A DNA stretch of 64,000 nucleotides, from the NCBI GenBank assembly GCA_011503125.2, contig WWBZ02000033.1:124001-188000 (forward strand), written 5' to 3'. The stretch is from Botryosphaeria dothidea (lineage: Eukaryota; Ascomycota; Dothideomycetes; Botryosphaeriales; Botryosphaeriaceae). Positions 1 through 64,000 of the stretch are shown in pieces. A program made the translations under genes and the position numbers. The notes beneath the pieces were generated by a model. That model had not been told where the DNA came from. It worked only from the letters and a program-made list of their open reading frames with translations, and did no database searches. The first letter of the stretch is position 1. Each line of letters begins with the position of its first letter.

Positions 1-3000
1 TACTCTCTTCTAAGCTCTATAAGTATCCGCTAGCCTCTCTTTAATTCTCTCTAGCTAGATAAAAAATTTTCTCGATATTACTAAGATAATCTTCTAGAAT
101 TATATTATTATCTACTAAAAGACGACTACTAAGAAGCTAGGTCTTAAAGATATCTTTAAAAAGATTTAGTAGATCTAGAAGATAGTTAGCTAACTTTAGA
201 CTACTTCTACGCCCGTAGTATCTAGCTAGACTAATATTATAGCCCGAGTAGTTCTAAAGCCCTCTACCTCCTTAACTACTACTAAGCTTACTCTATACTT
301 TTTAGATAAAACTAATAAATAAGAGGTTACTAACCTTACTAACGAGGCTATTATTAAAAAGATCTAAATAGAGAAAAGTCTAGCTTATAAAAAAGTACTA
401 GCGGCTAAAAAGCTCTCTAGTAGAAACGTTAAGCTCTTTATATCTAATACTTAGACTAGAGTAGCTCTTCTTTAGAATTAGAAATAGACTATAGAACTAG
501 ATAGAAAAGTCTATTCTAACTAATAGCTCTACTTAGTACTAGTTTATAACGTTCTTCTTAAAGATATTAATACTAAGAACTTCTAGGCCGCCTAAACTCT
601 TTAGAATTAGAATCTATCTTTATATCTAGAACTACGTATTAGTAAGCTAGTCTAGCTAAAAAAAAAGCTTTTAGAGAGAAAGACGTACTTAGCTATTATT
701 CTTAGTACTATAAACCCCGAGGTAGCTAACTAGATTATTACTAAAGAACTTATTAGTAACTATACTCTCTATATAATAGAGTACTATAGTATAATCTTTA
801 TAGTAATCTAGTACTTTAAGTACTAGAATTATAGCTATATCTCTATCTACTATAGAAGAGAGAATAGATACGACTAGTACGCTAAGATATATAATATCTA
901 CGAGTACCCTAAAGAGAAGACGTAATATATAAACTATAACTAAGAGTATACGGCTTAGAGTAACTTCTATCTAACGCGTAGAGCCCGTTAGACTAAGGCT
1001 ACTAAGGCTCGCCTAGCGGTATTAGAGAGATATAGAGAAGGTACCCCTACGGCTAAGATATAGCCCTAAACTAACTAGTTAATAGTTAGGCTAAGAAAGA
1101 AGTCTAGAAAAGAGAAGCCGACTAAAAGAGAGCTAGATAGGCTAAGAAACCTAAGCCGCCCTCCGCCTTCTAACTAGATACGGTTTACCGAACTTAATAG
1201 CTTCTAGTATATCTCGGGGAAAGAGCCTACGAGAACTTCTATCTTCTCGTAGTCTATACTAATAACCCTCTCGTAGTCTAACTTAGAAATAAAAGAAAGT
1301 TAATATTAGATATAGGCTCTCTTTCTATTATATAGTATAACGTCTATAAGAGTAAGAATAGGATAATACTTCCGTTCTTTAAGAAGATTAATCTAAGAAT
1401 CTACTATATTCTAGCTATCTAGAAACCCTAGAGAAATCTAAGAGTTAAAATAATAGTAAAATACTCTATCTACTATATAGTTTTCCCTTAGAAGAGAGTA
1501 GTAAGAACCTACTTCTTTATAAGTAAGGCTATTATTCTTAACTTCTAATAAGTAATAGCCTACTTACTAAATTTTATTATACTATCTATTACTACTAAGA
1601 TACGTATAATCTATATTTATAACTACTATAATCTTCTACTAGCCTTCTATACTAGTACGGCTCTAGAAACTTTATCTCTTCTTCTAGAAGCTCTTAGAAA
1701 ACTAAAAGAGTATATTCTTCTAGAAGACTTTAATCTTTACTATTCTATTTAAAAGAGTATAACCGCTTTAAGATACTATACTCTTATAGATAATCTTATC
1801 GAAATAGCTATTATAGCTAATCTTAATCTAGCTCTTCTAAGAGATACTATTACGAGAAGAGAGAGTAGTAGCGAGAGTACTCTAAACCTTATCTTTACTA
1901 TATAGTAGCTAGAAAAGAGAATTCTTAGTTACGGAGTTAGTTAGAAGCTTAAATTATCCTCTAACTACCTACCTATTCTTACTATACTCGATTTTTCTCT
2001 TACTCTTATAGAACTACGCCTTCTAAGATTCTAGTAGAAAAAAGTAGACTAGAAGAGAACTAATAATATATTCTAATTAAAGCTTAAATATCTTAAAGTA
2101 GTCTCTCTTAATACTAAAGTAGATTTAAATTACTTTATTATACTACTCTAGGAGGCTATCTAAAGAATAATCTAGAAGACTATTCTAGTAGCGAGACCCT
2201 CGCTCTAGACCTCTATATAATAGATAAAAGAGTATTCGGATCTAGTATACTAGGCTAGAGTAGCTAGAAGAAAGTAGATAGCTATAGAGAGAGAGAAGGA
2301 CTAGATAGTTTACTAAACTATTACTAATAGTAAGAAGAGATAGATTAGAAGAAATAGAATAAAAATATAGCGTAGAATAGTAGCTAAAATTATCTTAGAC
2401 CTATCTATACTTTAGAAGCTCTTAAAGTAGGTAAGAATAAAAGTATAAGAACTACTAGCTCTATTCTAGTTCCTATCTCTCTAGAAAGTAAATAGATAAT
2501 TATATTATAATAATCTAGCTAAGATAGAAATTCTTAGTAACTAGTTCTTTTCTTCTTCTAGAGCTACCGACCTCTTAGACCTAGATAGATATATATACCT
2601 AAAGCTAGTAGAGATTCTCTAAGGCGTTACCAAAGAGTAGGTCCTCTATACTATTAAGAAGCTTTCTCTAGATAAAATATTAGGCCTAGATAAGATTATT
2701 AATAAATTTCTAAAGTAGTACGCTTAGATACTAAGCGGACTACTTACTAGGCTCTTCTAAGAATATCTTATACTTAGATACTACTCTAAATAGTTTAAAA
2801 GCTCTATTATCGTAGTTATAAGGAAACTATAGAGGAATAACTATACTAAAGCTAAGTTATTTAGACTAATTACTTTACTTAATACGCTAGGAAAGCTACT
2901 TAAGAGAATTATAGTAAATTAGATCTTCTAAGCGACTAAAGCCTATAAACTACTTCCCGATATATAGATAAAAGCTAGAAAAAATAGATTAGTAGTAGTA

Positions 3001-4885
3001 GCTCTTAACTTATTTACGGAATAGATCTATACTATTTAGGTATAAGATCCTAGGCTAGTAGCCTTAGTTCTTAGCCTAGATATCTTAGAGATATATAATT
3101 ATATATTCTATAAGAGACTCCTCTATAATATAAGAATAGCGAGGCTTCCCGAATAGATAGAAAGATTTACGTACTCCTTTCTATAGAACCGAACTACTTA
3201 GCTATCTTTTAGAGACTTTACTAGCTCGCTAATCTAGATCTTAACTAGAATTCCCTAGAAATTCTTTCTATTTCTAATTCTCTACCTATTCTTTATCTCT
3301 AATTTACTTATATAGTTATATAGAAGTAATATCTTCCTTCTTAGATTTATAAATAATACTAATATTCTAGTCTTTAGTAGATCTATAGAATAAAACTATA
3401 GGATACTAGAGGAAGTATACTAAGTTTACGAGTACTAGGTAGTTATCTACGGGTTAGCGTTCTCGCTAGATAAATACTATTTTATTTACTTTATAAGAAA
3501 GCCGAGGAGATTTAATATAGTAGTAGATATCCGTATCTCTAGATTTACTAGATACCTAGAGCCTACGATAAAGATTCTAAAAATCTACGTAGATAATAAG
3601 CTTAGATAGAGACTCTATATTAGAAAAATAGAAGCTAAGATAATTAAATAGTATATATCTCTCTTCTAACTTATAGTATCTATCTAGAGAGCCTTATTTA
3701 TTAAAGCCCGCTATATCTATACGGCCGTAGTAAGACTAGCTCTTACTTATAGCTATAGAGTATAGTATATCTCGGAGAAGATTCTAGAGTAGAGAAAAAT
3801 AGCTATCTAGCTACTATAGAAGATCTAAAACTAGTATCTACGTACTATCTTAGAAGCGTATAAGTTAACTAGTATATAAATCTTAGAGTATAAGACGGAG
3901 ATTCTTCTACTCTTATTATATCTAAATAAACTAGTACTAGTTTAAACTATTAGAGCTAGAGATAGTCTAGTTATAGTAGTAGTAGAGAAAACTTACTAAA
4001 GTATTAAATAGATAGCTAGAGCTATTCTAAGTACTAGAGATACCGCTAGCCTAGCTAGAAGATCTCTACTTAAGAAAAAGATAAACTTCCTCTTTTACTA
4101 CTATTTCTCTATCTACTAAAGTCTTCTAGAGTAAATAAGACTACGTATAGTATATAGAAATAAGTAGAAGAAGAGATAGATAAAGTTTACTAGCTAAGAA
4201 AAGTAAGGTAAGCTAGTAGCCTAAAGTATATAGTAGAACCCGAAAATTAGATAAATCTATAGTAAACTATCTAAGCTATAGAGTATATTTACTACTCTAC
4301 TACGTATAGAGTATATTAAACTAAAGAACTTTCTTTCTAGGCGTAAGATACTAAAGTACCTTAGCTCTATCTATCTATATAGCTAGTATAGATAAATTCT
4401 AAAGTATATTCTTCTCTTCTACCTCGACTTCTAATAGAGTAGAATATAGATACTCTAAAAGATAGGAACTATAAACTACTATTTTCTTTCTTTAACGAAG
4501 AAGGAGATTAAAGTAGCGATAGACTAGTTCTTACGCCTAGAGCTACTTAAGTAATTTAATCTAGTAAGAGAACTAATCTAGAAGAGTAATTAAAAAGAGA
4601 AACTAGAAGAACTACTAAGACTACTAAAACTACTAAAACTTAAATAACTACGAGAATAAGAACTAAAGAGATAAGTTTAGTAGATAAATATAGAGCTACT
4701 ATAGTAGCCGCTACCGGTAAGAAGAAAAAATAGAACTAGTATAGAATAGTATATCTAGAAAGAGAGAAGAGGTTTTACTAGGTAAAAAGATTTTCTTTCT
4801 CGTATAAAATAATAATAGATAGCTAGCCCCGTATAGACCCGTAAAAAAGCTATATTAAGAAGAAATAAATTTATCTATTTATCTA
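1..4885 (+). mobile_element. LINE-A, RIP-destroyed Tad1-type non-LTR retrotransposon
   Basis: Relic of a LINE that enters from the left edge. Reading through the stops, a CCHC zinc knuckle of the first protein lies near 800-870, with its Cys codons turned into Tyr. An endonuclease/exonuclease/phosphatase-type domain follows at about 1300-2050, with a D-F-N-L motif near 1724-1738. The reverse transcriptase is at about 2690-3650, with a T-L-L-N ... K-L-L-K-R-I-I block near 2855-2915. A C-terminal cysteine/histidine motif sits near 4370-4430. I saw no clear RNase H domain. The 3' end is a short ATCTAT-type repeat at about 4870-4886. CA and TG are almost absent and nearly all stops fit CAG or CAA changed to TAG or TAA. 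The first 370 bases recur at 12965-13335, and the 3' half recurs inverted at 5785-8545. Confidence 0.85.
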
Positions 4886-5784
4886 TATATATAGCGTAGT
4901 ACTATAACGTAGTCTTTATAGTAACTTAGTATTTTAAGTACTAGGCCTACGGCTATATTATTAACTATTAAATAAATAGTCTAAGAGCTACTATATCTAG
5001 ATAGATTTTAGCTAACTAAGCGAGTTAGCTTTTAAGCTCTATATCTAAAGAGAAGCTAATACTAAGAAGAATCCGATTAGCGAAGACTAATTAGAGTTTA
5101 GTATAGTACGTAATATATATATATATCTTCCGTATACGGCTAATAGATAAAAAAATTAAACTTCTTACTATAGACTATTTTAATACCCGCTACTATACTA
5201 TATAACCGTTAATAAATATATACTTTACTTAAAAGATTATAAGCCCGGATTTATATATCTAAGTTTAGAGAGTTCCCGCTAGATATAGAATTCTATATTC
5301 GTCTATAAAAAGACGTATTACCTCTATAGTTAATCTATAAGTAATCTAATACTAGTAGCTAGATACGGTCTCCGTTAAAAGAAGAAATAAGTATATTTTA
5401 GAAAGCTATCGTCTAAGGCCTAGGCTTACGCTAAAAGAAATAGCTATCTTATTATCTATTTATATCTTAAGAGAAGTAGACGATTTAATTAAAAATTTAA
5501 TAAACGCTTAACTTACCGGACTATAGTATCTTACTATTTTGCTTTAATAACTCTTTACTCTAACTTTTAAGTCTAATAGCCTAGACTCGATTAACCGTAA
5601 TATACTTATTTTACTACGTTTATAACTCTTTTAATTACTTTATTTCGAAATATATCTTCTTCTTCGCTATATCTTTATAAGACTTTACTAAGCGTCGCTC
5701 TATTCCGGTTCTCTTTTATAATAATAAAAACGACTAGTTCTCTTTAATAAAGAAGTAGCTTTAAAAAGAGGGACTATTCTATAT
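4886..5784. other. Unclassified RIP-mutated DNA between two LINE copies
   Basis: About 900 bases with the same lack of CA and TG as the flanks and no open frame. The part at about 4978-5240 is repeated in the same orientation at about 30555-30800. The part at 4895-4975 faintly resembles the LINE zinc-knuckle region near 780-870. I could not assign the rest to an element. Confidence 0.5.
4978..5240 (+). repeat. Dispersed repeat, second copy at 30555-30800
   Basis: About 260 bases that match 30555-30800 closely along their whole length, differing mainly by C/T and G/A changes as expected when two copies are RIPped independently. The second copy begins exactly where Gypsy-B inserted. There is no coding sign and the element type is unknown. 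Confidence 0.75.
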
Positions 5785-5900
5785 AGATAGATAGATAAAT
5801 TTATTTCTTTCTAATATAGCTTTCTTACGGGTCTATACGGGGCTAGCTATCTATAGTTATTTTACTCGAGAGAGAAAATCTTATCGCCTAGTAAAAACCT

Positions 5901-6285
5901 ATTATAAACGTGGCTTATATAGACCCCTTACTTATTTACCTTCGTTAATTTAAAATCTAGATCTAGACTTACCTACTTATAAATTAGAAAGCTAGTATTT
6001 TAGTTCGTTCTTTATATATATAAAGCTCGCCCCTCTACTTTATAGTTAGTTCTTTAGTCTAGTAATAAGTATTTCTCGCGTATAACTTAGTACGCCTTAA
6101 ATTAGACCTTGCTTACCTCCCTCGTCCCTCGTCCCTCGCCCCTCGTTCCTCGCCCCTCGTCTCTCGTACCTCGTATTCTCGCTCTTTAAACTATACTCTT
6201 ATACTTCGGTATTATTTTACCTCTACTATCTTTACCGGCTTCGTTACCTTATCTCTCCGCCTCCTCTCTAAGGTTCGTTTATTAT
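5901..6285. repeat. Small insertion inside LINE-B with short direct repeats
   Basis: LINE-B matches LINE-A on both sides of this segment but not within it. The direct repeat AAAACCT flanks it (5894-5900 and 6286-6292). The ends are imperfect inverted repeats, with a common core ATAAACG just inside each end, so a small non-autonomous DNA transposon or a solo LTR is possible. Part of it (about 5950-6070) recurs inverted at about 8690-8830. It contains a pyrimidine-rich 7-base repeat at 6118-6183. Confidence 0.5.
6118..6183 (+). repeat. CCCTCGT microsatellite-like tract
   Basis: About nine degenerate copies of a 7-base unit CCCTCGT. The unit has no CA or TG, so RIP would not have changed it, which may be why it is still legible. 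Confidence 0.7.
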
Positions 6286-8545
6286 AAAACCTCTCTTTTC
6301 TATCTAGGCCTATTTATTTCTACTAGTTTTATTTTTTCTTCTTACCGGTAGCGGCTACTATAGTAGCTCTATATTCGCCTACTAGCTCTATCTCTTTAGT
6401 TCTTATTCTTATAGTTATTCGGGTTCTAGTATTTCCGGTAGTTCTTCTAGTTTCTCTTTCTAGTTATTCTTTTAGATTAGTTCTCTAGCTAGACTAAACT
6501 AACTAAGTAGCTCTAGGCGTAAAAACTAGTCTATTACTACTTTAATTCTCTTCTTTATTAAGAGAAAAGAGTAGTAGTCCGTAGTCTTTATTCTTTAGAG
6601 TATCTATATTTTACTCTATTAGAAGTAGAAATAGAAGAGAAGAATATACTTTAGGGTTTATCTATACTAGCCGTATAGATAGATAGAACTAAAGTATTCT
6701 AGTATCTTACGCCTTAAGAGAAAGTTCTCTAGTCTAATATATTCTATACGTAGTAAAGTAGCGAGTATACTCTATAGCTTAGATAGTTCGCTATAGATTT
6801 ATTTAATTTTTAGGTTCTACTATATACTTTAGGCTACTAGCTTATTTTATCTTCTCTAGCTAGTAGACTTTATCTATCTCTTCTTCTACTTATTTCTATA
6901 TACTATATATAGCTTCGTTTACTTTAAAAGACTTTAATAGATAGAGAAATAATAGTTAAGAAGTAAGTTTATCTTTTTTCTAAGTAGAATTCTTCTAGTA
7001 GAGCTAGTAGCGCCTCTAGTACTTAGAGTAGCCTAAGCTATCTATTTAATACTTTAGTAAGTTTCCTCTACTACTACCGCGACTAAGCTATTTCTAGCTC
7101 TAATAGTCTAGGCTAGTACTAGTTCGTCTAGATATAGTAAGAGTAGAAAAATCTCTATTTTATACTCTAAGATTTATATACTAGTTAACTTATACGCCCC
7201 TAAGATAGTACGTAGATACTAGTTTTAAATCTTCTTTAGTAGCTAGATAGTTATTTTTCTTTATTCTAGGATTTTCTTTAGAATATACTATACTCTATAG
7301 CCGTAGATAAGAACTAGCCTTACTACGGCCGTATAGATATAACGGACTTTAGTAAATAAGACTTCTTAGATAGACGCTGCGAGTCTAGAGAGAGATATAT
7401 ACTATTTAATTATCTTAGCTTCTATTTCTCTAATATAGAGTTTCTATCTAAGCTTATTATCTACGTAGACTTCTAAAATCTTAATTATAGGCTCTAGATA
7501 TCTAGTAAATCTAGGAATACGAATTTCTACTACTATATTAAATCTTCTTAGTTTTCTTATAAAATAAATAAGATAATACTTATCGGGCGAGAAAGCTAAC
7601 CCGTAGATAGCTACCTAGTACTTATAAATTTAATATACTTTCTCTAGTATTCTATAGTTCTATTCTATAGATCTACTAAAGATTAGAATATTAGTATTAT
7701 TAACGAATCTAAGGGGGAAGATATTACTTCTACGTAGCTATATAAGTAGATTAGAAGTAAAGAATAGATAGAGTATCGACGATAGTAAGAATCTTTAGAG
7801 AATTCCGGTTAAGGTTTAGATTAGTAGACTAGTAAAGTCTCTAAAGAATAGCTAAATAGTACGATTCTATAGAAAGAATCGGGTAAATCTTTCTACCTAT
7901 TCTAGAAGTTTTACTATTCTTATATTATAAAGAAGCCTTCTATAAGATACGTAGTTATATACTCTTAAGATATCTAGGCTAAGAACTAAAGCTACTAGTC
8001 CTAGATCTTATATTTAGATAATATAGATCTATTCTATAAGTAGGTTAAGAGCTACTACTACGGATCTATTTCTTCTAGCTTCTATCTATATATTAGAGAG
8101 TAGGCCGTATACTTTAGTAGCCTAGAAGATTCTATCTACTATAATTCTCTTAAGTAACTTCTCTAGCGTATTAAGTAAAGTAATTAGCCTAAATAACTTA
8201 GCTTTAGTATAGTCGTTTCTCTATAGTTTTCTAAAAACTACGGTAATAGAGCTTTTAAACTACCTAGAATAGTATCTAAGTACGAGATATTTCTAGAAGA
8301 GTCTAGTAAGGGGTCCCCTTAGTATCTTAGCGTATTACTTTAGAAATCTATTAGTAATTTTATCTAGGCCTAGTATCTTATCTAGGAGAAGCTTTTTAAT
8401 AGTATAGAGAACCTACTCTTTAGTAAGATCTTAAGAAATCTTTACTAGCTCTAGATATATATATTTATCTAGATCTAAGAGGTCGGTAGCTCTAAGAGAG
8501 GAGAAGAACTAGTTAGTAAAGATTTCTATCTTAGTATAATATTAC

Positions 8546-8952
8546 GGAGATAGATAGATATAAGGGGCTTAGATTTATAAGATCTAATATAAGAAGCTAG
8601 GCTTAAGAGATAAGAAATAAGAAGAAAGATAGAAAGATATAGATAAGTCTATAGAGAATAAGGTAGTCTAAGAAGAATATAAAGTTACTAGACTAAAGAA
8701 CTAACTACGAGATAGAGAAGACGAGGTTTATATATATAAAGAACTAACTAAAATACTAGCTTTCTAATTTATAAGTAGATAAGTCTAGATCTTAGTACTA
8801 AGTTAACGAAGCTAAAAGAGAAGTAAGAGGTCTATAGACTAGAATTCTAATACTATTCTTCTCTTCTAGAAAGAGTAAGTTTTCTAAGAGCTAGGGGGTC
8901 GAGGTTTTAAAGAGTACTTCTAGTAGAAATAGTTAAATACTACCGTTTCTTA
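8546..8952. other. Unclassified RIPped DNA with an inverted repeat segment
   Basis: RIP-mutated sequence between the truncated 5' end of LINE-B and the first SINE. The portion at about 8690-8830 is an inverted match to the insertion found inside LINE-B. No coding potential seen. Confidence 0.5.
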
Positions 8953-8966
8953 AATAGAATTATATA

Positions 8967-9484
8967 AATAAATAAATAAATTTAATTAAGCTAATTTAGC
9001 TCCCCGAAGAGTCTATATAGCTATAGCTATCTATAAGAGTATATATAGAAGAGAAAACCGTAGCTACTTTCTTAGGATAGCCCGGATAAAAACCTTTCCT
9101 ATTTATAATAGTAGTATCTATAGATACTCTATTTAGTATAGTTTTTTTCTATATACCGGTAGCGATATCTAAAGTAGAAAGAGTAGCTAAGAGGGAGAAA
9201 CTATAGAGAGAGGTAACTATAAATTTTAAAACTAAGCCGTAAAAAGTCCCGGCTTATCTATTTATAAGCGCTAGTAAAGCGCTCTTAAAATTTATTTTTA
9301 GAAGCGCCTAGCTAGCTCTTCTCCCCCTTATTACCGCTAGAGAGAACGCGGGTACGTATACTTTTAACGTAGGACGTATATACTACGAGTAGATAAGCGG
9401 TCTAAGATTCGAACTTAGAACCTATACTACTCTAGAAAGGCTAGGTTACCGTAAAAGTATACCCTACTAATATACTACCCCGCT
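8967..9484 (-). mobile_element. SINE-1, tRNA-derived SINE with 14-bp target duplication
   Basis: A 518-base member of a family present three times here. The flanks carry the perfect duplication AATAGAATTATATA at 8953-8966 and 9485-9498. On the reverse strand the element begins with a tRNA-like head (about 9484 down to 9400) that includes a T-arm with the loop TTCGAAT, followed by an unrelated body. It ends in an A/T-rich tail of ATTT/ATCT repeats at 8967-8990. This copy is RIPped: CA and TG present in SINE-3 are TA here. I infer Pol III transcription from the tRNA-like head. Confidence 0.88.
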
Positions 9485-12400
9485 AATAGAATTATATAGT
9501 TTCTAAGTAAGTTTAGAGTAATCTTTCTAGCGGATAAGATACTAATAAGTTTCTCTACGAATCCGAATATTAAAAAGTTCTTTAATTAGCTATTCTTCTT
9601 CGCTATTAATAATAATAGATAGTAGTAGGGCTTAACGTTAGCCTAGTAGAAGATCTTCTACTACTAGTTTAAGAAGAGAGACGTTAAAGATAAGATATAA
9701 TCGAACGGAGGTAGAAAGATTAAGTTTATATATATAGAAGGAGATTTTATATTTAATAAGAAAAGACTTTAAGCGCTTAAAGTCTAGCTTATTCGAAGGT
9801 TAAGTAGTAGAAATAAACTTTTAGAGTAGCTAAACCCGTTAACTAGGCCTTAGAATTAGTAGTAGAATTCTATATTTATTAGCCTATTCTAAGAAGATAT
9901 CTTAGATAAGTCGAAGTTTAGATTATAGAAAACTATTAAGTTTTTCTATACGTTCTTAGAAGTTTTAGAGCTCTAACGGTAGTAATAGAGTAAAATCCGG
10001 ACGCTAAAGAATCTAAAAACGAGGGTAATAACCGTAGTTAGTAAAGAACGGAGTAACTTAGATAGTAGTAGAAGAAGCGTTATTATAGGTAAATTCTACT
10101 AGAGTAAGATAGTTTATCTAGTTATTCTATTAATAGAAGATATAGATACGAAGATATTATTTAAGAGACTAGTTTATTCTTTTAGTTTAGCTATTCGTTT
10201 ATAGATAGAAGATAGTACTAAGCTTAGAACGAATCTAAAGTAAGAAGACGAGAGTCTTTATATACTTAGAGGTAAAGATAGATCTACGGTCTAATATAGC
10301 TATATCTAGAAGCCTATAGAGTCGGAATATAAAATCTTAGTAAAGTTAAGTAAAGATAGCGGAGTTAAGTTCGTCTATAGTAGGAATAAAGTAAGCTATC
10401 TTATTTAGCTAATCTACGACTATAAGAATAGCTATTTTTTCTTTAGAGTCCGGGAGATATATAATTAAATCGAAGCTAATCTTAGTCTAACGTTACTAAG
10501 AAACTTCTAGAGGCTTAAGATATCTATAAAAAGCGTAGCGAACTAGCTTAATACGAGAGTAAACTTTATAGTTTCTAACGAACTATACGATAGTTTCTTT
10601 TATTTTTAGCTACTAGAAGTTACGAGAGATCTTCTTAAAGATTACTATCTAGCTAGAATATCTAGTAGTAGAATATAAATAGTAGAACTAGATAATCTTA
10701 AGACGAAGTTTAGAATCTTTAGGAATATAGATAAGATTATTTACTATTAATAAACTATCTTAGTTCTTTATATAGATACTAAGATTAATAGTCTTAAGTC
10801 GAGATATTCCGGATTTAAGAGTAAGAAGAACTTCTTATCTAAATAAGTCTAATTTAAGAGCGTAACGAATTTTTAAAGCGAGGGTAGTTTCTAAGAGAGA
10901 TAGTTAAAACTTCTTAGATTCTAAGATAGAGATAGAATCTTTACTCTTTCTTTAAGAAGGGCGGTTCTCTAACCTTCTAGTTAAAGCGTCTATACGCTTA
11001 TTACTAGTTCTAGACCGGTAGATAATCTTAAAATCGAGTTCTTAAAGTTCTATAGCCTAACGAGCTTATCGGCGGTTTAGAATTCTCTTTAAAGTAAAGA
11101 TAGTTAAATTTAAGTAATTCGTATAAATAAAGAGCGGGCTAGTAAGATTCGTAATTAAGGAATACTATTTTTTAATAGACTCTACTATTACTAGTAGTTT
11201 CTTATCGCTAATTTCGTAATTCTCTTTAGTAGAAGTTATTTTTCTAGAGAAGTAGGCTACTAGGTATAGGAGCTATTTCCTATTAAGATATTCGTACTAT
11301 TATAAGAGAATTCTAGAGATAACGAGATCGGAGAAGTTTATTTTAAGAATAGTATCGAGTTCTAGTTTAAAGTATCGAAGAATTAGATAAGAATAGAAGG
11401 CGTTCTTTAAGATATTAAATAAGTTTTACTACTTAAAGATTTAACTAAATAGTTTCTTTTTACGTAGTAACTAAAATAAAGAGATAGCGAGTCTTAAATA
11501 TTTCTTAATAAATTAATAGTAAAAGTTTATAAAGCTGAGGAACGACTAAACGTCTATAACGTTTCGTAGTATTTTTTAGTTCTTAATCGTATCGATCTTA
11601 GCCGGGTTTATACTAAGTTCTTCTAGAGAAATAATAAATCTAAGAAACTTAGTTAAGATAACGAAGAATTTATACTTCTCGCCTTTAACGTAAAGGCCTA
11701 CTTATAGAAGTACTTCGAAAATTTATTAAACGTATAAATCGTATTCTTATTAGTTCTTTAAGTAGATTAAAACGTTATCTAAATAGACTACGTAAAACCT
11801 ATTTAGAAATATACGAAGAACGTTATTAATAAATTACTAGTAAGTAGCGGGGGCGTTAGTTAAACTAAAGAGTATAACTATATACTTAAAGAGTTTATAA
11901 TAAGTATAAAAGACTATAAAATACTCGTTATTCTTTTAAATATAGATAGATAGATAAATTTAATTTTTAAGCTAATTTAGCTCCTCGAAGAATCTATATA
12001 GCTATAACTATCTATAAGAATATATAGAAGAAGAAACCGTAGCTACTTTCTTAGGATAGCCCGGGTAAAAATCTTTTCTATTTATAATAGTAGTATCTAT
12101 AGATACTCTATTTAGTATAGTTTTTCTATATACTAGTAGCGGTATTTAAAGTAGGAAGAGTAGCTAAGAGGAAGAAACTATAGAGAGAGATAACTATAAA
12201 TTTTAAGACTAAGCTATAAGAAGTCCTAGCTTATCTATTTATAAGCGCTAGTAAAGCGCTTTTAAAATTTATTTTTAGAAGCGCTTAGCTAGTCCTTCTC
12301 TCTTTTATTACTACTAAAGAGAACGCGGGTACGTATACTTTTATAGTAGAACGTATATACTACTTATAGCCTACTCTAACTATCTATAGATTTTTCTCCT

Positions 12401-12960
12401 TATTACCGCTAGAGAGAATACGGGTACGTATACTTTTAACGTAGAACGTATATACTACGAGTAGGTAAGCGGTCTAAGATTTAAACTTAGAATCTATACT
12501 ATTCTAGAAAGGCTAGGTTATCGTAGAAGTATATCCTACTAGTATACTACTCCGCCTTCTTTTAAATATAGATTAAGTTAAAAGCTCTATATAGATTAAG
12601 TTTAGTAAAAACTTTAGCCTTTTAAAGCTATTAAAGAGTATTATTAATTTATAGTAAGAGATAACGATTCTTTTTAGTAATAGTATTAAGTTCTCTATAA
12701 TTAATATAGAAAAAATATAACTACGCTAAAAAATTAATTCTAAGCTACGGCGCCGAAAGAGGGCTCTAGAAACTCTTCTAGACCTAGCGAGATTTAAAAT
12801 ACTACTTAGAGTAGCTATAGCTACGTTATAGTTAATATAGAAGCCGTAGAAAGAAGTAAATAGCCCTCTCTAGTAACTATCTCTATCTAACTATAGCGTA
12901 CTTTTAATAAATCGTAGAATACTTAGTATAGCGTAGAATATATTAAAAGAGCTTTAAAAA
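9485..12960 (-). mobile_element. Gypsy-C, RIPped Ty3/Gypsy fragment, reverse orientation
   Basis: Reading the reverse strand through the stops, reverse transcriptase lies at about 12700 down to 11750, interrupted by SINE-2. Its palm motif is Y-L-D-N at 11772-11795, where the second Asp of the usual Y-x-D-D has become Asn, a G-to-A change expected from RIP. RNase H-like sequence follows near 11300-10950. The integrase core lies at about 10600-10300, with a D-F/L-P-D-S-K block. I did not find its LTRs. It hosts SINE-1 and SINE-2, so it is older than both. Confidence 0.8.
11948..12556 (-). mobile_element. SINE-2, with internal duplication and 17-bp target duplication
   Basis: Second copy of the SINE family, inserted into the reverse-transcriptase region of Gypsy-C. 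The perfect duplication TTCTTTTAAATATAGAT lies at 11931-11947 and 12557-12573. It is about 90 bases longer than the other copies because the stretch around the motif GCGGGTACGTATACTTTTA occurs twice (near 12323 and 12418). RIPped throughout. Confidence 0.88.
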
Positions 12961-12964
12961 TAGT

Positions 12965-13335
12965 AGATATTCTTCTCTAAGCTCTATAAGTATTCGTTAG
13001 TCTCTTTTTAGTTCTTTTTAGTTAGATAAAAAATTTTCTTAATATTACTAAGATAATCTTCTAGAATTATATTACTATTTACTAAGAGGCGACTACTAAG
13101 AAGCTAGGCCTTAAGAATATTTTTAAGAAGATTTAGTAGATTTAGAAGGTAGTTAGCTAACTTTAGACTATTTCTACGTCCGTAGTATCTAGCTAGATTA
13201 ATATTATAGCCCGAGTAACTCTAAAGCCTTTTACCTTTCTAACTACTACTAAGCTTACTTTATACTTTCTAAATAAGACTAATAAATAAAAGATTACTAA
13301 TCTTATTAATAAGGCTATTATTAAAAAAATTTAGA
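12965..13335 (+). mobile_element. LINE-C, LINE fragment cut off by a Gypsy LTR
   Basis: About 370 bases aligning with the first 370 bases of the window (LINE-A), mostly C/T and G/A differences. The match ends abruptly at the start of the LTR at 13336, so the LTR element jumped into it or replaced its 3' part. Confidence 0.8.
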
Positions 13336-13519
13336 TATTAGAGTCTAAAGTCTTAGAATTAAGCCTTAGAGAATTATTAATAGATTACGTAATACTAAGT
13401 CTTTCTTATATATAACTTTTCTCTTTCTTCTATAACTTCTTCTCTTTCTTCTTAAGTCTAGCTTAACGTACTTAGCGTAATAAATTTTTTAGCGATTATT
13501 CTAAGGTTAAGCCCTAATA
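13336..13519 (+). repeat. 5' LTR of Gypsy-A, fully RIPped
   Basis: 184 bases, the same length as the LTR at 19633-19816. In the first 80 bases every CA or TG of the other copy appears here as TA, making the pair a direct record of RIP. Confidence 0.85.
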
Positions 13520-14672
13520 TTAGCTAGACTTTACCTATTAAATTTACTAAATATCGAATTACTAATATAGTCGCGTACTAGAATTACTAAAATTACTAGA
13601 ATTATTAAAATTACTAAAGTTACTAGGAAACGGAATTATAACGCCTAAGAACTAATAGTAAATATAAGAGCTTCGAGAGATAGCGTAGCTACTATAGTAG
13701 ATAATAGTCTAAATAAATACGCTTATAACTAAGATAGGGTAACTAAAAAAGAGATAGAAGATACTAAAGAACGAAAATAAGAATACGTAACTATCTTTTT
13801 CTAAACTCTCCGGAAAAACTTTAAAAAGTATATTAATCTCGGTAAGCGACACGGTAGAAGATAAGCTAACTAAGAACCTTAAACTTCTTATAGAATTCTC
13901 CGGTAATAGAAATAAATTAGAACTCTAAATTACGTAGATATAGATAAAGCTCGTAGTAGACTATACGAGTTATACTAAAGCTACGAAGTTTTTTATACTT
14001 TATAATTAGCTTAGAGACGAAGTAGCGCGTTAGCTATAGCTCTAGGTATAAGCTAGTATTAATACGACTAGTATAACTACTTAGTATCTACTAAATTAGC
14101 TACGCCTATTATTTAGCGACCTCTATATATAAAAGAAGGTCTAACGTAAGCTATATAAACTACGCTAAACTAATAAGCTCTTTATAGAGTACTTTACCGA
14201 ATTCCGTAAGCTCGTATTAGAGATAGGAGGTACTAACTAGCCGGACGAGATTCTTAAGACCTACTTAGAAGTAGAGCTTAGCTAGAAGCTCTAACGAAGT
14301 ATAATTAGTCTTAGAAGTATAAGCTAGTTCTTTAAGAACTACTATACGAAGCTAAAACGTATTAGTAACTAACTTAAAGTCTTTAATTTAAGAAATATAA
14401 GAAAGAAGCTTTAGTAGAGCTAGTAATAAGACTAGTAGTATAGTTAAAATAAGATTAGCTCGGTAGAGTCTATTAGTAGGTAGATAGAGTTTAAGCTAAA
14501 GCCGACTACGCCTTAGTAAGATAAAATAGACTAAAAATCTATAGAGCCTATAAGAATCGTTTAAGAACGTCGTATTAAGTAGGTAGATAAATAAGAGATA
14601 TAGAAACGTAAAGATAAGAGTCGTTACCTACGCTATAGCGACTCTAGATATAGAGTTATTTAGTATCTATAG

Positions 14673-15184
14673 ATAGATAAATTTAATTAAGCTAATTTAG
14701 CTCCCCGAAGGGTCTATACAGCTGTGGCTATCTGTAAGGGTATATATAGAAGGGGAAACCGTAGCTACTTTCTTGGGATAGCCCGGGTAAAAACCTTCCC
14801 TATCTATAATAGTAGTATCCGTAGATACTCTATTTAGTATAGTTTTTTTCTATATACCGGTAGCGGTATCTAAAGTAGAAAGAGTAGCTAAGAGGGAGGA
14901 ACTATAGAGAGAGGTAACTATAAATCTTAAGACTAAGCCGTAAGAAGTCCCGGCTTACCTATTTATAAGCGCTGGTAAAGCGCTCTTAAAATTTATTTTT
15001 AGAAGCGCCTAGCTGGCCCTTCTCCCCCTTATTACCGCTAGAGAGAACGCGGGTACGTATACTTTTAACGTGGGACGTACATGCCACGAGTAGGTAAGCG
15101 GTCTAAGATTCGAACTTAGAACCTGTGCCACCCTAGAAAGGCCAGGTTACCGTAGAAGTGCACCCTACCAATATACTACCCCGC
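14673..15184 (-). mobile_element. SINE-3, least mutated SINE, inside the Gypsy-A gag zinc knuckle
   Basis: 512-base SINE with a perfect 16-base target duplication TATTTAGTATCTATAG at 14657-14672 and 15185-15200. On the reverse strand it starts with a tRNA-like head. The T-arm is a perfect 5-bp stem (CTAAG/CTTAG) around the loop TTCGAAT at about 15100-15118, followed by CCGC that can pair with the GCGG near the 5' end. It ends in an ATCTATCT tail. It keeps many CA and TG dinucleotides at both ends while its host Gypsy-A has almost none. It therefore landed after the host was RIPped, or escaped most RIP because it is short. The tRNA of origin is not identified. Confidence 0.9.
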
Positions 15185-18100
15185 TATTTAGTATCTATAG
15201 CTACTACTAAAAAGACTAGTAAGACTTATAAAGTCTATTTAATAGAAGAAATATATAGAATCGGAACTAGAAGACTTAGAGAACGAGTTCTTCTTCTAAT
15301 AGTTAGAAAACTAAAAGCTTCTATTAAAAATTATAGATAGGAGCCTATAGTAGAGAAAAAATAGAAAGTATAGAACGAATAGCGTAAGTAGTAACGTAAG
15401 CTAGAATAGGATTTACTTCTTATCTTAGTTATAATTAATAAAAAGTCTTTTAATAAAGCTCTCGCCGATACTAGTTATAAATTCTACGCTATTATAAGCT
15501 ACGGTTTTACTAAACGCTATAATCTCTCGCGTATAAAGATCTCTCTAAGAATACTAGACGGACTTATATCTATAAGATAGAAAATAGACGAGGTTATTTA
15601 GGCTAAAGTAGATATTAGAGGCTACTACTAGAAGCGTATATTCTTCTATATCGTATTTAGGCTTTTCGGTTACGATCTAATATTAGAAAGCCTATAGATA
15701 GTATAGAAAAAAGCGGTACTCGATTAAAGTAAACGAACTATTATCTTTAAGAATATAGAACTAGTAGTAAAATAAGTAATAGATCTTTCTAGCCCCTAGA
15801 ATAAGCTTATCGAAGCCTCTATCTTTAGTTACCTCTTAAGAAACTAAGAAAAGAAAGAATACTAAGTCTTTATAGCGAGTCTAGCGGATATTAATAAGGC
15901 TCTTTAAGAGAAAACTTCTACGGATACTTAGGCCCGGCTATCTAGCTAGGTAGATCTTCGATAGATACGCTTATTTAATAAGAAGAAGGTAGATAAACTT
16001 CTACCGTACCGGCCTAGAATTAACTACTAAATCGAATTAGAAAAGAATAGTAACGGTAAAATACCGGACGCCCTATAGGGACCTCTATATAATATATTCC
16101 GTAACGAGCTTCTAGTACTTAGAAAGACTCTTAACGAACTACTTAATAAGAGGTTTATCCGGGTAAGTAATTCCTCGGCTACTACTTCCGTACTATTTAT
16201 TAAGAAACTAGGCAGAGGTCTATACTTCTACTATAACTATTAGGTACTTAACTAGATTATAAGAAAGAACCGCTATCTCTTACTACTTATCTAAGAGACT
16301 CTTAATAGAATTAGTAAGGCGAGATAGTTTATAAAGCTAGATATAACTACTACCTTCTACCGGATACGAATTATTAAAGAAAGCGAATAGTTAACGGTAT
16401 TCCGGACTCGATTCGGACTCTTCGAATAGCTAGTAATACTCTTTAGACTAGTAAACGTCCTAAGTACCTTCTAACGGTATATTAATTAGACTCTAAAAAA
16501 CTTTCTTAATAACTTTATCTCCGCGTACGTAGATAATATTTTAATCTTTATAGATAGATCCCGCTAAGCGTACCGGGAAAAGATTAATAAGGTCTTAGAG
16601 AAACTAAATACTATAGGTCTATAACTTAATCTAAAGAAATATAAATTCGAAGTCTAGTCGACTAAGTATCTAGAGTATATTATTAAAGTAGGTAAAGATA
16701 TCCGTATAGACCCGGAAAAGACTAAGATAATTTAAGAGTAGAATATTCTAACTACGGTAAAAGAAGTACTCGGTTTTCTTAGTTTTACGAACTTCTATTA
16801 GCGTTTTATTAAGAGCTTTTCTAATTTAGTAGCCCCTTTAGTATTACTTACGAGGAAGAACGTATCCTTCTAGTAGAACTAAAAAACCGAGCTCGCGTTT
16901 AGAAAATTAAAAAAGGCTTTTATTACGGTACCGGTTCTTATATAATTCGACCCGGAGAGAGAGACGATCCTCGCTACGGACTTCTTAGAATACTATATAG
17001 AAGAAGTACTTTAATAGTATAATAACGACGGTTTCCTACGTTCCGTAGCGTTCTTTTTAAAGAAGAACCTACCCGCGGAATATAACTACCCGATCTACGA
17101 TAAGAAACTATTCGTAGTAGTTAAGTACCTACGCTAGTAGAATGCCGAGCTAAGAAGACTATATTAGTTTAAGATTCTTATCGACTATAAGAATCTAGAG
17201 TACTTTACTACGGCGAGGAGACTTTCTAAAAAATAGATTCGATAGTAGAGAGAACTTAGCCGCTTTTTCTTTATTATCGAATATACTCTAGAAAGAACTA
17301 ACGGACTAGCCGACGTATTAATAAGAAGAAACTAAGACTTACCTATAACGGATATAGACGAGAGACTTAAATAAAGAACGGCTTAATTACTCTAGTTAAT
17401 ATTCTATAGATTAGTTCTTAATACTAGATTACTAGAGAATTCTAAAGAATAAGAATAGAGTAATAAAGATTTACTTCTATCTAAAGAAGCTATAGTAATT
17501 AAACCTCGATAAGTACGACTAGAATAATAAGTACGAGAACTCTCTTTTCTAGAGAATTAATAGTAAGAGATACTCTAGTAGGACTAAGTATTAAGATAAC
17601 TCCGGGAAGTAGTATAACGAAGAGAAAGAACCTTCCTACTAGAGTTTATAACTAAGTTTAAGATCTCGATCGCGGAGTATTTACTAGACTATTAAGGAAA
17701 CCTTCTCTTTAGAGAAAGAAAATAGATATTAGACTTCGAGCTACTACGAATAAGAATTATCTAAGAGATATATAACTCTCTTCTCTTAATATACTCCGGA
17801 CGCGTTTAAACTACCTCCCTCGTAGTAAGATACTTCTTCTAACTAAAATTTATTAACGATATCTAAAGGTTTTATAGAAACTATAACGTCTATAGAAGAA
17901 CTAAGATCTAAAGAGATCGGAAGTAAGAGTTACTTAAACCGTTACTAGTACTAAGTCGTTAATAAAGAGAGATCTCTATTAACTTTATTAGGCCCCTACT
18001 ATTAAGTAACGGATATAAGATACTTATAGTAATTACTAATAGGCTAGGAAAAGAAGTAATTCTTAAGGCCTACCCGAATACTAAGACGGAAACTATTATA

Positions 18101-19437
18101 AGGCTCTTTATTATATACTTCTACCGGAACTACGGAGTTCTAATAGTAATAGTATCTAATAGAGAAACGTAGTTCGTTAGCCTTCTTTAGTAACGTATTT
18201 ATTAACTACTTAAGATTAAGAGGCGTATCTTAACGGCCTACTATTCTTAAACGAACGGATTAATAAAAAGAATAAATACTAAAGTAGAAAGAAAGCTCGC
18301 GCTATTCGTAGAGTACTATTAATAAGACTAGGCGGACCGGTTACTAGTAGTCTAGTTAGCTCTTAACGAAAGAACCTTAACTACGACGTAGGTAAGCCTA
18401 TTCTTTCTTTTCTACGGGTACTATTTCGAGCCTCTAAAGCTATTCGAAGATATCTAATTTAGTAATCTCTAAAGAAACTTTTTAGTAGTAAAAGCCGATA
18501 TAATCGTAGTAAAGATTAAAGAGGTAACGGACTAGATATAAATAGTAATAACGAATATATAGTAGGAATAGAAACGGTAGGCTAATCGGTAAAAAAATCT
18601 ATCTCTTACGTATAAGATAGATAATAAGATCTAGCTATATTTAAAGAATCTAAGAACGGATAAACTAAGTAAGAAACTCGATAATAAGATAGCTAAGTTT
18701 ATTATTATCGAGGTAGTTAGATTCTATAGCTATAAGTTAGATATTTCTAAAGTAGTATATAACGTCTTTAACGTAGATCTACTCCGGCTAGCGGAAATAG
18801 ACTCTTTACTAAGCTAAGTATAAAACGACTATTAACTACTACCGGTTTAGATAGATAGTTAAAACGAATAGAGAATAGAGAAAATTCTAGATAAACGAAT
18901 AGTAAGAAAACTAGAATAAAGAAGCTACTAACTCTAGTATTAAGTTAAATAGAAAGAATATATAAGGCTAATATAGGAACTAGTATTAGTACTATAGAAT
19001 ATAGTAGCGCTAGATATATATCTAAAATAAAAGAATTAATAAGAGCTTTAAAAAACTAAGCGGAGACTATAAGTAGATAAAAGATTAAGCGGTTTAGCCC
19101 GGCCGGAGCCGAGTCTATATATACTAGATAAGTACTATACTATCCGCCTTAAGAGCGAGTAAAATATAAGCGGTTATCTAGTATAGATATTATAGACTAT
19201 AGAATCTAGTCTCGTACTAGATAACTCTCTTTCTACTAATAGATAGGCTCTTAATTCGATAGCTAGTTAATAAGCTTATAGAAGCTAATTAACTAAGAGA
19301 TATCGCTACTCTAAGGCACGTATTACCGCATCTACTATCGGTTAGCTAAGTTTTTAACTATACTATATAGCCGTTTAATAGTTTAGAGTTCGCTTTTTTA
19401 ACCTATATATCTATATCTACTAAAAACGCGACCGATA

Positions 19438-19540
19438 AGTAAGTAAGGCAAATAGGGCAAGTAGGGCAAGCAGGGCAAGCAGGACAAGCAAGGCAAACAG
19501 GGTAAGTAGGGCAAGCAGGGCAGGTAGGGCAGGAAGGGTT
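19438..19540 (+). repeat. 9-bp minisatellite, about ten units
   Basis: Degenerate tandem units of CAAGCAGGG, in non-RIPped sequence rich in CA. On the reverse strand it reads as a Leu-Ala-Leu repeat, which explains a spurious open frame there. Confidence 0.85.
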
Positions 19541-19567
19541 AAAAAAAAACAGGGAAAGGTCAAAAAG

Positions 19568-19622
19568 CAACAGTCCCCACCCGGATTCGAACCCGTAACC
19601 TCTCGAACCGGGAGGAGGAGGG
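19568..19622 (-). other. tRNA-like T-arm and box B remnant
   Basis: On the reverse strand this contains GGTTCGAATCC, a perfect match to the Pol III box B consensus. It is followed by an acceptor-like GGGGAC and, a few bases on, a run of five T. No box A or full cloverleaf could be found, so this is a tRNA or SINE fragment, not a working tRNA gene. It lies just before the polypurine run and 3' LTR of Gypsy-A. Confidence 0.45.
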
Positions 19623-19632
19623 GGGGGGGTAA

Positions 19633-19816
19633 TGTTAGAGTCTGAAGCCTCAGGATCAAGCCTCAGAGGATCATCGGCAGATCACGTGACGCCAAGCCTT
19701 TCTTGTATATAACTTTCCTCTTTCTTCTACGACTTCTTCTCTTTCTTCTTAAGTCTAGCTTAACGTACTTAGCGTAATAAATCTTTTAGCGATTATTCTA
19801 AGATTAAGCTCTAATA
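19633..19816 (+). repeat. 3' LTR of Gypsy-A, first half not RIPped
   Basis: 184 bases beginning TGTTAGAGTCTGAAGCC. The first 80 bases keep CA and TG. The rest has almost none, but contains few sites in either copy. The non-RIPped patch extends left to about 19430. Confidence 0.85.
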
Positions 19817-22694
19817 GAAATCTTTAAAGATTATTAAATTAATAAATATATAATCTAGAAGAATTTTAAAATTAAGAAGAATTCTTAAACCTAGAATTAC
19901 TAAACTAAGTAGAATCTTAAAATTCGGAGAAAGTTCTAAGTATAGACCTCTCTTAAGAAATTAATTTCTTAGAAATTACTTAGAAAAAATATATTCGAGT
20001 AGCCTATAAAAACGATACTATAGTATAATAACTTCTAGAGTAAATCCGCGAATATTCTAAGAAAGATTTTAATCTTATACTAAGTCTAGAAGAAACTATC
20101 CTCTTTAAAGAGCTAGTCTACGTATTTTAATAACTTAGACGATAAATAATTAAAAATATTTATATATCTCTAGCCTACGGCTACCGCGGTATTAACTCTA
20201 CTATAAAATAAATAGAGCGATTATTCTATATACTATATCTTAGAAAAAAAATACGCTAGTTTATTATAGAATACGAGAACTACGCCCGAAATAAGATAGT
20301 ATACTACGCTCTATACGGAAAACTATAATTAATTACCCTACTAGACCGACTATAGAAAGTTATTATACTAGACTTTATTATTAAACTATTTAAGTCTAAA
20401 GAATCTCTTACTAGTACGCGCTACGATTCTATTCTAGTAATTATAGATAGACTCTCGAAATAGAGATACTTTATTTTCTATAAAGAAGCCTCGAAAGTTT
20501 CTAAGCTAGTATATATCTTTCTACGCTATATTCTCGTAAACTACGAAATACTAGAGATAATTATTTTAGATTAAAATATCTACTTTCGTATATAATTCTA
20601 GTAGACCCTAATAAATAAACTCGGAATAAAGTATAAGCTATCTATTATCTACTACTCTTAAACGGACGAATAAACGAAACGGCTTAATTAAATCTTAGAA
20701 GAATACCTACGAAGTTATATAAACTACTAATAAAATAACTAGATAGAATTTCTACCTCTAGTCTAATTTATATATAATAGTATAATCGCGGAAATAATCT
20801 AAGAAATACCGTTTTACGTTAACTATAGTTTTAAACCCTAAGCCTATAAAGAATCTATTTTCTAAGAAAATATAGCGTAGAAAGAAATACTCTAAGTAGA
20901 ATAACTAAAAGAACTATACTAAAGCCTTATCTAAGATATTAAATTTATTAACTATCGTATAGCTATATACTATAACTAAAGACGCTAAAAGCTACTATCT
21001 CTAGAAGAGAGAGATAAAATCTAGCTACTTACTAGAAATCTTAAAACTAACTAACTAAGTCTTAAATTAGATTATAAAAAAATTAGTCTCTTCGAAATTA
21101 AATAAAAACTTTCCTCTATTATATTTAAATTTAAATTACTAAAGAATATACGCCGAAGTCTAGTCTTCTACTTAGTACTTCTTAAACTAGTACTCTAAAA
21201 CGTCTAAATACTAGAATACCTTAAGAGAGAAATCTAACCTAAAGACGCGTAGGAATAGAATATCGAGAAAATTCTAGATAGTAAAAGAGACTCTAACGGT
21301 TAGCTTAAATACCTTATTAAATAGAAAAACTACGAAGACTTAAAAAATACTTAGAAACTCTTACTAAATCTTAGTTACCTAGAACTTCTCGCGGACTTCT
21401 ACTAATAAAACCTAGATCGTCTAGCTCTAGAGCGTTCTTTTAGAACGTAAAATTAGAAGAAGAATCTAGTAATATCTAAAGCTAATCTACGGAAGCCTAC
21501 TAGAAGATTACGCTATCGGTACCCGCTACGTTACTACTAAACCTACTAAATAAATATAGTATAGTCTCTTTAGTAAAAATCTTAAAAACGTTCTAAGAAG
21601 AACGGCCCTTTTAAATAGTAGCCTTCCGCTCTATTCGCTTCTCCTATTTAAGCTACCGTATTTTATAAGAAAATAGAACTATATTACGCTACTCTACGGA
21701 TCGAAGTAATAAACGTAACCGCCGCTTCTTCTACTATTAAGTTCGTAATTACTTCGCTACGCGACTAGTATACTAAGCCGCTACTAACGCTATTTAAGCT
21801 ATTATATTAGTAGTAGTAGTAGTAGTATTAGCGGCCTTCTCGTTCTAATTAATCTCTATAGCTACCTCTTAAAGCTAGCGCTCTAAACTCTTACGAGCCC
21901 GATCTAAGCGCCGAACTAAAAAATAGTTAGCTACTATAATAAAAAAAGAAAGAAAGATCTAACTTATACTTCGTATTAACGGAAGAAGCTATAGCCTTAT
22001 ACGACGTAAAATCTTTTTTAGTATAGCCGGAATAGATAGAATAGAAAGAAGCGGCGTAATAAACTAAATTTAGACGAATATAGCGGGTATAAGAAGAAGC
22101 CTTAGAAACCTTATAATAATAGACTATAATACGCTAGACTAATATAATACGACGCTAGGTACGAGCTAAAACTATAATAAGAAAATTAGTATTTCTAATA
22201 AAAAAGATCTTAGAAGTATATATATACTTATAAGAAAGCTTTCGGACCGAAAGCTACTTAGAGAGAGAATAGTATTACGGGTCTAGAAAGTAGAGTAAGC
22301 GGTATAGTAGAAACTTATAAGCGGGATCGGATTATTACGTATTAAACCTTAAAATACGCTTAATCTATTTAGGCGGCTAGTAAGCCCGACCTCTAGAAGT
22401 AGATTACTCTTAGCTATTAGCTACTCTACTATCTATACTAATACTATAGTCTAGCTAACTACCGGCTAATTATAGTATATAGACTATATTTATTTATAGT
22501 AGATAGAACCTTCGTAGTTAATTCTAATTATTACTTAATATCTATCTTATTTACCTTCTCTATCTAGCTATAGCTACTATTTCTTTATATAAGTAATATT
22601 CTAATAGTAGTAGTAAACCTCTTAGATACTACGTATCTTTTTAACGCTTAAGTTACTTAGACTTTCTTATTTCTAAGGCTTAGCGTAATACTAA
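19817..22694 (+). mobile_element. Gypsy-D, RIPped chromovirus fragment
   Basis: Begins directly after the Gypsy-A LTR. Through the stops, an integrase HHCC/core region runs from about 20230 to 20830, with the D-R-L-S-K block near 20450 and the Q-T-D-E-Q-T-E-R-L-N block near 20655-20700. A chromodomain-like W-L-K-Y-L-I-K-W block is at about 21295-21385, which places it among chromoviruses. The 1.2 kb after it is unclassified. LTR-like sequence near 22270-22690 resembles 31750-32070. It is cut at 22694 by the insertion of Gypsy-B. Confidence 0.75.
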
Positions 22695-23181
22695 TATTAC
22701 GGTATAGTCTTTATAGAGTCGAGATAGAGTAGAAAGAAAAGTAAGCGGGGCGTAGACACGCGCTATAAAGATCTACTATAAGTTACGTATATTACGTAAT
22801 ACTAAGGAATTAATTTCTTTAATCCTATATATCTTAGGTATTAAGAGATAGATTAATAAGATTAAGATAATATTAATCTATTTAATCTATACGCTTCTAC
22901 CTAAGAGGTAATATAGATTAAATAGATTAATATTAGATTATAGATACTCTCCTACGTATATATAAACTATACTTATTAGATAGCTTTAACCTTCGTAGTT
23001 AACTTTAATAATAATTTAGTACTAATTATTAGTAATAAGGCCTTCGCACGTAGTGCTTAGTCTTTAGTCGTCTACTCGTTTCTCGCGTACCTCTTCTTAT
23101 ACCTACTTAAGAAAAACCCTTCGATAGATTTCTACTCTCTTTAGTATTTAGATTCTTAGAGGTAGAGGCCCGCTCGTTATA
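22695..23181 (+). repeat. 5' LTR of Gypsy-B
   Basis: 487 bases, from TATTACGG (RIPped TGTTACGG) to CTCGTTATA (RIPped CTCGTTACA). It matches 30071-30557 along its whole length. The last 220 bases match the non-RIPped remnant at 32353-32570. Confidence 0.9.
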
Positions 23182-26100
23182 CTTTAACTACTATTCTTAT
23201 AAAAAGAGAGACTCTTTTAGAAACGAATTTATTAGGTTAAGTATTACCCCGCCTAACGAGCTTAGAAAAAGTATATAATAGTACTAAGATCTTAGATAGA
23301 CGTCGACCTAATAGAGGGTCGCGCTAAGAATACTTAGAAGCGTACTCCGCCCGCGTAGTAAATAGAGCCTACTCGAGAAGAACTTTAGGTACTTATTTAG
23401 AAATAAAAAGCCTAGATCGAGCGCCTACTAGCGTACTAGATAAAATAAAGCGCTACTAAGGTTAAAGTAGTAGTACTCGAGAAGTTCGATAGAAATAGAA
23501 AGAAGCTCTAATTCTTTCTACTCTAGATATAACGCTATCTCTAGTTTAATTAAGTATAATTTAATAATAACGCCGAGGAAGTACTCTTTATATTAATCTA
23601 CCTTAGAGGAACGGTAGAGATATAGATAGAGCTATACCTTCGCGACTACCTAGCTAATAAATACTCTCTTAAGAAGAGATAGGTAAAGACTAAGAAAATC
23701 TTCGATACTTATACGGGATTCGTAGATAACCTTAGGGCTACTTTTAATAATCGGGACGAAGTCCGTAAAGTCTCTAACGATATTATAACCGTTAAATAGA
23801 TAGAATCTATAGCTATCTATATAACTAAGTTTTAGTAGCTTATAGCCTACCTCGAATAGTTAGACGAGACTTTCCGCGACCTCTTCTATAAGAGCCTAAA
23901 GAACGAAGTTAAGAAGAATATAATTACTTACGAATATCTATCTATCTTTTAGAAAATAGTAGACCTTACGTCTTAGATCGACGGTTATATATATAAATAG
24001 AAGATAGGTTCTCGATAATCTAATACCTCGAAGCTACGCCGTAAAAGAATAACTCTCGAAGGCGGAGACGCTATAGCTCTCGACGCGGCTAATAGATAGA
24101 ATTCTAAGAAGAGTAATAATAGTTACGATAATAAGAAGCCTAAGAAACCTAACCCGAACTAGACGGATAAGTAGAAATAGCGCTATAAGAATCGACTCTA
24201 TATTACCTACGGTAGTAATAAATACTTCTCTTCTAAGTATTCGTAGAACCCTCGTAGTAAGAAGAATAATAAGTAGACTTCGAGCGCTTAGCGTAAAGCG
24301 TCGGTTATATCTCGCTAAAATAACTATAATACGCTATACTAGATAGCCTATTACGATAACGACTATTAGACGTATTAAACTAGTAAGGATATCTCTAGAT
24401 AGTACCTCTACGAACCTCGAAACTTCGGTATAATAACTAGGAACGAAGAAGTTATCGAAACTAACGATATTATCGATAGTTTTCCTCTAGACGACGAACT
24501 TATTAATAGCGAAATAGGAGAACTATACGAGAGTACTAGTAAAACGTAGTTAGATAAGGTACCTATACTATCGGATAAACTAGATACCCTCGTCTCGTTA
24601 GAAGTTCTCGCTAAAAGATACGGTATTAGTAACTATCTACGGGACGAATAGAGTAATCTTAGCTAAATAATCTAGATTCCGTATTAGAAAAGTATCGCGC
24701 TTACGGTTATTTAGGGATAGCGTTAGAATACTCTTTAGGAAACCCGAATCGAATAAGATAGGAAGAAGTACGAACTCCTAGTAACTAAAGAAACGATACT
24801 CGTCGAACGCTACTACTAAGAAACCTTAGCACGCGAGTAAGTAGACTACGACTCCCTCCGGAAACTAGTACGGATTCTCTACTAGTACGGTATAGTAACG
24901 ATCTAGTATCGTATACTCTAGTAGATTCTAGATAAGAAGCTTAATCGACTAATCTTTAGATATTAAGTTCGAAAGGATAAAGTCTACTAGCGAAGGAAGT
25001 AGAACGCTAATAAATAGACTAACTAGAAGTAAGTATACCTCTAAGTTAACGAATAGGAAGACTATATATATAGTAAAGTCTACGGCTATCCTATACTAAA
25101 AAACTAGACGGCCCTACGGTAATAGAACTAATCTAGGGGCTATAGTCTAGGTTCCTTTATATAGTATTACGTATATCGAAAACGGAAACTCTTACCGGAC
25201 TAAATCTATAGAAATAGTTTAAGATATAGAGAATACTTAACGGAGTATCTACTAGAATCCTAATCGATATAGAATTAAGCGGAAATTTTATCTATAACGA
25301 GCTTATATAGAAGATAAATATCCCGTACCGTAAGAAATAGAAACCGTATTCTCTTAGTAGATTCGACGGATTCTAGATAGCCTACGGAGAAGGCTAGGTA
25401 AAGATAGAAACGAAGAAAGTAACCCTCTAGATAGGGAACTATTAAGAACGAATTTTCCTTAACGTCTAACGTATTTCTAGACACGATATTATTCTAGGTA
25501 TACTCTAGATCCGAATATAGAAACCTATCTTCGACTTCGGAGAAGAAGACTCTATTATCTTTCAAGAGAAGCTCGAGAATCTTCTACGAAAATAAGGATT
25601 ATAGAAGAAGAATAGATTATTAGATACTCTTCGAAAACTTCTATTAATATTAATACGGAAAGTAGCTAGTATAAGGCCTAAATATAGTAACTATATAGGC
25701 GACTCCGATAGTAGTATAAGTTAGTACTAGAACTACGACGTAAGTAGCGAAGCCTCCTCGGTAAAATATAACCCTATTATAGAAATAAGCTCTACTAAGC
25801 GAAACGATACTTCTAACTTAAGATACGACTCTAGCTACGATAGCGTAAGGCCTAGTAACGGTAGTATTAACGATAATAATAGCGTAAGACTTAGCGACGA
25901 TAGTATCGACGGTAATCTTAAGAAAAGCGTAAGATAGAACTAAAATAGTAGCGTACGAGACGCCGCCTTCTCGGTAAAATATAGTACCTTAAGCGAAGTA
26001 AGACTAACCGAGTCTAGTATTTCCGACGAATAAGTATAGTATATATTACGAAGGGCTACGAGGAAAAAGTATAAGGCTAAGAGTAAAGCTTCGCGTAAGT

Positions 26101-29100
26101 AATTAGTAGCCGTAGATTCTTAGATCGACGTCTAGATAATCTTAAGAGAGGTATTTAAGCGTATAAGACGCTAAGGCTAATAGGTCTACCTTATATATAT
26201 TAAACCCTTATAGGCGGTATAATAAAGAGTACTAGCTAAGGCTATACGGGAAAGGCTTAAGAATAAGAATAGTCCTACTCCTATTAGAGAAGACGATCCC
26301 GCGAGGATTAGAAGGGGATAACACGGTAGTTTAGAGATATAAAATAATCTATACGGAGAACCTCTAATACCGGAAATAGAGACGGTACCTAGCGAGTACT
26401 AGGACTTAAGAGCTATTTACTAAGAAAGAGGAAAAGAAGATTTACTAAAGTATTAATTATAGAACTACGAAATTCCGCTTAAGCTAGGTATAAAGCTAGC
26501 TTATAAGCCTATTTACTCCTTATTAGCAAAGGAGATAGAGGCTTTAAGAGAATATATCGAGAAAAACCTCGAACGTAGATATATTCGGCCTTTAACGTTA
26601 TTAGCCGGATATCCGATTCTTTTCGTCCTAAAGAAGAATAGTAAATTACGCCTCTATATCGACTACCGATAACTTAATAATATTACGATTAAGAACCGCT
26701 ATCCGCTTCTACGTATCGATAAGCTCTAGGATAAGTTAGGAAAAGTAAAGTACTTTACGAAGCTAGACCTCCGGGAAGAATATTATTTAGTTAGAATTAA
26801 AGAAGGGGAAGAATAGAAGATAGCCTTTAGAACGAGGCTAGAACTCTACGAGTATACGGTTATATTATTCGGGCTTACTAACGCGCTAGTAACCTTCTAA
26901 AATCTCGTTAACGATACGCTACGCGAATACTTAGATATCTTCTACTTAGCTTACCTCGACGATATTCTTATCTTTTTAGAAACTCTTAAGAATTATAAGA
27001 AGTATATTAAAAAGGTTCTAGAAGTCCTCTAGGCAAAGAATCTATCTATCGTACCCGAGAAATACGAATAGTACGTTTAAAGAATAGAATTCTTAGGCTT
27101 TATTATTACTCTAGGTTACGTCGGTATAGACGACTCGAAACTAGATTCTATTAGAGAATAGCTAGTACCTAAGACGATTAAGGAAGTTTAGTTCTTTCTT
27201 AGATTCGCGAACTTCTATCGAAAGTTTATTTAGAACTACTTAAAGGTTACGAAATCTTTAACGCGACTTACTCGAAAAGAGTATAGCTTTAAATAGAAAG
27301 ATAATTAGTAGTAAGCCTTCGAATCGCTTAAACGGATATTTTACGAAGCACCGGTTCTAGAGATATACGATCCCGATAAACCTATTAAAGTAGAAACTAA
27401 TACGTTAAAATTCGCCCTCGAAGTATATCTTAGCTAGCCTAACGAAGAAGATAGATAGTACCTAATCGCGTTTTACTCTAGAAAGTTTATATTAGTAGAG
27501 CTTAACTACGATATTTACGATAAGAAGCTTTTAGCTATCGTCTTAGTATTTAAGTAATAGAGATACTATTTTAAAGGAGCTAGCTATTAAATAGTAGTAT
27601 ATTACGATTATTAAAACCTTACGCGCTTTACTACGACTAAGGAGCTAAACCGATAATAGATTCGCTAGTTAGAAGAAATAGCCTTCTACGATTTTAAGAT
27701 TATATATAGAAAAGATATAGATAACGCCGCCGCTAACGCGCTTAATAGAAGAGTAGACTATATAGAAGAACGAATTAAGCCGTACTCTATAGTATTCGTA
27801 GTAAATAGCGATAGATCGCTTACTCTTACTAGACCGTCTTTTCTAATACTTCGTATCGAGTTAAACTTATAGTACTAGACGATCCGAGAAGTATACGTAT
27901 AGAACTTCTTCGCGTAGAAACTTTTAGCGCTTAAGAATAACTCGTATATTACTTAAGATAGAGAAGGAACGCTTCTCTTTAAAGAATTAATCTATATCTC
28001 GGTAAGACTACGAGAAGTACTAGTTAAGAATATATACGAAGTACCCGCGTATAGATATTAGGGTATCGATAGAATAACCGAAAGAATTATACGAAACTTC
28101 TACTTCCTAGGGTTAAGAAAGATAGTTTAGCGTATAGTCTCGTAATATAACCTTTATATTAGAAGTAAAGCTACGATACACGCTCCGTACGGATAACTAT
28201 AACTCCTAGAAGTTCTAGAACGACTATAGTAATTAGTTACGCTAGACTTTATTACGAAGTTACTATAGTCTAAAGATTCGCTTATAGAAGTTAAGTACGA
28301 CTTAATTCTAGTCTTTATCGATAGACTTACGAAGTACGCTTACTTCTTATTCTACCTTGAGGTATCTAACGTAGAATAGCTAGCCTATACGTTTCTTCGA
28401 TATATCTTCGCGGATTATAGAATATCGGAAGAACTAGTTTCGGATAGAAATAAGCTAATACGTTCCGAATTTTAGTAAACGCTTATACGTTAACTTAGGG
28501 CTAAGAATAAACTCTCTATAATCGTATATCCGTAAATAGATAGTTAGATAGAACGGATAAACCGGACTCTCGAATAATATCTCCGCTATTTCGTTAACTA
28601 CCTATAGAACGATTAGGCTATATAGCTACCTATAGTATAGTTCGCTTATAATAGCGCTAAATAAGAGTTAACTAACGTATCCCCGTTCTTTACTAACTAT
28701 AGATTTAAACTAGACGCGTATAAAGAAGCTATTCTAAGTCGAAAATTAGCCTAGTAAGGTATTCTTAAAGCCGAGCAGCTAAAAGAACTATATAAAGCTA
28801 TTAGTCTCGACCTCGAGTACGTATAAATTATAATATCTAAGTACTATAATAGACGGTACTAGACGGCACCGAATCTAAAGAGAGGGGATAAAGTATACCT
28901 CCTTATAAAAAATATTAAATCGAAGCGACTAAGCGATAAATTAGATTTTAAGAAAACCGGTCCATTCGAAATTTTAGAAAAACTTAGAAACGTTACGTAT
29001 CGACTTAAATTGCTAGCAACGATACGAATAAATTCTATCTTTTACGTAGTATTACTCGAGCTAGTACTAGAAAACGCTATAATCCTAGAAACTTTAGAAG

Positions 29101-29394
29101 AGATAATTCTAGAAAACCTAGATGTCGAAGAAAACGAATACCTAGTCGAGAAGATCTTAGACTATAAAAGATTCGGATATTAGCTTAAATATCTCGTTAA
29201 ATAGAAAGAATACGGAAATAAGAATAACTAATAGATACTAAGAAACGATATACATCCGGATCTCGTTATAGAATTCTATCGCTAGAACCCTAGTCTCCCG
29301 CGGAAACGGGGTCGACCTAGAAGAACGGATCTATCGTTAACTTAGCCCCGAATAGAAACGTAATCCTAGCCACCGAATCCGGCTAAGGACCCCT

Positions 29395-29725
29395 AGGATT
29401 TAAGGAACTAGTAATAATAGGGGGACTCGGAGAACGCTCTAGAGACGGCATATTCTCGCTAGCTACACGCCGTATATCGCGATTCTCTTTCTCTAGCTTT
29501 TCGAGCTCCTTAATAGAGGATAGCTTACGCTTAAATATTTTCTTACGACGATCGTCTAGAAAGCTAATCTAACGCTTTAGACGGCGTATCTTAGAGCGAG
29601 CCTCTAAACGACGCTTCTAAATCGCTATTTTCTTAAGTAAGATCTACTCCTCTAATTCCTAGGCTTTCTCTAACTATCGCTCTAAATTATCTATCTTAGA
29701 ATAAATCTTCTACCCTACGGGAGTT
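29395..29725 (-). pseudogene. RIPped antisense coiled-coil reading frame in Gypsy-B
   Basis: On the strand opposite to the polyprotein, one frame from about 29725 down to about 29395 is interrupted only by TAG codons that fit CAG changed by RIP. It reads as a Lys/Arg/Glu/Leu-rich, coiled-coil-like segment followed by a Ser/Pro-rich tail. It lies between the chromodomain and the 3' LTR, where standard gag-pol elements have little sequence. It may be an extra antisense gene of this family or a captured host fragment. Function unknown. Confidence 0.4.
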
Positions 29726-30070
29726 AGTAAGAAAATATAACGGAAAAAGGGCGTATATAATCCCGTTATATAATAACTAGATTATACCTCCGGTTCTTCT
29801 AGATATAGCGACTATACTAACTAGAATCTAAACTTACGAAGTACTAAGCTCCCGCCGAATAATAAGTACTATAAGGAGTAGGTATCCTATACGGTTTACG
29901 AGCAACCGAATTTATAAGATAATAGCGACGAGAGATAGAAGAAGTAGGAGCTCTATCTATAATAAGCGAAACGCGAAGAAGCGTACGGAATAATACGAGG
30001 AAATTCCTAAGAACTTATACTTACCGAGTAGAAAGATCTTCGGGCCGAAGATTCTTAAAAGAGAGAATAG

Positions 30071-30557
30071 TATTACGATATAGCCTTTATAGAGTCGGGA
30101 TAGAGTAGGAAGGAAAGTAAGCGGGGCGTAGACACGCGCTATAAAGACCTACTATAAGTTACGTATATTACGTAATACTAAGAAATTAATCTCTTTAATC
30201 CTATATACCTTAGATATTAAGAGATAGATTAATAAGATTAAGATAATATTAATCTATCTAATCTATACGCTTCTACCTAAGAGGTAATATAGATTAAATA
30301 GATTAATATTAGATTATAGACACTCTTCTATATATATATAAACTATATTTATTAGATAGCTTTAACCTTCGTAGTTAACTTTAATAATAATTTAGTACTA
30401 ATTATTAGTAATAAGGCCTTCGTACGTAGTGCTTAGTCTTTAGTCGTCTACTCGTTCCTCGCGTACCTCTTCTTATATCTACTTAAGAAAAACTCTTTAA
30501 TAGGTTTCTACTCTCTTTAGTATTTAGATTCTTAGAGGTAGAGGCCCGCTCGTTATA
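30071..30557 (+). repeat. 3' LTR of Gypsy-B
   Basis: 487 bases, the same length as the 5' LTR, followed by the target duplication ACTAA. Both LTRs keep an unmutated GACACGCG stretch. Confidence 0.9.
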
Positions 30558-30944
30558 ACTAAGAGCTACTATATCTAGATAGATTTTAACTAACTAAGCG
30601 AATTAGCTTTTAAGCTCTATATCTAAAGAAAAGCTAATACTAAGAAGAATTTAATTAGCGAAGACTAATTAGGGTTTAGCGTAGTACGTAACGTATACGT
30701 ATATTTTCTATATACGGCTAATAGATAGAAGAATTAAACTTCTTACTATAGACTATTTTAATACCCGCTACTATACTATATAACCGTCGATAGAAGTATA
30801 TTTTACTTAAAAAATAGCTAAGAATTCTTATTAATAGGCGTAAGCTCTTTTTTTCTCTCTTATAGATACTATCTTAAGCTACTATAATTATTTAAGAATT
30901 CTTAACTAGTTCCGAACTTTATATTACTAATATAAAAAGAAGAA
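30558..30944 (+). repeat. Second copy of the 4978-5240 repeat, plus unclassified RIPped DNA
   Basis: 30558-30800 matches 4978-5240. The next 140 bases are RIPped, contain two AAGAATTCTT palindromes (near 30828 and 30895) and are otherwise featureless. Confidence 0.65.
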
Positions 30945-31788
30945 GTAATCGTAGTAAAGATTAAAGAGATAATCGAATAGATAGAAGTATTAATAGCGAA
31001 CGTATAATAGAATTAGAAGATCTAAGTAAATTAATATAGAGATCTATTACTAGCGTATAAAGTAGAGAATAAAGTCTAGCTAAATCTTAAAAATATACGA
31101 ACGAACCGCCTAAGCCGAAAGCTTAATAATCGAGTAGTAAAGTTTATAGTTATCGAGGTTATTAGCCCTTATAGTTATAAACTAGACGTACTAACTAGGA
31201 TATATAACGTCTTTAACGTCGATCTTCTACGCCTAGCTAGAATAGATTCTTTACTAAGCTAAGAATAGAACGATTACTAACTACTAGCTATACTCGTTAA
31301 TAAAGAAGAAGAATAGAGGGTTAAAGCTATCTTAGATAAAAAATTAGAAAGACGGTCTAGCTAGCGGAAACGGTAGAAACTCTATTAAGTTAAGTAGAGA
31401 GAATACGCGCGGCTAACTTAGAAACTAGTAAGTACTTTAGAAGATACTAAAGCTCTAGAGATCTATCTTTAAAGCCGGAAGAAGGGTAATATTACGGTTT
31501 AAATCCTAAGAGTATCTTAAATAGATTCTACGGCGAGACCTTAAATTAAGAGAACCCTAAAGCTTAATAAAACTTAATAAGAAAACCCTATAACTCGCTA
31601 CTAGTAAAAGAAACTCTAGAGAGATATATAAGTAGCGCTATTTTACTTAAACCTTTCTTTCTTTTCTCTTTAGCTTAGTCTTCTCGTAGATAGTAATACT
31701 ACTATATTTCCGCGAGTGCACCGGATATAAGCTATTATAATTTTAAATATAGAGCTTTTAGGCCGAAAGTAACCTAGAGGGGAAATAG
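30945..31788 (+). mobile_element. 3' fragment of a second Gypsy-A-like element
   Basis: From about 30945 the sequence aligns with Gypsy-A from about 18501 (region after the integrase core) and runs on through its 3' end. Only this 3' fragment is present. It is RIPped and leads into an LTR-like segment. Confidence 0.65.
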
Positions 31789-32150
31789 TATTATAATCTA
31801 GATAGAAGAAATACGGTAGAGAATAAAAGTAAGGTAAAATAAATACCGCTAGATTATTTAGTACCGCCCTAAAGCCTACTAGCTAACGTATATAATCTTT
31901 AACGTACGTCCCCGGCTAATGGCTACCCCGATAGCTAAATAATATCCTAACTCCGGCCAACGGCTGGCTAACTAGATTAATGTATATAACCAACACTCGT
32001 TATAGTAGATAGGACCCTCGTGGTCAACTTGTCAATTAATTCCTACCCATACCTCGTGCAAACCTCCCCTGCCTACTGCAGCGGCCCCCAGAAAGCCCAA
32101 GCTACCCGACGATACGCTCGACCTCCCCCAGACCGAGTGTCGGCGTAACA
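31789..32150 (+). repeat. LTR-like remnant where RIP fades out
   Basis: Resembles 22270-22690. The left part is RIPped. From about 31905 CA and TG reappear, and from about 32000 composition is normal. The exact end is uncertain. This is the visible right boundary of the AT-rich repeat island. Confidence 0.5.
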
Positions 32151-32352
32151 GTATCTGTATAAGAGGCAAGCGGGTTACCTACCCTCTCCCTCTTAATGCC
32201 AATCATCAATGGATCATCGTTGTTCATCAACAATCCAATAAGAGCAGCAAGAGCAGTAAAAGATGCTCTGCCTACCCTATAGTAGACAGCCCACCCGGAA
32301 GACAGAGCAGACAGAGCAGATACTAGGTTATATAGAACTTCCTTACGTATAT

Positions 32353-32570
32353 AAACTATACTCCTTAGATAGCTTTGACCTTCGTAGTCAACTTCAATAA
32401 CAATTCAGCACCAGTTATTAGTAACAAGGCCTTCGCACGCAGTGCTCAGTCTTCAGTCATCTACTCGTTCCTCGCGCACCTCTCCTTGTACCCACTCAAG
32501 GAAAACCCCTCGACAGGTTTTCTCCCTCGTTGGAGTTTGGATCCTTGGAGGTAGAGGCCCGCTCGTTACA
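32353..32570 (+). repeat. Non-RIPped 3' half of a Gypsy-B-family LTR
   Basis: Aligns with the last 220 bases of the Gypsy-B LTRs, but every RIP position is in the unmutated state (for example CTCGTTACA at its end). The first half of the LTR and the element body are missing. It joins directly to the MFS exon that follows. Confidence 0.88.
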
Positions 32571-32733
32571 CGTCTTCCCTCTTTTCACAGCGCAAATGTA
32601 CGAAAACCTTGGCGTTCACTGGGCGGGCAGTGTCTTTGCATTTTTGTCTCTTCTCCTTCTACCTATCCCATGGTTTCTGTTTCGGTATGGGGACAGTTTG
32701 CGAAGGAATGGCAAGCCTACCGCTGTGGTGTAA
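32571..32733 (+). pseudogene. Last exon of an MFS transporter, beheaded by an LTR
   Basis: From the base after the LTR end, an open frame encodes the final transmembrane helix and tail of an MFS drug exporter. It begins with the typical F-P-L-F-x-x-Q-M-Y motif and ends in R-Y-G-x-x-L-R and a TAA stop... at 32733. The same C-terminal pattern is in the MFS gene at 60483-62517. No upstream exons exist in the window: retroelement DNA lies immediately to the left. The gene was cut by an LTR insertion followed by loss or rearrangement of the 5' part. Confidence 0.8.
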
Positions 32734-33687
32734 GACGATGATTGAGAAGGTTTCAAGACTTAGCGGACATAAAGATTCAGGTCTGATGGGACCGGAAATA
32801 CGCATCACAAGAAAACCTCAGACCATTACGGCTCTCCAGAATGAATTAGAGTAGATGCCGACCAAGATCGGCCGTACGTTCCAAGCGTCGCGAAGATTCG
32901 GGCGTCTCTGACTCTTCCTGCAAGAGTGGGCTGCGAATGCGGAATGACTCCAGACAAAGAACAGCGAGGATGGAAACCCGGTAGGGGGTGTTGTGGGCGT
33001 GGCGTGCACATAGCGACAGGGTGAACGAAACGGGCGACGTGGCGAAAGCCACGTTGAGAAATCAGTAGCTGAGACAAGGCGGCAGCAGGAGCAGCCAGCT
33101 GGCGGTCATGATGCAGCGAGAACAGTGTGATAAGACGGGCATGCAGAAGGAAGGGGCAGGGTGATGAAGTGTCATCTAAAGGGTTGGGCACACGAGTGAC
33201 ACGAGATGTTCCGATTGTCAGACGGGTTGAGTAGGAATGGCACGACGACGATCGATAGGGCAGATGGCGGCGGCGGCTGGAGCGCGGTGGGGGCTCACGG
33301 TGCGGTATCGTGCTATCGCTGTGGACCCAGGGCAGTCGAGATTGGAAAAAAACTGCTTTTTGGGACCCGAACGGTCTTCAGGTATAAATGGATACGGCGC
33401 TCGCATGTCACGGCAGGGAGTGATCGTCGGGTGACTTTTTCGCCCGGTGCGGGCCGACACCGGAGCATCGGGAGAGATCGGGCAGCACGCAACAAGCTTG
33501 TCATGGCTGTCGTCACAATAAGCTCCACCAAGAGGCGCGGCAGCATGTTTCTGGCCCAGCCCCCTGCGGTGGCGTTGCGCGCGCCGTTGCTTCTTAACGA
33601 GCCGCAGTCCACTTTACGCTAATCTCTTTCCTCCACCCAGCAGATCCTCCTCCCAGCAGGAAGCCGAAGCACAGTGCCATATCACCC
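32734..33687. other. Intergenic, about 950 bp
   Basis: GC-rich ordinary sequence with several overlapping open frames on both strands (138 residues at most) that show no recognisable domain or membrane pattern. A possible TATA box TATAAAT is at 33383-33389, about 300 bases before the next gene. I see no gene here. Confidence 0.6.
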
Positions 33688-35196
33688 ATGATGGCGAGTC
33701 ACGAACAAGGTAACGACCAACATGGCCACCAGCCACGGCTATCGACCGACCCCTTCCATAACAACGACAACCAAACCGATTCCAACTGGCCCGACATCAA
33801 CCTGGAATCCGGATACACAACCGAGAACGACGGCCAGCCCAACCTCGCTCCTGGATACAGCAATATGACAAGCGGCGCAACAACCCCACGCTGGATCTAT
33901 TCGCAATGTCCAACTCCGCACCAGCCACTCACCTCACAAAATCCCAGTGTCGTCTCGCTACCGCAACACAAGAAATCCGTCGAGGATGCCGAGCTCAGCA
34001 AGGAGCAGCCGCAGGCACGTGGCGCCTCGCCTGCAAGATCGCTCGGGAACGGCAAGATCGGCATGAAGGATCGCATCCAGCATCTGACCTGGGCATGGTT
34101 CACGACAACCATGAGCACGGGCGGTTTAGCTCTCGTGCTAGGCCAGACACCGCACCAGTTCTCTGGCCTGCACACTATTGGCAAGATCGTTTTCATCTTT
34201 GATCTCGTCCTCTTCGTCACGCTGGTAGCTTCTATCGCCACGCGTTTCATACTGTGTCCTCGCGCTGTGAAGGCTTCATTGACCGACGCCACCGAAGCGT
34301 TCTTCTTCCCAGCATTCTGGCTTAGTCTGTCTACCATCATTGGTAACAGCCAGGTATATGGCGGGCCGGCGACAGGGCCCTGGCTTGTTACTGCGCTACG
34401 CGTCATTTTCTGGCTATACGTAGGCTGCACCCTGCTTGTCGCAATACTCCTCTACCTCGTCCTCTTCTCCACACCATCTGTCAACGCAAAATGCCACTCG
34501 GAAACCGTGGCACCAACCTGGGTCTTCCCCATCTTCCCCGTCATGCTGTGCGGTACACTCTCTGCACTCATAGCACCCCACCAGCCGCCCAACCATGCAC
34601 TCGCTATGGTCGTCGCCGGCGTGTCGTTTCAGGGCTTGGGTTGGATAGTGTCTTGCGCCGTCATGGCCCTGTACCTGCTGCGACTCTTTCACACTGGTCT
34701 TATTCCAAGACATGTGCGCCCTGGCATGTTCATGATGGTTGGACCTCCCAGCTTCACGGCACTGGCGCTGATCGGCAACGCCAATGCCCTTCCAGAAGCG
34801 CACAAGTACTTCGCCGTATCGCACCCAGGAGCGCAGGATGTGCTTGTTGTGATGGCTACCTGGGCCGCGGTGTTTCTCTGGAGCCTCGCGTTCTGGTTCT
34901 TCTGCCTGGCCTTGCTGGCGTGCTTGATGGCCGCCCCGCGGGCGCGCTGGACGCCCTCGTGGTGGAGTTATGTCTTCCCAAACGTCGGCTTTACGGTCGC
35001 AACAATTAATATTGGAAAGGAGTTGGAGTGCGAGGCCATTCTGTGGGTCTCCAGCGCGATGACGATATGTTTGGTTCTCATGTGGCTCTTCGTCGCCAGT
35101 GCCCAGATCAGAGCCATCTCGCTGAGAATGGTATTATGGCCCGGAAAGGATGAGGACAAGGACGAGCCTCAGGTAAGGGAAGTATTAAAAGCATGA
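33688..35196 (+). CDS. TDT-family transporter (SSU1/Mae1-like)
   Basis: Intronless gene for 502 residues. After a polar N-terminus of about 125 residues there are about ten hydrophobic helices with the family pattern: an early H-L-T-W-A-W-F-T-T-T-M-S-T-G-G motif near residue 130, and a P-P-S-F-T-A-L-A block in the second half. This is the voltage-dependent anion channel-like superfamily, which includes fungal sulfite efflux pumps and malate permeases. The substrate cannot be told from sequence. Two adjacent ATGs open the frame and the first is used here. The N-terminal tail is longer than in SSU1 or Mae1 and looks disordered. It is the first intact gene right of the repeat island, and membership of the metabolite cluster is uncertain. 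Plasma membrane location is inferred. Confidence 0.88.
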   Translation: MMASHEQGNDQHGHQPRLSTDPFHNNDNQTDSNWPDINLESGYTTENDGQPNLAPGYSNMTSGATTPRWIYSQCPTPHQPLTSQNPSVVSLPQHKKSVEDAELSKEQPQARGASPARSLGNGKIGMKDRIQHLTWAWFTTTMSTGGLALVLGQTPHQFSGLHTIGKIVFIFDLVLFVTLVASIATRFILCPRAVKASLTDATEAFFFPAFWLSLSTIIGNSQVYGGPATGPWLVTALRVIFWLYVGCTLLVAILLYLVLFSTPSVNAKCHSETVAPTWVFPIFPVMLCGTLSALIAPHQPPNHALAMVVAGVSFQGLGWIVSCAVMALYLLRLFHTGLIPRHVRPGMFMMVGPPSFTALALIGNANALPEAHKYFAVSHPGAQDVLVVMATWAAVFLWSLAFWFFCLALLACLMAAPRARWTPSWWSYVFPNVGFTVATINIGKELECEAILWVSSAMTICLVLMWLFVASAQIRAISLRMVLWPGKDEDKDEPQVREVLKA

Positions 35197-35820
35197 TAAG
35201 GATAAAAGTAATTGTATTTAATTTTGATAAAAAAGTTTGGCTAGAGTAACTCTGTTTACTTATATTTGTAGCTTAGATAAGATTAAGACTAACTAAGACA
35301 ATTTAATTGGAAAACACTGCTTTAACGATGTTTACGAGAAGAGAAATTAACTTCGAATTGCCTAATTCCTCTCAATATTCCGTTCGTTAATATAGATCTT
35401 ATTTAGATCGAGATATGTACGTAACAGGCTCTTTTTCATGCATTTTGTTAGTTCGACGTTTCGTCAGGTCGACCCTCTTCGGATCTTTGAACTTGTTTTA
35501 ACTAATGATCCACATGGTGCAACACCGCATCGCCGAGGCGACATAATGATGCGTGAAGTTGAAACTACTTTTTAGCGAATGTTACGGTCAGCCGTTGTTG
35601 GTCCGCTGGTAAGAGGGCATCACCAATTGAATAAACACTCGAATTGTTTCTGCGTAGCTCATGTCCTTTACTGGCAGCGGCCTCGATTCAGTTCTTCTTT
35701 CAACATTTCTCTCCATCCCAGCAAAGATATACAAGAATTAGTGCAAAGAAACCAAAACGTGTGCAACCATCGACCCTTATATGAGCAAATTGATCTTTTA
35801 GGACGTAACGTATTGTCGAA
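35197..35820. other. Intergenic between converging genes
   Basis: About 620 bases, AT-rich near 35200-35400 but with normal CA and TG, so not RIPped. One 152-residue open frame overlaps it without recognisable content. I see nothing else. Confidence 0.55.
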
Positions 35821-37455
35821 TTATGCCTTTTTGTTCGTTGTTGTCAGAATGATCCAAAGTGTAGCTGGCACGCAGAGCAACTCCACCAGCGCAAGTCCTG
35901 TAAAGCACCATCCCACACCCATGCACGACACCAGTGGCCATATCACCGCTGTTGAAACGGCAGCTGCTGGATTGCGGAACAGGCTGGCCAGTGCAACAAG
36001 CGTAGCTGGGGTTCGTGAGCAGCTCTCCGTCAGGTAAAGCGTCGTAGTGATAAATACCCATGTCATCCCAAATGCAGCTGGATGAGATATCAGTTCAAGC
36101 ATGCCATTCAATTGAAAACAGGGCGGTAAGGGTCACGAAGGGGAAAGAAACTGACCGACAGCCGACGCCACAATCACGCTCGCAACATGAACGTGGAATC
36201 GTAGAAACCATCCGTACATCAAGACACCGCTGAGGGAAAGGACCATTCCAGGAACTTGGAGATGTAGACGGGTGTCATGGTGAGGAGGTGAATCATCGGC
36301 GGACATTGGAAAGTGCGAGCGGTAGCAATCCGACACGCGCCCACTGGTCATCGACCCGGCAACCAGAGCAGCTCCTGCACAACAATCAGAGAGGAATCTC
36401 AGATTTATGAGAATACTTACCTGATGCGAGGCACGCAAGACCCACCTCTGTAGGAGAGAAGTGATATTCGTTTTCGAGATAGTAGGGAAGAGTGACGGTC
36501 ATGGCATAGTATGCGGAGAACAGAATTGCACCGTTTAGGGACATTACTACTGTTGGAAGAGACTTAAGCAGTTTGAGAAGTGTCAGCATGGTTGGGGCAG
36601 GCGGTTTTGGGAACTTCGCATGATCGACGACATTGGGTTGCCGCCATTTCGGGCGTATGAGCAACGGTGAATTGGCGTAGTTGGCACCCGTTCCTACAAT
36701 AGACCGCAACGTTTCGGGTAGGAAGATGATAACGGCTAGGAGGAGGACGGAGGCAGCGATGGCCAAGAATCCAAAGATCCAGCGCCAGCTTGCATTCCCG
36801 GCAATAGCTCCCCCGAGAATAGGACCAAGGACGGGACCACATCTTCTCTTCCATTAGCATATTCACCTTCCTTGCAGGAATAGAAAAGACATACTGTGGT
36901 CCCAGGAGGACCAAGGACATTGCAGCGCCCCTGTTCTTTGGTGCGACGATGTCTGCTACTGTACCCGCCCCAAGCGAAAGGACACTGGCGCCGCCGAATC
37001 CCTGCACGACTCGGAGAATGAACAGAGCCGCGAGATTTGCGGGAGCAGCAGCCAGAAGCACGTTCGCGACAATGTAGATGGATAGCGACACCATGTAAAG
37101 CGGTTTTCTTCCCGCATAATCGGCCCTAGATGCCCAGAACAACGGCTGTGATTGTCAAGTCTTCCGTTTGGAACCACATATTTGAAGGAGCTTTGCGACT
37201 TACCGCAACGGCCAGAATGACCATGAAAACCGAAACGGTTGCATTGATTGTCGACTCTGAAGTATTGAACTCTTCCACCAGAATTGGAAGAGCTGGTAAG
37301 TAGACCCCAGCTGCCAGAGGCCCGAAGAACCCGGCAACAGCAACGATGCTGAGAACTAGGCGGCGTCTTCCATCACTAAACTCGGAGTAGGGATGTGCAG
37401 GGACGTTAGGCTTCTCATTGCTGGGAGCCTGGTTTGTGGAACTTTCGGAAGGCAT
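35821..37455 (-). CDS. MFS multidrug transporter (DHA1 type)
   Basis: Five exons: 37455-37204, 37145-36895, 36842-36421, 36374-36156 and 36077-35821. All introns are GT-AG, and the splice gives 466 residues without interruption. Helix 1 begins with V-A-G-F-F-G-P-L-A-A-G-V-Y-L-P-A-L-P. The loop after helix 2 carries P-L-F-W-x-x-x-A-D-Y-A-G-R-K-P-L, the MFS motif A. The helix 4-5 region contains G-P-V-L-G-P-I-L-G-G, the motif C of drug/H+ antiporters. This fits the Aqr1/Dtr1-like branch that exports small organic molecules. An upstream ATG nine codons earlier (37482) is also in frame, but the chosen one has better context. It diverges from the TMEM205-like gene across a 360-base shared promoter. 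Export of the cluster product is possible but unproven. Confidence 0.85.
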
Positions 37456-37815
37456 GGTTTTGAGAACGCTGATCAGTAACATCTTGACAGGGCATCGACG
37501 GTGTTAACTCGAATGCAAGCATTCTTCGAATAGGCGCAGGCACGTGATAGTGCGACAAGCATTCTGTCCCTCCGAAGTACAGTCACATCAGCTGAGTCTG
37601 TAAGAGGTTGCAGAGGGCTGAGCGGCGTCCGGAGCGGGGCCCCTGCCGGCGGCACGGCTCGTAAACATCAGCCGGAGCCGTGTCAGCCCTCCAGGCAGCC
37701 ACCAGGCTAAAGGCTCGACGCCATTACCATTCCCAACATTTGCAAACCGACCATCTTCGTTGGCTCAGCACCATTATCCTGAATCAGCACAATCACTCTC
37801 AGCCTCCTGCCCACC
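37456..37815. promoter_or_regulatory. Shared upstream region of two divergent genes
   Basis: 360 bases between the start codons of the MFS gene and the TMEM205-like gene. It contains one CACGTG core near 37542. No TATA box stands out. Confidence 0.4.
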
Positions 37816-38436
37816 ATGTCTCTCCTGCCCGCCTGCCACCTCCTCGCTTATGGCACTCTTCTTGGCACCACGGTCTATCAGGTGCGTGTTGTTTTTGGGA
37901 ACACAGGGAAAAAGTAAACAAGGGTGCCAGCAAAGCTGACTTCCACCAGTCATTTGTTATGACCAAAGTGTGCTACACTGCGCTGCCTATGTCATCTTTC
38001 ACGACGCTGCAGAGGAAAGTGTTCCCGGTGTACTTCAGACTGCAGTCTATCCTGCTCATTGTGACTGCCCTTACGTATCCACCGACAAGCCTTCTCGCAT
38101 TGTACAAGGCTCCGGTTGATGCGGGTCTGCTCGCGTTCGCAAGTGCAACGGCCTTGGCTAATCTCGCCAAGTACGGTCCGGCGACTTCCACTGCCATGGT
38201 CGAGCGTATCCACCAGGGTAAACGGTCTGGTCCATTGCAGCGAAACGGGCCGCTAACTTTGTGCAGAGACGAGGGATGGGAAGAAGTTCAACGACCCGTC
38301 GGGGCCCAGCGAGGAGATGCACTTGAGGAATCGGGCGTTCTCCAGGAACCATGCGATGAGCATCCATTTGAATCTGCTGTCTGTCGGTGCGACCGTAGCT
38401 TATGGCTTCCGTCTGGCGTCCAGGCTCAGGTTCTAA
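37816..38436 (+). CDS. TMEM205-like (DUF4149) small membrane protein
   Basis: Three exons: 37816-37881, 37950-38217 and 38267-38436 (167 residues). The start is the ATG in CCACCATG, and the first exon encodes a 22-residue hydrophobic segment ending T-T-V-Y-Q. The second continues with S-F-V-M-T-K, then three further hydrophobic helices. The last exon has a charged loop containing R-N-H-A-M-S-I-H-L-N-L and ends in a short helix. This order matches the TMEM205/DUF4149 domain of eukaryotic four-helix membrane proteins, whose biochemical role is not established. A longer open frame starting at 37680 ignores the introns and is not used. It is probably a housekeeping neighbour of the cluster. Confidence 0.8.
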
Positions 38437-38847
38437 ATTTCGGCAACTGTCATGTGGAGGCTGTGATAGATACTGCTGGCCTTCCTGTGGGGAGTCATCT
38501 TAGTAGTTCGAAAGCGTCGCTGGTCTTAGTTTGTCATACCACGTCAGATTAGATGCTTCAATGGCAGCTATCTACTCTCTACACACATATACACTCGTAA
38601 ATGAACATCTTCTTGCTTACAGGGCTAATACGACGATGACACCGTTCCTGCAGAAGCTTGCGGCTTGGTCTTACTCGCTCTGAGATCCATTGAGCTTCAA
38701 AACGCTCACATGAATACGGGGAGCTGAAGTGGATGGAACATTGATATTGTTTATAAGGCCCGTCTGCCTGTGGGACACTTCAATCTTCAGAGCTCGACGA
38801 GTCCAACAACCAAACACAAGCATTGTTAATTCGCTTCATTCTTCAAG
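38437..38847. promoter_or_regulatory. Upstream region of the isocyanide synthase, with TATA box
   Basis: 411 bases. A TTTATAAGG box lies at 38750-38758, about 95 bases before the start codon, a good spacing for a strongly regulated fungal promoter. A GCTTAC half-site at 38615-38620 resembles the halves of two palindromes in the P450/bZIP promoter, though a six-base match can be chance. Confidence 0.5.
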
Positions 38848-41120
38848 ATGGCCAACCCTGCTTCCATGACGCCTCCAAATGGCAACTTGAGTCTCCGCGA
38901 TGAACGAGTCGACGCATTGGAAAAGCGTCTCGAGGCGCTGACCCTGCAGCTATCGAAGCTGTCGGGCGCTCCCGCTACGCCGAGTTTTGCGTTGAAGAAG
39001 TTCGAGCTCGAGAAGCGCCGCCCGACGCCACCGCTCACCCCTCCCTCGCCTGCGGCCAGCGACGCCAGCAAGGGTGTTGTTGAAGACCCGATCAAGCCGT
39101 TTGAGCAGCTCGACCAACCCCCGGTCAAGAAAGCCCTCGCCATCCTCGACATCGTCCAGAGGTACGGGCAGAACAGCTCTCCCTCGGACATCCCGTGGGC
39201 CGGCAAAGCCAGGTTCCTTCCGTGCGTTGAGGCTCAGGTCAAGAAGTCGGAGCCCATTCGCATGGTGTTACCCGCGTTCCCGTTCAAATCGCCAAACAGA
39301 AAGAACAAGGTGCTCGGCGCGCTTCCAGACTTGGGCGAGGAATTGGCACTGCAGCATCTGAACGGGCTCTGTGAGAGCATTCGGGAGATATACGAACCCG
39401 GCGCGAAGGTTTTCATTGCCTCTGACGGGCTGGTTTACAACGGTGAGTACGCTCTGAGACTTGCAGATGTCAGCCGCTGATCGACATGTTCCAGATCTTC
39501 TTGGCGTCAGCGATGAAGATGTGTGGGAGTACTCGGCTGCCATCCGGAGCTTGATCCAGGAGAAGGAGCTGCGCAACATTGAGACATATCGTCTTATTGA
39601 CCTCATCGGCAATCACGATGGTGAGCTGAGTAGGGAAAAGTACCTGCTCCACGCTGGCTGCTACCGCCGTGAGCTCGTTGCACGCTTCACTCCTCCAGGC
39701 CTCGACTGCCGCGAGGTGGTACGCAACGACAAGGATGTGTGCATGACCTACAAGGGCTATGTCAAGTTTCTGGGCAGGGACTTAGAGAACAGCCCTATCA
39801 GTCATGAGCCACGCAAGGATGGTCGCTCCAAGAAGCAGTGCAAGAGGCACATCGAGCGCATCGCGTATGACATGATTGGCCGCGGCAAAGTAAGTGGATG
39901 ATACAAAATGACCTGTGACAAAATGCTGACAGAACCACACAGGCGTTTGCGGTAGCCATTGATGCAAAGTGCAAGGACTTTGTTCGTCTGTCCATTCACC
40001 CTTCGACCGGCGAGACCAAGCTGTCAGTTCCTCTCATCCCACAGGAACGCGGCAGCCAGATCATGACTCCCTGGCACTCGTCCATTGCGGTCGGAGTAGA
40101 CGGATCTTTCAAGACGGTCCACGCAGAAGATGTCCGAGACACGCACGAGCTCGTATGCCGCAACGGGCGCCCGTACTGCTTCCGCGAGAAGTCGGAGCTG
40201 TTCGACTTTGGCTCGGCCAACGTCGAGTTTGAGCATCTGTACCCGTGTGGCCTCATCGTTCACGCGCACGGCAATCCATCGCTCCGCGATGTTGACGTCA
40301 AGAAGCTGCGGGCGCTGGCGGAGCTGCAGTCGCCTGTGGTGCTGCGCGGCTTCTCCGAGACAACCGACCGTGAGCTCTTCACCAGCAGGGCTTATGAGCT
40401 GGGCGAGGTGCAGGAGTGGACTTTCGGAGTGTTGCAATCGGTCAAGGATGCCGGTCGCAAGGATAAGATGCACAACAATGTCGTCAGCAACGAGGCTATG
40501 CCGATGCACTACGACGGCATGTTCAAGTTTGTTCCGCAGAAGGACGAGAACGGCAACGTCGTAAAGGACGAGCAGGGCAAGGAGGTCAAGGTGCAGAAGC
40601 CGCCGAAGTAAGTGGAGTGAACAAACAGAGGGCGCGTGAGCTGGCCGCTGACAATAGCAGGTTCCAGTACTTCACGTGCATCGCAACATCGGAGAAGGGC
40701 ACCGGTTACACGCTGTTCGCGGCGTCGCGGCTGTTCTTCAAGCACCTGCCGCACCCGTTCACGGTCGACCGACTGGAGAAGGCGACCTGGAGGATGGACA
40801 ACGACGGCTTTTGGGATGCCAAGATCAGCAACTTGCCACTGGTGGTGAGGCACCCGGTGCACAAGACGCCTTGCGTGCGCTGGCACGAGCCGTGGGGAGC
40901 GTCGAAGACGCAGTTCTCGACGTGCGAAATCACCATTGAGAACGACACGCAGGAAATCACTCAGCTGGTTGACAGCCTGCTGTACGACCGACGCGTGTGC
41001 CTGCGCTTCGAGTGGGAGCAAGGAGACATCCTTGTCAACGACAATGTGGCCATGCTGCACACCCGCACTGCCTTTACCGGCGACTCGGACCGCGAGCTGT
41101 GGAGGATCCACTTCGACTGA
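38848..41120 (+). CDS. Isocyanide synthase fused to a TauD-type dioxygenase
   Basis: Four exons: 38848-39442, 39495-39889, 39943-40607 and 40661-41120, giving 704 residues with every junction in frame. Residues of about 110-390 form a DIT1/PvcA domain, which in bacteria (IsnA/PvcA) and fungi converts the amine of an amino acid into an isocyanide. Residues of about 400-704 form a TauD/TfdA Fe(II)/2-oxoglutarate dioxygenase. The H-x-D iron ligands are His519 and Asp521, the distal His is His685, and the 2-oxoglutarate Arg is Arg700, so the dioxygenase looks active. The first 60 residues are coiled-coil-like. In bacteria the two activities are separate proteins. The fused order is that of the xanthocillin synthase XanB. 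It is the likely core enzyme of this cluster. The substrate is inferred to be Tyr or Trp; sequence alone does not decide. Confidence 0.92.
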
Positions 41121-41351
41121 CGGACGGAAGGGATTGCCTGTAGATAGAAAGCCAGACTGGACATTCGTAGGCGCTACGAATCGATTGTTTTGGGACAAGA
41201 CGATGCCGGTGACAATGGTGATGGAGAGGAAGAGGACTTGACACTTCGTGATTGGAACGAGGGCATCCGATGCTTAGTCATGTTGCGGGCGAGGCCTCCT
41301 CTGTCTCGGCCGTGCCGTGCTCAGCAGTGCCTCGGTGCCTTCTGACAAACC

Positions 41352-43407
41352 ATGCAAGCCGCCCAACAGCCGCATCCGCCGCGCACGTCGCAAGCCTGCC
41401 GCCATTGCAGGAGCCTCAAGGCGCGCTGTCTTCCGAGCGGCGAGCCCGGCACCTGTCAGAGGTCTGTTCTCTGTCCCGACACTCTGCCCTCGGCGTGACT
41501 GACGCGTGCATCCGCGCTGGAGATGCCTTGGCCTCACGCGTAAGTGTTCCTGGCCCGAGCCGCGCCCGCGGCCCAAACGCCCACGCACCTCGACCTCGCG
41601 CATCTCTCACGTCGAAGAGAAGCTGGATGGTCTTGTAGCGCTCCTGGGAACCGCCAGGCATGAGAACGCGTCACCCGCGCCGGATCAACCCTCTCAACCC
41701 ACACCGAACCACAGCTTTCATCGTGATTCACCTCCTCCGGTGACCCTCGAGAGTCCCAGAAGCGAGGATGCTGCACCTGCGCCCATCGAAGAGACGCAGC
41801 TGAGCCCACCTCCGTCTCTGGTGGAAGAGGGCACGCTGCATGAGTTTCGCAGCCTGTCGAGCTTCTTTCCGTTTGTCTACTTGCCGTCCGATGCTACTGC
41901 TCACGCTCTACGTACCCGGCGGCCTCATCTCTTCCAGGCTATCCAGCTCGTCACAAGCTCAACCTCCCGTCCCTTGCAGGTGGCGCTTGAGGAACAGTTT
42001 CGAAGGGCCATTGCTGAGAGTATGTTCATGGAAGCCCAGAAAAGTCTCGATGTGCTACAGAGTCTCGAGGTGTACCTTGCTTGGTACCATTTCCACTTTA
42101 AGCCTCAAAGCCAGCAAATCTACCAACTGCTGGGCCTTGTGGTCTCTATGGTCATTGATCTTGGATACCATTCCCAGAAAAGACGGGCACGCATTGACAT
42201 TTCTGGGTCTCACTCGGATCATCCGATCGGGTCTGCTGAAGAGCGAGAGATTCAAAGAGCCTTTCTTGGATGTTACTATCTATCATCTGCGTGCGTGCTA
42301 ATCTGATCCTTGAAGGCTGACGCTGACTCCTTGTTAGTTTTGCAGGAGCTCTGTCACGGCCAACTCTTTTCAAATACACCGATTACATGACCACGTGCGC
42401 CGAGCGGCTTCAGAGAGACGCAGAAACGGCTTCCGACATCACGTTGCCGCACATCATCAAGCTTTGCCGGCTCAGTGAACAGATGAACGACCTACTAGCG
42501 TCCGCAGACTCCTCGTGTAACTCTCGAATGCAGATGCATATTGATGTGTTCAAGACCAACATACAAGAGTGGAGGCAACGCGTCGCCTCCACAGAATGCT
42601 CAATTGGTCTGTTGACTTAACAATTTCCATGGCTCCTCTCTGACATTGTTCACAGGTATCGAACTCGCACGTCATTTCGCCGTCATGGAACTGCACAGTG
42701 CAGGCTTGAACTCGGACCCAAGCAACGAAACTCAGCCGCCCCCACCAGAAAAGACCGCATTTTCGGACAATATGTTCTCGTGTCTCGACGCTGGCAAATC
42801 ATTCCTCGACGTTATATTGGAGTGCTCACTGGACCAGTATCGAACATTCTCCTTCGTCGAGTGGATGCGCCTTCCCGTCGTTCTCCTCAACATCGCCAAG
42901 CTTTCATTCGAGAACGACCGCTTCGCGGCTGCCGGATGGGACCCGCGCACCGCTCGCTCCCACGTACGTCTGGACCTCTATCTGGAGTCTCTCTGTTACC
43001 GCATGCAGTCTCTCACAACCTTTAACCCGCCATCCCAACCCTATCCAGACTTTTTTCTCTCGCTGAAAATGATTCTCGAGCGCACTCGGCAGTGGTATGG
43101 GCGAAGTACGAAGCCACCACCATCAGCCACTGGGCCTGCAACGAGCAATGTTTCTGGACAAACTGATGATAGCCCGCTTGAGCATATTCAGGATCCGCAC
43201 GAGACACCGCGCAGCAACACCTCTCCGCAGGTTACGCAGCACGCAACTGGAGGAACAAGCCATGCATCGGAGGGATTCGACCTTTCGGCTGGCGGTATTA
43301 ACTCACTGCAAGATATCAGCGCTATGGATGACTCTACCGCATTTCTGACCAATGACTTTTGGGAGTCGATCATGTTTGGGGACTTGGATTCTGGCCGTGC
43401 TCTATGA
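41352..43407 (+). CDS. Zn2Cys6 transcription factor with fungal-specific domain
   Basis: Four exons: 41352-41461, 41523-42290, 42338-42606 and 42656-43407 (632 residues). The first intron splits the zinc cluster. After splicing the ligands are Cys16, 19, 26, 35, 38 and 45, an exact C-x2-C-x6-C-x8-C-x2-C-x6-C binuclear cluster. A basic linker (R-P-K-R-P-R) follows. The middle region contains the fungal-specific transcription factor domain, with its S-S-A-F-A-G-A-L-S-R-P block around exon junction 2/3 and a Y-H-S-Q-K-R-R-like segment before it. The C-terminus is Ser/Pro/Thr-rich and acidic, as in activation domains. It begins 230 bases after the isocyanide synthase and converges on the MFS relic. 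It is the likeliest pathway-specific regulator besides the bZIP. Confidence 0.9.
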
Positions 43408-43456
43408 ACAAAACAATGGCATTGGCCACCGCCTTCGACTCCGTCAGGAACAAATC

Positions 43457-45237
43457 TCATCTACCGTGTGTGTCCACCCTGGCGAGAAAGGTCAAGATGC
43501 CTGCGACACCAAAGCACGCCGCTATGCCCCAGAATACCAGCATTGGAGCCGAGTCAGCTGTCCAGGAATACACTGCAACAACCCGTGCCAAGGACTGAAG
43601 AAAGCCCAAGGCCCCAAGGAGTTCTCCGGTCTGCGCATGCCCTACCGGCTTTGTCATGCTTGCTTCCGAAGTAGCCAAGCCGATCGCACCCAGCGCAGCG
43701 ACAGCGCCAGACGTCGTGAACAGGGGCCCGATCGGAGCGAGCGCATAGCCGATGTTTCCGATTACATCCGACACAATGGACACCCTGAGAAGGAGCACGT
43801 CGAGCGTGCCTAGTGTGGGCTCCTCGGGATCTTCCTTTGCTGGAGCATAACGCGGTGTAAAGTAGCGGGAGAACTTGACCGCGTAAGGAAGCACTGCAGC
43901 CGTCGATACCGCGCGACAGAAGTTGGCAGCGGAAAGAAACGTTCCACTCTCCATATTAACCCATCCGAAGACGAACTCGGAGTACAGCATGAGGACGTTC
44001 ATTGCTCCCGTGAAAGCCCCGAACATGACCACGTCCACTGCCGCCAAGACAATGACGTTTCGCCGAGTCTCTGATCTCAGGTGCGATGGAGCGAGACCTT
44101 GCAGTAGCTTTCGTGAACAGAGGTCGTCAAGCAGCGATTTGGACCATCTCCGTTGTTCTGCCAGACTTTCGGGAACGCAAGTGGCCAGGATGAGAATCCC
44201 TACGACTCGCATCATCTTCTATCTTTTAGAAGAACAATAAGAAACACAGGGAGGAACAACTTACAAGCGCGACGTAGAATACGAGCAATGGCTTTTTTTC
44301 GTCACCAACAGTCGCCAAGTAGCCACCAAAAGCGGGACCGGCAGACATGCCGAAAAACACCTGAGAGGACCATCAGCATTCGCTGCAGGAGATCTTCTGT
44401 ATCGACTTGCGCTTCCGTGGAGCCATCCAAGAGCCTTCATCCTGTCATCGCTGGGCGTGCAGTCCGATGCGTACGACGAGAGCAATGCCATGAGCGCGAT
44501 GAATGTGCCGCTAATCATTGTCAGCTCGGCGGCCTTCATGGAAGATGTTGCCTACTTGCCTAAGCCCCTCCAGGGAAGAATGATCCATAAATCCACTGGT
44601 ACGAAAGGCGATCCGGCATCGTGGCGACTACGAGCACACAGATCTCCGATGCCAGTATCAGCGTGCTCACAGCTGCTAGCGGCTTGATCCGGCCAAACCT
44701 GTCGCTCATCTTTCCCCATATCGGAGCGGTGACGGCACCCAAGGCGCTAGCAACCAGGTTCCCCCAGAGGGTGATCATTGCTGTTGCTGATTCAATCTCA
44801 CCAAACGAGCATTGCGGATTGTACTCCCCGATCATTATGGCGGATGGGTCCATGCTCATGTCGTCCGTGGCTGTGAAGGTTTGGCTAGTGTGGCTCAGGA
44901 CACCGCCATGCCGTGGGGAAAGCTGCTGGTCGCCGAAAGCGCTGGGACCTCCATTCGACTCATGCTGCGACAACACTGAGCGGCACACGAGCGAGACAAT
45001 TACGTTGGTCCTTGGCATCGCCGTGGCGCCCATGGCAAGATTGAACAGGATAACTGATGGTAGAAGCCAAAGAACCTGCGGTAACTGTGAGTCTCGTCCA
45101 TACTGGAACTTTTGTTGTCTGGGGTTTCAAACAGAGGGACGATTGAACCATGTTATGTTGCCCTTCAACGCAACATCTTCTTCTACATCCGATGTTTCGC
45201 CTGCCGCAACTCTCTGGTAACGGTAAGAAGCACTCAT
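43457..45237 (-). pseudogene. MFS transporter with a +1 frameshift and two GC-AG introns
   Basis: Five exons are traceable: 45237-45133, 45084-44560, 44510-44411, 44360-44265 and 44215-43457. They code a typical 12-helix DHA1 exporter, with W-G-K-M-S-D-R-F-G-R (motif A) in exon 2 and a C-terminal domain ending at 43457. The introns at 44559-44511 and 44410-44361 begin GCAAGT and end AG, the accepted GC-AG class; the others are GT-AG. The exon lengths sum to 1585, one base too many. The conserved segment changes frame at a CCC run near 44586-44588, just before an E-G-L motif, and the original frame meets TAG at once. So it is either a recent pseudogene or an assembly error of one base. It would have been the cluster's nearest exporter to the synthase. 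Confidence 0.78.
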
Positions 45238-45770
45238 GTTGTAGCGATCAATTGCGGTGTGGAGAAAGAGGTGGGAGCCCTAATGCAGAATGAAATACCT
45301 CGTCTGCAACGCTGTCGTGCGAGAGATGACCGCAGTCAGCACACTTGAGGTAAGTAGCTGCCGCTCGACCGCCGGCTCGGGTCACAATCCTGCAGTCCGT
45401 GCCGGTATCCCTCGTTCCCGGCCCCCACGTGGGAAGCTGAGGCTGAACCCTTCGAGCGGCACGGAAGGATGCATGCAGGTTCTCCCGCCCCACCGGAGCT
45501 GCGCCCGCACGTTACTATGCTGCGGCCCACTTTTGCAGGCAGCTACGGGCCGCGCGTAGTCTAATGCTAATCGTTGCTCGCTCAATCATTGACACCAACC
45601 CCAAGGCTTCGGACTTTGCCGCGATTTGACATCACATTTCGACTACATGATCCTTCTCACGCCATTTTTTCCCTGCACCTCGGATTCGACCCTCCTTCCT
45701 CCTTCCTCGCATCTCCGCCGGTGTATCTGCAAGCCGTCCTGAGTGCTGCCCAGCCACAGCTTACTATCGC
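45238..45770. promoter_or_regulatory. Upstream region of the MFS relic
   Basis: 533 bases between the MFS start and the 3' end of the P450. It holds a perfect 10-base palindrome CCCACGTGGG at 45424-45433, a G-box that bHLH or bZIP factors could bind. Nothing else seen. Confidence 0.4.
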
Positions 45771-47457
45771 CTATTGCTTGCCTGCTTCCTTTTCCAGTTC
45801 CTCTATGATCACCTTACATCCGAGAGGCGCCAGTATGCCGCCCTGTCAAGAGTTAGCGACCCCTCGGCTTTGGCAATGAATTCACACGGCAGTACTTACT
45901 GAAGTCAACTTGAGCTTGTAGCTTGGATCGATGTGCCACTTGACGCGGCGAACGAGCTCAAACATGGCCAGCTTCATCTCCAGGATGGCCCAGCTCTGGC
46001 CCAGACACTTGCGAGAGTGGCTGTTGAAGGCAATAAAGTTGCCCTTGATGGTCTCCTTGCGGGACTTCGTCATGACGTCTTCGGCCTTATGGCCCCATCG
46101 CTCGGGCACGAAATCTCGGGCGCTGGGACCCCAGACCTGTGGATCAGTCTGGACTCCCGGCGCGTTCCAGCCGACCCATGTTCCAGCGGGGATTTCGATG
46201 GCGTCTGCAAGCCGCGACGGCTGTAACGAAACGCGGTTGATGAGCTGCGAAACGGGCGGGTATACACGGAGAAGCTCCATCACGACTGCCGTCAGATACG
46301 GCAGTTTGTTGACTGTCTCGGCAGTCGGCGTGGTCACCCCCGTGGCGAACACCTCTGCCCTCAATTTGTCTTGGATATCCTGTGGGAGCGATCAACATCT
46401 CAATGTGTGTCTATCACGGGAGAATCCTCTTACCTGGGTTTTCCCGAGCTGCCAGAACATCGAGTTCATAAGCTGTTGATTGTTTTCATGGGCCGTCAGA
46501 AACACGATTTTCAGATTTGCACGAAACTGGTCTTCGTTTATTCTGCCTTCATCAAGAGCGCTCTCCAGCATGTGTACGACAAGCTCGTCTTCCGGAGGCA
46601 CGGGCTCTTTTCTCTCCAGCTTCCGCGGTCGGTTCCGGACCAAGTGGCACAAGAGATCCTCAAACTCCTTCATGAGAGCAAACGCACGGCGCCTGGAAGT
46701 GAAAATGTATGGGTACTGGTCCAGCGTGGGGAAGTTAAAGAAGAGTGGCTTGAAGATTGTCCTTTTGATCAATGTCTGCAGCTGTTCAATGCAAACACTG
46801 GGGCTCTCGAGGCACTATGTCTGCAGTCAGCAAATTCAGCCGCACAAAGCCGTCAATCAAGATCGGACCTACTCCAAAATCGATGTCCAAGAAGCTTTCT
46901 CCCATGACGGCAATAGTGAAGCGCTGAACCAACGGATTTACCAGGATTCCATCGAGGCTTTGGCTTTTGCTGCGCTCCTGCAATAGCAGGTCAACAAACT
47001 TCCGCGATTTTTCAAGAATTGGTCGCGTATCGAAGTTTTGTTTCTGGAGTCCTGGCTTCATGATCGCAGTGTACAGCTTCCAGGTGTCGCCGTGCGAGTT
47101 GATGATGTTGTCACCAACCAGTGAAGCAATGACGCTCCACGGAATCTTCTTCTGGCTACCGGCTTTTGCGTAAACATCTTCATTGCGGAGCATTTCCTTG
47201 AGGTATTCTGGCCTCGTAAACAAAAGGTTCCACCTGCCGGCAAACCAAATCTTCACGGCACCATGTGTCTCCAGCGGTTCCCTCAGCCACTTGTCGTATA
47301 TTTCGTCTTGGCCCATATCTGACCATAGCCCAAGAAGGCTGATGTATATGGGTACGGATGGGATGCCTTTCGGGAGGCTACTGGGTATACGGACGTACAG
47401 GTAAAGTAAGCCGGCCAAGACCAGCGTAAGGACTTTCAAAGCAGTAAGAAAAGCCAT
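45771..47457 (-). CDS. Cytochrome P450, DIT2/XanG-like
   Basis: Four exons: 47457-46873, 46814-46434, 46379-45900 and 45842-45771 (505 residues). The N-terminus is a membrane anchor (residues 4-22) followed by a proline-rich hinge. The K-helix E-x-x-R is Glu357/Arg360 (E-L-L-R) and the P-E-R-W motif is 414-417. The heme loop is F-N-S-H-S-R-K-C-L-G with Cys447. Note His443 where the consensus F-x-x-G-x-R-x-C-x-G has Gly. The N-terminal half has the pattern of DIT2-type P450s (A-V-K-I-W-F-A-G-R-W-N-L-L then V-Y-A-K-A-G-x-Q-K-K-I-P). DIT2 couples formyl-tyrosines in yeast, and XanG dimerises tyrosine-derived isocyanides in the xanthocillin pathway. It shares a 978-base divergent promoter with the bZIP gene. 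Oxidative coupling of the isocyanide is inferred. Confidence 0.9.
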
Positions 47458-48435
47458 TGCGTCTGGAAAATCTGTGCTGATTGCAGACCAAGCCGAACAA
47501 CCAAAACCGTTTCATACCGACTTCATATCGTCCTGCCATACTCTCGTCGTTATTCAGCGATGGCAACTTGCGTTATTCAGCGTTATCAACTTTCCTTCTG
47601 AGAGTAGCTCATCCATATTGTTGTTGGGTGCGATGTGCCGTTGGAAAAGGTGTGCAACACTCCTTAGCGCAGTCAGGTAAGCTTACAGTATTCATCACAT
47701 TAGGCAAATCAGCAGATCTCGTTTGCCTTGTGTCATATACCAGATTTGGGATTGGAGAGAATCCTTCGGGGGGGGGCCGGAAATACCTCCAGCGAGGAGT
47801 TCCTTCAGCTCCCACAGGCTAAGCAACGCCATGCCTCGCTTACCGTAAGCATCAACGCCCTTCATCGCTTACTCAAACGAAATGTGAAGACTTCGCGTCA
47901 CCGGAGCAGCGGCTCCAAAATGGGCGACCGTTCCCGGCACTCGCTCAGCCCCAAGTCACCATCCCTAGGTCCCATTCCTCCTATCCGCGCTCTCGGTATG
48001 AAATCCCAACTGCAGGCGCCCACGGCCTGGCACCCACGGCCTTCCTACTGGCCAGGTCCTGGGGAAGGGCCCACAGACTCCGATTCGCCTTTTTATTCTC
48101 CACCTCCCATCGCGTTCACTAGCGTCTCGATAGTCCACCCTCATCCTTCTTTGGGACACTGTGCCTCCTAGCCGCAGCCGTCGAGGATGTTTCTGGAGCT
48201 GACATCGGTGGGGTTCTCACAGGCTGAAGGCAGGGCGATCGCGCCACCCACACGGAAACCAAGACCCTGGCTGGAGCCCCTAGATCCATGCAGAAAATAG
48301 TATATATGTATTGCGGGTTAACACGACGGTGGTGCCACTACAGTTCTTCAACAGCTCGTGCGACTCGGCGCTAAGCCTTATCTCTTCAAATTTTCCCCAG
48401 CTCCTTGTACAAATCACAGCCTTAGTGCCATCAAC
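47458..48435. promoter_or_regulatory. Divergent P450/bZIP promoter with two GTAAGC/GCTTAC palindromes
   Basis: 978 bases. A 10-base perfect palindrome GTAAGCTTAC lies at 47677-47686 and a 13-base inverted repeat GCTTACCGTAAGC at 47838-47850. Both contain TTAC/GTAA halves of the kind bound by Yap/AP-1 bZIP factors, and a bZIP gene is next door. A TATATA box is at about 48300-48307, 130 bases before the bZIP start. A G-run lies at 47769-47777. Short open frames inside show no recognisable protein. Confidence 0.5.
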
Positions 48436-49482
48436 ATGTCGGAGAGGCCTGCTAGCCCGGCTGCTAAGCGATCCCGGGTAAACTCGAAGAGCGGGACCCC
48501 GAAAGACCCCGCTGAAGAGCTTTCCGAAGTAGCAAACTTGATTGAACGAAGACGCATGCAGAACAGAATCTCACAGAGGAACTATCGTACGTAACGCCAC
48601 ATCGCACAATGTATGGTGATTTTTAGTCTTGTTGACGCCATGCAGGGAACAAGATCAGAGTACGGCTCGAGAAGCTTGAGGCAATGGTCGACTCTCAGAA
48701 GAAGGAGCAGCTGCTGCAGACCGCTGAAAAAGAAACTCAAGACTCGGCTGTGCATGACGCGGACATGCAGAACGGCTCCACACCTGCGCAAAACTCCTCC
48801 ACATCGACCCCACATTTCATGAACAAAGACTCATCGAAGCTGAGATTTGAAAGCAGCCTGGACAACTGCGACTTCTGCCTTGAACCCAGTGGGGCGGAAC
48901 TTTGCCAATGCCCGCAGATGCGATCGTTCCTCTCCGCACACTTTCCTGATGGGGATCCTTCGTCTGCTACAACAGACTCTTCAAGCTTCCAGTACATAGA
49001 TCCGATGGAGCTTCTTGACCTGCCGTCTCCCATAATCCAACAGCCGCAGCCTCCCGCGCCCATGATCCCCACAGTAAACAACTTGAAAGGAGAAGACGGC
49101 AACAATGGTGTTCGAGACAACGTGCATACTCCGTCCGACCCGTCGCCTCTCACTCCGCCCCTTGTTGAATCTAGCAGTCACACCAGGCAGTCCAGTAATC
49201 CTTCGCTCCCGTTCCCGCTTTCGAGTCCGATGTTCCCTATGTATCCCGGTGCGTATCCAAAATTAAAAAGGCCTCACGTGCTCCAATTGAGACTTCCATC
49301 CAGGTACACCCTACCCGAACGGCATTCAATACAGCGCTCCGGGTCCGCACCATCATGGCCAATGCGTCTTGGTCCCAATGATGGTCATGAATGTCTCTCC
49401 AGGATTCATACCCCAGGGCCACGAGCACAATAGTGCTTCACCCACATGTGGTAGATGTTCGTCAGAAGGAGCAGAGCAGTGA
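48436..49482 (+). CDS. bZIP transcription factor, Yap/AP-1 type (XanC-like)
   Basis: Three exons: 48436-48586, 48646-49248 and 49304-49482 (310 residues). The first intron interrupts the basic region. After splicing it reads E-R-R-R-M-Q-N-R-I-S-Q-R-N-Y-R, with Asn43 and Arg51 in the N-x7-R spacing and the Yap-type N-x-x-(A/S)-Q-x-x-(F/Y)-R signature. The zipper that follows is short. The middle has a C-x2-C ... C-x-C segment near residues 115-130 and Pro/Ser-rich stretches. I place a second intron at 49249-49303: ignoring it would give a shorter, unrelated C-terminus, while splicing yields a Met/His/Pro-rich tail ending in C-G-R-C. The xanthocillin cluster is governed by a bZIP (XanC), so this may be its counterpart. 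Confidence 0.85.
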
Positions 49483-49550
49483 CACTTATAAAACCAATAG
49501 TATTCTTTCATGATATTCCGTAGTTCCATCCATATCATTCCTTCTCGTTA

Positions 49551-51044
49551 TTACTGTAGGGCTGCGTTGATTTTCCAAAAAAGGATTAGAGCAACGGTAG
49601 AAATGAACTTGAAAGCAGTCCTGATCGAAGACACAAAGGCCATCCTGGTTTAGCTCGTCAGCTCGTGTTGATCCGATTTGAAACAGAGACAAGTAGACAT
49701 ACCAAGGCGAAGGCCAAAGCTCTTCAGGCAACGGCGCCATCATCAACGAGGCAATAAACATGGCAAAGCCAGGACTCTTGTTCAGCATGTTGAAGAAGTC
49801 TTCACGCTCCGCCACGACTTTCGGGTCTGTGGAGTGTATGCGCAGCTTCCCTGCAATGGTCTGTTTCTGAACCCTTTGTATAAAGTCCTTGCGTCGGACG
49901 AACGCATACTTGTTCAGCAGGCTGGACCACTGCGCAGAAGTCTCGGGAGCCAAAGCTGCCGGGAGGACACGTGTGAGGACGGCTACATCGACGAGGCCCG
50001 TGGTGAGGCCAAGCGCCGTTAACGGATTGTTGATCTGTTCTGGTCAGCCACTGATGATATCGTCGGGTTGGTGTCTCACATGCGCAGCATCACCACACAG
50101 CGCAACCCTGCCGGCCCGGAACGTCCGCGCCACTCTTTCATGAGCCCAGTACGGGCTGATAGCCTCGATCTCGTACTTCAACGGCCTCGGTCCCGGCATT
50201 AAGCGCTCCAGCTTCGCGACGACGTACTTCTCGATCTCGGCGGGTGGCAGCTCTGGCGGAATGCCCGTTGCCACGCGCCAGAGGCCCTCGTCAGCGCGGC
50301 TGGCGCGCACCACGACAGCCCAGTCTTGCGGGTCAACCACGTGGTTGGCGGCCGGGTAGCCGTGAGCGGCGAAGTCGTAGCGGATGTTGACCGCCACGAA
50401 GCGCCAGTCCTCCCACGTGAAGCCCTCGAACGGGATCCCCGCTGCCTTGCGGACCGATGAGCCCGCCCCGTCGCAGCCGATGACGAAGCGCGCCGACAGA
50501 TGCAGTAGTTTCTCGTTATTATCGTCTCCCTCTGTTGTCATGGCATCGACGTGGGCGAAGTCGGCGTCCTCCTGTAAGCTTAAGAAGCGCGTTCGATAGC
50601 GGAGAGAGAAGTGAGGGTTCGCGAGTGCGTGCTTGCGGATGATAGCGGTCAGCTTGGGCTGTCCCAGCTGCACACCGTAGTCTATTGAGCCCTGTGGCGC
50701 TTTTCCGGGCGGGATCTTTGCGAGAACTTCGTTGCTGCCGCAGAAGGGCGTGCGGAAGCAGAGGCCTTCGCTGTTCTTGAAGCCCGCTGCAACCACATCT
50801 TCCAAGATGCCCACTTTCTGAAATTCATTCAGCACGATAGGGAAATTCCTGTTTCGCAACTTATTAGCTCGAGTTCTTGAAGATATATGGTGGGGATTAC
50901 AGACATGAGTGCCCTTGGGCTTTGCACTATATCTCTCTCGGCTTCTATAACAACAACATCGATGCCCTTTTGAGCCAGTGTCAATCCCAGAAATAATCCC
51001 ACAGGGCCTCCGCCCACAATGGTAACGTCGTGTGTCTCATGCAT
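49551..51044 (-). CDS. FAD-dependent aromatic-type monooxygenase
   Basis: Four exons: 51044-50905, 50848-50080, 50034-49703 and 49644-49551 (444 residues). It carries the three group A flavoprotein hydroxylase motifs: G-G-G-P-V-G at 11-16 in the N-terminal Rossmann fold, the C-D-G-A-G motif (Asp173-Gly174), and the second FAD motif G-D-A-A-H at 299-303. That last motif is split from the following I-N-N-P by an intron. The last exon encodes a hydrophobic helix of about 20 residues at the C-terminus, suggesting a membrane tether. The family (PF01494) hydroxylates or epoxidises aromatic and polyketide substrates with NAD(P)H and O2. It converges on the bZIP gene with 68 bases between. It is a likely tailoring enzyme whose target is unknown. 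Confidence 0.85.
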
Positions 51045-51555
51045 TGTTGCTTATGACTTTCACGATTTCGGTCTTGATCTGCGTGGGAAAGGAAGAAAGC
51101 TCCCGTATGCCGGCTCTTTATGGGACAGAAACCCGAATAAACTACACTTTCCGTATCTCCATGGATAATTATAATGGGCCCCGTGTGTAACTACAGTATG
51201 TGTCAGGTTATAAACACAATGTGCGGTCAGCGCAGTAAGCGGGCTGATCTGCGTCAGCAGGATCCCGCAAAAAGCACAAACGAGGGAAATTGAAAAATTC
51301 AGAACATTCCGTGCCACGCTAAGGCTGAACACGTCCAATGGCCTCTGTTTTTTTTTTTTTTTTTTTTTTGAGCGGTTCTTTGGTTCATGAACAGGTTCTA
51401 AGGCAGGGCAGTACAGCGAAGACAATATAAACGGGGTGAAGATCTTGAAGTATCATGATTCCGTCCGGCAGTACATGTTCACATTAAGTATAGAGAAATT
51501 TAAGAAAAATAAACGTGAAAATAATACAGCAATATTCAACTTCCTCCGCTACTTC
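51045..51555. promoter_or_regulatory. Upstream region of the monooxygenase
   Basis: About 510 bases between the start of the monooxygenase and the 3' end of the reductase. It contains a 22-base run of T at 51348-51369 and a GTAAGC half-site at 51235-51240. No gene. Confidence 0.4.
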
Positions 51556-52667
51556 TCAAATGTGTACGTGCACCTTCTTCTCCGGCACTCCTCCGCTGCT
51601 ATACAAATCCAACACACTGTTGATCTTCTCCACATCAAGCCCATCGATAATCTCCCACGGAGTGGCCCTGATCTTTCTTTTCTCCATCCAGCCGGGGAGA
51701 TTCTTCCAGAAAGCTGCGCCGAGCTCTGGTTGGTTGTGGCTTTGTCCCTGGATGAACTTGTCCTCGTAGCCTGCCTTCTTATCACCGATGACATTCTCGT
51801 CGATCTTCGTCATTGGTGGAACCAGGCATGCGAGCGTTCCTTTCTTGGTGTCAGAAAGGATGGAGACACCAAGGGTGTGATCCGTGTTGACGGCGTCTAC
51901 TGCGTAGACCAGATCGTCTCCCACGATGCTGCGTATCTGTTCCTTCACATCGGCGGCATGTCTATCGACGACATGAGTTGCACCGTACGCACGGAGGAAG
52001 TCGTCGTTCTTCGACTTGTTGGCGGTTGCGACGATGGTGCCAAAGCCAGCGAGGGCGCAGCTCTGCACGGCATACTTGCCGCAATTGCTGCCTGCACCGA
52101 TGATGACGATCTTCTGCGAGGCGTAATCAAGAGCGCTCACGCTCTGGCCCGGAAACGGGAACTGAAGGCCCAAGCCATCCTTGCCGAAAACTGCCCAAAA
52201 TGGGGCAATGATGTTGCAGACAAGCGAGGCGCCGTCATCATCACTCAGCTTCCCGGGAACCCGCGCAGCCGTGTAGGCGTCTAAAAGGGCGTACTCTTGC
52301 AGGCCGCACTGATCCGATGTCGCCTTGAGGTAGTTTGTCTGACCAAACACGCGGTCTCCCTTTTGGAAGCTCGATACGCCAGGCCCGGTCTCCTGGACGA
52401 CACCAGCAATGTCGTTGCCGAGCACCACAGGAAGGCGACCTTCGACGTACAGACCCCAGTCGCGGACTCTGAAGTCGTAGGGGTTGACTTTGCCGGCCAA
52501 TCAGCTTTTATCACAATTTCAAATTAAGGGTCGTACTTACGTCCTGCGACCGTCACTTTGACAAGAATTTCTCCCTCTTTCGGGGTGGGGACCGGCCTCT
52601 CCGTCAGCACGACAGGTTGACCGACCTTCTCCACCACCACGGCATTCTGCATTTCGAGGGGTGCCAT
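51556..52667 (-). CDS. Medium-chain dehydrogenase/reductase (ToxD/enoyl-reductase-like)
   Basis: Two exons: 52667-52541 and 52487-51556 (352 residues). An N-terminal GroES-like domain carries A-G-L-N-P-Y-D near residue 41 (created by the splice) and L-G-N-D-I-A-G-V-V near 65. It is followed by a nucleotide-binding fold with G173-x-G175-x-x-x-G179. The usual catalytic zinc Cys and His/Glu ligands of alcohol dehydrogenases are not evident, so it belongs to the zinc-free branch that includes trans-enoyl reductases and ToxD-like proteins and uses NADPH to reduce activated double bonds. It is transcribed away from the SnoaL-like gene from a shared 299-base promoter. In this cluster it may reduce a vinyl or quinonoid intermediate (inference). 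Confidence 0.85.
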
Positions 52668-52966
52668 GCTTGGGAGTTCTCAAATTGGGTGCCACACCGA
52701 GATCGAATACGATGCTTTTTATTCAGCCCAGGTACTGTCACGTTGCGTGTGTGAGCAGATCTGACTGTGCTCACCGGCCCGGCCCGCGGGCAGATGGATG
52801 TGCTCAGTCACGTCAGCACACAACACGTACAGTAAGAACGAAATCGCATCCACCTCGCAAAACTCACCGATAAAACTCTCTCCACGGATGCGTCTTGAGC
52901 CTGCACGCTGCTCACTGCATTCGCCCCTCCGTTCCTCCTAATCAACTCACACACTTGCTCTTCACC
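52668..52966. promoter_or_regulatory. Shared promoter of reductase and SnoaL-like genes
   Basis: 299 bases between divergent start codons, suggesting co-regulation of the pair. It is GC-rich in the middle and no TATA box is obvious. Confidence 0.4.
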
Positions 52967-53543
52967 ATGGGGGCGGATACGAGCTCAGCTGCTGCAGCCC
53001 CATCCTACGGCACGCTGGAAGCCAAGTTCCGCGACTACCTTGCAGCTTGGAATTCGCACGACATGGACGAGTACCTGAAGTACTGGGCTGACGATTTTCA
53101 TTTCCATTTGCCCGCATGTCCGCCGGTCCAAGGCAAAGAAGCCGTGAGAAAGCTGCTCAGCTCGGGCCTCGGCGTCTATCGGGAAACGTTGCACCCCACC
53201 TTCCTCTCGTTCGGAGACAGGAAGGTTGCATTGGAGGCCAAGGGACACATCGAGATGCTGCAAGATCTGCCCTTTCCCTTCCCGTTCGATGGGAAAACGT
53301 ACAAGAAAGGAGATAAATTCGTTTATCCGATCATGTACGTTGGCGGCGCCCTCCTCGCAATGTCTGACATACTGACGCAACAGAAGTGTCCATTACGAAT
53401 ACGATGACGATCTTCTCATCAAGACTTTCCGGTCTTTCGGCCAGGTTCTTACCCCTGGTCCTGGGGAGGGTGTTAAGCAGGAGGTTCTCCCCGGGTTTGA
53501 CCCGATTCCTGAAACTACCATCACTGCAGTGGCCCAGATTTGA
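52967..53543 (+). CDS. SnoaL-like (NTF2-fold) protein
   Basis: Two exons: 52967-53334 and 53384-53543 (175 residues). The start ATG lies in the strong context CACCATGG. Residues of about 15-150 match the SnoaL/NTF2-like fold: the opening helix F-R-D-Y-L-A-A-W-N-S-H-D, then Y-W-A-D-D-F-H-F-H-L-P, G-K-E-A-V-R, and the final strand V-H-Y-E-Y-D-D-D after the splice. Members act as small cyclases, isomerases, dehydratases or just binding proteins, so the reaction cannot be read off. There is no signal peptide. It pairs with the reductase across a bidirectional promoter, which suggests it works on the same intermediate. Confidence 0.82.
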
Positions 53544-54047
53544 CGAGATGAATGGTATATTACAGTCCGAGCATTTAACATATTGGAGGATTAGCAATAC
53601 TAGCAATCAAGAGTCTGTGGCATCTTCAAAAAAAAAAAGACAACATCATCCATACGACAATGAGTGATGTGAGTAAAATGCTGGCCAGTAGTTCGCGTCG
53701 TCATGCGTAGTAGGATGCACCTACCCAGATCCAGTAGCATCTATTGAATGACACTCATGCGTATTCTTCAGTTCAAACTTGATGGGCAAAAGCTTTCCTT
53801 CTATTCAACAGATATCGCAGCAAATTTGAGCGCCGCAAGATCACATGTCACTTCTAGTGCAACAAGCTCAACTACCGTGAGAAACTCAAGCATAATCATT
53901 CAACAGCCACTTCCATTCTTGTGAATGGAATCCCAGACACCGCGAAACCCTGTCACCACCAAAATTGGATTCCGATCAATCTCAGACTGACATTTTAGTA
54001 GTCGATCTCCGCTTGATCTATTGGCCGATCTTTCCGCAAATATGCCC
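53544..54047. other. Intergenic between converging genes
   Basis: About 500 bases between the SnoaL-like gene and the methyltransferase, with an A-run near 53627-53638. Nothing else supported. Confidence 0.5.
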
Positions 54048-55523
54048 CTACTGAACCGTCGCTTCATCACCCTGCCACACAGCTTCAACAATGGAAAGAA
54101 CACTCTCAGGCAAAGGCTTGACCCCGACAAAGCGGAAGCGAGGGTCAGCATCGGCAAAGACGCTCTTCCACATAGCTAGAGAGCGCTCTCGAGAGCCGAT
54201 GAGGTTCAGCAGATGCAGATCACAAACCCTGTTGCAATTCAAGTCAGACCATTGTACGGACTGGGTCATGGAGAGCGAAAACCATACCTCATCTGCCTGT
54301 ACAGCCGGTCAAAGGTCTCGTTCGGCTCCGGCAGCACAATGTCACAAGCCATGACACGCGCACCCTTCTTCAGACCGGGCACGGTGGCCTGCAGGATCTT
54401 GACGCACTCCTCGTGCGGCCAGTCGTGGAAGATGAAGCGGAAGAAGTAGACGTCGGCGCCTTTGACGGGCTGGGGCTGGAAGAAGTCGTGCTGCATGAAC
54501 TCGAAGCGGCCTTTGTAAGCCTCGTCCAGCGCTTCTTCACCTCTGGCGAGCTCGTCCTGGTTGAAGTCCTGCACGATAAACTTGGGGATGTTGGACCCGC
54601 TGGCGATGGTGAGAGCGGTGTGACCGAGCGAGCCTCCGACCTGTTTGGAAGAAAACATTCAGTCTGCGAATTTGACGCTTCGGATGCACTCATTGCTTAC
54701 GTCGACGAATACTCCAGCTTCGAGCTCGTCCCACGCGTATCCTGACTTCAGCGACGCTCCACTGAATGGTCCGGCGGCGTCTGAAGCTTTCATCGCCGCA
54801 TGGAATCGCTCGGATCTGGCTGGGTCCTTCTTCAAGTAGTCGAAGAACGGCTCAGTGGTGTTGTGTGCAAGGCCAAAGGAAGTTTCCAGCATCGGCTTCT
54901 GGGGTGTAGGGTGCTTCTTCAGACTTTCGACGAGCTTGGCCGTGGCGGGGAAGACATCATCGATCACACTGCCGACCACATCCTTGGGGCCAGTGGGCAT
55001 GCTGAGCAGAGCTGAGGCACCTGTGTGCGAGGCAAAGCCAGGTCGGATCTCCTTGAAGATGCCGCTAGTGGTGGCGAGGCGGATTATACGGCAAACGCGG
55101 TCTTCGTCAAGGCCAACCGCTTTGGCAATTTCACCGAAGGAAGCCTCCCCGTCCAGGGGAACCTGCGAGGCCATGTCGAACGAGTAGATTGCATGGAGAC
55201 ACGCAATTTCGTGACTCTGCATCATCATCTGTCAGTCGAAAGTTGATTTTCCGTCGTCTCCAGTTTGATCTTACTGTAGTGGCAAGGGTGAACAGTGTCT
55301 CAACAGGTCCCAGAGCAAGACGGATGAGCTTGTTAGCTGTGTCAATCATTCGCTCGCGTGCAAGATGAACTTCTACAGCCTTTGGCGGTGCTGGGAATCC
55401 GAGCGGGCCTCCAGGAGCAAATGTCGGCCTCGGGATACCGCCCGCATTTGTGAGGAACTTTTCGAGAATCTCGGCATTATCCGAGATTTCGGATGCCAGG
55501 TCGGTGAACTTGGGTGTTGCCAT
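54048..55523 (-). CDS. SAM-dependent O-methyltransferase (XanE-like)
   Basis: Four exons: 55523-55275, 55228-54701, 54640-54288 and 54228-54048 (436 residues). An N-terminal dimerisation/winged-helix part (about 60-190) precedes the methyltransferase fold. Motif I is F-V-D-V-G-G-S-L-G-H at 257-266, with the exon 2/3 junction inside it. The F-H-D-W block places the catalytic base at His331. The C-terminus has the N-L-I-G-S-R-E-R block common to fungal OMT2-type enzymes. An in-frame ATG eight codons upstream (55547) is also possible. This class methylates phenolic hydroxyls. In the xanthocillin pathway XanE does this to the tyrosine-derived phenols, and the same role is inferred here. Confidence 0.88.
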
Positions 55524-55959
55524 TGCGAAAGGATAGTGATTATGCAAAGCGTTGAATGTTGGAGTTACTCGTCACGATGCACTCTTAAAGGTTTCACCAC
55601 AACAGTCGCCGGGTTGCCAGTGAGTGTGCAGTGTGCGGATATGCTCAGTCAGCCACAGAACGCAGCCGTTGCTGCCAGGGCAAATCTGAGTCGGAGAAAT
55701 TCGGTGATAAGCTGACTCGGGTGTGATGACACGGTTATCATCACACAAGCGACCCCGAAGCCAGGTCCTTGATCCTTCCGCGCTGTTGCCTGAGCTGCTG
55801 ACGGTGTTTCCGACGCGCATGGCACGTGACCGGCACGGCATCCAGCCTTATCTCCCGTGCCGGGTGCCTCTTCGTTCATAAAGAATTCTGGCGATCAGTC
55901 ACCTCCCAAACGCCCTACAGACAGCTAATCATCCTCAAAGGCTCTTGGTATTTCTGATC
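55524..55959. promoter_or_regulatory. Divergent methyltransferase/exporter promoter
   Basis: 436 bases shared by the methyltransferase and the DHA2 exporter, with one CACGTG at 55823-55828. The divergent layout suggests joint regulation. Confidence 0.4.
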
Positions 55960-57902
55960 ATGACAAAGAGCGCTGAATCATCTACTTGCGCGGACGGGAT
56001 TTCATCCCGGGACTCGAGGAATGCTGAGATGCAGGTAAACCCCCTTGCAAAATTGTCCTTTCTCTAGCTGCTCACACTTTTCAGACTCCGGAAACAGAAG
56101 AAGTCACGCGCTCAATTACCGGCTGGCGCTGGTGGCTTGTAGTACTTGGCGTGCTGTCGACCGCACTGCTATTTTCTCTCGACAACTCTATTGTCGCAGA
56201 TGTTCAGCCGAAAATCGTCGGCACCTTTGGCGATGTCGAGAAACTTCCCTGGTTGTCGGTGGCATTCGCGCTCGGAAGTGCCGCGACCACGTTGATATGG
56301 TAAGCCATCCCCACTTGAAGGGGAAAAACGTCTGTTCATGCCGCTTCCGGGACAGGGCGGCAATCTACACGGCTTTTGATGCAAAGTACAACTACATTGT
56401 TGCTGTCCTCTTATTTGAGATTGGATCTGCCATTTGCGGAGCAGCCAATATGATGGATGTGCTCATCTTTGGCCGTGCGCTTGCCGGACTTGGTGGATCC
56501 GGTCTATACGTCGGAGTATTGACTTTATTGTCCGCCCTCACCACACCAAAAGAGCGCCCTCTCTACGTGGCATCAACCGGTCTGATTTGGGGCTTGGGAA
56601 GTGTCCTTGGGTATGCCTTGTCTCGTTATTTCTGATTACAACCACTTGACTGACGAACTTTTCAGACCTATCATTGGTGGTGCTTTTGCAGACAGTCCGG
56701 CCACCTGGAGATGGTCATTCTACATCAATCTTGTAGTTGCAGCAGTGTTTGCGCCAGTATACGTCTTTATGATTCCATCTGTGGATCCTCAGCCAGGAAG
56801 ACCTCTGGCGGACAGAGCCATCAAATTTGACTTCAGTATGTTTTCCAGAATCACGGAGAATTATTCAGAAGCTCACATTCCTCAGTTGGTGCTATTCTCA
56901 TCATGGGCACTTTTGGCTGCGGCATCACCGGTCTATCCTTTGGTGGATCATCTTATGCTTGGTAAGTCTGATGTTTGATATTCAGGTGCAGTCCTTAACA
57001 GGTCTCAGGGACTCCGCGACCATCATTGTCCTGCTCGTCGTATCCGTTGTATTACTCATAGCCTTCGGCATCCAGCAAGTATGGTGTCTAGGAACAAGCC
57101 CCTCCGGCCGTTTGCTCCCCGTGCAGTATTTTGGAAACCGCACCCTCTTCCTCATGTTCATCCTCAACGCACTCGCCGCTGCACCTATTTTTGTGCCAGT
57201 CTACTTCCTGTCGCTATACTTCCAGTTCGCACGGGGCGATGACGCGATGGAAGCGGCTGTCCGCTTGCTCCCTTTCATGTGCATGGTCGTCTTCTTCTCC
57301 CTCCTCAACGGCGCCGCCATGGGGAAGAAGGGGTACTACGCGCCGTGGTTCCTTGTTGCATCGGCAGTCGCAGTCGCGGGCTCTACACTCATGTTCATTG
57401 TCGACGAGTTCACTTCAAAGTCGCGAATCTACGGATACTCGGCGCTTCTGGGAGCGGGTGCAGGCTCTATTGTCCAGACTGGCTTCATTGTGGCTCAGGC
57501 CGTTGTTCCTCGGTCTGAAATGTCTTCTGGTAAGCATCAGACTCCCATAAGCTCAAGCTTACGACACAAACTGACATAAATTCAGCTGTGGCATTCATCA
57601 ACCTGGCGCAGATTGGTGGCCTGGTGCTGTGTCTCACGTTGTCGAACAGCATTTTCCTCAACCTCGCCACAGGGTACCTGGCGGATGCTTTACCAATGGC
57701 TTCCAACAGTGATATTCTAGCTGCAATCTCGGGGACTGGCTCGGAGCTGATTGCATCAATGAGCGCAGACCTTCGTGGTGCAGCCATCAGCGCCGTGTCG
57801 AAGGCCGTTAGCAGGACTTACTGCTTGTGCATAGCCACCTCCGCGTTGCAGTTACTGTTGAGTTTGGCTTTGAAGTGGGAGTGCGTTGTATTGGAGATGT
57901 AA
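55960..57902 (+). CDS. MFS exporter, DHA2 (14-helix) type
   Basis: Seven exons: 55960-56034, 56085-56299, 56356-56610, 56666-56835, 56886-56961, 57009-57529 and 57586-57902 (542 residues, all junctions in frame). The first helix opens with W-W-L-V-V-L-G-V-L-S-T-A-L-L-F-S-L-D-N-S-I-V-A-D, the D1 motif of DHA2 transporters. A G-R-A-L-A-G-L-G-G-S-G motif follows helix 3. Motif C is P-I-I-G-G-A-F-A-D, and W-R-W-S-F-Y-I-N comes before helix 6. The family exports toxins and drugs by proton antiport, and members are common in fungal metabolite clusters. It is divergent from the methyltransferase and the only fully intact MFS exporter in the middle of the cluster, so it is the best candidate for product efflux. 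Plasma membrane inferred. Confidence 0.88.
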
Positions 57903-58046
57903 AAAATTACCATATGCTTCTGAAAAAAGCATGCTTTGTTCGCAGATTTTAATGTCAACGGCTTCATGAATAAAACATCTAATCCAATTTTTTGCAAATG
58001 TAACATCCTACTAGATTATTATGTGGCCAGCCTTCTTTGCAGTCTT

Positions 58047-59813
58047 CTAGTCTTGAAACCTCGCCTGAACCTCCATGACAGACTTCCAAAGACGGTTCAG
58101 CCCTTCTTCCAATGCTGGTTTGCCTACCGTAATTGTGACTCTGAACCACCCGAATTCCTCTGGATTATATACATTACCAGGAGCAATCATCACGCCGTTC
58201 CGGATACAGGTCTCTGCAATTTCAAGCTCACACTGTTTGTAGGTGCTGGCTTCAGGAGATGTCACACTCAGTTCGCTGTGACTTGACTGCCGAGACGACA
58301 ACGTGGGGACGAGTAGGTGGCGGAGATCTACCCAGATGTACAAACCCGCATTCCTAAAGACTTGTTACGTCCATGTAGTGTATGAAGTATGAGGTTGATG
58401 AATTCTTACATTTCATAGTAGTTGATGCCATGATCCCGGAAGAAGGACGTTGCGATGCGGTAGTTCTCTTCCATAAGCTCACATTTCCTCAGCGTAAGAA
58501 TTTCTCATCCACTGCTTGTCTTCCAGCATGGCGGCCCAGACATCTTGGATAATGTGGGATGACCAAGAGAAAATGCTGATAACACGACCATTTAGAATGA
58601 GCCTTGCTTGTGAAAGGGAAGTACTGGTACTAACCTGATGCTTGAAATGGCGCCCATGATCCCCTCGTTCTTGGTACAAACAAACCCCAGACGCAAACCA
58701 TTGGCGCAGAAATCTTTGCTTGCACCGTAAAGAATATGCGTAAGAGCTGGATCAATGACATCGCGAAGATCAAGAGAGAGAGTGGAAATGAACGGCATTG
58801 GGATCGGGATAGCAGGATTCGAAAACACCGACTTTGCATAGATCTCATCGGAGATGAAATGCAGTCGGTTTCTACCGCAGAAAGAAGCAAATTCCTTGAG
58901 AGTCTCTGGGGGCTGGAATCCGTTGTCAGCTTCAGATGAGGAATAGGAGGAGCCGATTACGAACATAACATCTTCCTAAAGGATTGTGCGCGCTGGATCT
59001 CTACGTCAGTAAAGCCCGACGATTTTGACGCGGCAGGTAGAGAACGAACTTTGAGATCAAAAGAGCCTGAACAGTTATCCCGTCACCCTATGCTTTATTG
59101 AAGGCAGCCTCAATGGCTTTCCTGGTGACTTCAGGGTGGAATAGATCGTCGAGATCTGAGTATCCTTCTATTCCATTATATGGAACGCCAACCACTCGAG
59201 CGTTGCTTCGATTCAGGATATCAACATCGAACCCATTGTAGTATGGTTGTAGGACCAGAATACCATCTCCTTCGTTACAGATCACCCACGTCAGCGCATC
59301 TATGGTGCTTGCTAAGCCGGGCGTGATGAAGACGTTGTCGATAGTGATTGTCTCGCGAGATTGAAACTCATCGTTTAAGAGTTCAGGAACAGCACGCCGA
59401 AGACGACGCGATCCGCGTGGGCCCGTGCTATAGGTGAGATGCTCGATGGGTAGAGCGGTCGTCTATGCTCGCAATATGTGAGCAGATGAATCGTAAGATG
59501 CACAAGAACTGCTGACCCGTGAATTGATGAAGTCCACCATCTCTTCATGCATGAGACTGTTCTCGGCCAGACGAAGGATAACACTACCCGTGGTTAATAC
59601 TCTCGGACTAAAGATCAAGACGGAAAAAGAATGGACTCACGTCCCGTTGGCATTGGCTGGTGACCAAGGGTTGCCCATGGACTTTTCGCGTGGACCCCAG
59701 ACATCTCGATGTGTGAAGTGGATAGCCCCTCTATCTGATAAATGATGCCTGTCGATTGCCGTTTCGATATATCCTTCTTGCCCCGATGAGTGCATGCTGT
59801 TAAGGGCAACCAT
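58047..59813 (-). pseudogene. PLP aminotransferase (class I/II, ACC-synthase-like), disabled
   Basis: Seven exons can be traced: 59813-59641, 59583-59517, 59462-59050, 58992-58965, 58912-58635, 58575-58410 and 58353-58047. The protein has the fold type I pattern: N-P-W-S-P near the start, Y-S-T-G-P-R-G near exon 3, H-N-P-L-G-R in exon 4, D-E-I-Y in exon 5, and S-K-D-F-x-x-x-G-L-R-L-G with the cofactor lysine. Two lesions are visible. An in-frame TAG at 59088-59090 sits within the conserved stretch before the N-P motif. A one-base gain near 58498-58505 in exon 6 leaves the exon sum one base over (1432). The start codon is uncertain (59813 or 59795). Relatives include ACC synthase-like proteins and the C-S lyase GliI. 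Confidence 0.78.
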
Positions 59814-60482
59814 AGGCGACAGTATTGGACAAGGTTCTCTGTGACTTGTACACCTTGATTCCTCGTCCTTCTCTTTGGATTCTCCGCCGACAGTTAGCAT
59901 TGAATAGTTTTTTGTACCCCCGGAAAATGCGATGAAGGTTCCAGTGACGGCTGCAGTGATAGGTGAGGTCAAATGGAGAGATTCGGTCTGCGCGGACGCG
60001 GGCCATAGATCTTGTAACCTCGGCGAGGTCATTTGGAAGGGTTCCAGGGGTTGCACGTTCCGATCTCGGCGAGGCTGAGAAGGCCATCCAATCAACGCAC
60101 GAGATCGGACCCTTTACCACGCATCTATGAAGTGTACTACATCACTGCAACTCACGAATATGGAAGCCGCATAGCTTATGTTCCCATTTCTCCGCAACCC
60201 CTCACCTCTCACGTTCCCTTTCAACAGATGGGGCAAGATCCGCCCAGAGTTTTCGTCTACAGTTCATCGGCAAAAGACACCCTGGGCTTGAAGAGCCGCG
60301 GTTTCCATTAGGTGCAGAAGAAGAAGCGCAGACTCTTGATGGTAATTCATCCTCACTTACTGCAAAAGAAGCCAGCACCTCTTTCACATTTACAGAAACG
60401 AGCAAAAATCTCGTGCTCTTGTTCCTCCAACAACCATCATTGCCCACAGCTGCCAGCAAGACCAGTAAATCATCACTCAGAA
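59814..60482. promoter_or_regulatory. Divergent upstream region, aminotransferase relic and MFS gene
   Basis: About 670 bases. Open frames on both strands lack recognisable domains. No clear TATA box. Confidence 0.4.
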
Positions 60483-62517
60483 ATGTCCAGCAGGGGCTAC
60501 GGAAATGAGCTATCTCGATCGACCCACAGTGTAGATGATTTTGAAAAAAACGTTGGTGTCTTCACAAGGTCTGATCATGACCCCTATGAAGTCTCGTTCG
60601 ATGGAGATCAAGACCCCATGTGTCCGCGACGCATGCCGTTGGCACAGAAGTGGCTTATCGTGGTCATTATCTGTACGGGCACCTTATGCGTGTAAGTCTA
60701 ATGCGTGCCTGGGCTCTTATCTTACAAGTTGGACGATGGAAGGCTGATCAAGCGATTGAAGAACGTGTGCCAGTTCGATTTACACCACTACCTATGCCCA
60801 GATCAATGTTGAGTTTGGCACAACATCCCTTATCTCGACTCTCAGTCTATCGTCTTTTGTCCTGGGAATTGCTCTTGGGCCATTACTCACCAGTCCATTG
60901 AGTGAGTATTACGGACGGGGACCGATTTACCTTGTCTCATGGTCAATGTTCACGATTTGGACCATCCCATCTGCTGTTGGCAAAAACATCGAGACGCTGG
61001 TCGTAGCCCGATTTTTCAACGGTTTTGCCGGTGGCACTTTTCTCTCCGTTGCTGGAGGAATGATGGGAGATGTGTTCTCGCGCAGTGAGATCCAAACGCC
61101 AATGGTCCTCATCTCATCGGCGCCGTTCATCGGACCCTCTTTGGGCCCCATGATAGGTGGTGTCATCAATTACTGCGCACATTGGAGGTGGACCTTTTAC
61201 TTTGTCATCATCTGGTCCACCATTCTCTGGTTATCAATCGTCTGCTTCGCTCCGGAAACTTACCATCCCATAAAGCTACGGACTAAAGCTGAAAGGCTTC
61301 GGAGGAAAACAGGAAATGAATGGTATAAAGCTCCCATGGAAAAAGGCATAAGATCTGATGAAATAAAATGGGCGAATCAATCATAATGAGTAAATGAATG
61401 ACTGAATTCTTAAGTAACTAGAGACTATCTGCAACTAAATAGAAGTAGTTGACAAATCATCAGACTGAATGCCAAATATCAAAAACAGAATTGATACCAT
61501 GATAGTCGAACTTGTGTATGAAAGCTGATATATAAGCATTGCAGATCAGGTTACAGCTGATCTCAATTTCCATCAAGATCAAAGAGGAAGATCATAGCAC
61601 TCTCGCTCCTGCGGCCGTTCCAACTCCTCTTACTGGAGCCCATGTGCCTTTGCTTGAACCTTTACTCGGCTATCTTGTTGGGCATCTTGTACTTATTCTT
61701 CGGAGCCTTTCCCCTAGTGTTTCGAACAAACCATGACACGAACCTCTGGCAGGTCGGTCTCACGTTTTTAGGGATCATAAGTGGGATGCTCGTAGCAGCC
61801 GCCAGCAACCCGCTCTGGTCTCGCATCCGTGAGCGCCTGCTAGATGAGCAAGAAAAAGGCCCTGTAGGAGGCGAACCCGAGTTCAGACTGCCTCCAGCTA
61901 TTTTGGGTGGCGTCCTTATCCCTGCTGGTTTGTTTTGGTTTGGGTGGACGACGTACCCAAGCATCAATTGGATAATACCGATTTTGGGGTCGGTTGTGTT
62001 TGGGTGTGGGTGAGTCCATTTTATTCGGATGAAGATTCATCTGTTCTTCTGCGATAGCTACCCTCTTAGACAAATGATGAACTAACCTGTCCAATTCGAG
62101 TAGGACGCTATTGGCATTCACTGGGATATTCACATATCTTGTACGAGTGTTCCCATGTTGACTAATCATTGCAAACTTGAATCTCACTGCTTGTATAGGT
62201 GGATACCTATCCCCAGTACGCTGCATCAGCACTCGCTTCTAGCGGCTTCACAAGATGTTCGTTTGCAGGTACGTTTGCGCTGCAGGGATATGAGATGAGG
62301 AAGATAGTTGGCGGGTCTACTGTCACCCAGAGAACTAACGTTGCGTGGAATAGCGGCATTTCCTCTCTTTGGGATCCAAATGTATGAGGGATTAGGATAT
62401 CAGTGGGCTACGAGTATCCTTGCATTTCTGACAGCTGCCATGATGCCGTTCCCATGGCTATTCTTCAAATATGGAAAGATGCTCCGAGAGAAAAGTCGGT
62501 TCGCCGTCACTACGTAA
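60483..62517 (+). pseudogene. MFS multidrug exporter split by a 219-bp insertion
   Basis: Five exons: 60483-60691, 60774-62009, 62104-62140, 62199-62268 and 62354-62517. The protein is a DHA1 polyamine/multidrug exporter of the TPO/FLU1 type. It has Y-T-T-T-Y-A-Q at helix 1, the L-S-E-Y-Y-G-R-G-P motif A, G-P-S-L-G-P-M-I-G-G motif C, W-R-W-T-F-Y, and L-L-E-P-M-C-L after the central loop. Exon 2 is interrupted at 61356-61580 by sequence with stop codons flanked by the direct repeat AAGATC (61350-61355 and 61575-61580). The coding frame is the same on both sides, and without the insert plus one repeat the protein would be 496 residues, normal for the family. The insert lacks usable splice sites, so I call the gene broken. 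Confidence 0.78.
61356..61574. mobile_element. Small insertion (MITE-like?) with 6-bp target duplication
   Basis: 219 bases of A/T-rich sequence in the central loop of the MFS gene, bounded by AAGATC repeats. The ends (TGATGAAAT and, reversed, GATGGAAAT) share an imperfect inverted repeat. No coding potential and no second copy seen in the window. CA and TG are normal, so it is not RIPped. Confidence 0.5.
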
Positions 62518-62822
62518 TGTAGCCAATATAAAATCGTGAGCCATTCAGAGCAGAGAGCGTTGCGTAGATTTGAAGTTGCCTCTTTCGCAAATGAGTTTAT
62601 GGATGGGAACGCAGTGAGCGGCGGCGTTTCAAGACCCGTCGTGTCCCAAAAAGGGAAAGCCCCGCGACGCCTTAGGCCGGTGCTAGCTCGATGGCAAAAG
62701 TTAATAACCTCGGTGTCTCGGTGTCTTGCTACGGGCGAAGTCTCGGTGTCTTGGCTGACGTGCACAACCTCGCCTTCATTTGCACTCTCGTCCCTCGCTT
62801 TTTCACAACATCGTGCGTGGTA
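62518..62822. promoter_or_regulatory. Upstream region of the right-hand regulator
   Basis: 305 bases. A CGGTGTCTCGGTGTC tandem (7-base unit CGGTGTC) lies near 62710-62726 and recurs as CGGTGTC near 62750. No TATA box. Confidence 0.4.
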
Positions 62823-64000
62823 ATGGTTCAAGCGAGCGGCAACATCCCTTCGAGCACGCCCTCGCCGCTTCTCCGCCGTGCACGAGTCGATTGTAAGGCG
62901 TGTAACGCGAGGCGGGTGAACTGTGACGCAGCTGAGGGCCAACCCTGCTGGCACTGCCGCACGCGCCAAACTTCGTGTGAGTTAATCCAATCGAGACGGG
63001 GGAAGTATGTGGGTGTCGGACTCCAATGCAACCAACTATCGCGCACCGAAGCTAAAGACGTCGCAGACATTCTCGGCAGAGGCAACGCGCTCCCCGAGAC
63101 ACATCTGCTGCTCCTTTGGCTCAGCCAAGTCCCCAAGCCGTGACTTCCGAAGCTATTTCCATCGCAGACGGCACGGAAGGAGCCACGCCGCCGCGACAAA
63201 GAGACCGAGACGAGGGCCTTGAGCTGTTCCCTACTGAAACAGCCGTGCTCCAACCTACCCGCTGAACGCAGGCCGAATCATTACAACAGACTTCTCACGC
63301 ACAACGCCATGAAAGGTACTTTCGTCTCGCTTACGTCGTCGAGGTCGTCTACAAACATCAAGAAGGTTCGACTGAGTCCTTGAAGGTTCACTACTCGATC
63401 CCAGCTTCTATTGGACCAGCATCGAATCATGGCCCTCGGGCGGAAGGCATGTTCTCCATAGGAGAGGCTCTGACAATGCCGGCCCGAGGCGTGGCCGATC
63501 AACTGATCCGTTGCTTCTTCGAGACCATTCACCCAGCCTATCCAGTCTTTGATCGGAGAAATTTCAGGGAGCTGTACCTTCAGGGCAAGGCCTCCCCACT
63601 AGTCCTTCAGACTATCTTTCTCTTGGGATTTACCGTCTCTAGCGGGGAGCTTGTCCATGCGGCTGAGTACAGTGACCGAGCCACCGCAAGAAAGACGCAT
63701 TATCTTCGTGCCAAGGCATTGTACGATGCGGACTACGAGATTGATCCCATGAACACTGTAGCGTTTCCTCTGCTGCTTGGATTCTGGTGGGCTGGGTATG
63801 ACGAACAGAAGGATACATGTTGTTGGGTTGGATGCGCAGTCATTGTCGCACAGTCCTTGGGGATGCACCGCTCGTGCGTCAGCCCAACTCAGCTCGTGGA
63901 GACTTGCTGACACAGCGATTCAGCACAATCACGCTCTGTGATGAGCCCGAAAGTGAAGGGTTTGCGGAGGCGAATATGGTGGTCGATATATGTATTATAC
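62823..64000 (+). CDS. Zn2Cys6 transcription factor, CTF1-like, partial and possibly broken
   Basis: Exon 1 (62823-63004) encodes a complete zinc cluster: Cys24, 27, 34, 42, 45 and 52, C-x2-C-x6-C-x7-C-x2-C-x6-C. An intron (63005-63066) leads to a basic linker. That frame continues open except for TGA at 63263-63265, after which the same frame enters the fungal-specific domain (V-H-Y-S-I-P, then I-H-P-A-Y-P-V-F-D-R-R-N-F near 63520-63570, F-W-W near 63783). A 46-base intron (about 63220-63266) could skip the stop but would shift the frame. So either the stop is real or the gene model around 63200-63400 is more complex. A further intron at about 63873-63916 restores K-G-L-R-R-R-I-W-W near the window edge, where the gene is cut off. 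Confidence 0.68.

Follow-up and report, generated by a model that had tools for sequence, protein, structure and literature searches.

The interval between positions 38848 and 55523 of the window is, as far as its sequence tells, a real variant of the xan kind of isocyanide gene cluster, linked elsewhere for the two extra genes checked, those of a FAD monooxygenase (FMO) and a SnoaL-like protein; its chemistry is a proposal. The window is the whole stretch of 64,000 nucleotides analysed here, corresponding to positions 124001–188000 of a 4.56 Mb contig (C29) in an assembly of 51.7 Mb and 78 contigs. We favor, with moderate confidence, a relative of the xanthocillin cluster under common regulation, in which 4-(2-isocyanovinyl)phenol would be made, coupled, and then oxidised, reduced and methylated. 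Gene content, the ligands and selectivity residues of the TauD half, the kinship of the FMO, the linkage of isocyanide synthase (ICS) and FMO elsewhere and the motif enrichment in chosen promoters are the parts of this reading taken from the sequence; what the enzymes act on, each of the reactions and the sequence of steps are proposed, as are the target of the bZIP and the cargo of the exporters.

Gene content and the isocyanide synthase

Nine genes occupy the interval, encoding in this order an ICS-TauD fusion, a Zn2Cys6 regulator, an MFS transporter, a P450, a bZIP-like regulator, the FMO, a reductase, the SnoaL-like protein and an O-methyltransferase (OMT), with a second MFS gene just beyond (Table 1). 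Eight of them were built exon by exon as spliced models (GT-AG introns of 45–61 nt) and then scanned with Pfam; both MFS genes are given as approximate exon models only. The reading frames of all eight fully modelled genes are uninterrupted and their introns are canonical. The gene set that an earlier note had proposed for this interval from the letters of the DNA is borne out by these models and by Pfam, with the bZIP below the Pfam cut-off, and this holds for the P450, the FMO, the SnoaL-like protein, the OMT and the Zn2Cys6 regulator alike. In this last protein the Zn_clus domain emerged when just the first 87 residues were scanned (2.3e-4, 21.6 bits, against a cut-off of 21). For the bZIP, called Yap-type in that note, a basic region is visible by eye, but the Yap-type/XanC label is not supported by Pfam. 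The two MFS genes were missing from its list.

Table 1. Genes and XanC-type promoter sites in the window (positions from its first letter).
Feature	Position	Strand	Details
ICS-TauD fusion (isocyanide synthase + Fe/2OG desaturase)	38848..41120	+	4 exons, 704 aa; spliced model, Pfam, solved relatives, homologues
Zn2Cys6 / Fungal_trans regulator	41352..43407	+	4 exons, 632 aa; Fungal_trans 1.4e-8
MFS transporter inside interval	about 43457-45237	-	MFS_1 1.6e-14; exon pieces joined by eye
Exact AGTCAGCA (published XanC site)	45334..45341	+	upstream of MFS gene
Cytochrome P450, DIT2/XanG type	45771..47457	-	505 aa; p450 4.4e-48
bZIP-like regulator	48436..49482	+	310 aa; PF00170 E=0.012, below cut-off; basic region by eye
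FAD monooxygenase, PnpA/HspB type	49551..51044	-	444 aa; hydrophobic C-terminal tail (by eye)
CGTCAGCA, one mismatch to XanC site	51252..51259	+	FMO promoter
Zinc-free MDR-type reductase	51556..52667	-	352 aa; ADH_N 2e-16, ADH_zinc_N 2e-10
CGTCAGCA, one mismatch to XanC site	52811..52818	+	divergent reductase/SnoaL promoter, 299 bp
SnoaL_2 / NTF2-like protein	52967..53543	+	175 aa; SnoaL_2 2.5e-10
O-methyltransferase (Methyltransf_2)	54048..55523	-	436 aa; Methyltransf_2 2.9e-15; keeps FHDW and VDVGGSLG
AGTCAGCC	55647..55654	+	divergent OMT/MFS promoter
MFS transporter, possible cluster edge	about 55959-57902	+	C-terminal half MFS_1 1.4e-6, 28 bits, below curated cut-off 33.4

Positions 1–32000 of the window form a RIP-mutated, AT-rich block of 32 kb that ends about 7 kb to the left of the cluster. 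Measured per 4 kb, the TpA/ApT ratio in this block is 1.74–2.05, the substrate index 0.00–0.08 and the GC fraction 0.29–0.35; the respective values for the rest of the window are 0.47–0.78, 1.20–1.37 and 0.50–0.57.

The synthase carries a DIT1_PvcA domain (4.5e-95) and a TauD domain (1.7e-24) within one protein. Among solved structures, the relatives of its ICS half are PvcA and isonitrile synthases for tyrosine or tryptophan, and those of its TauD half are 7tcl and PvcB, with which residues H519, D521 and H685 align. We take these three residues to be the iron ligands (2-His-1-carboxylate), which would then be intact, as the earlier note had it. According to the available part of PMC9467999, enzymes that form vinyl isonitriles have Lys or Arg at position K107 and Asn or His at N188, and PvcB-type enzymes have Leu and Cys. 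The structure 7tcl was taken as PIsnB because its numbering fits that source, and the two positions, located by residue count in the 7tcl alignment, are Lys and His in the TauD half studied here, the vinyl-isonitrile pattern. From this pattern the fusion is predicted to form 4-(2-isocyanovinyl)phenol, which agrees with the two successive steps put forward for XanB (PMC5974471). The residue rule is to be read as a correlate, because in a related enzyme single mutations at the equivalent positions leave the product unswitched (PMC9467999).

The characterised fungal isocyanide clusters are three, xan, crm and dit, in the available text of PMC10153163 (2023). Membership of crm (ICS-NRPS) was rejected since Pfam finds a backbone without NRPS-like domains, and that of dit1/dit2 since the ICS is not single-domain, a TauD being fused to it. 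With xan of A. fumigatus (PMC5974471 and PMC8406171, in the parts available) the locus shares the ICS-TauD fusion and the DIT2-type P450, and it has an OMT, a bZIP-like regulator and AGTCAGCA-like promoter sites as candidate counterparts of XanE, XanC and the XanC sites; the fusion is 56% identical to an A. fumigatus homologue (P0040) over 87% of the query. The xanthocillin-like set described in the earlier note held as far as a xan-like isocyanide cluster is concerned; however, the synthase belongs to another clade, outside the Eurotiales XanB, no XanA-type hydratase gene was found on the contig, and the FMO, reductase, SnoaL, Zn2Cys6 and MFS genes are extra here. The dit1/dit2 system likewise has an ICS and a DIT2-type P450, as given in the available part of PMC10153163, whereas here the ICS is fused to TauD and the tailoring set is larger. 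A dit-like locus (L019) with an adjoining DJ-1 gene is present in the same genome. PIsnB, if it is 7tcl, shares with the TauD half the presumed iron ligands and the Lys/His selectivity positions. It is a bacterial stand-alone enzyme (PMC9467999), unlike the ICS-fused domain found here. The literature search returned no paper joining isocyanide, SnoaL, biosynthetic gene cluster and fungus; the locus may already stand in the supplementary tables of PMC10153163. The available text of the paper found on darlucin gives no structure for it.

The genome holds seven ICS genes by our grouping of 19 PF05141 exon matches: the one described here on C29, a tandem pair plus a single gene on C18, a further two on C5 and one on C3. 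Among the five genome matches to the DJ-1 family (PF01965, isocyanide hydratase type; a six-frame search, and so a lower bound) none is on C29, in agreement with the earlier statement that the window has no hydratase, and one adjoins an ICS, on C3. Self-protection here would lie in exporting the product, in a hydratase whose gene is elsewhere, or in the product's own chemistry.

The flavoenzyme and the other tailoring enzymes

The FMO contains a FAD_binding_3 domain (2.6e-49) with its FAD motifs kept. The closest solved structures in both sequence and fold are PnpA (6ain/6aio) and HspB (7da9); the fold comparison was made on a structure model of the Geoglossum simile orthologue, to which PnpA is 34% and HspB 31% identical. 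PHBH is far more distant in sequence and structure. PnpA and HspB are bacterial enzymes of breakdown pathways, whereas this FMO sits in a biosynthetic cluster, and the kinship would make an inference about the product more specific.

The P450 is identical at 201 of 470 aligned residues (43%) to the one adjoining the ICS of locus L019, which agrees with its DIT2-type assignment. By inspection, the reductase has N-P and G-N-D at the sites where the Cys and His of the catalytic zinc are expected, as would fit a zinc-free enzyme, the description given in the earlier note. For the SnoaL-like protein, sequence matches to limonene epoxide hydrolase were weak and the structure model was poor (pLDDT 63.7, from 6 sequences); its fold matches were left out of the functional reading because of the quality of this model. 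The nearest solved structures to the OMT are 7bqj (presumably the one named PdxI) and HpiI, both of which we take to be OMT-like pericyclases. A pericyclase role like theirs was rejected, since the OMT keeps GGSLG and also FHDW, the His-Asp-Trp motif of methyltransferases, in place of which 7bqj and HpiI have LHKE.

In the pathway that we propose, the ICS half would convert L-tyrosine into its isonitrile, and the fused TauD half would remove CO2 and desaturate the chain to yield 4-(2-isocyanovinyl)phenol, two units of which would be joined by the DIT2/XanG-type P450. The PnpA-type FMO would add a hydroxyl group to the ring of the phenol, the likeliest site being the para carbon with the side chain, to give a quinol- or quinone-like ring; the zinc-free reductase would reduce the enone or quinone so formed, the SnoaL-like protein may catalyse an isomerisation or the addition or removal of water, and the OMT would cap a phenol. 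The MFS proteins would export the product, which the extra tailoring probably modifies. In a doubtful variant of the same cluster, the FMO would act on the phenol at the ortho position in the manner of PHBH, leading to catechol-type xanthocillins methylated by the OMT, with side roles for the reductase and the SnoaL-like protein, but the FMO is far closer to PnpA and HspB than to PHBH by both sequence and structure.

Linkage and descent in other fungi

Linkage was checked by comparing by eye 120 of 689 ICS matches with 120 of 988 FMO matches. Seven named species are common to both sets among the matches listed, and in five of them FMO and ICS are placed on one contig: G. simile (FMO and ICS tags M1840_007092 and 007090), Fusarium musae (J7337_010048 and 010053), Caeruleum heppii (M1817_000820 and 000818) and, on the basis of contigs of equal size only, Plenodomus tracheiphilus (contig 356963) and Phaeosphaeriaceae sp. 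(contig 783083, labelled PMI808 for the FMO and 'PMI' for the ICS). Variospora aurantia and Usnochroma carphineum have FMO and ICS on separate contigs of 8–38 kb, compatible with linkage or with none. A further contig of 19,709 bases seems, again by equal size only, to carry both genes (P0090, P0171). The SnoaL-like protein has 6 homologue matches, of which the G. simile copy (tag 007082) shares the contig of the ICS at a distance of 8 tags. The Botryosphaeria dothidea proteins SLS57_011259 (98% identical to the FMO, 88% of which is covered) and SLS57_011257 (98% identical to the SnoaL-like protein, 100% covered) are encoded two tags apart on one contig; no B. dothidea ICS is among the matches listed. 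These identities suggest that the window comes from B. dothidea itself or from a fungus closely related to it. An accident of position, which the earlier note had set against its expanded cluster, was rejected for the FMO and SnoaL genes as each shares a contig with an ICS elsewhere among the matches listed, the SnoaL gene in one named species; the FMO stands near an ICS-TauD in distant fungi and therefore the expansion looks real. Together with the XanC-type promoter sites, this linkage makes a chance placement of the two genes unlikely.

The ICS tree (FastTree, 105 rows: the window and 104 of the 120 listed homologues, 16 having been dropped by length) places the synthase in a clade of 17 rows (SH 100) whose members come from Dothideomycetes, Geoglossum and lichen fungi and which excludes the Eurotiales XanB. 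Caeruleum falls just outside this clade, and the midpoint root leaves the Fusarium ICS on the same side as XanB. In the FMO tree (32 rows: the window and 31 of 36 chosen, 5 dropped by length) the FMOs of the window and of B. dothidea form a group with the two from Fusarium (SH-aLRT 99), to which those of Geoglossum and Plenodomus do not belong. Identities to the window are 52.0% for the ICS and 71.0% for the FMO of F. musae, and 66.8% and 67.5%, respectively, for those of G. simile. The disagreement between these two quick trees suggests that the ICS-FMO pair was assembled, or one of its members exchanged, more than once. The linked label is scattered on the ICS tree, with 5 changes for 6 labelled rows, a count as low being reached in 37 of 500 shuffles, where unlabelled rows are mostly not negatives. 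The union of FMO and ICS in Fusarium may have arisen separately from that in the Dothideomycete/Geoglossum lineage, and such independent joining would argue for a strong chemical coupling.

The cluster offers a concrete and testable extra step, a flavoenzyme of para-hydroxylase type that recurs on ICS-TauD contigs in Dothideomycetes, Geoglossum, Caeruleum and Fusarium, and this recurrence points to a class of isocyanides with possibly remodelled rings. Tentatively, the locus could represent a widespread undescribed branch in which the PnpA-type enzyme attacks the phenol derived from tyrosine at its para carbon, dearomatising the ring or cleaving the isocyanovinyl chain, before reduction and the SnoaL step; the end product would have a non-aromatic or rearranged ring instead of the xanthocillin core.

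Promoter sites and the integrity of the cluster

The A. fumigatus XanC site is AGTCAGCA in the available part of PMC8406171, and it is to sites of this kind that the bZIP would bind. Seven upstream regions were chosen by hand (3935 bp in total, that of the ICS cut at 37900 by choice). Six of them contain sites with at most one mismatch, 12 in all, where 3.3 were expected (Poisson 1.6e-4); the Zn2Cys6 promoter has none. None of 300 first-order random sequences, and none of 300 permutations of the letters, had as many as 12 sites. Against a background of 0.83 sites per kb, from 100 kb of the same genome at ten loci (four at other ICS genes, two just to the right of the window), none of 200 permutations and none of 5000 sets of random segments came up to this number, and the frequency of finding sites in six of seven segments was 0.0074. 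A control with reading frames of at least 100 aa masked gave no clear enrichment, with 4 sites in 2717 bp of the cluster (1.47 per kb) and 0–1.42 per kb in eight other stretches; this control is cruder and leaves few noncoding bases, and it was counted as evidence against enrichment. The promoter evidence is mixed; the cluster is probably co-regulated. One exact copy of the site lies in the MFS promoter (45334) and a second at 46825, within an intron of the P450 gene. With a published residue rule (PMC9467999) and a published promoter motif (PMC8406171), as given in the parts available, the first steps and the regulation are directly testable.

The cluster might also consist of an ordinary xan-type core plus the FMO gene; the reductase, SnoaL and Zn2Cys6 genes would then be neighbours of different function. 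The spread of the linkage to ICS, found for the FMO in several species and for the SnoaL gene in one named species (G. simile), would fit such an arrangement, but the SnoaL and reductase genes, placed between FMO and OMT, diverge from a common promoter that bears a CGTCAGCA site, and the SnoaL and FMO genes of B. dothidea are close together on one contig, so that we regard this explanation as unlikely. A silent or decaying cluster with no present function, suggested by the RIP-mutated block to the left and hence by a region that may be poorly expressed, is very improbable given the eight fully modelled open genes with canonical introns and the near identity of the FMO and SnoaL-like proteins to those of B. 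dothidea.

Other isocyanide synthase loci in the genome

A DIT2-like P450 gene and a DJ-1/isocyanide hydratase-type gene lie close to the isocyanide synthase (ICS) gene at L019, which on this gene content is a dit-like locus. A second ICS-TauD-like open frame of the genome is placed at L018, where inspection by eye of the two desaturase selectivity positions revealed Lys (in HYDGLFK) and His (in RYHE), as in the window protein; a P450-like frame is found close to it. At L017, an NRPS-like gene (AMP-binding / PP-binding / NAD_binding_4) lies close to two ICS genes.

DJ-1 domains

Two of the DJ-1 matches, of equal score and equal length on separate contigs (C36 and C69), possibly represent a duplicated stretch of the assembly. 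Among the listed homologues of the window ICS-TauD protein, ICS, TauD and DJ-1 domains appear together in single predicted proteins of A. fumigatus (P0062 and P0064) and Emarellia grisea (P0063), which could be either real fusions or neighbouring genes merged by annotation.

Flanks of the cluster

The strongly RIP-mutated, AT-rich block on the left has its edge near 32 kb, about 7 kb from the cluster, and one contig end is 124–188 kb away from the window. Three further genes, which may belong to the cluster, lie on the right.

Positions of the loci, matches and flanking features
Feature	Position	E-value
L017	G000:C5:856500-866499	
L018	G000:C18:3591000-3600999	
L019	G000:C3:1005000-1014999	
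DJ-1 match	G000:C36:836454-836855	
DJ-1 match	G000:C69:1990401-1990802	
AT-rich block	window 1-32000	
Aminotransferase class I/II gene	within window 58050-64000	5e-20 (joined pieces)
Further MFS gene	within window 58050-64000	1e-27
Fungal_trans regulator gene	within window 58050-64000	3.4e-14
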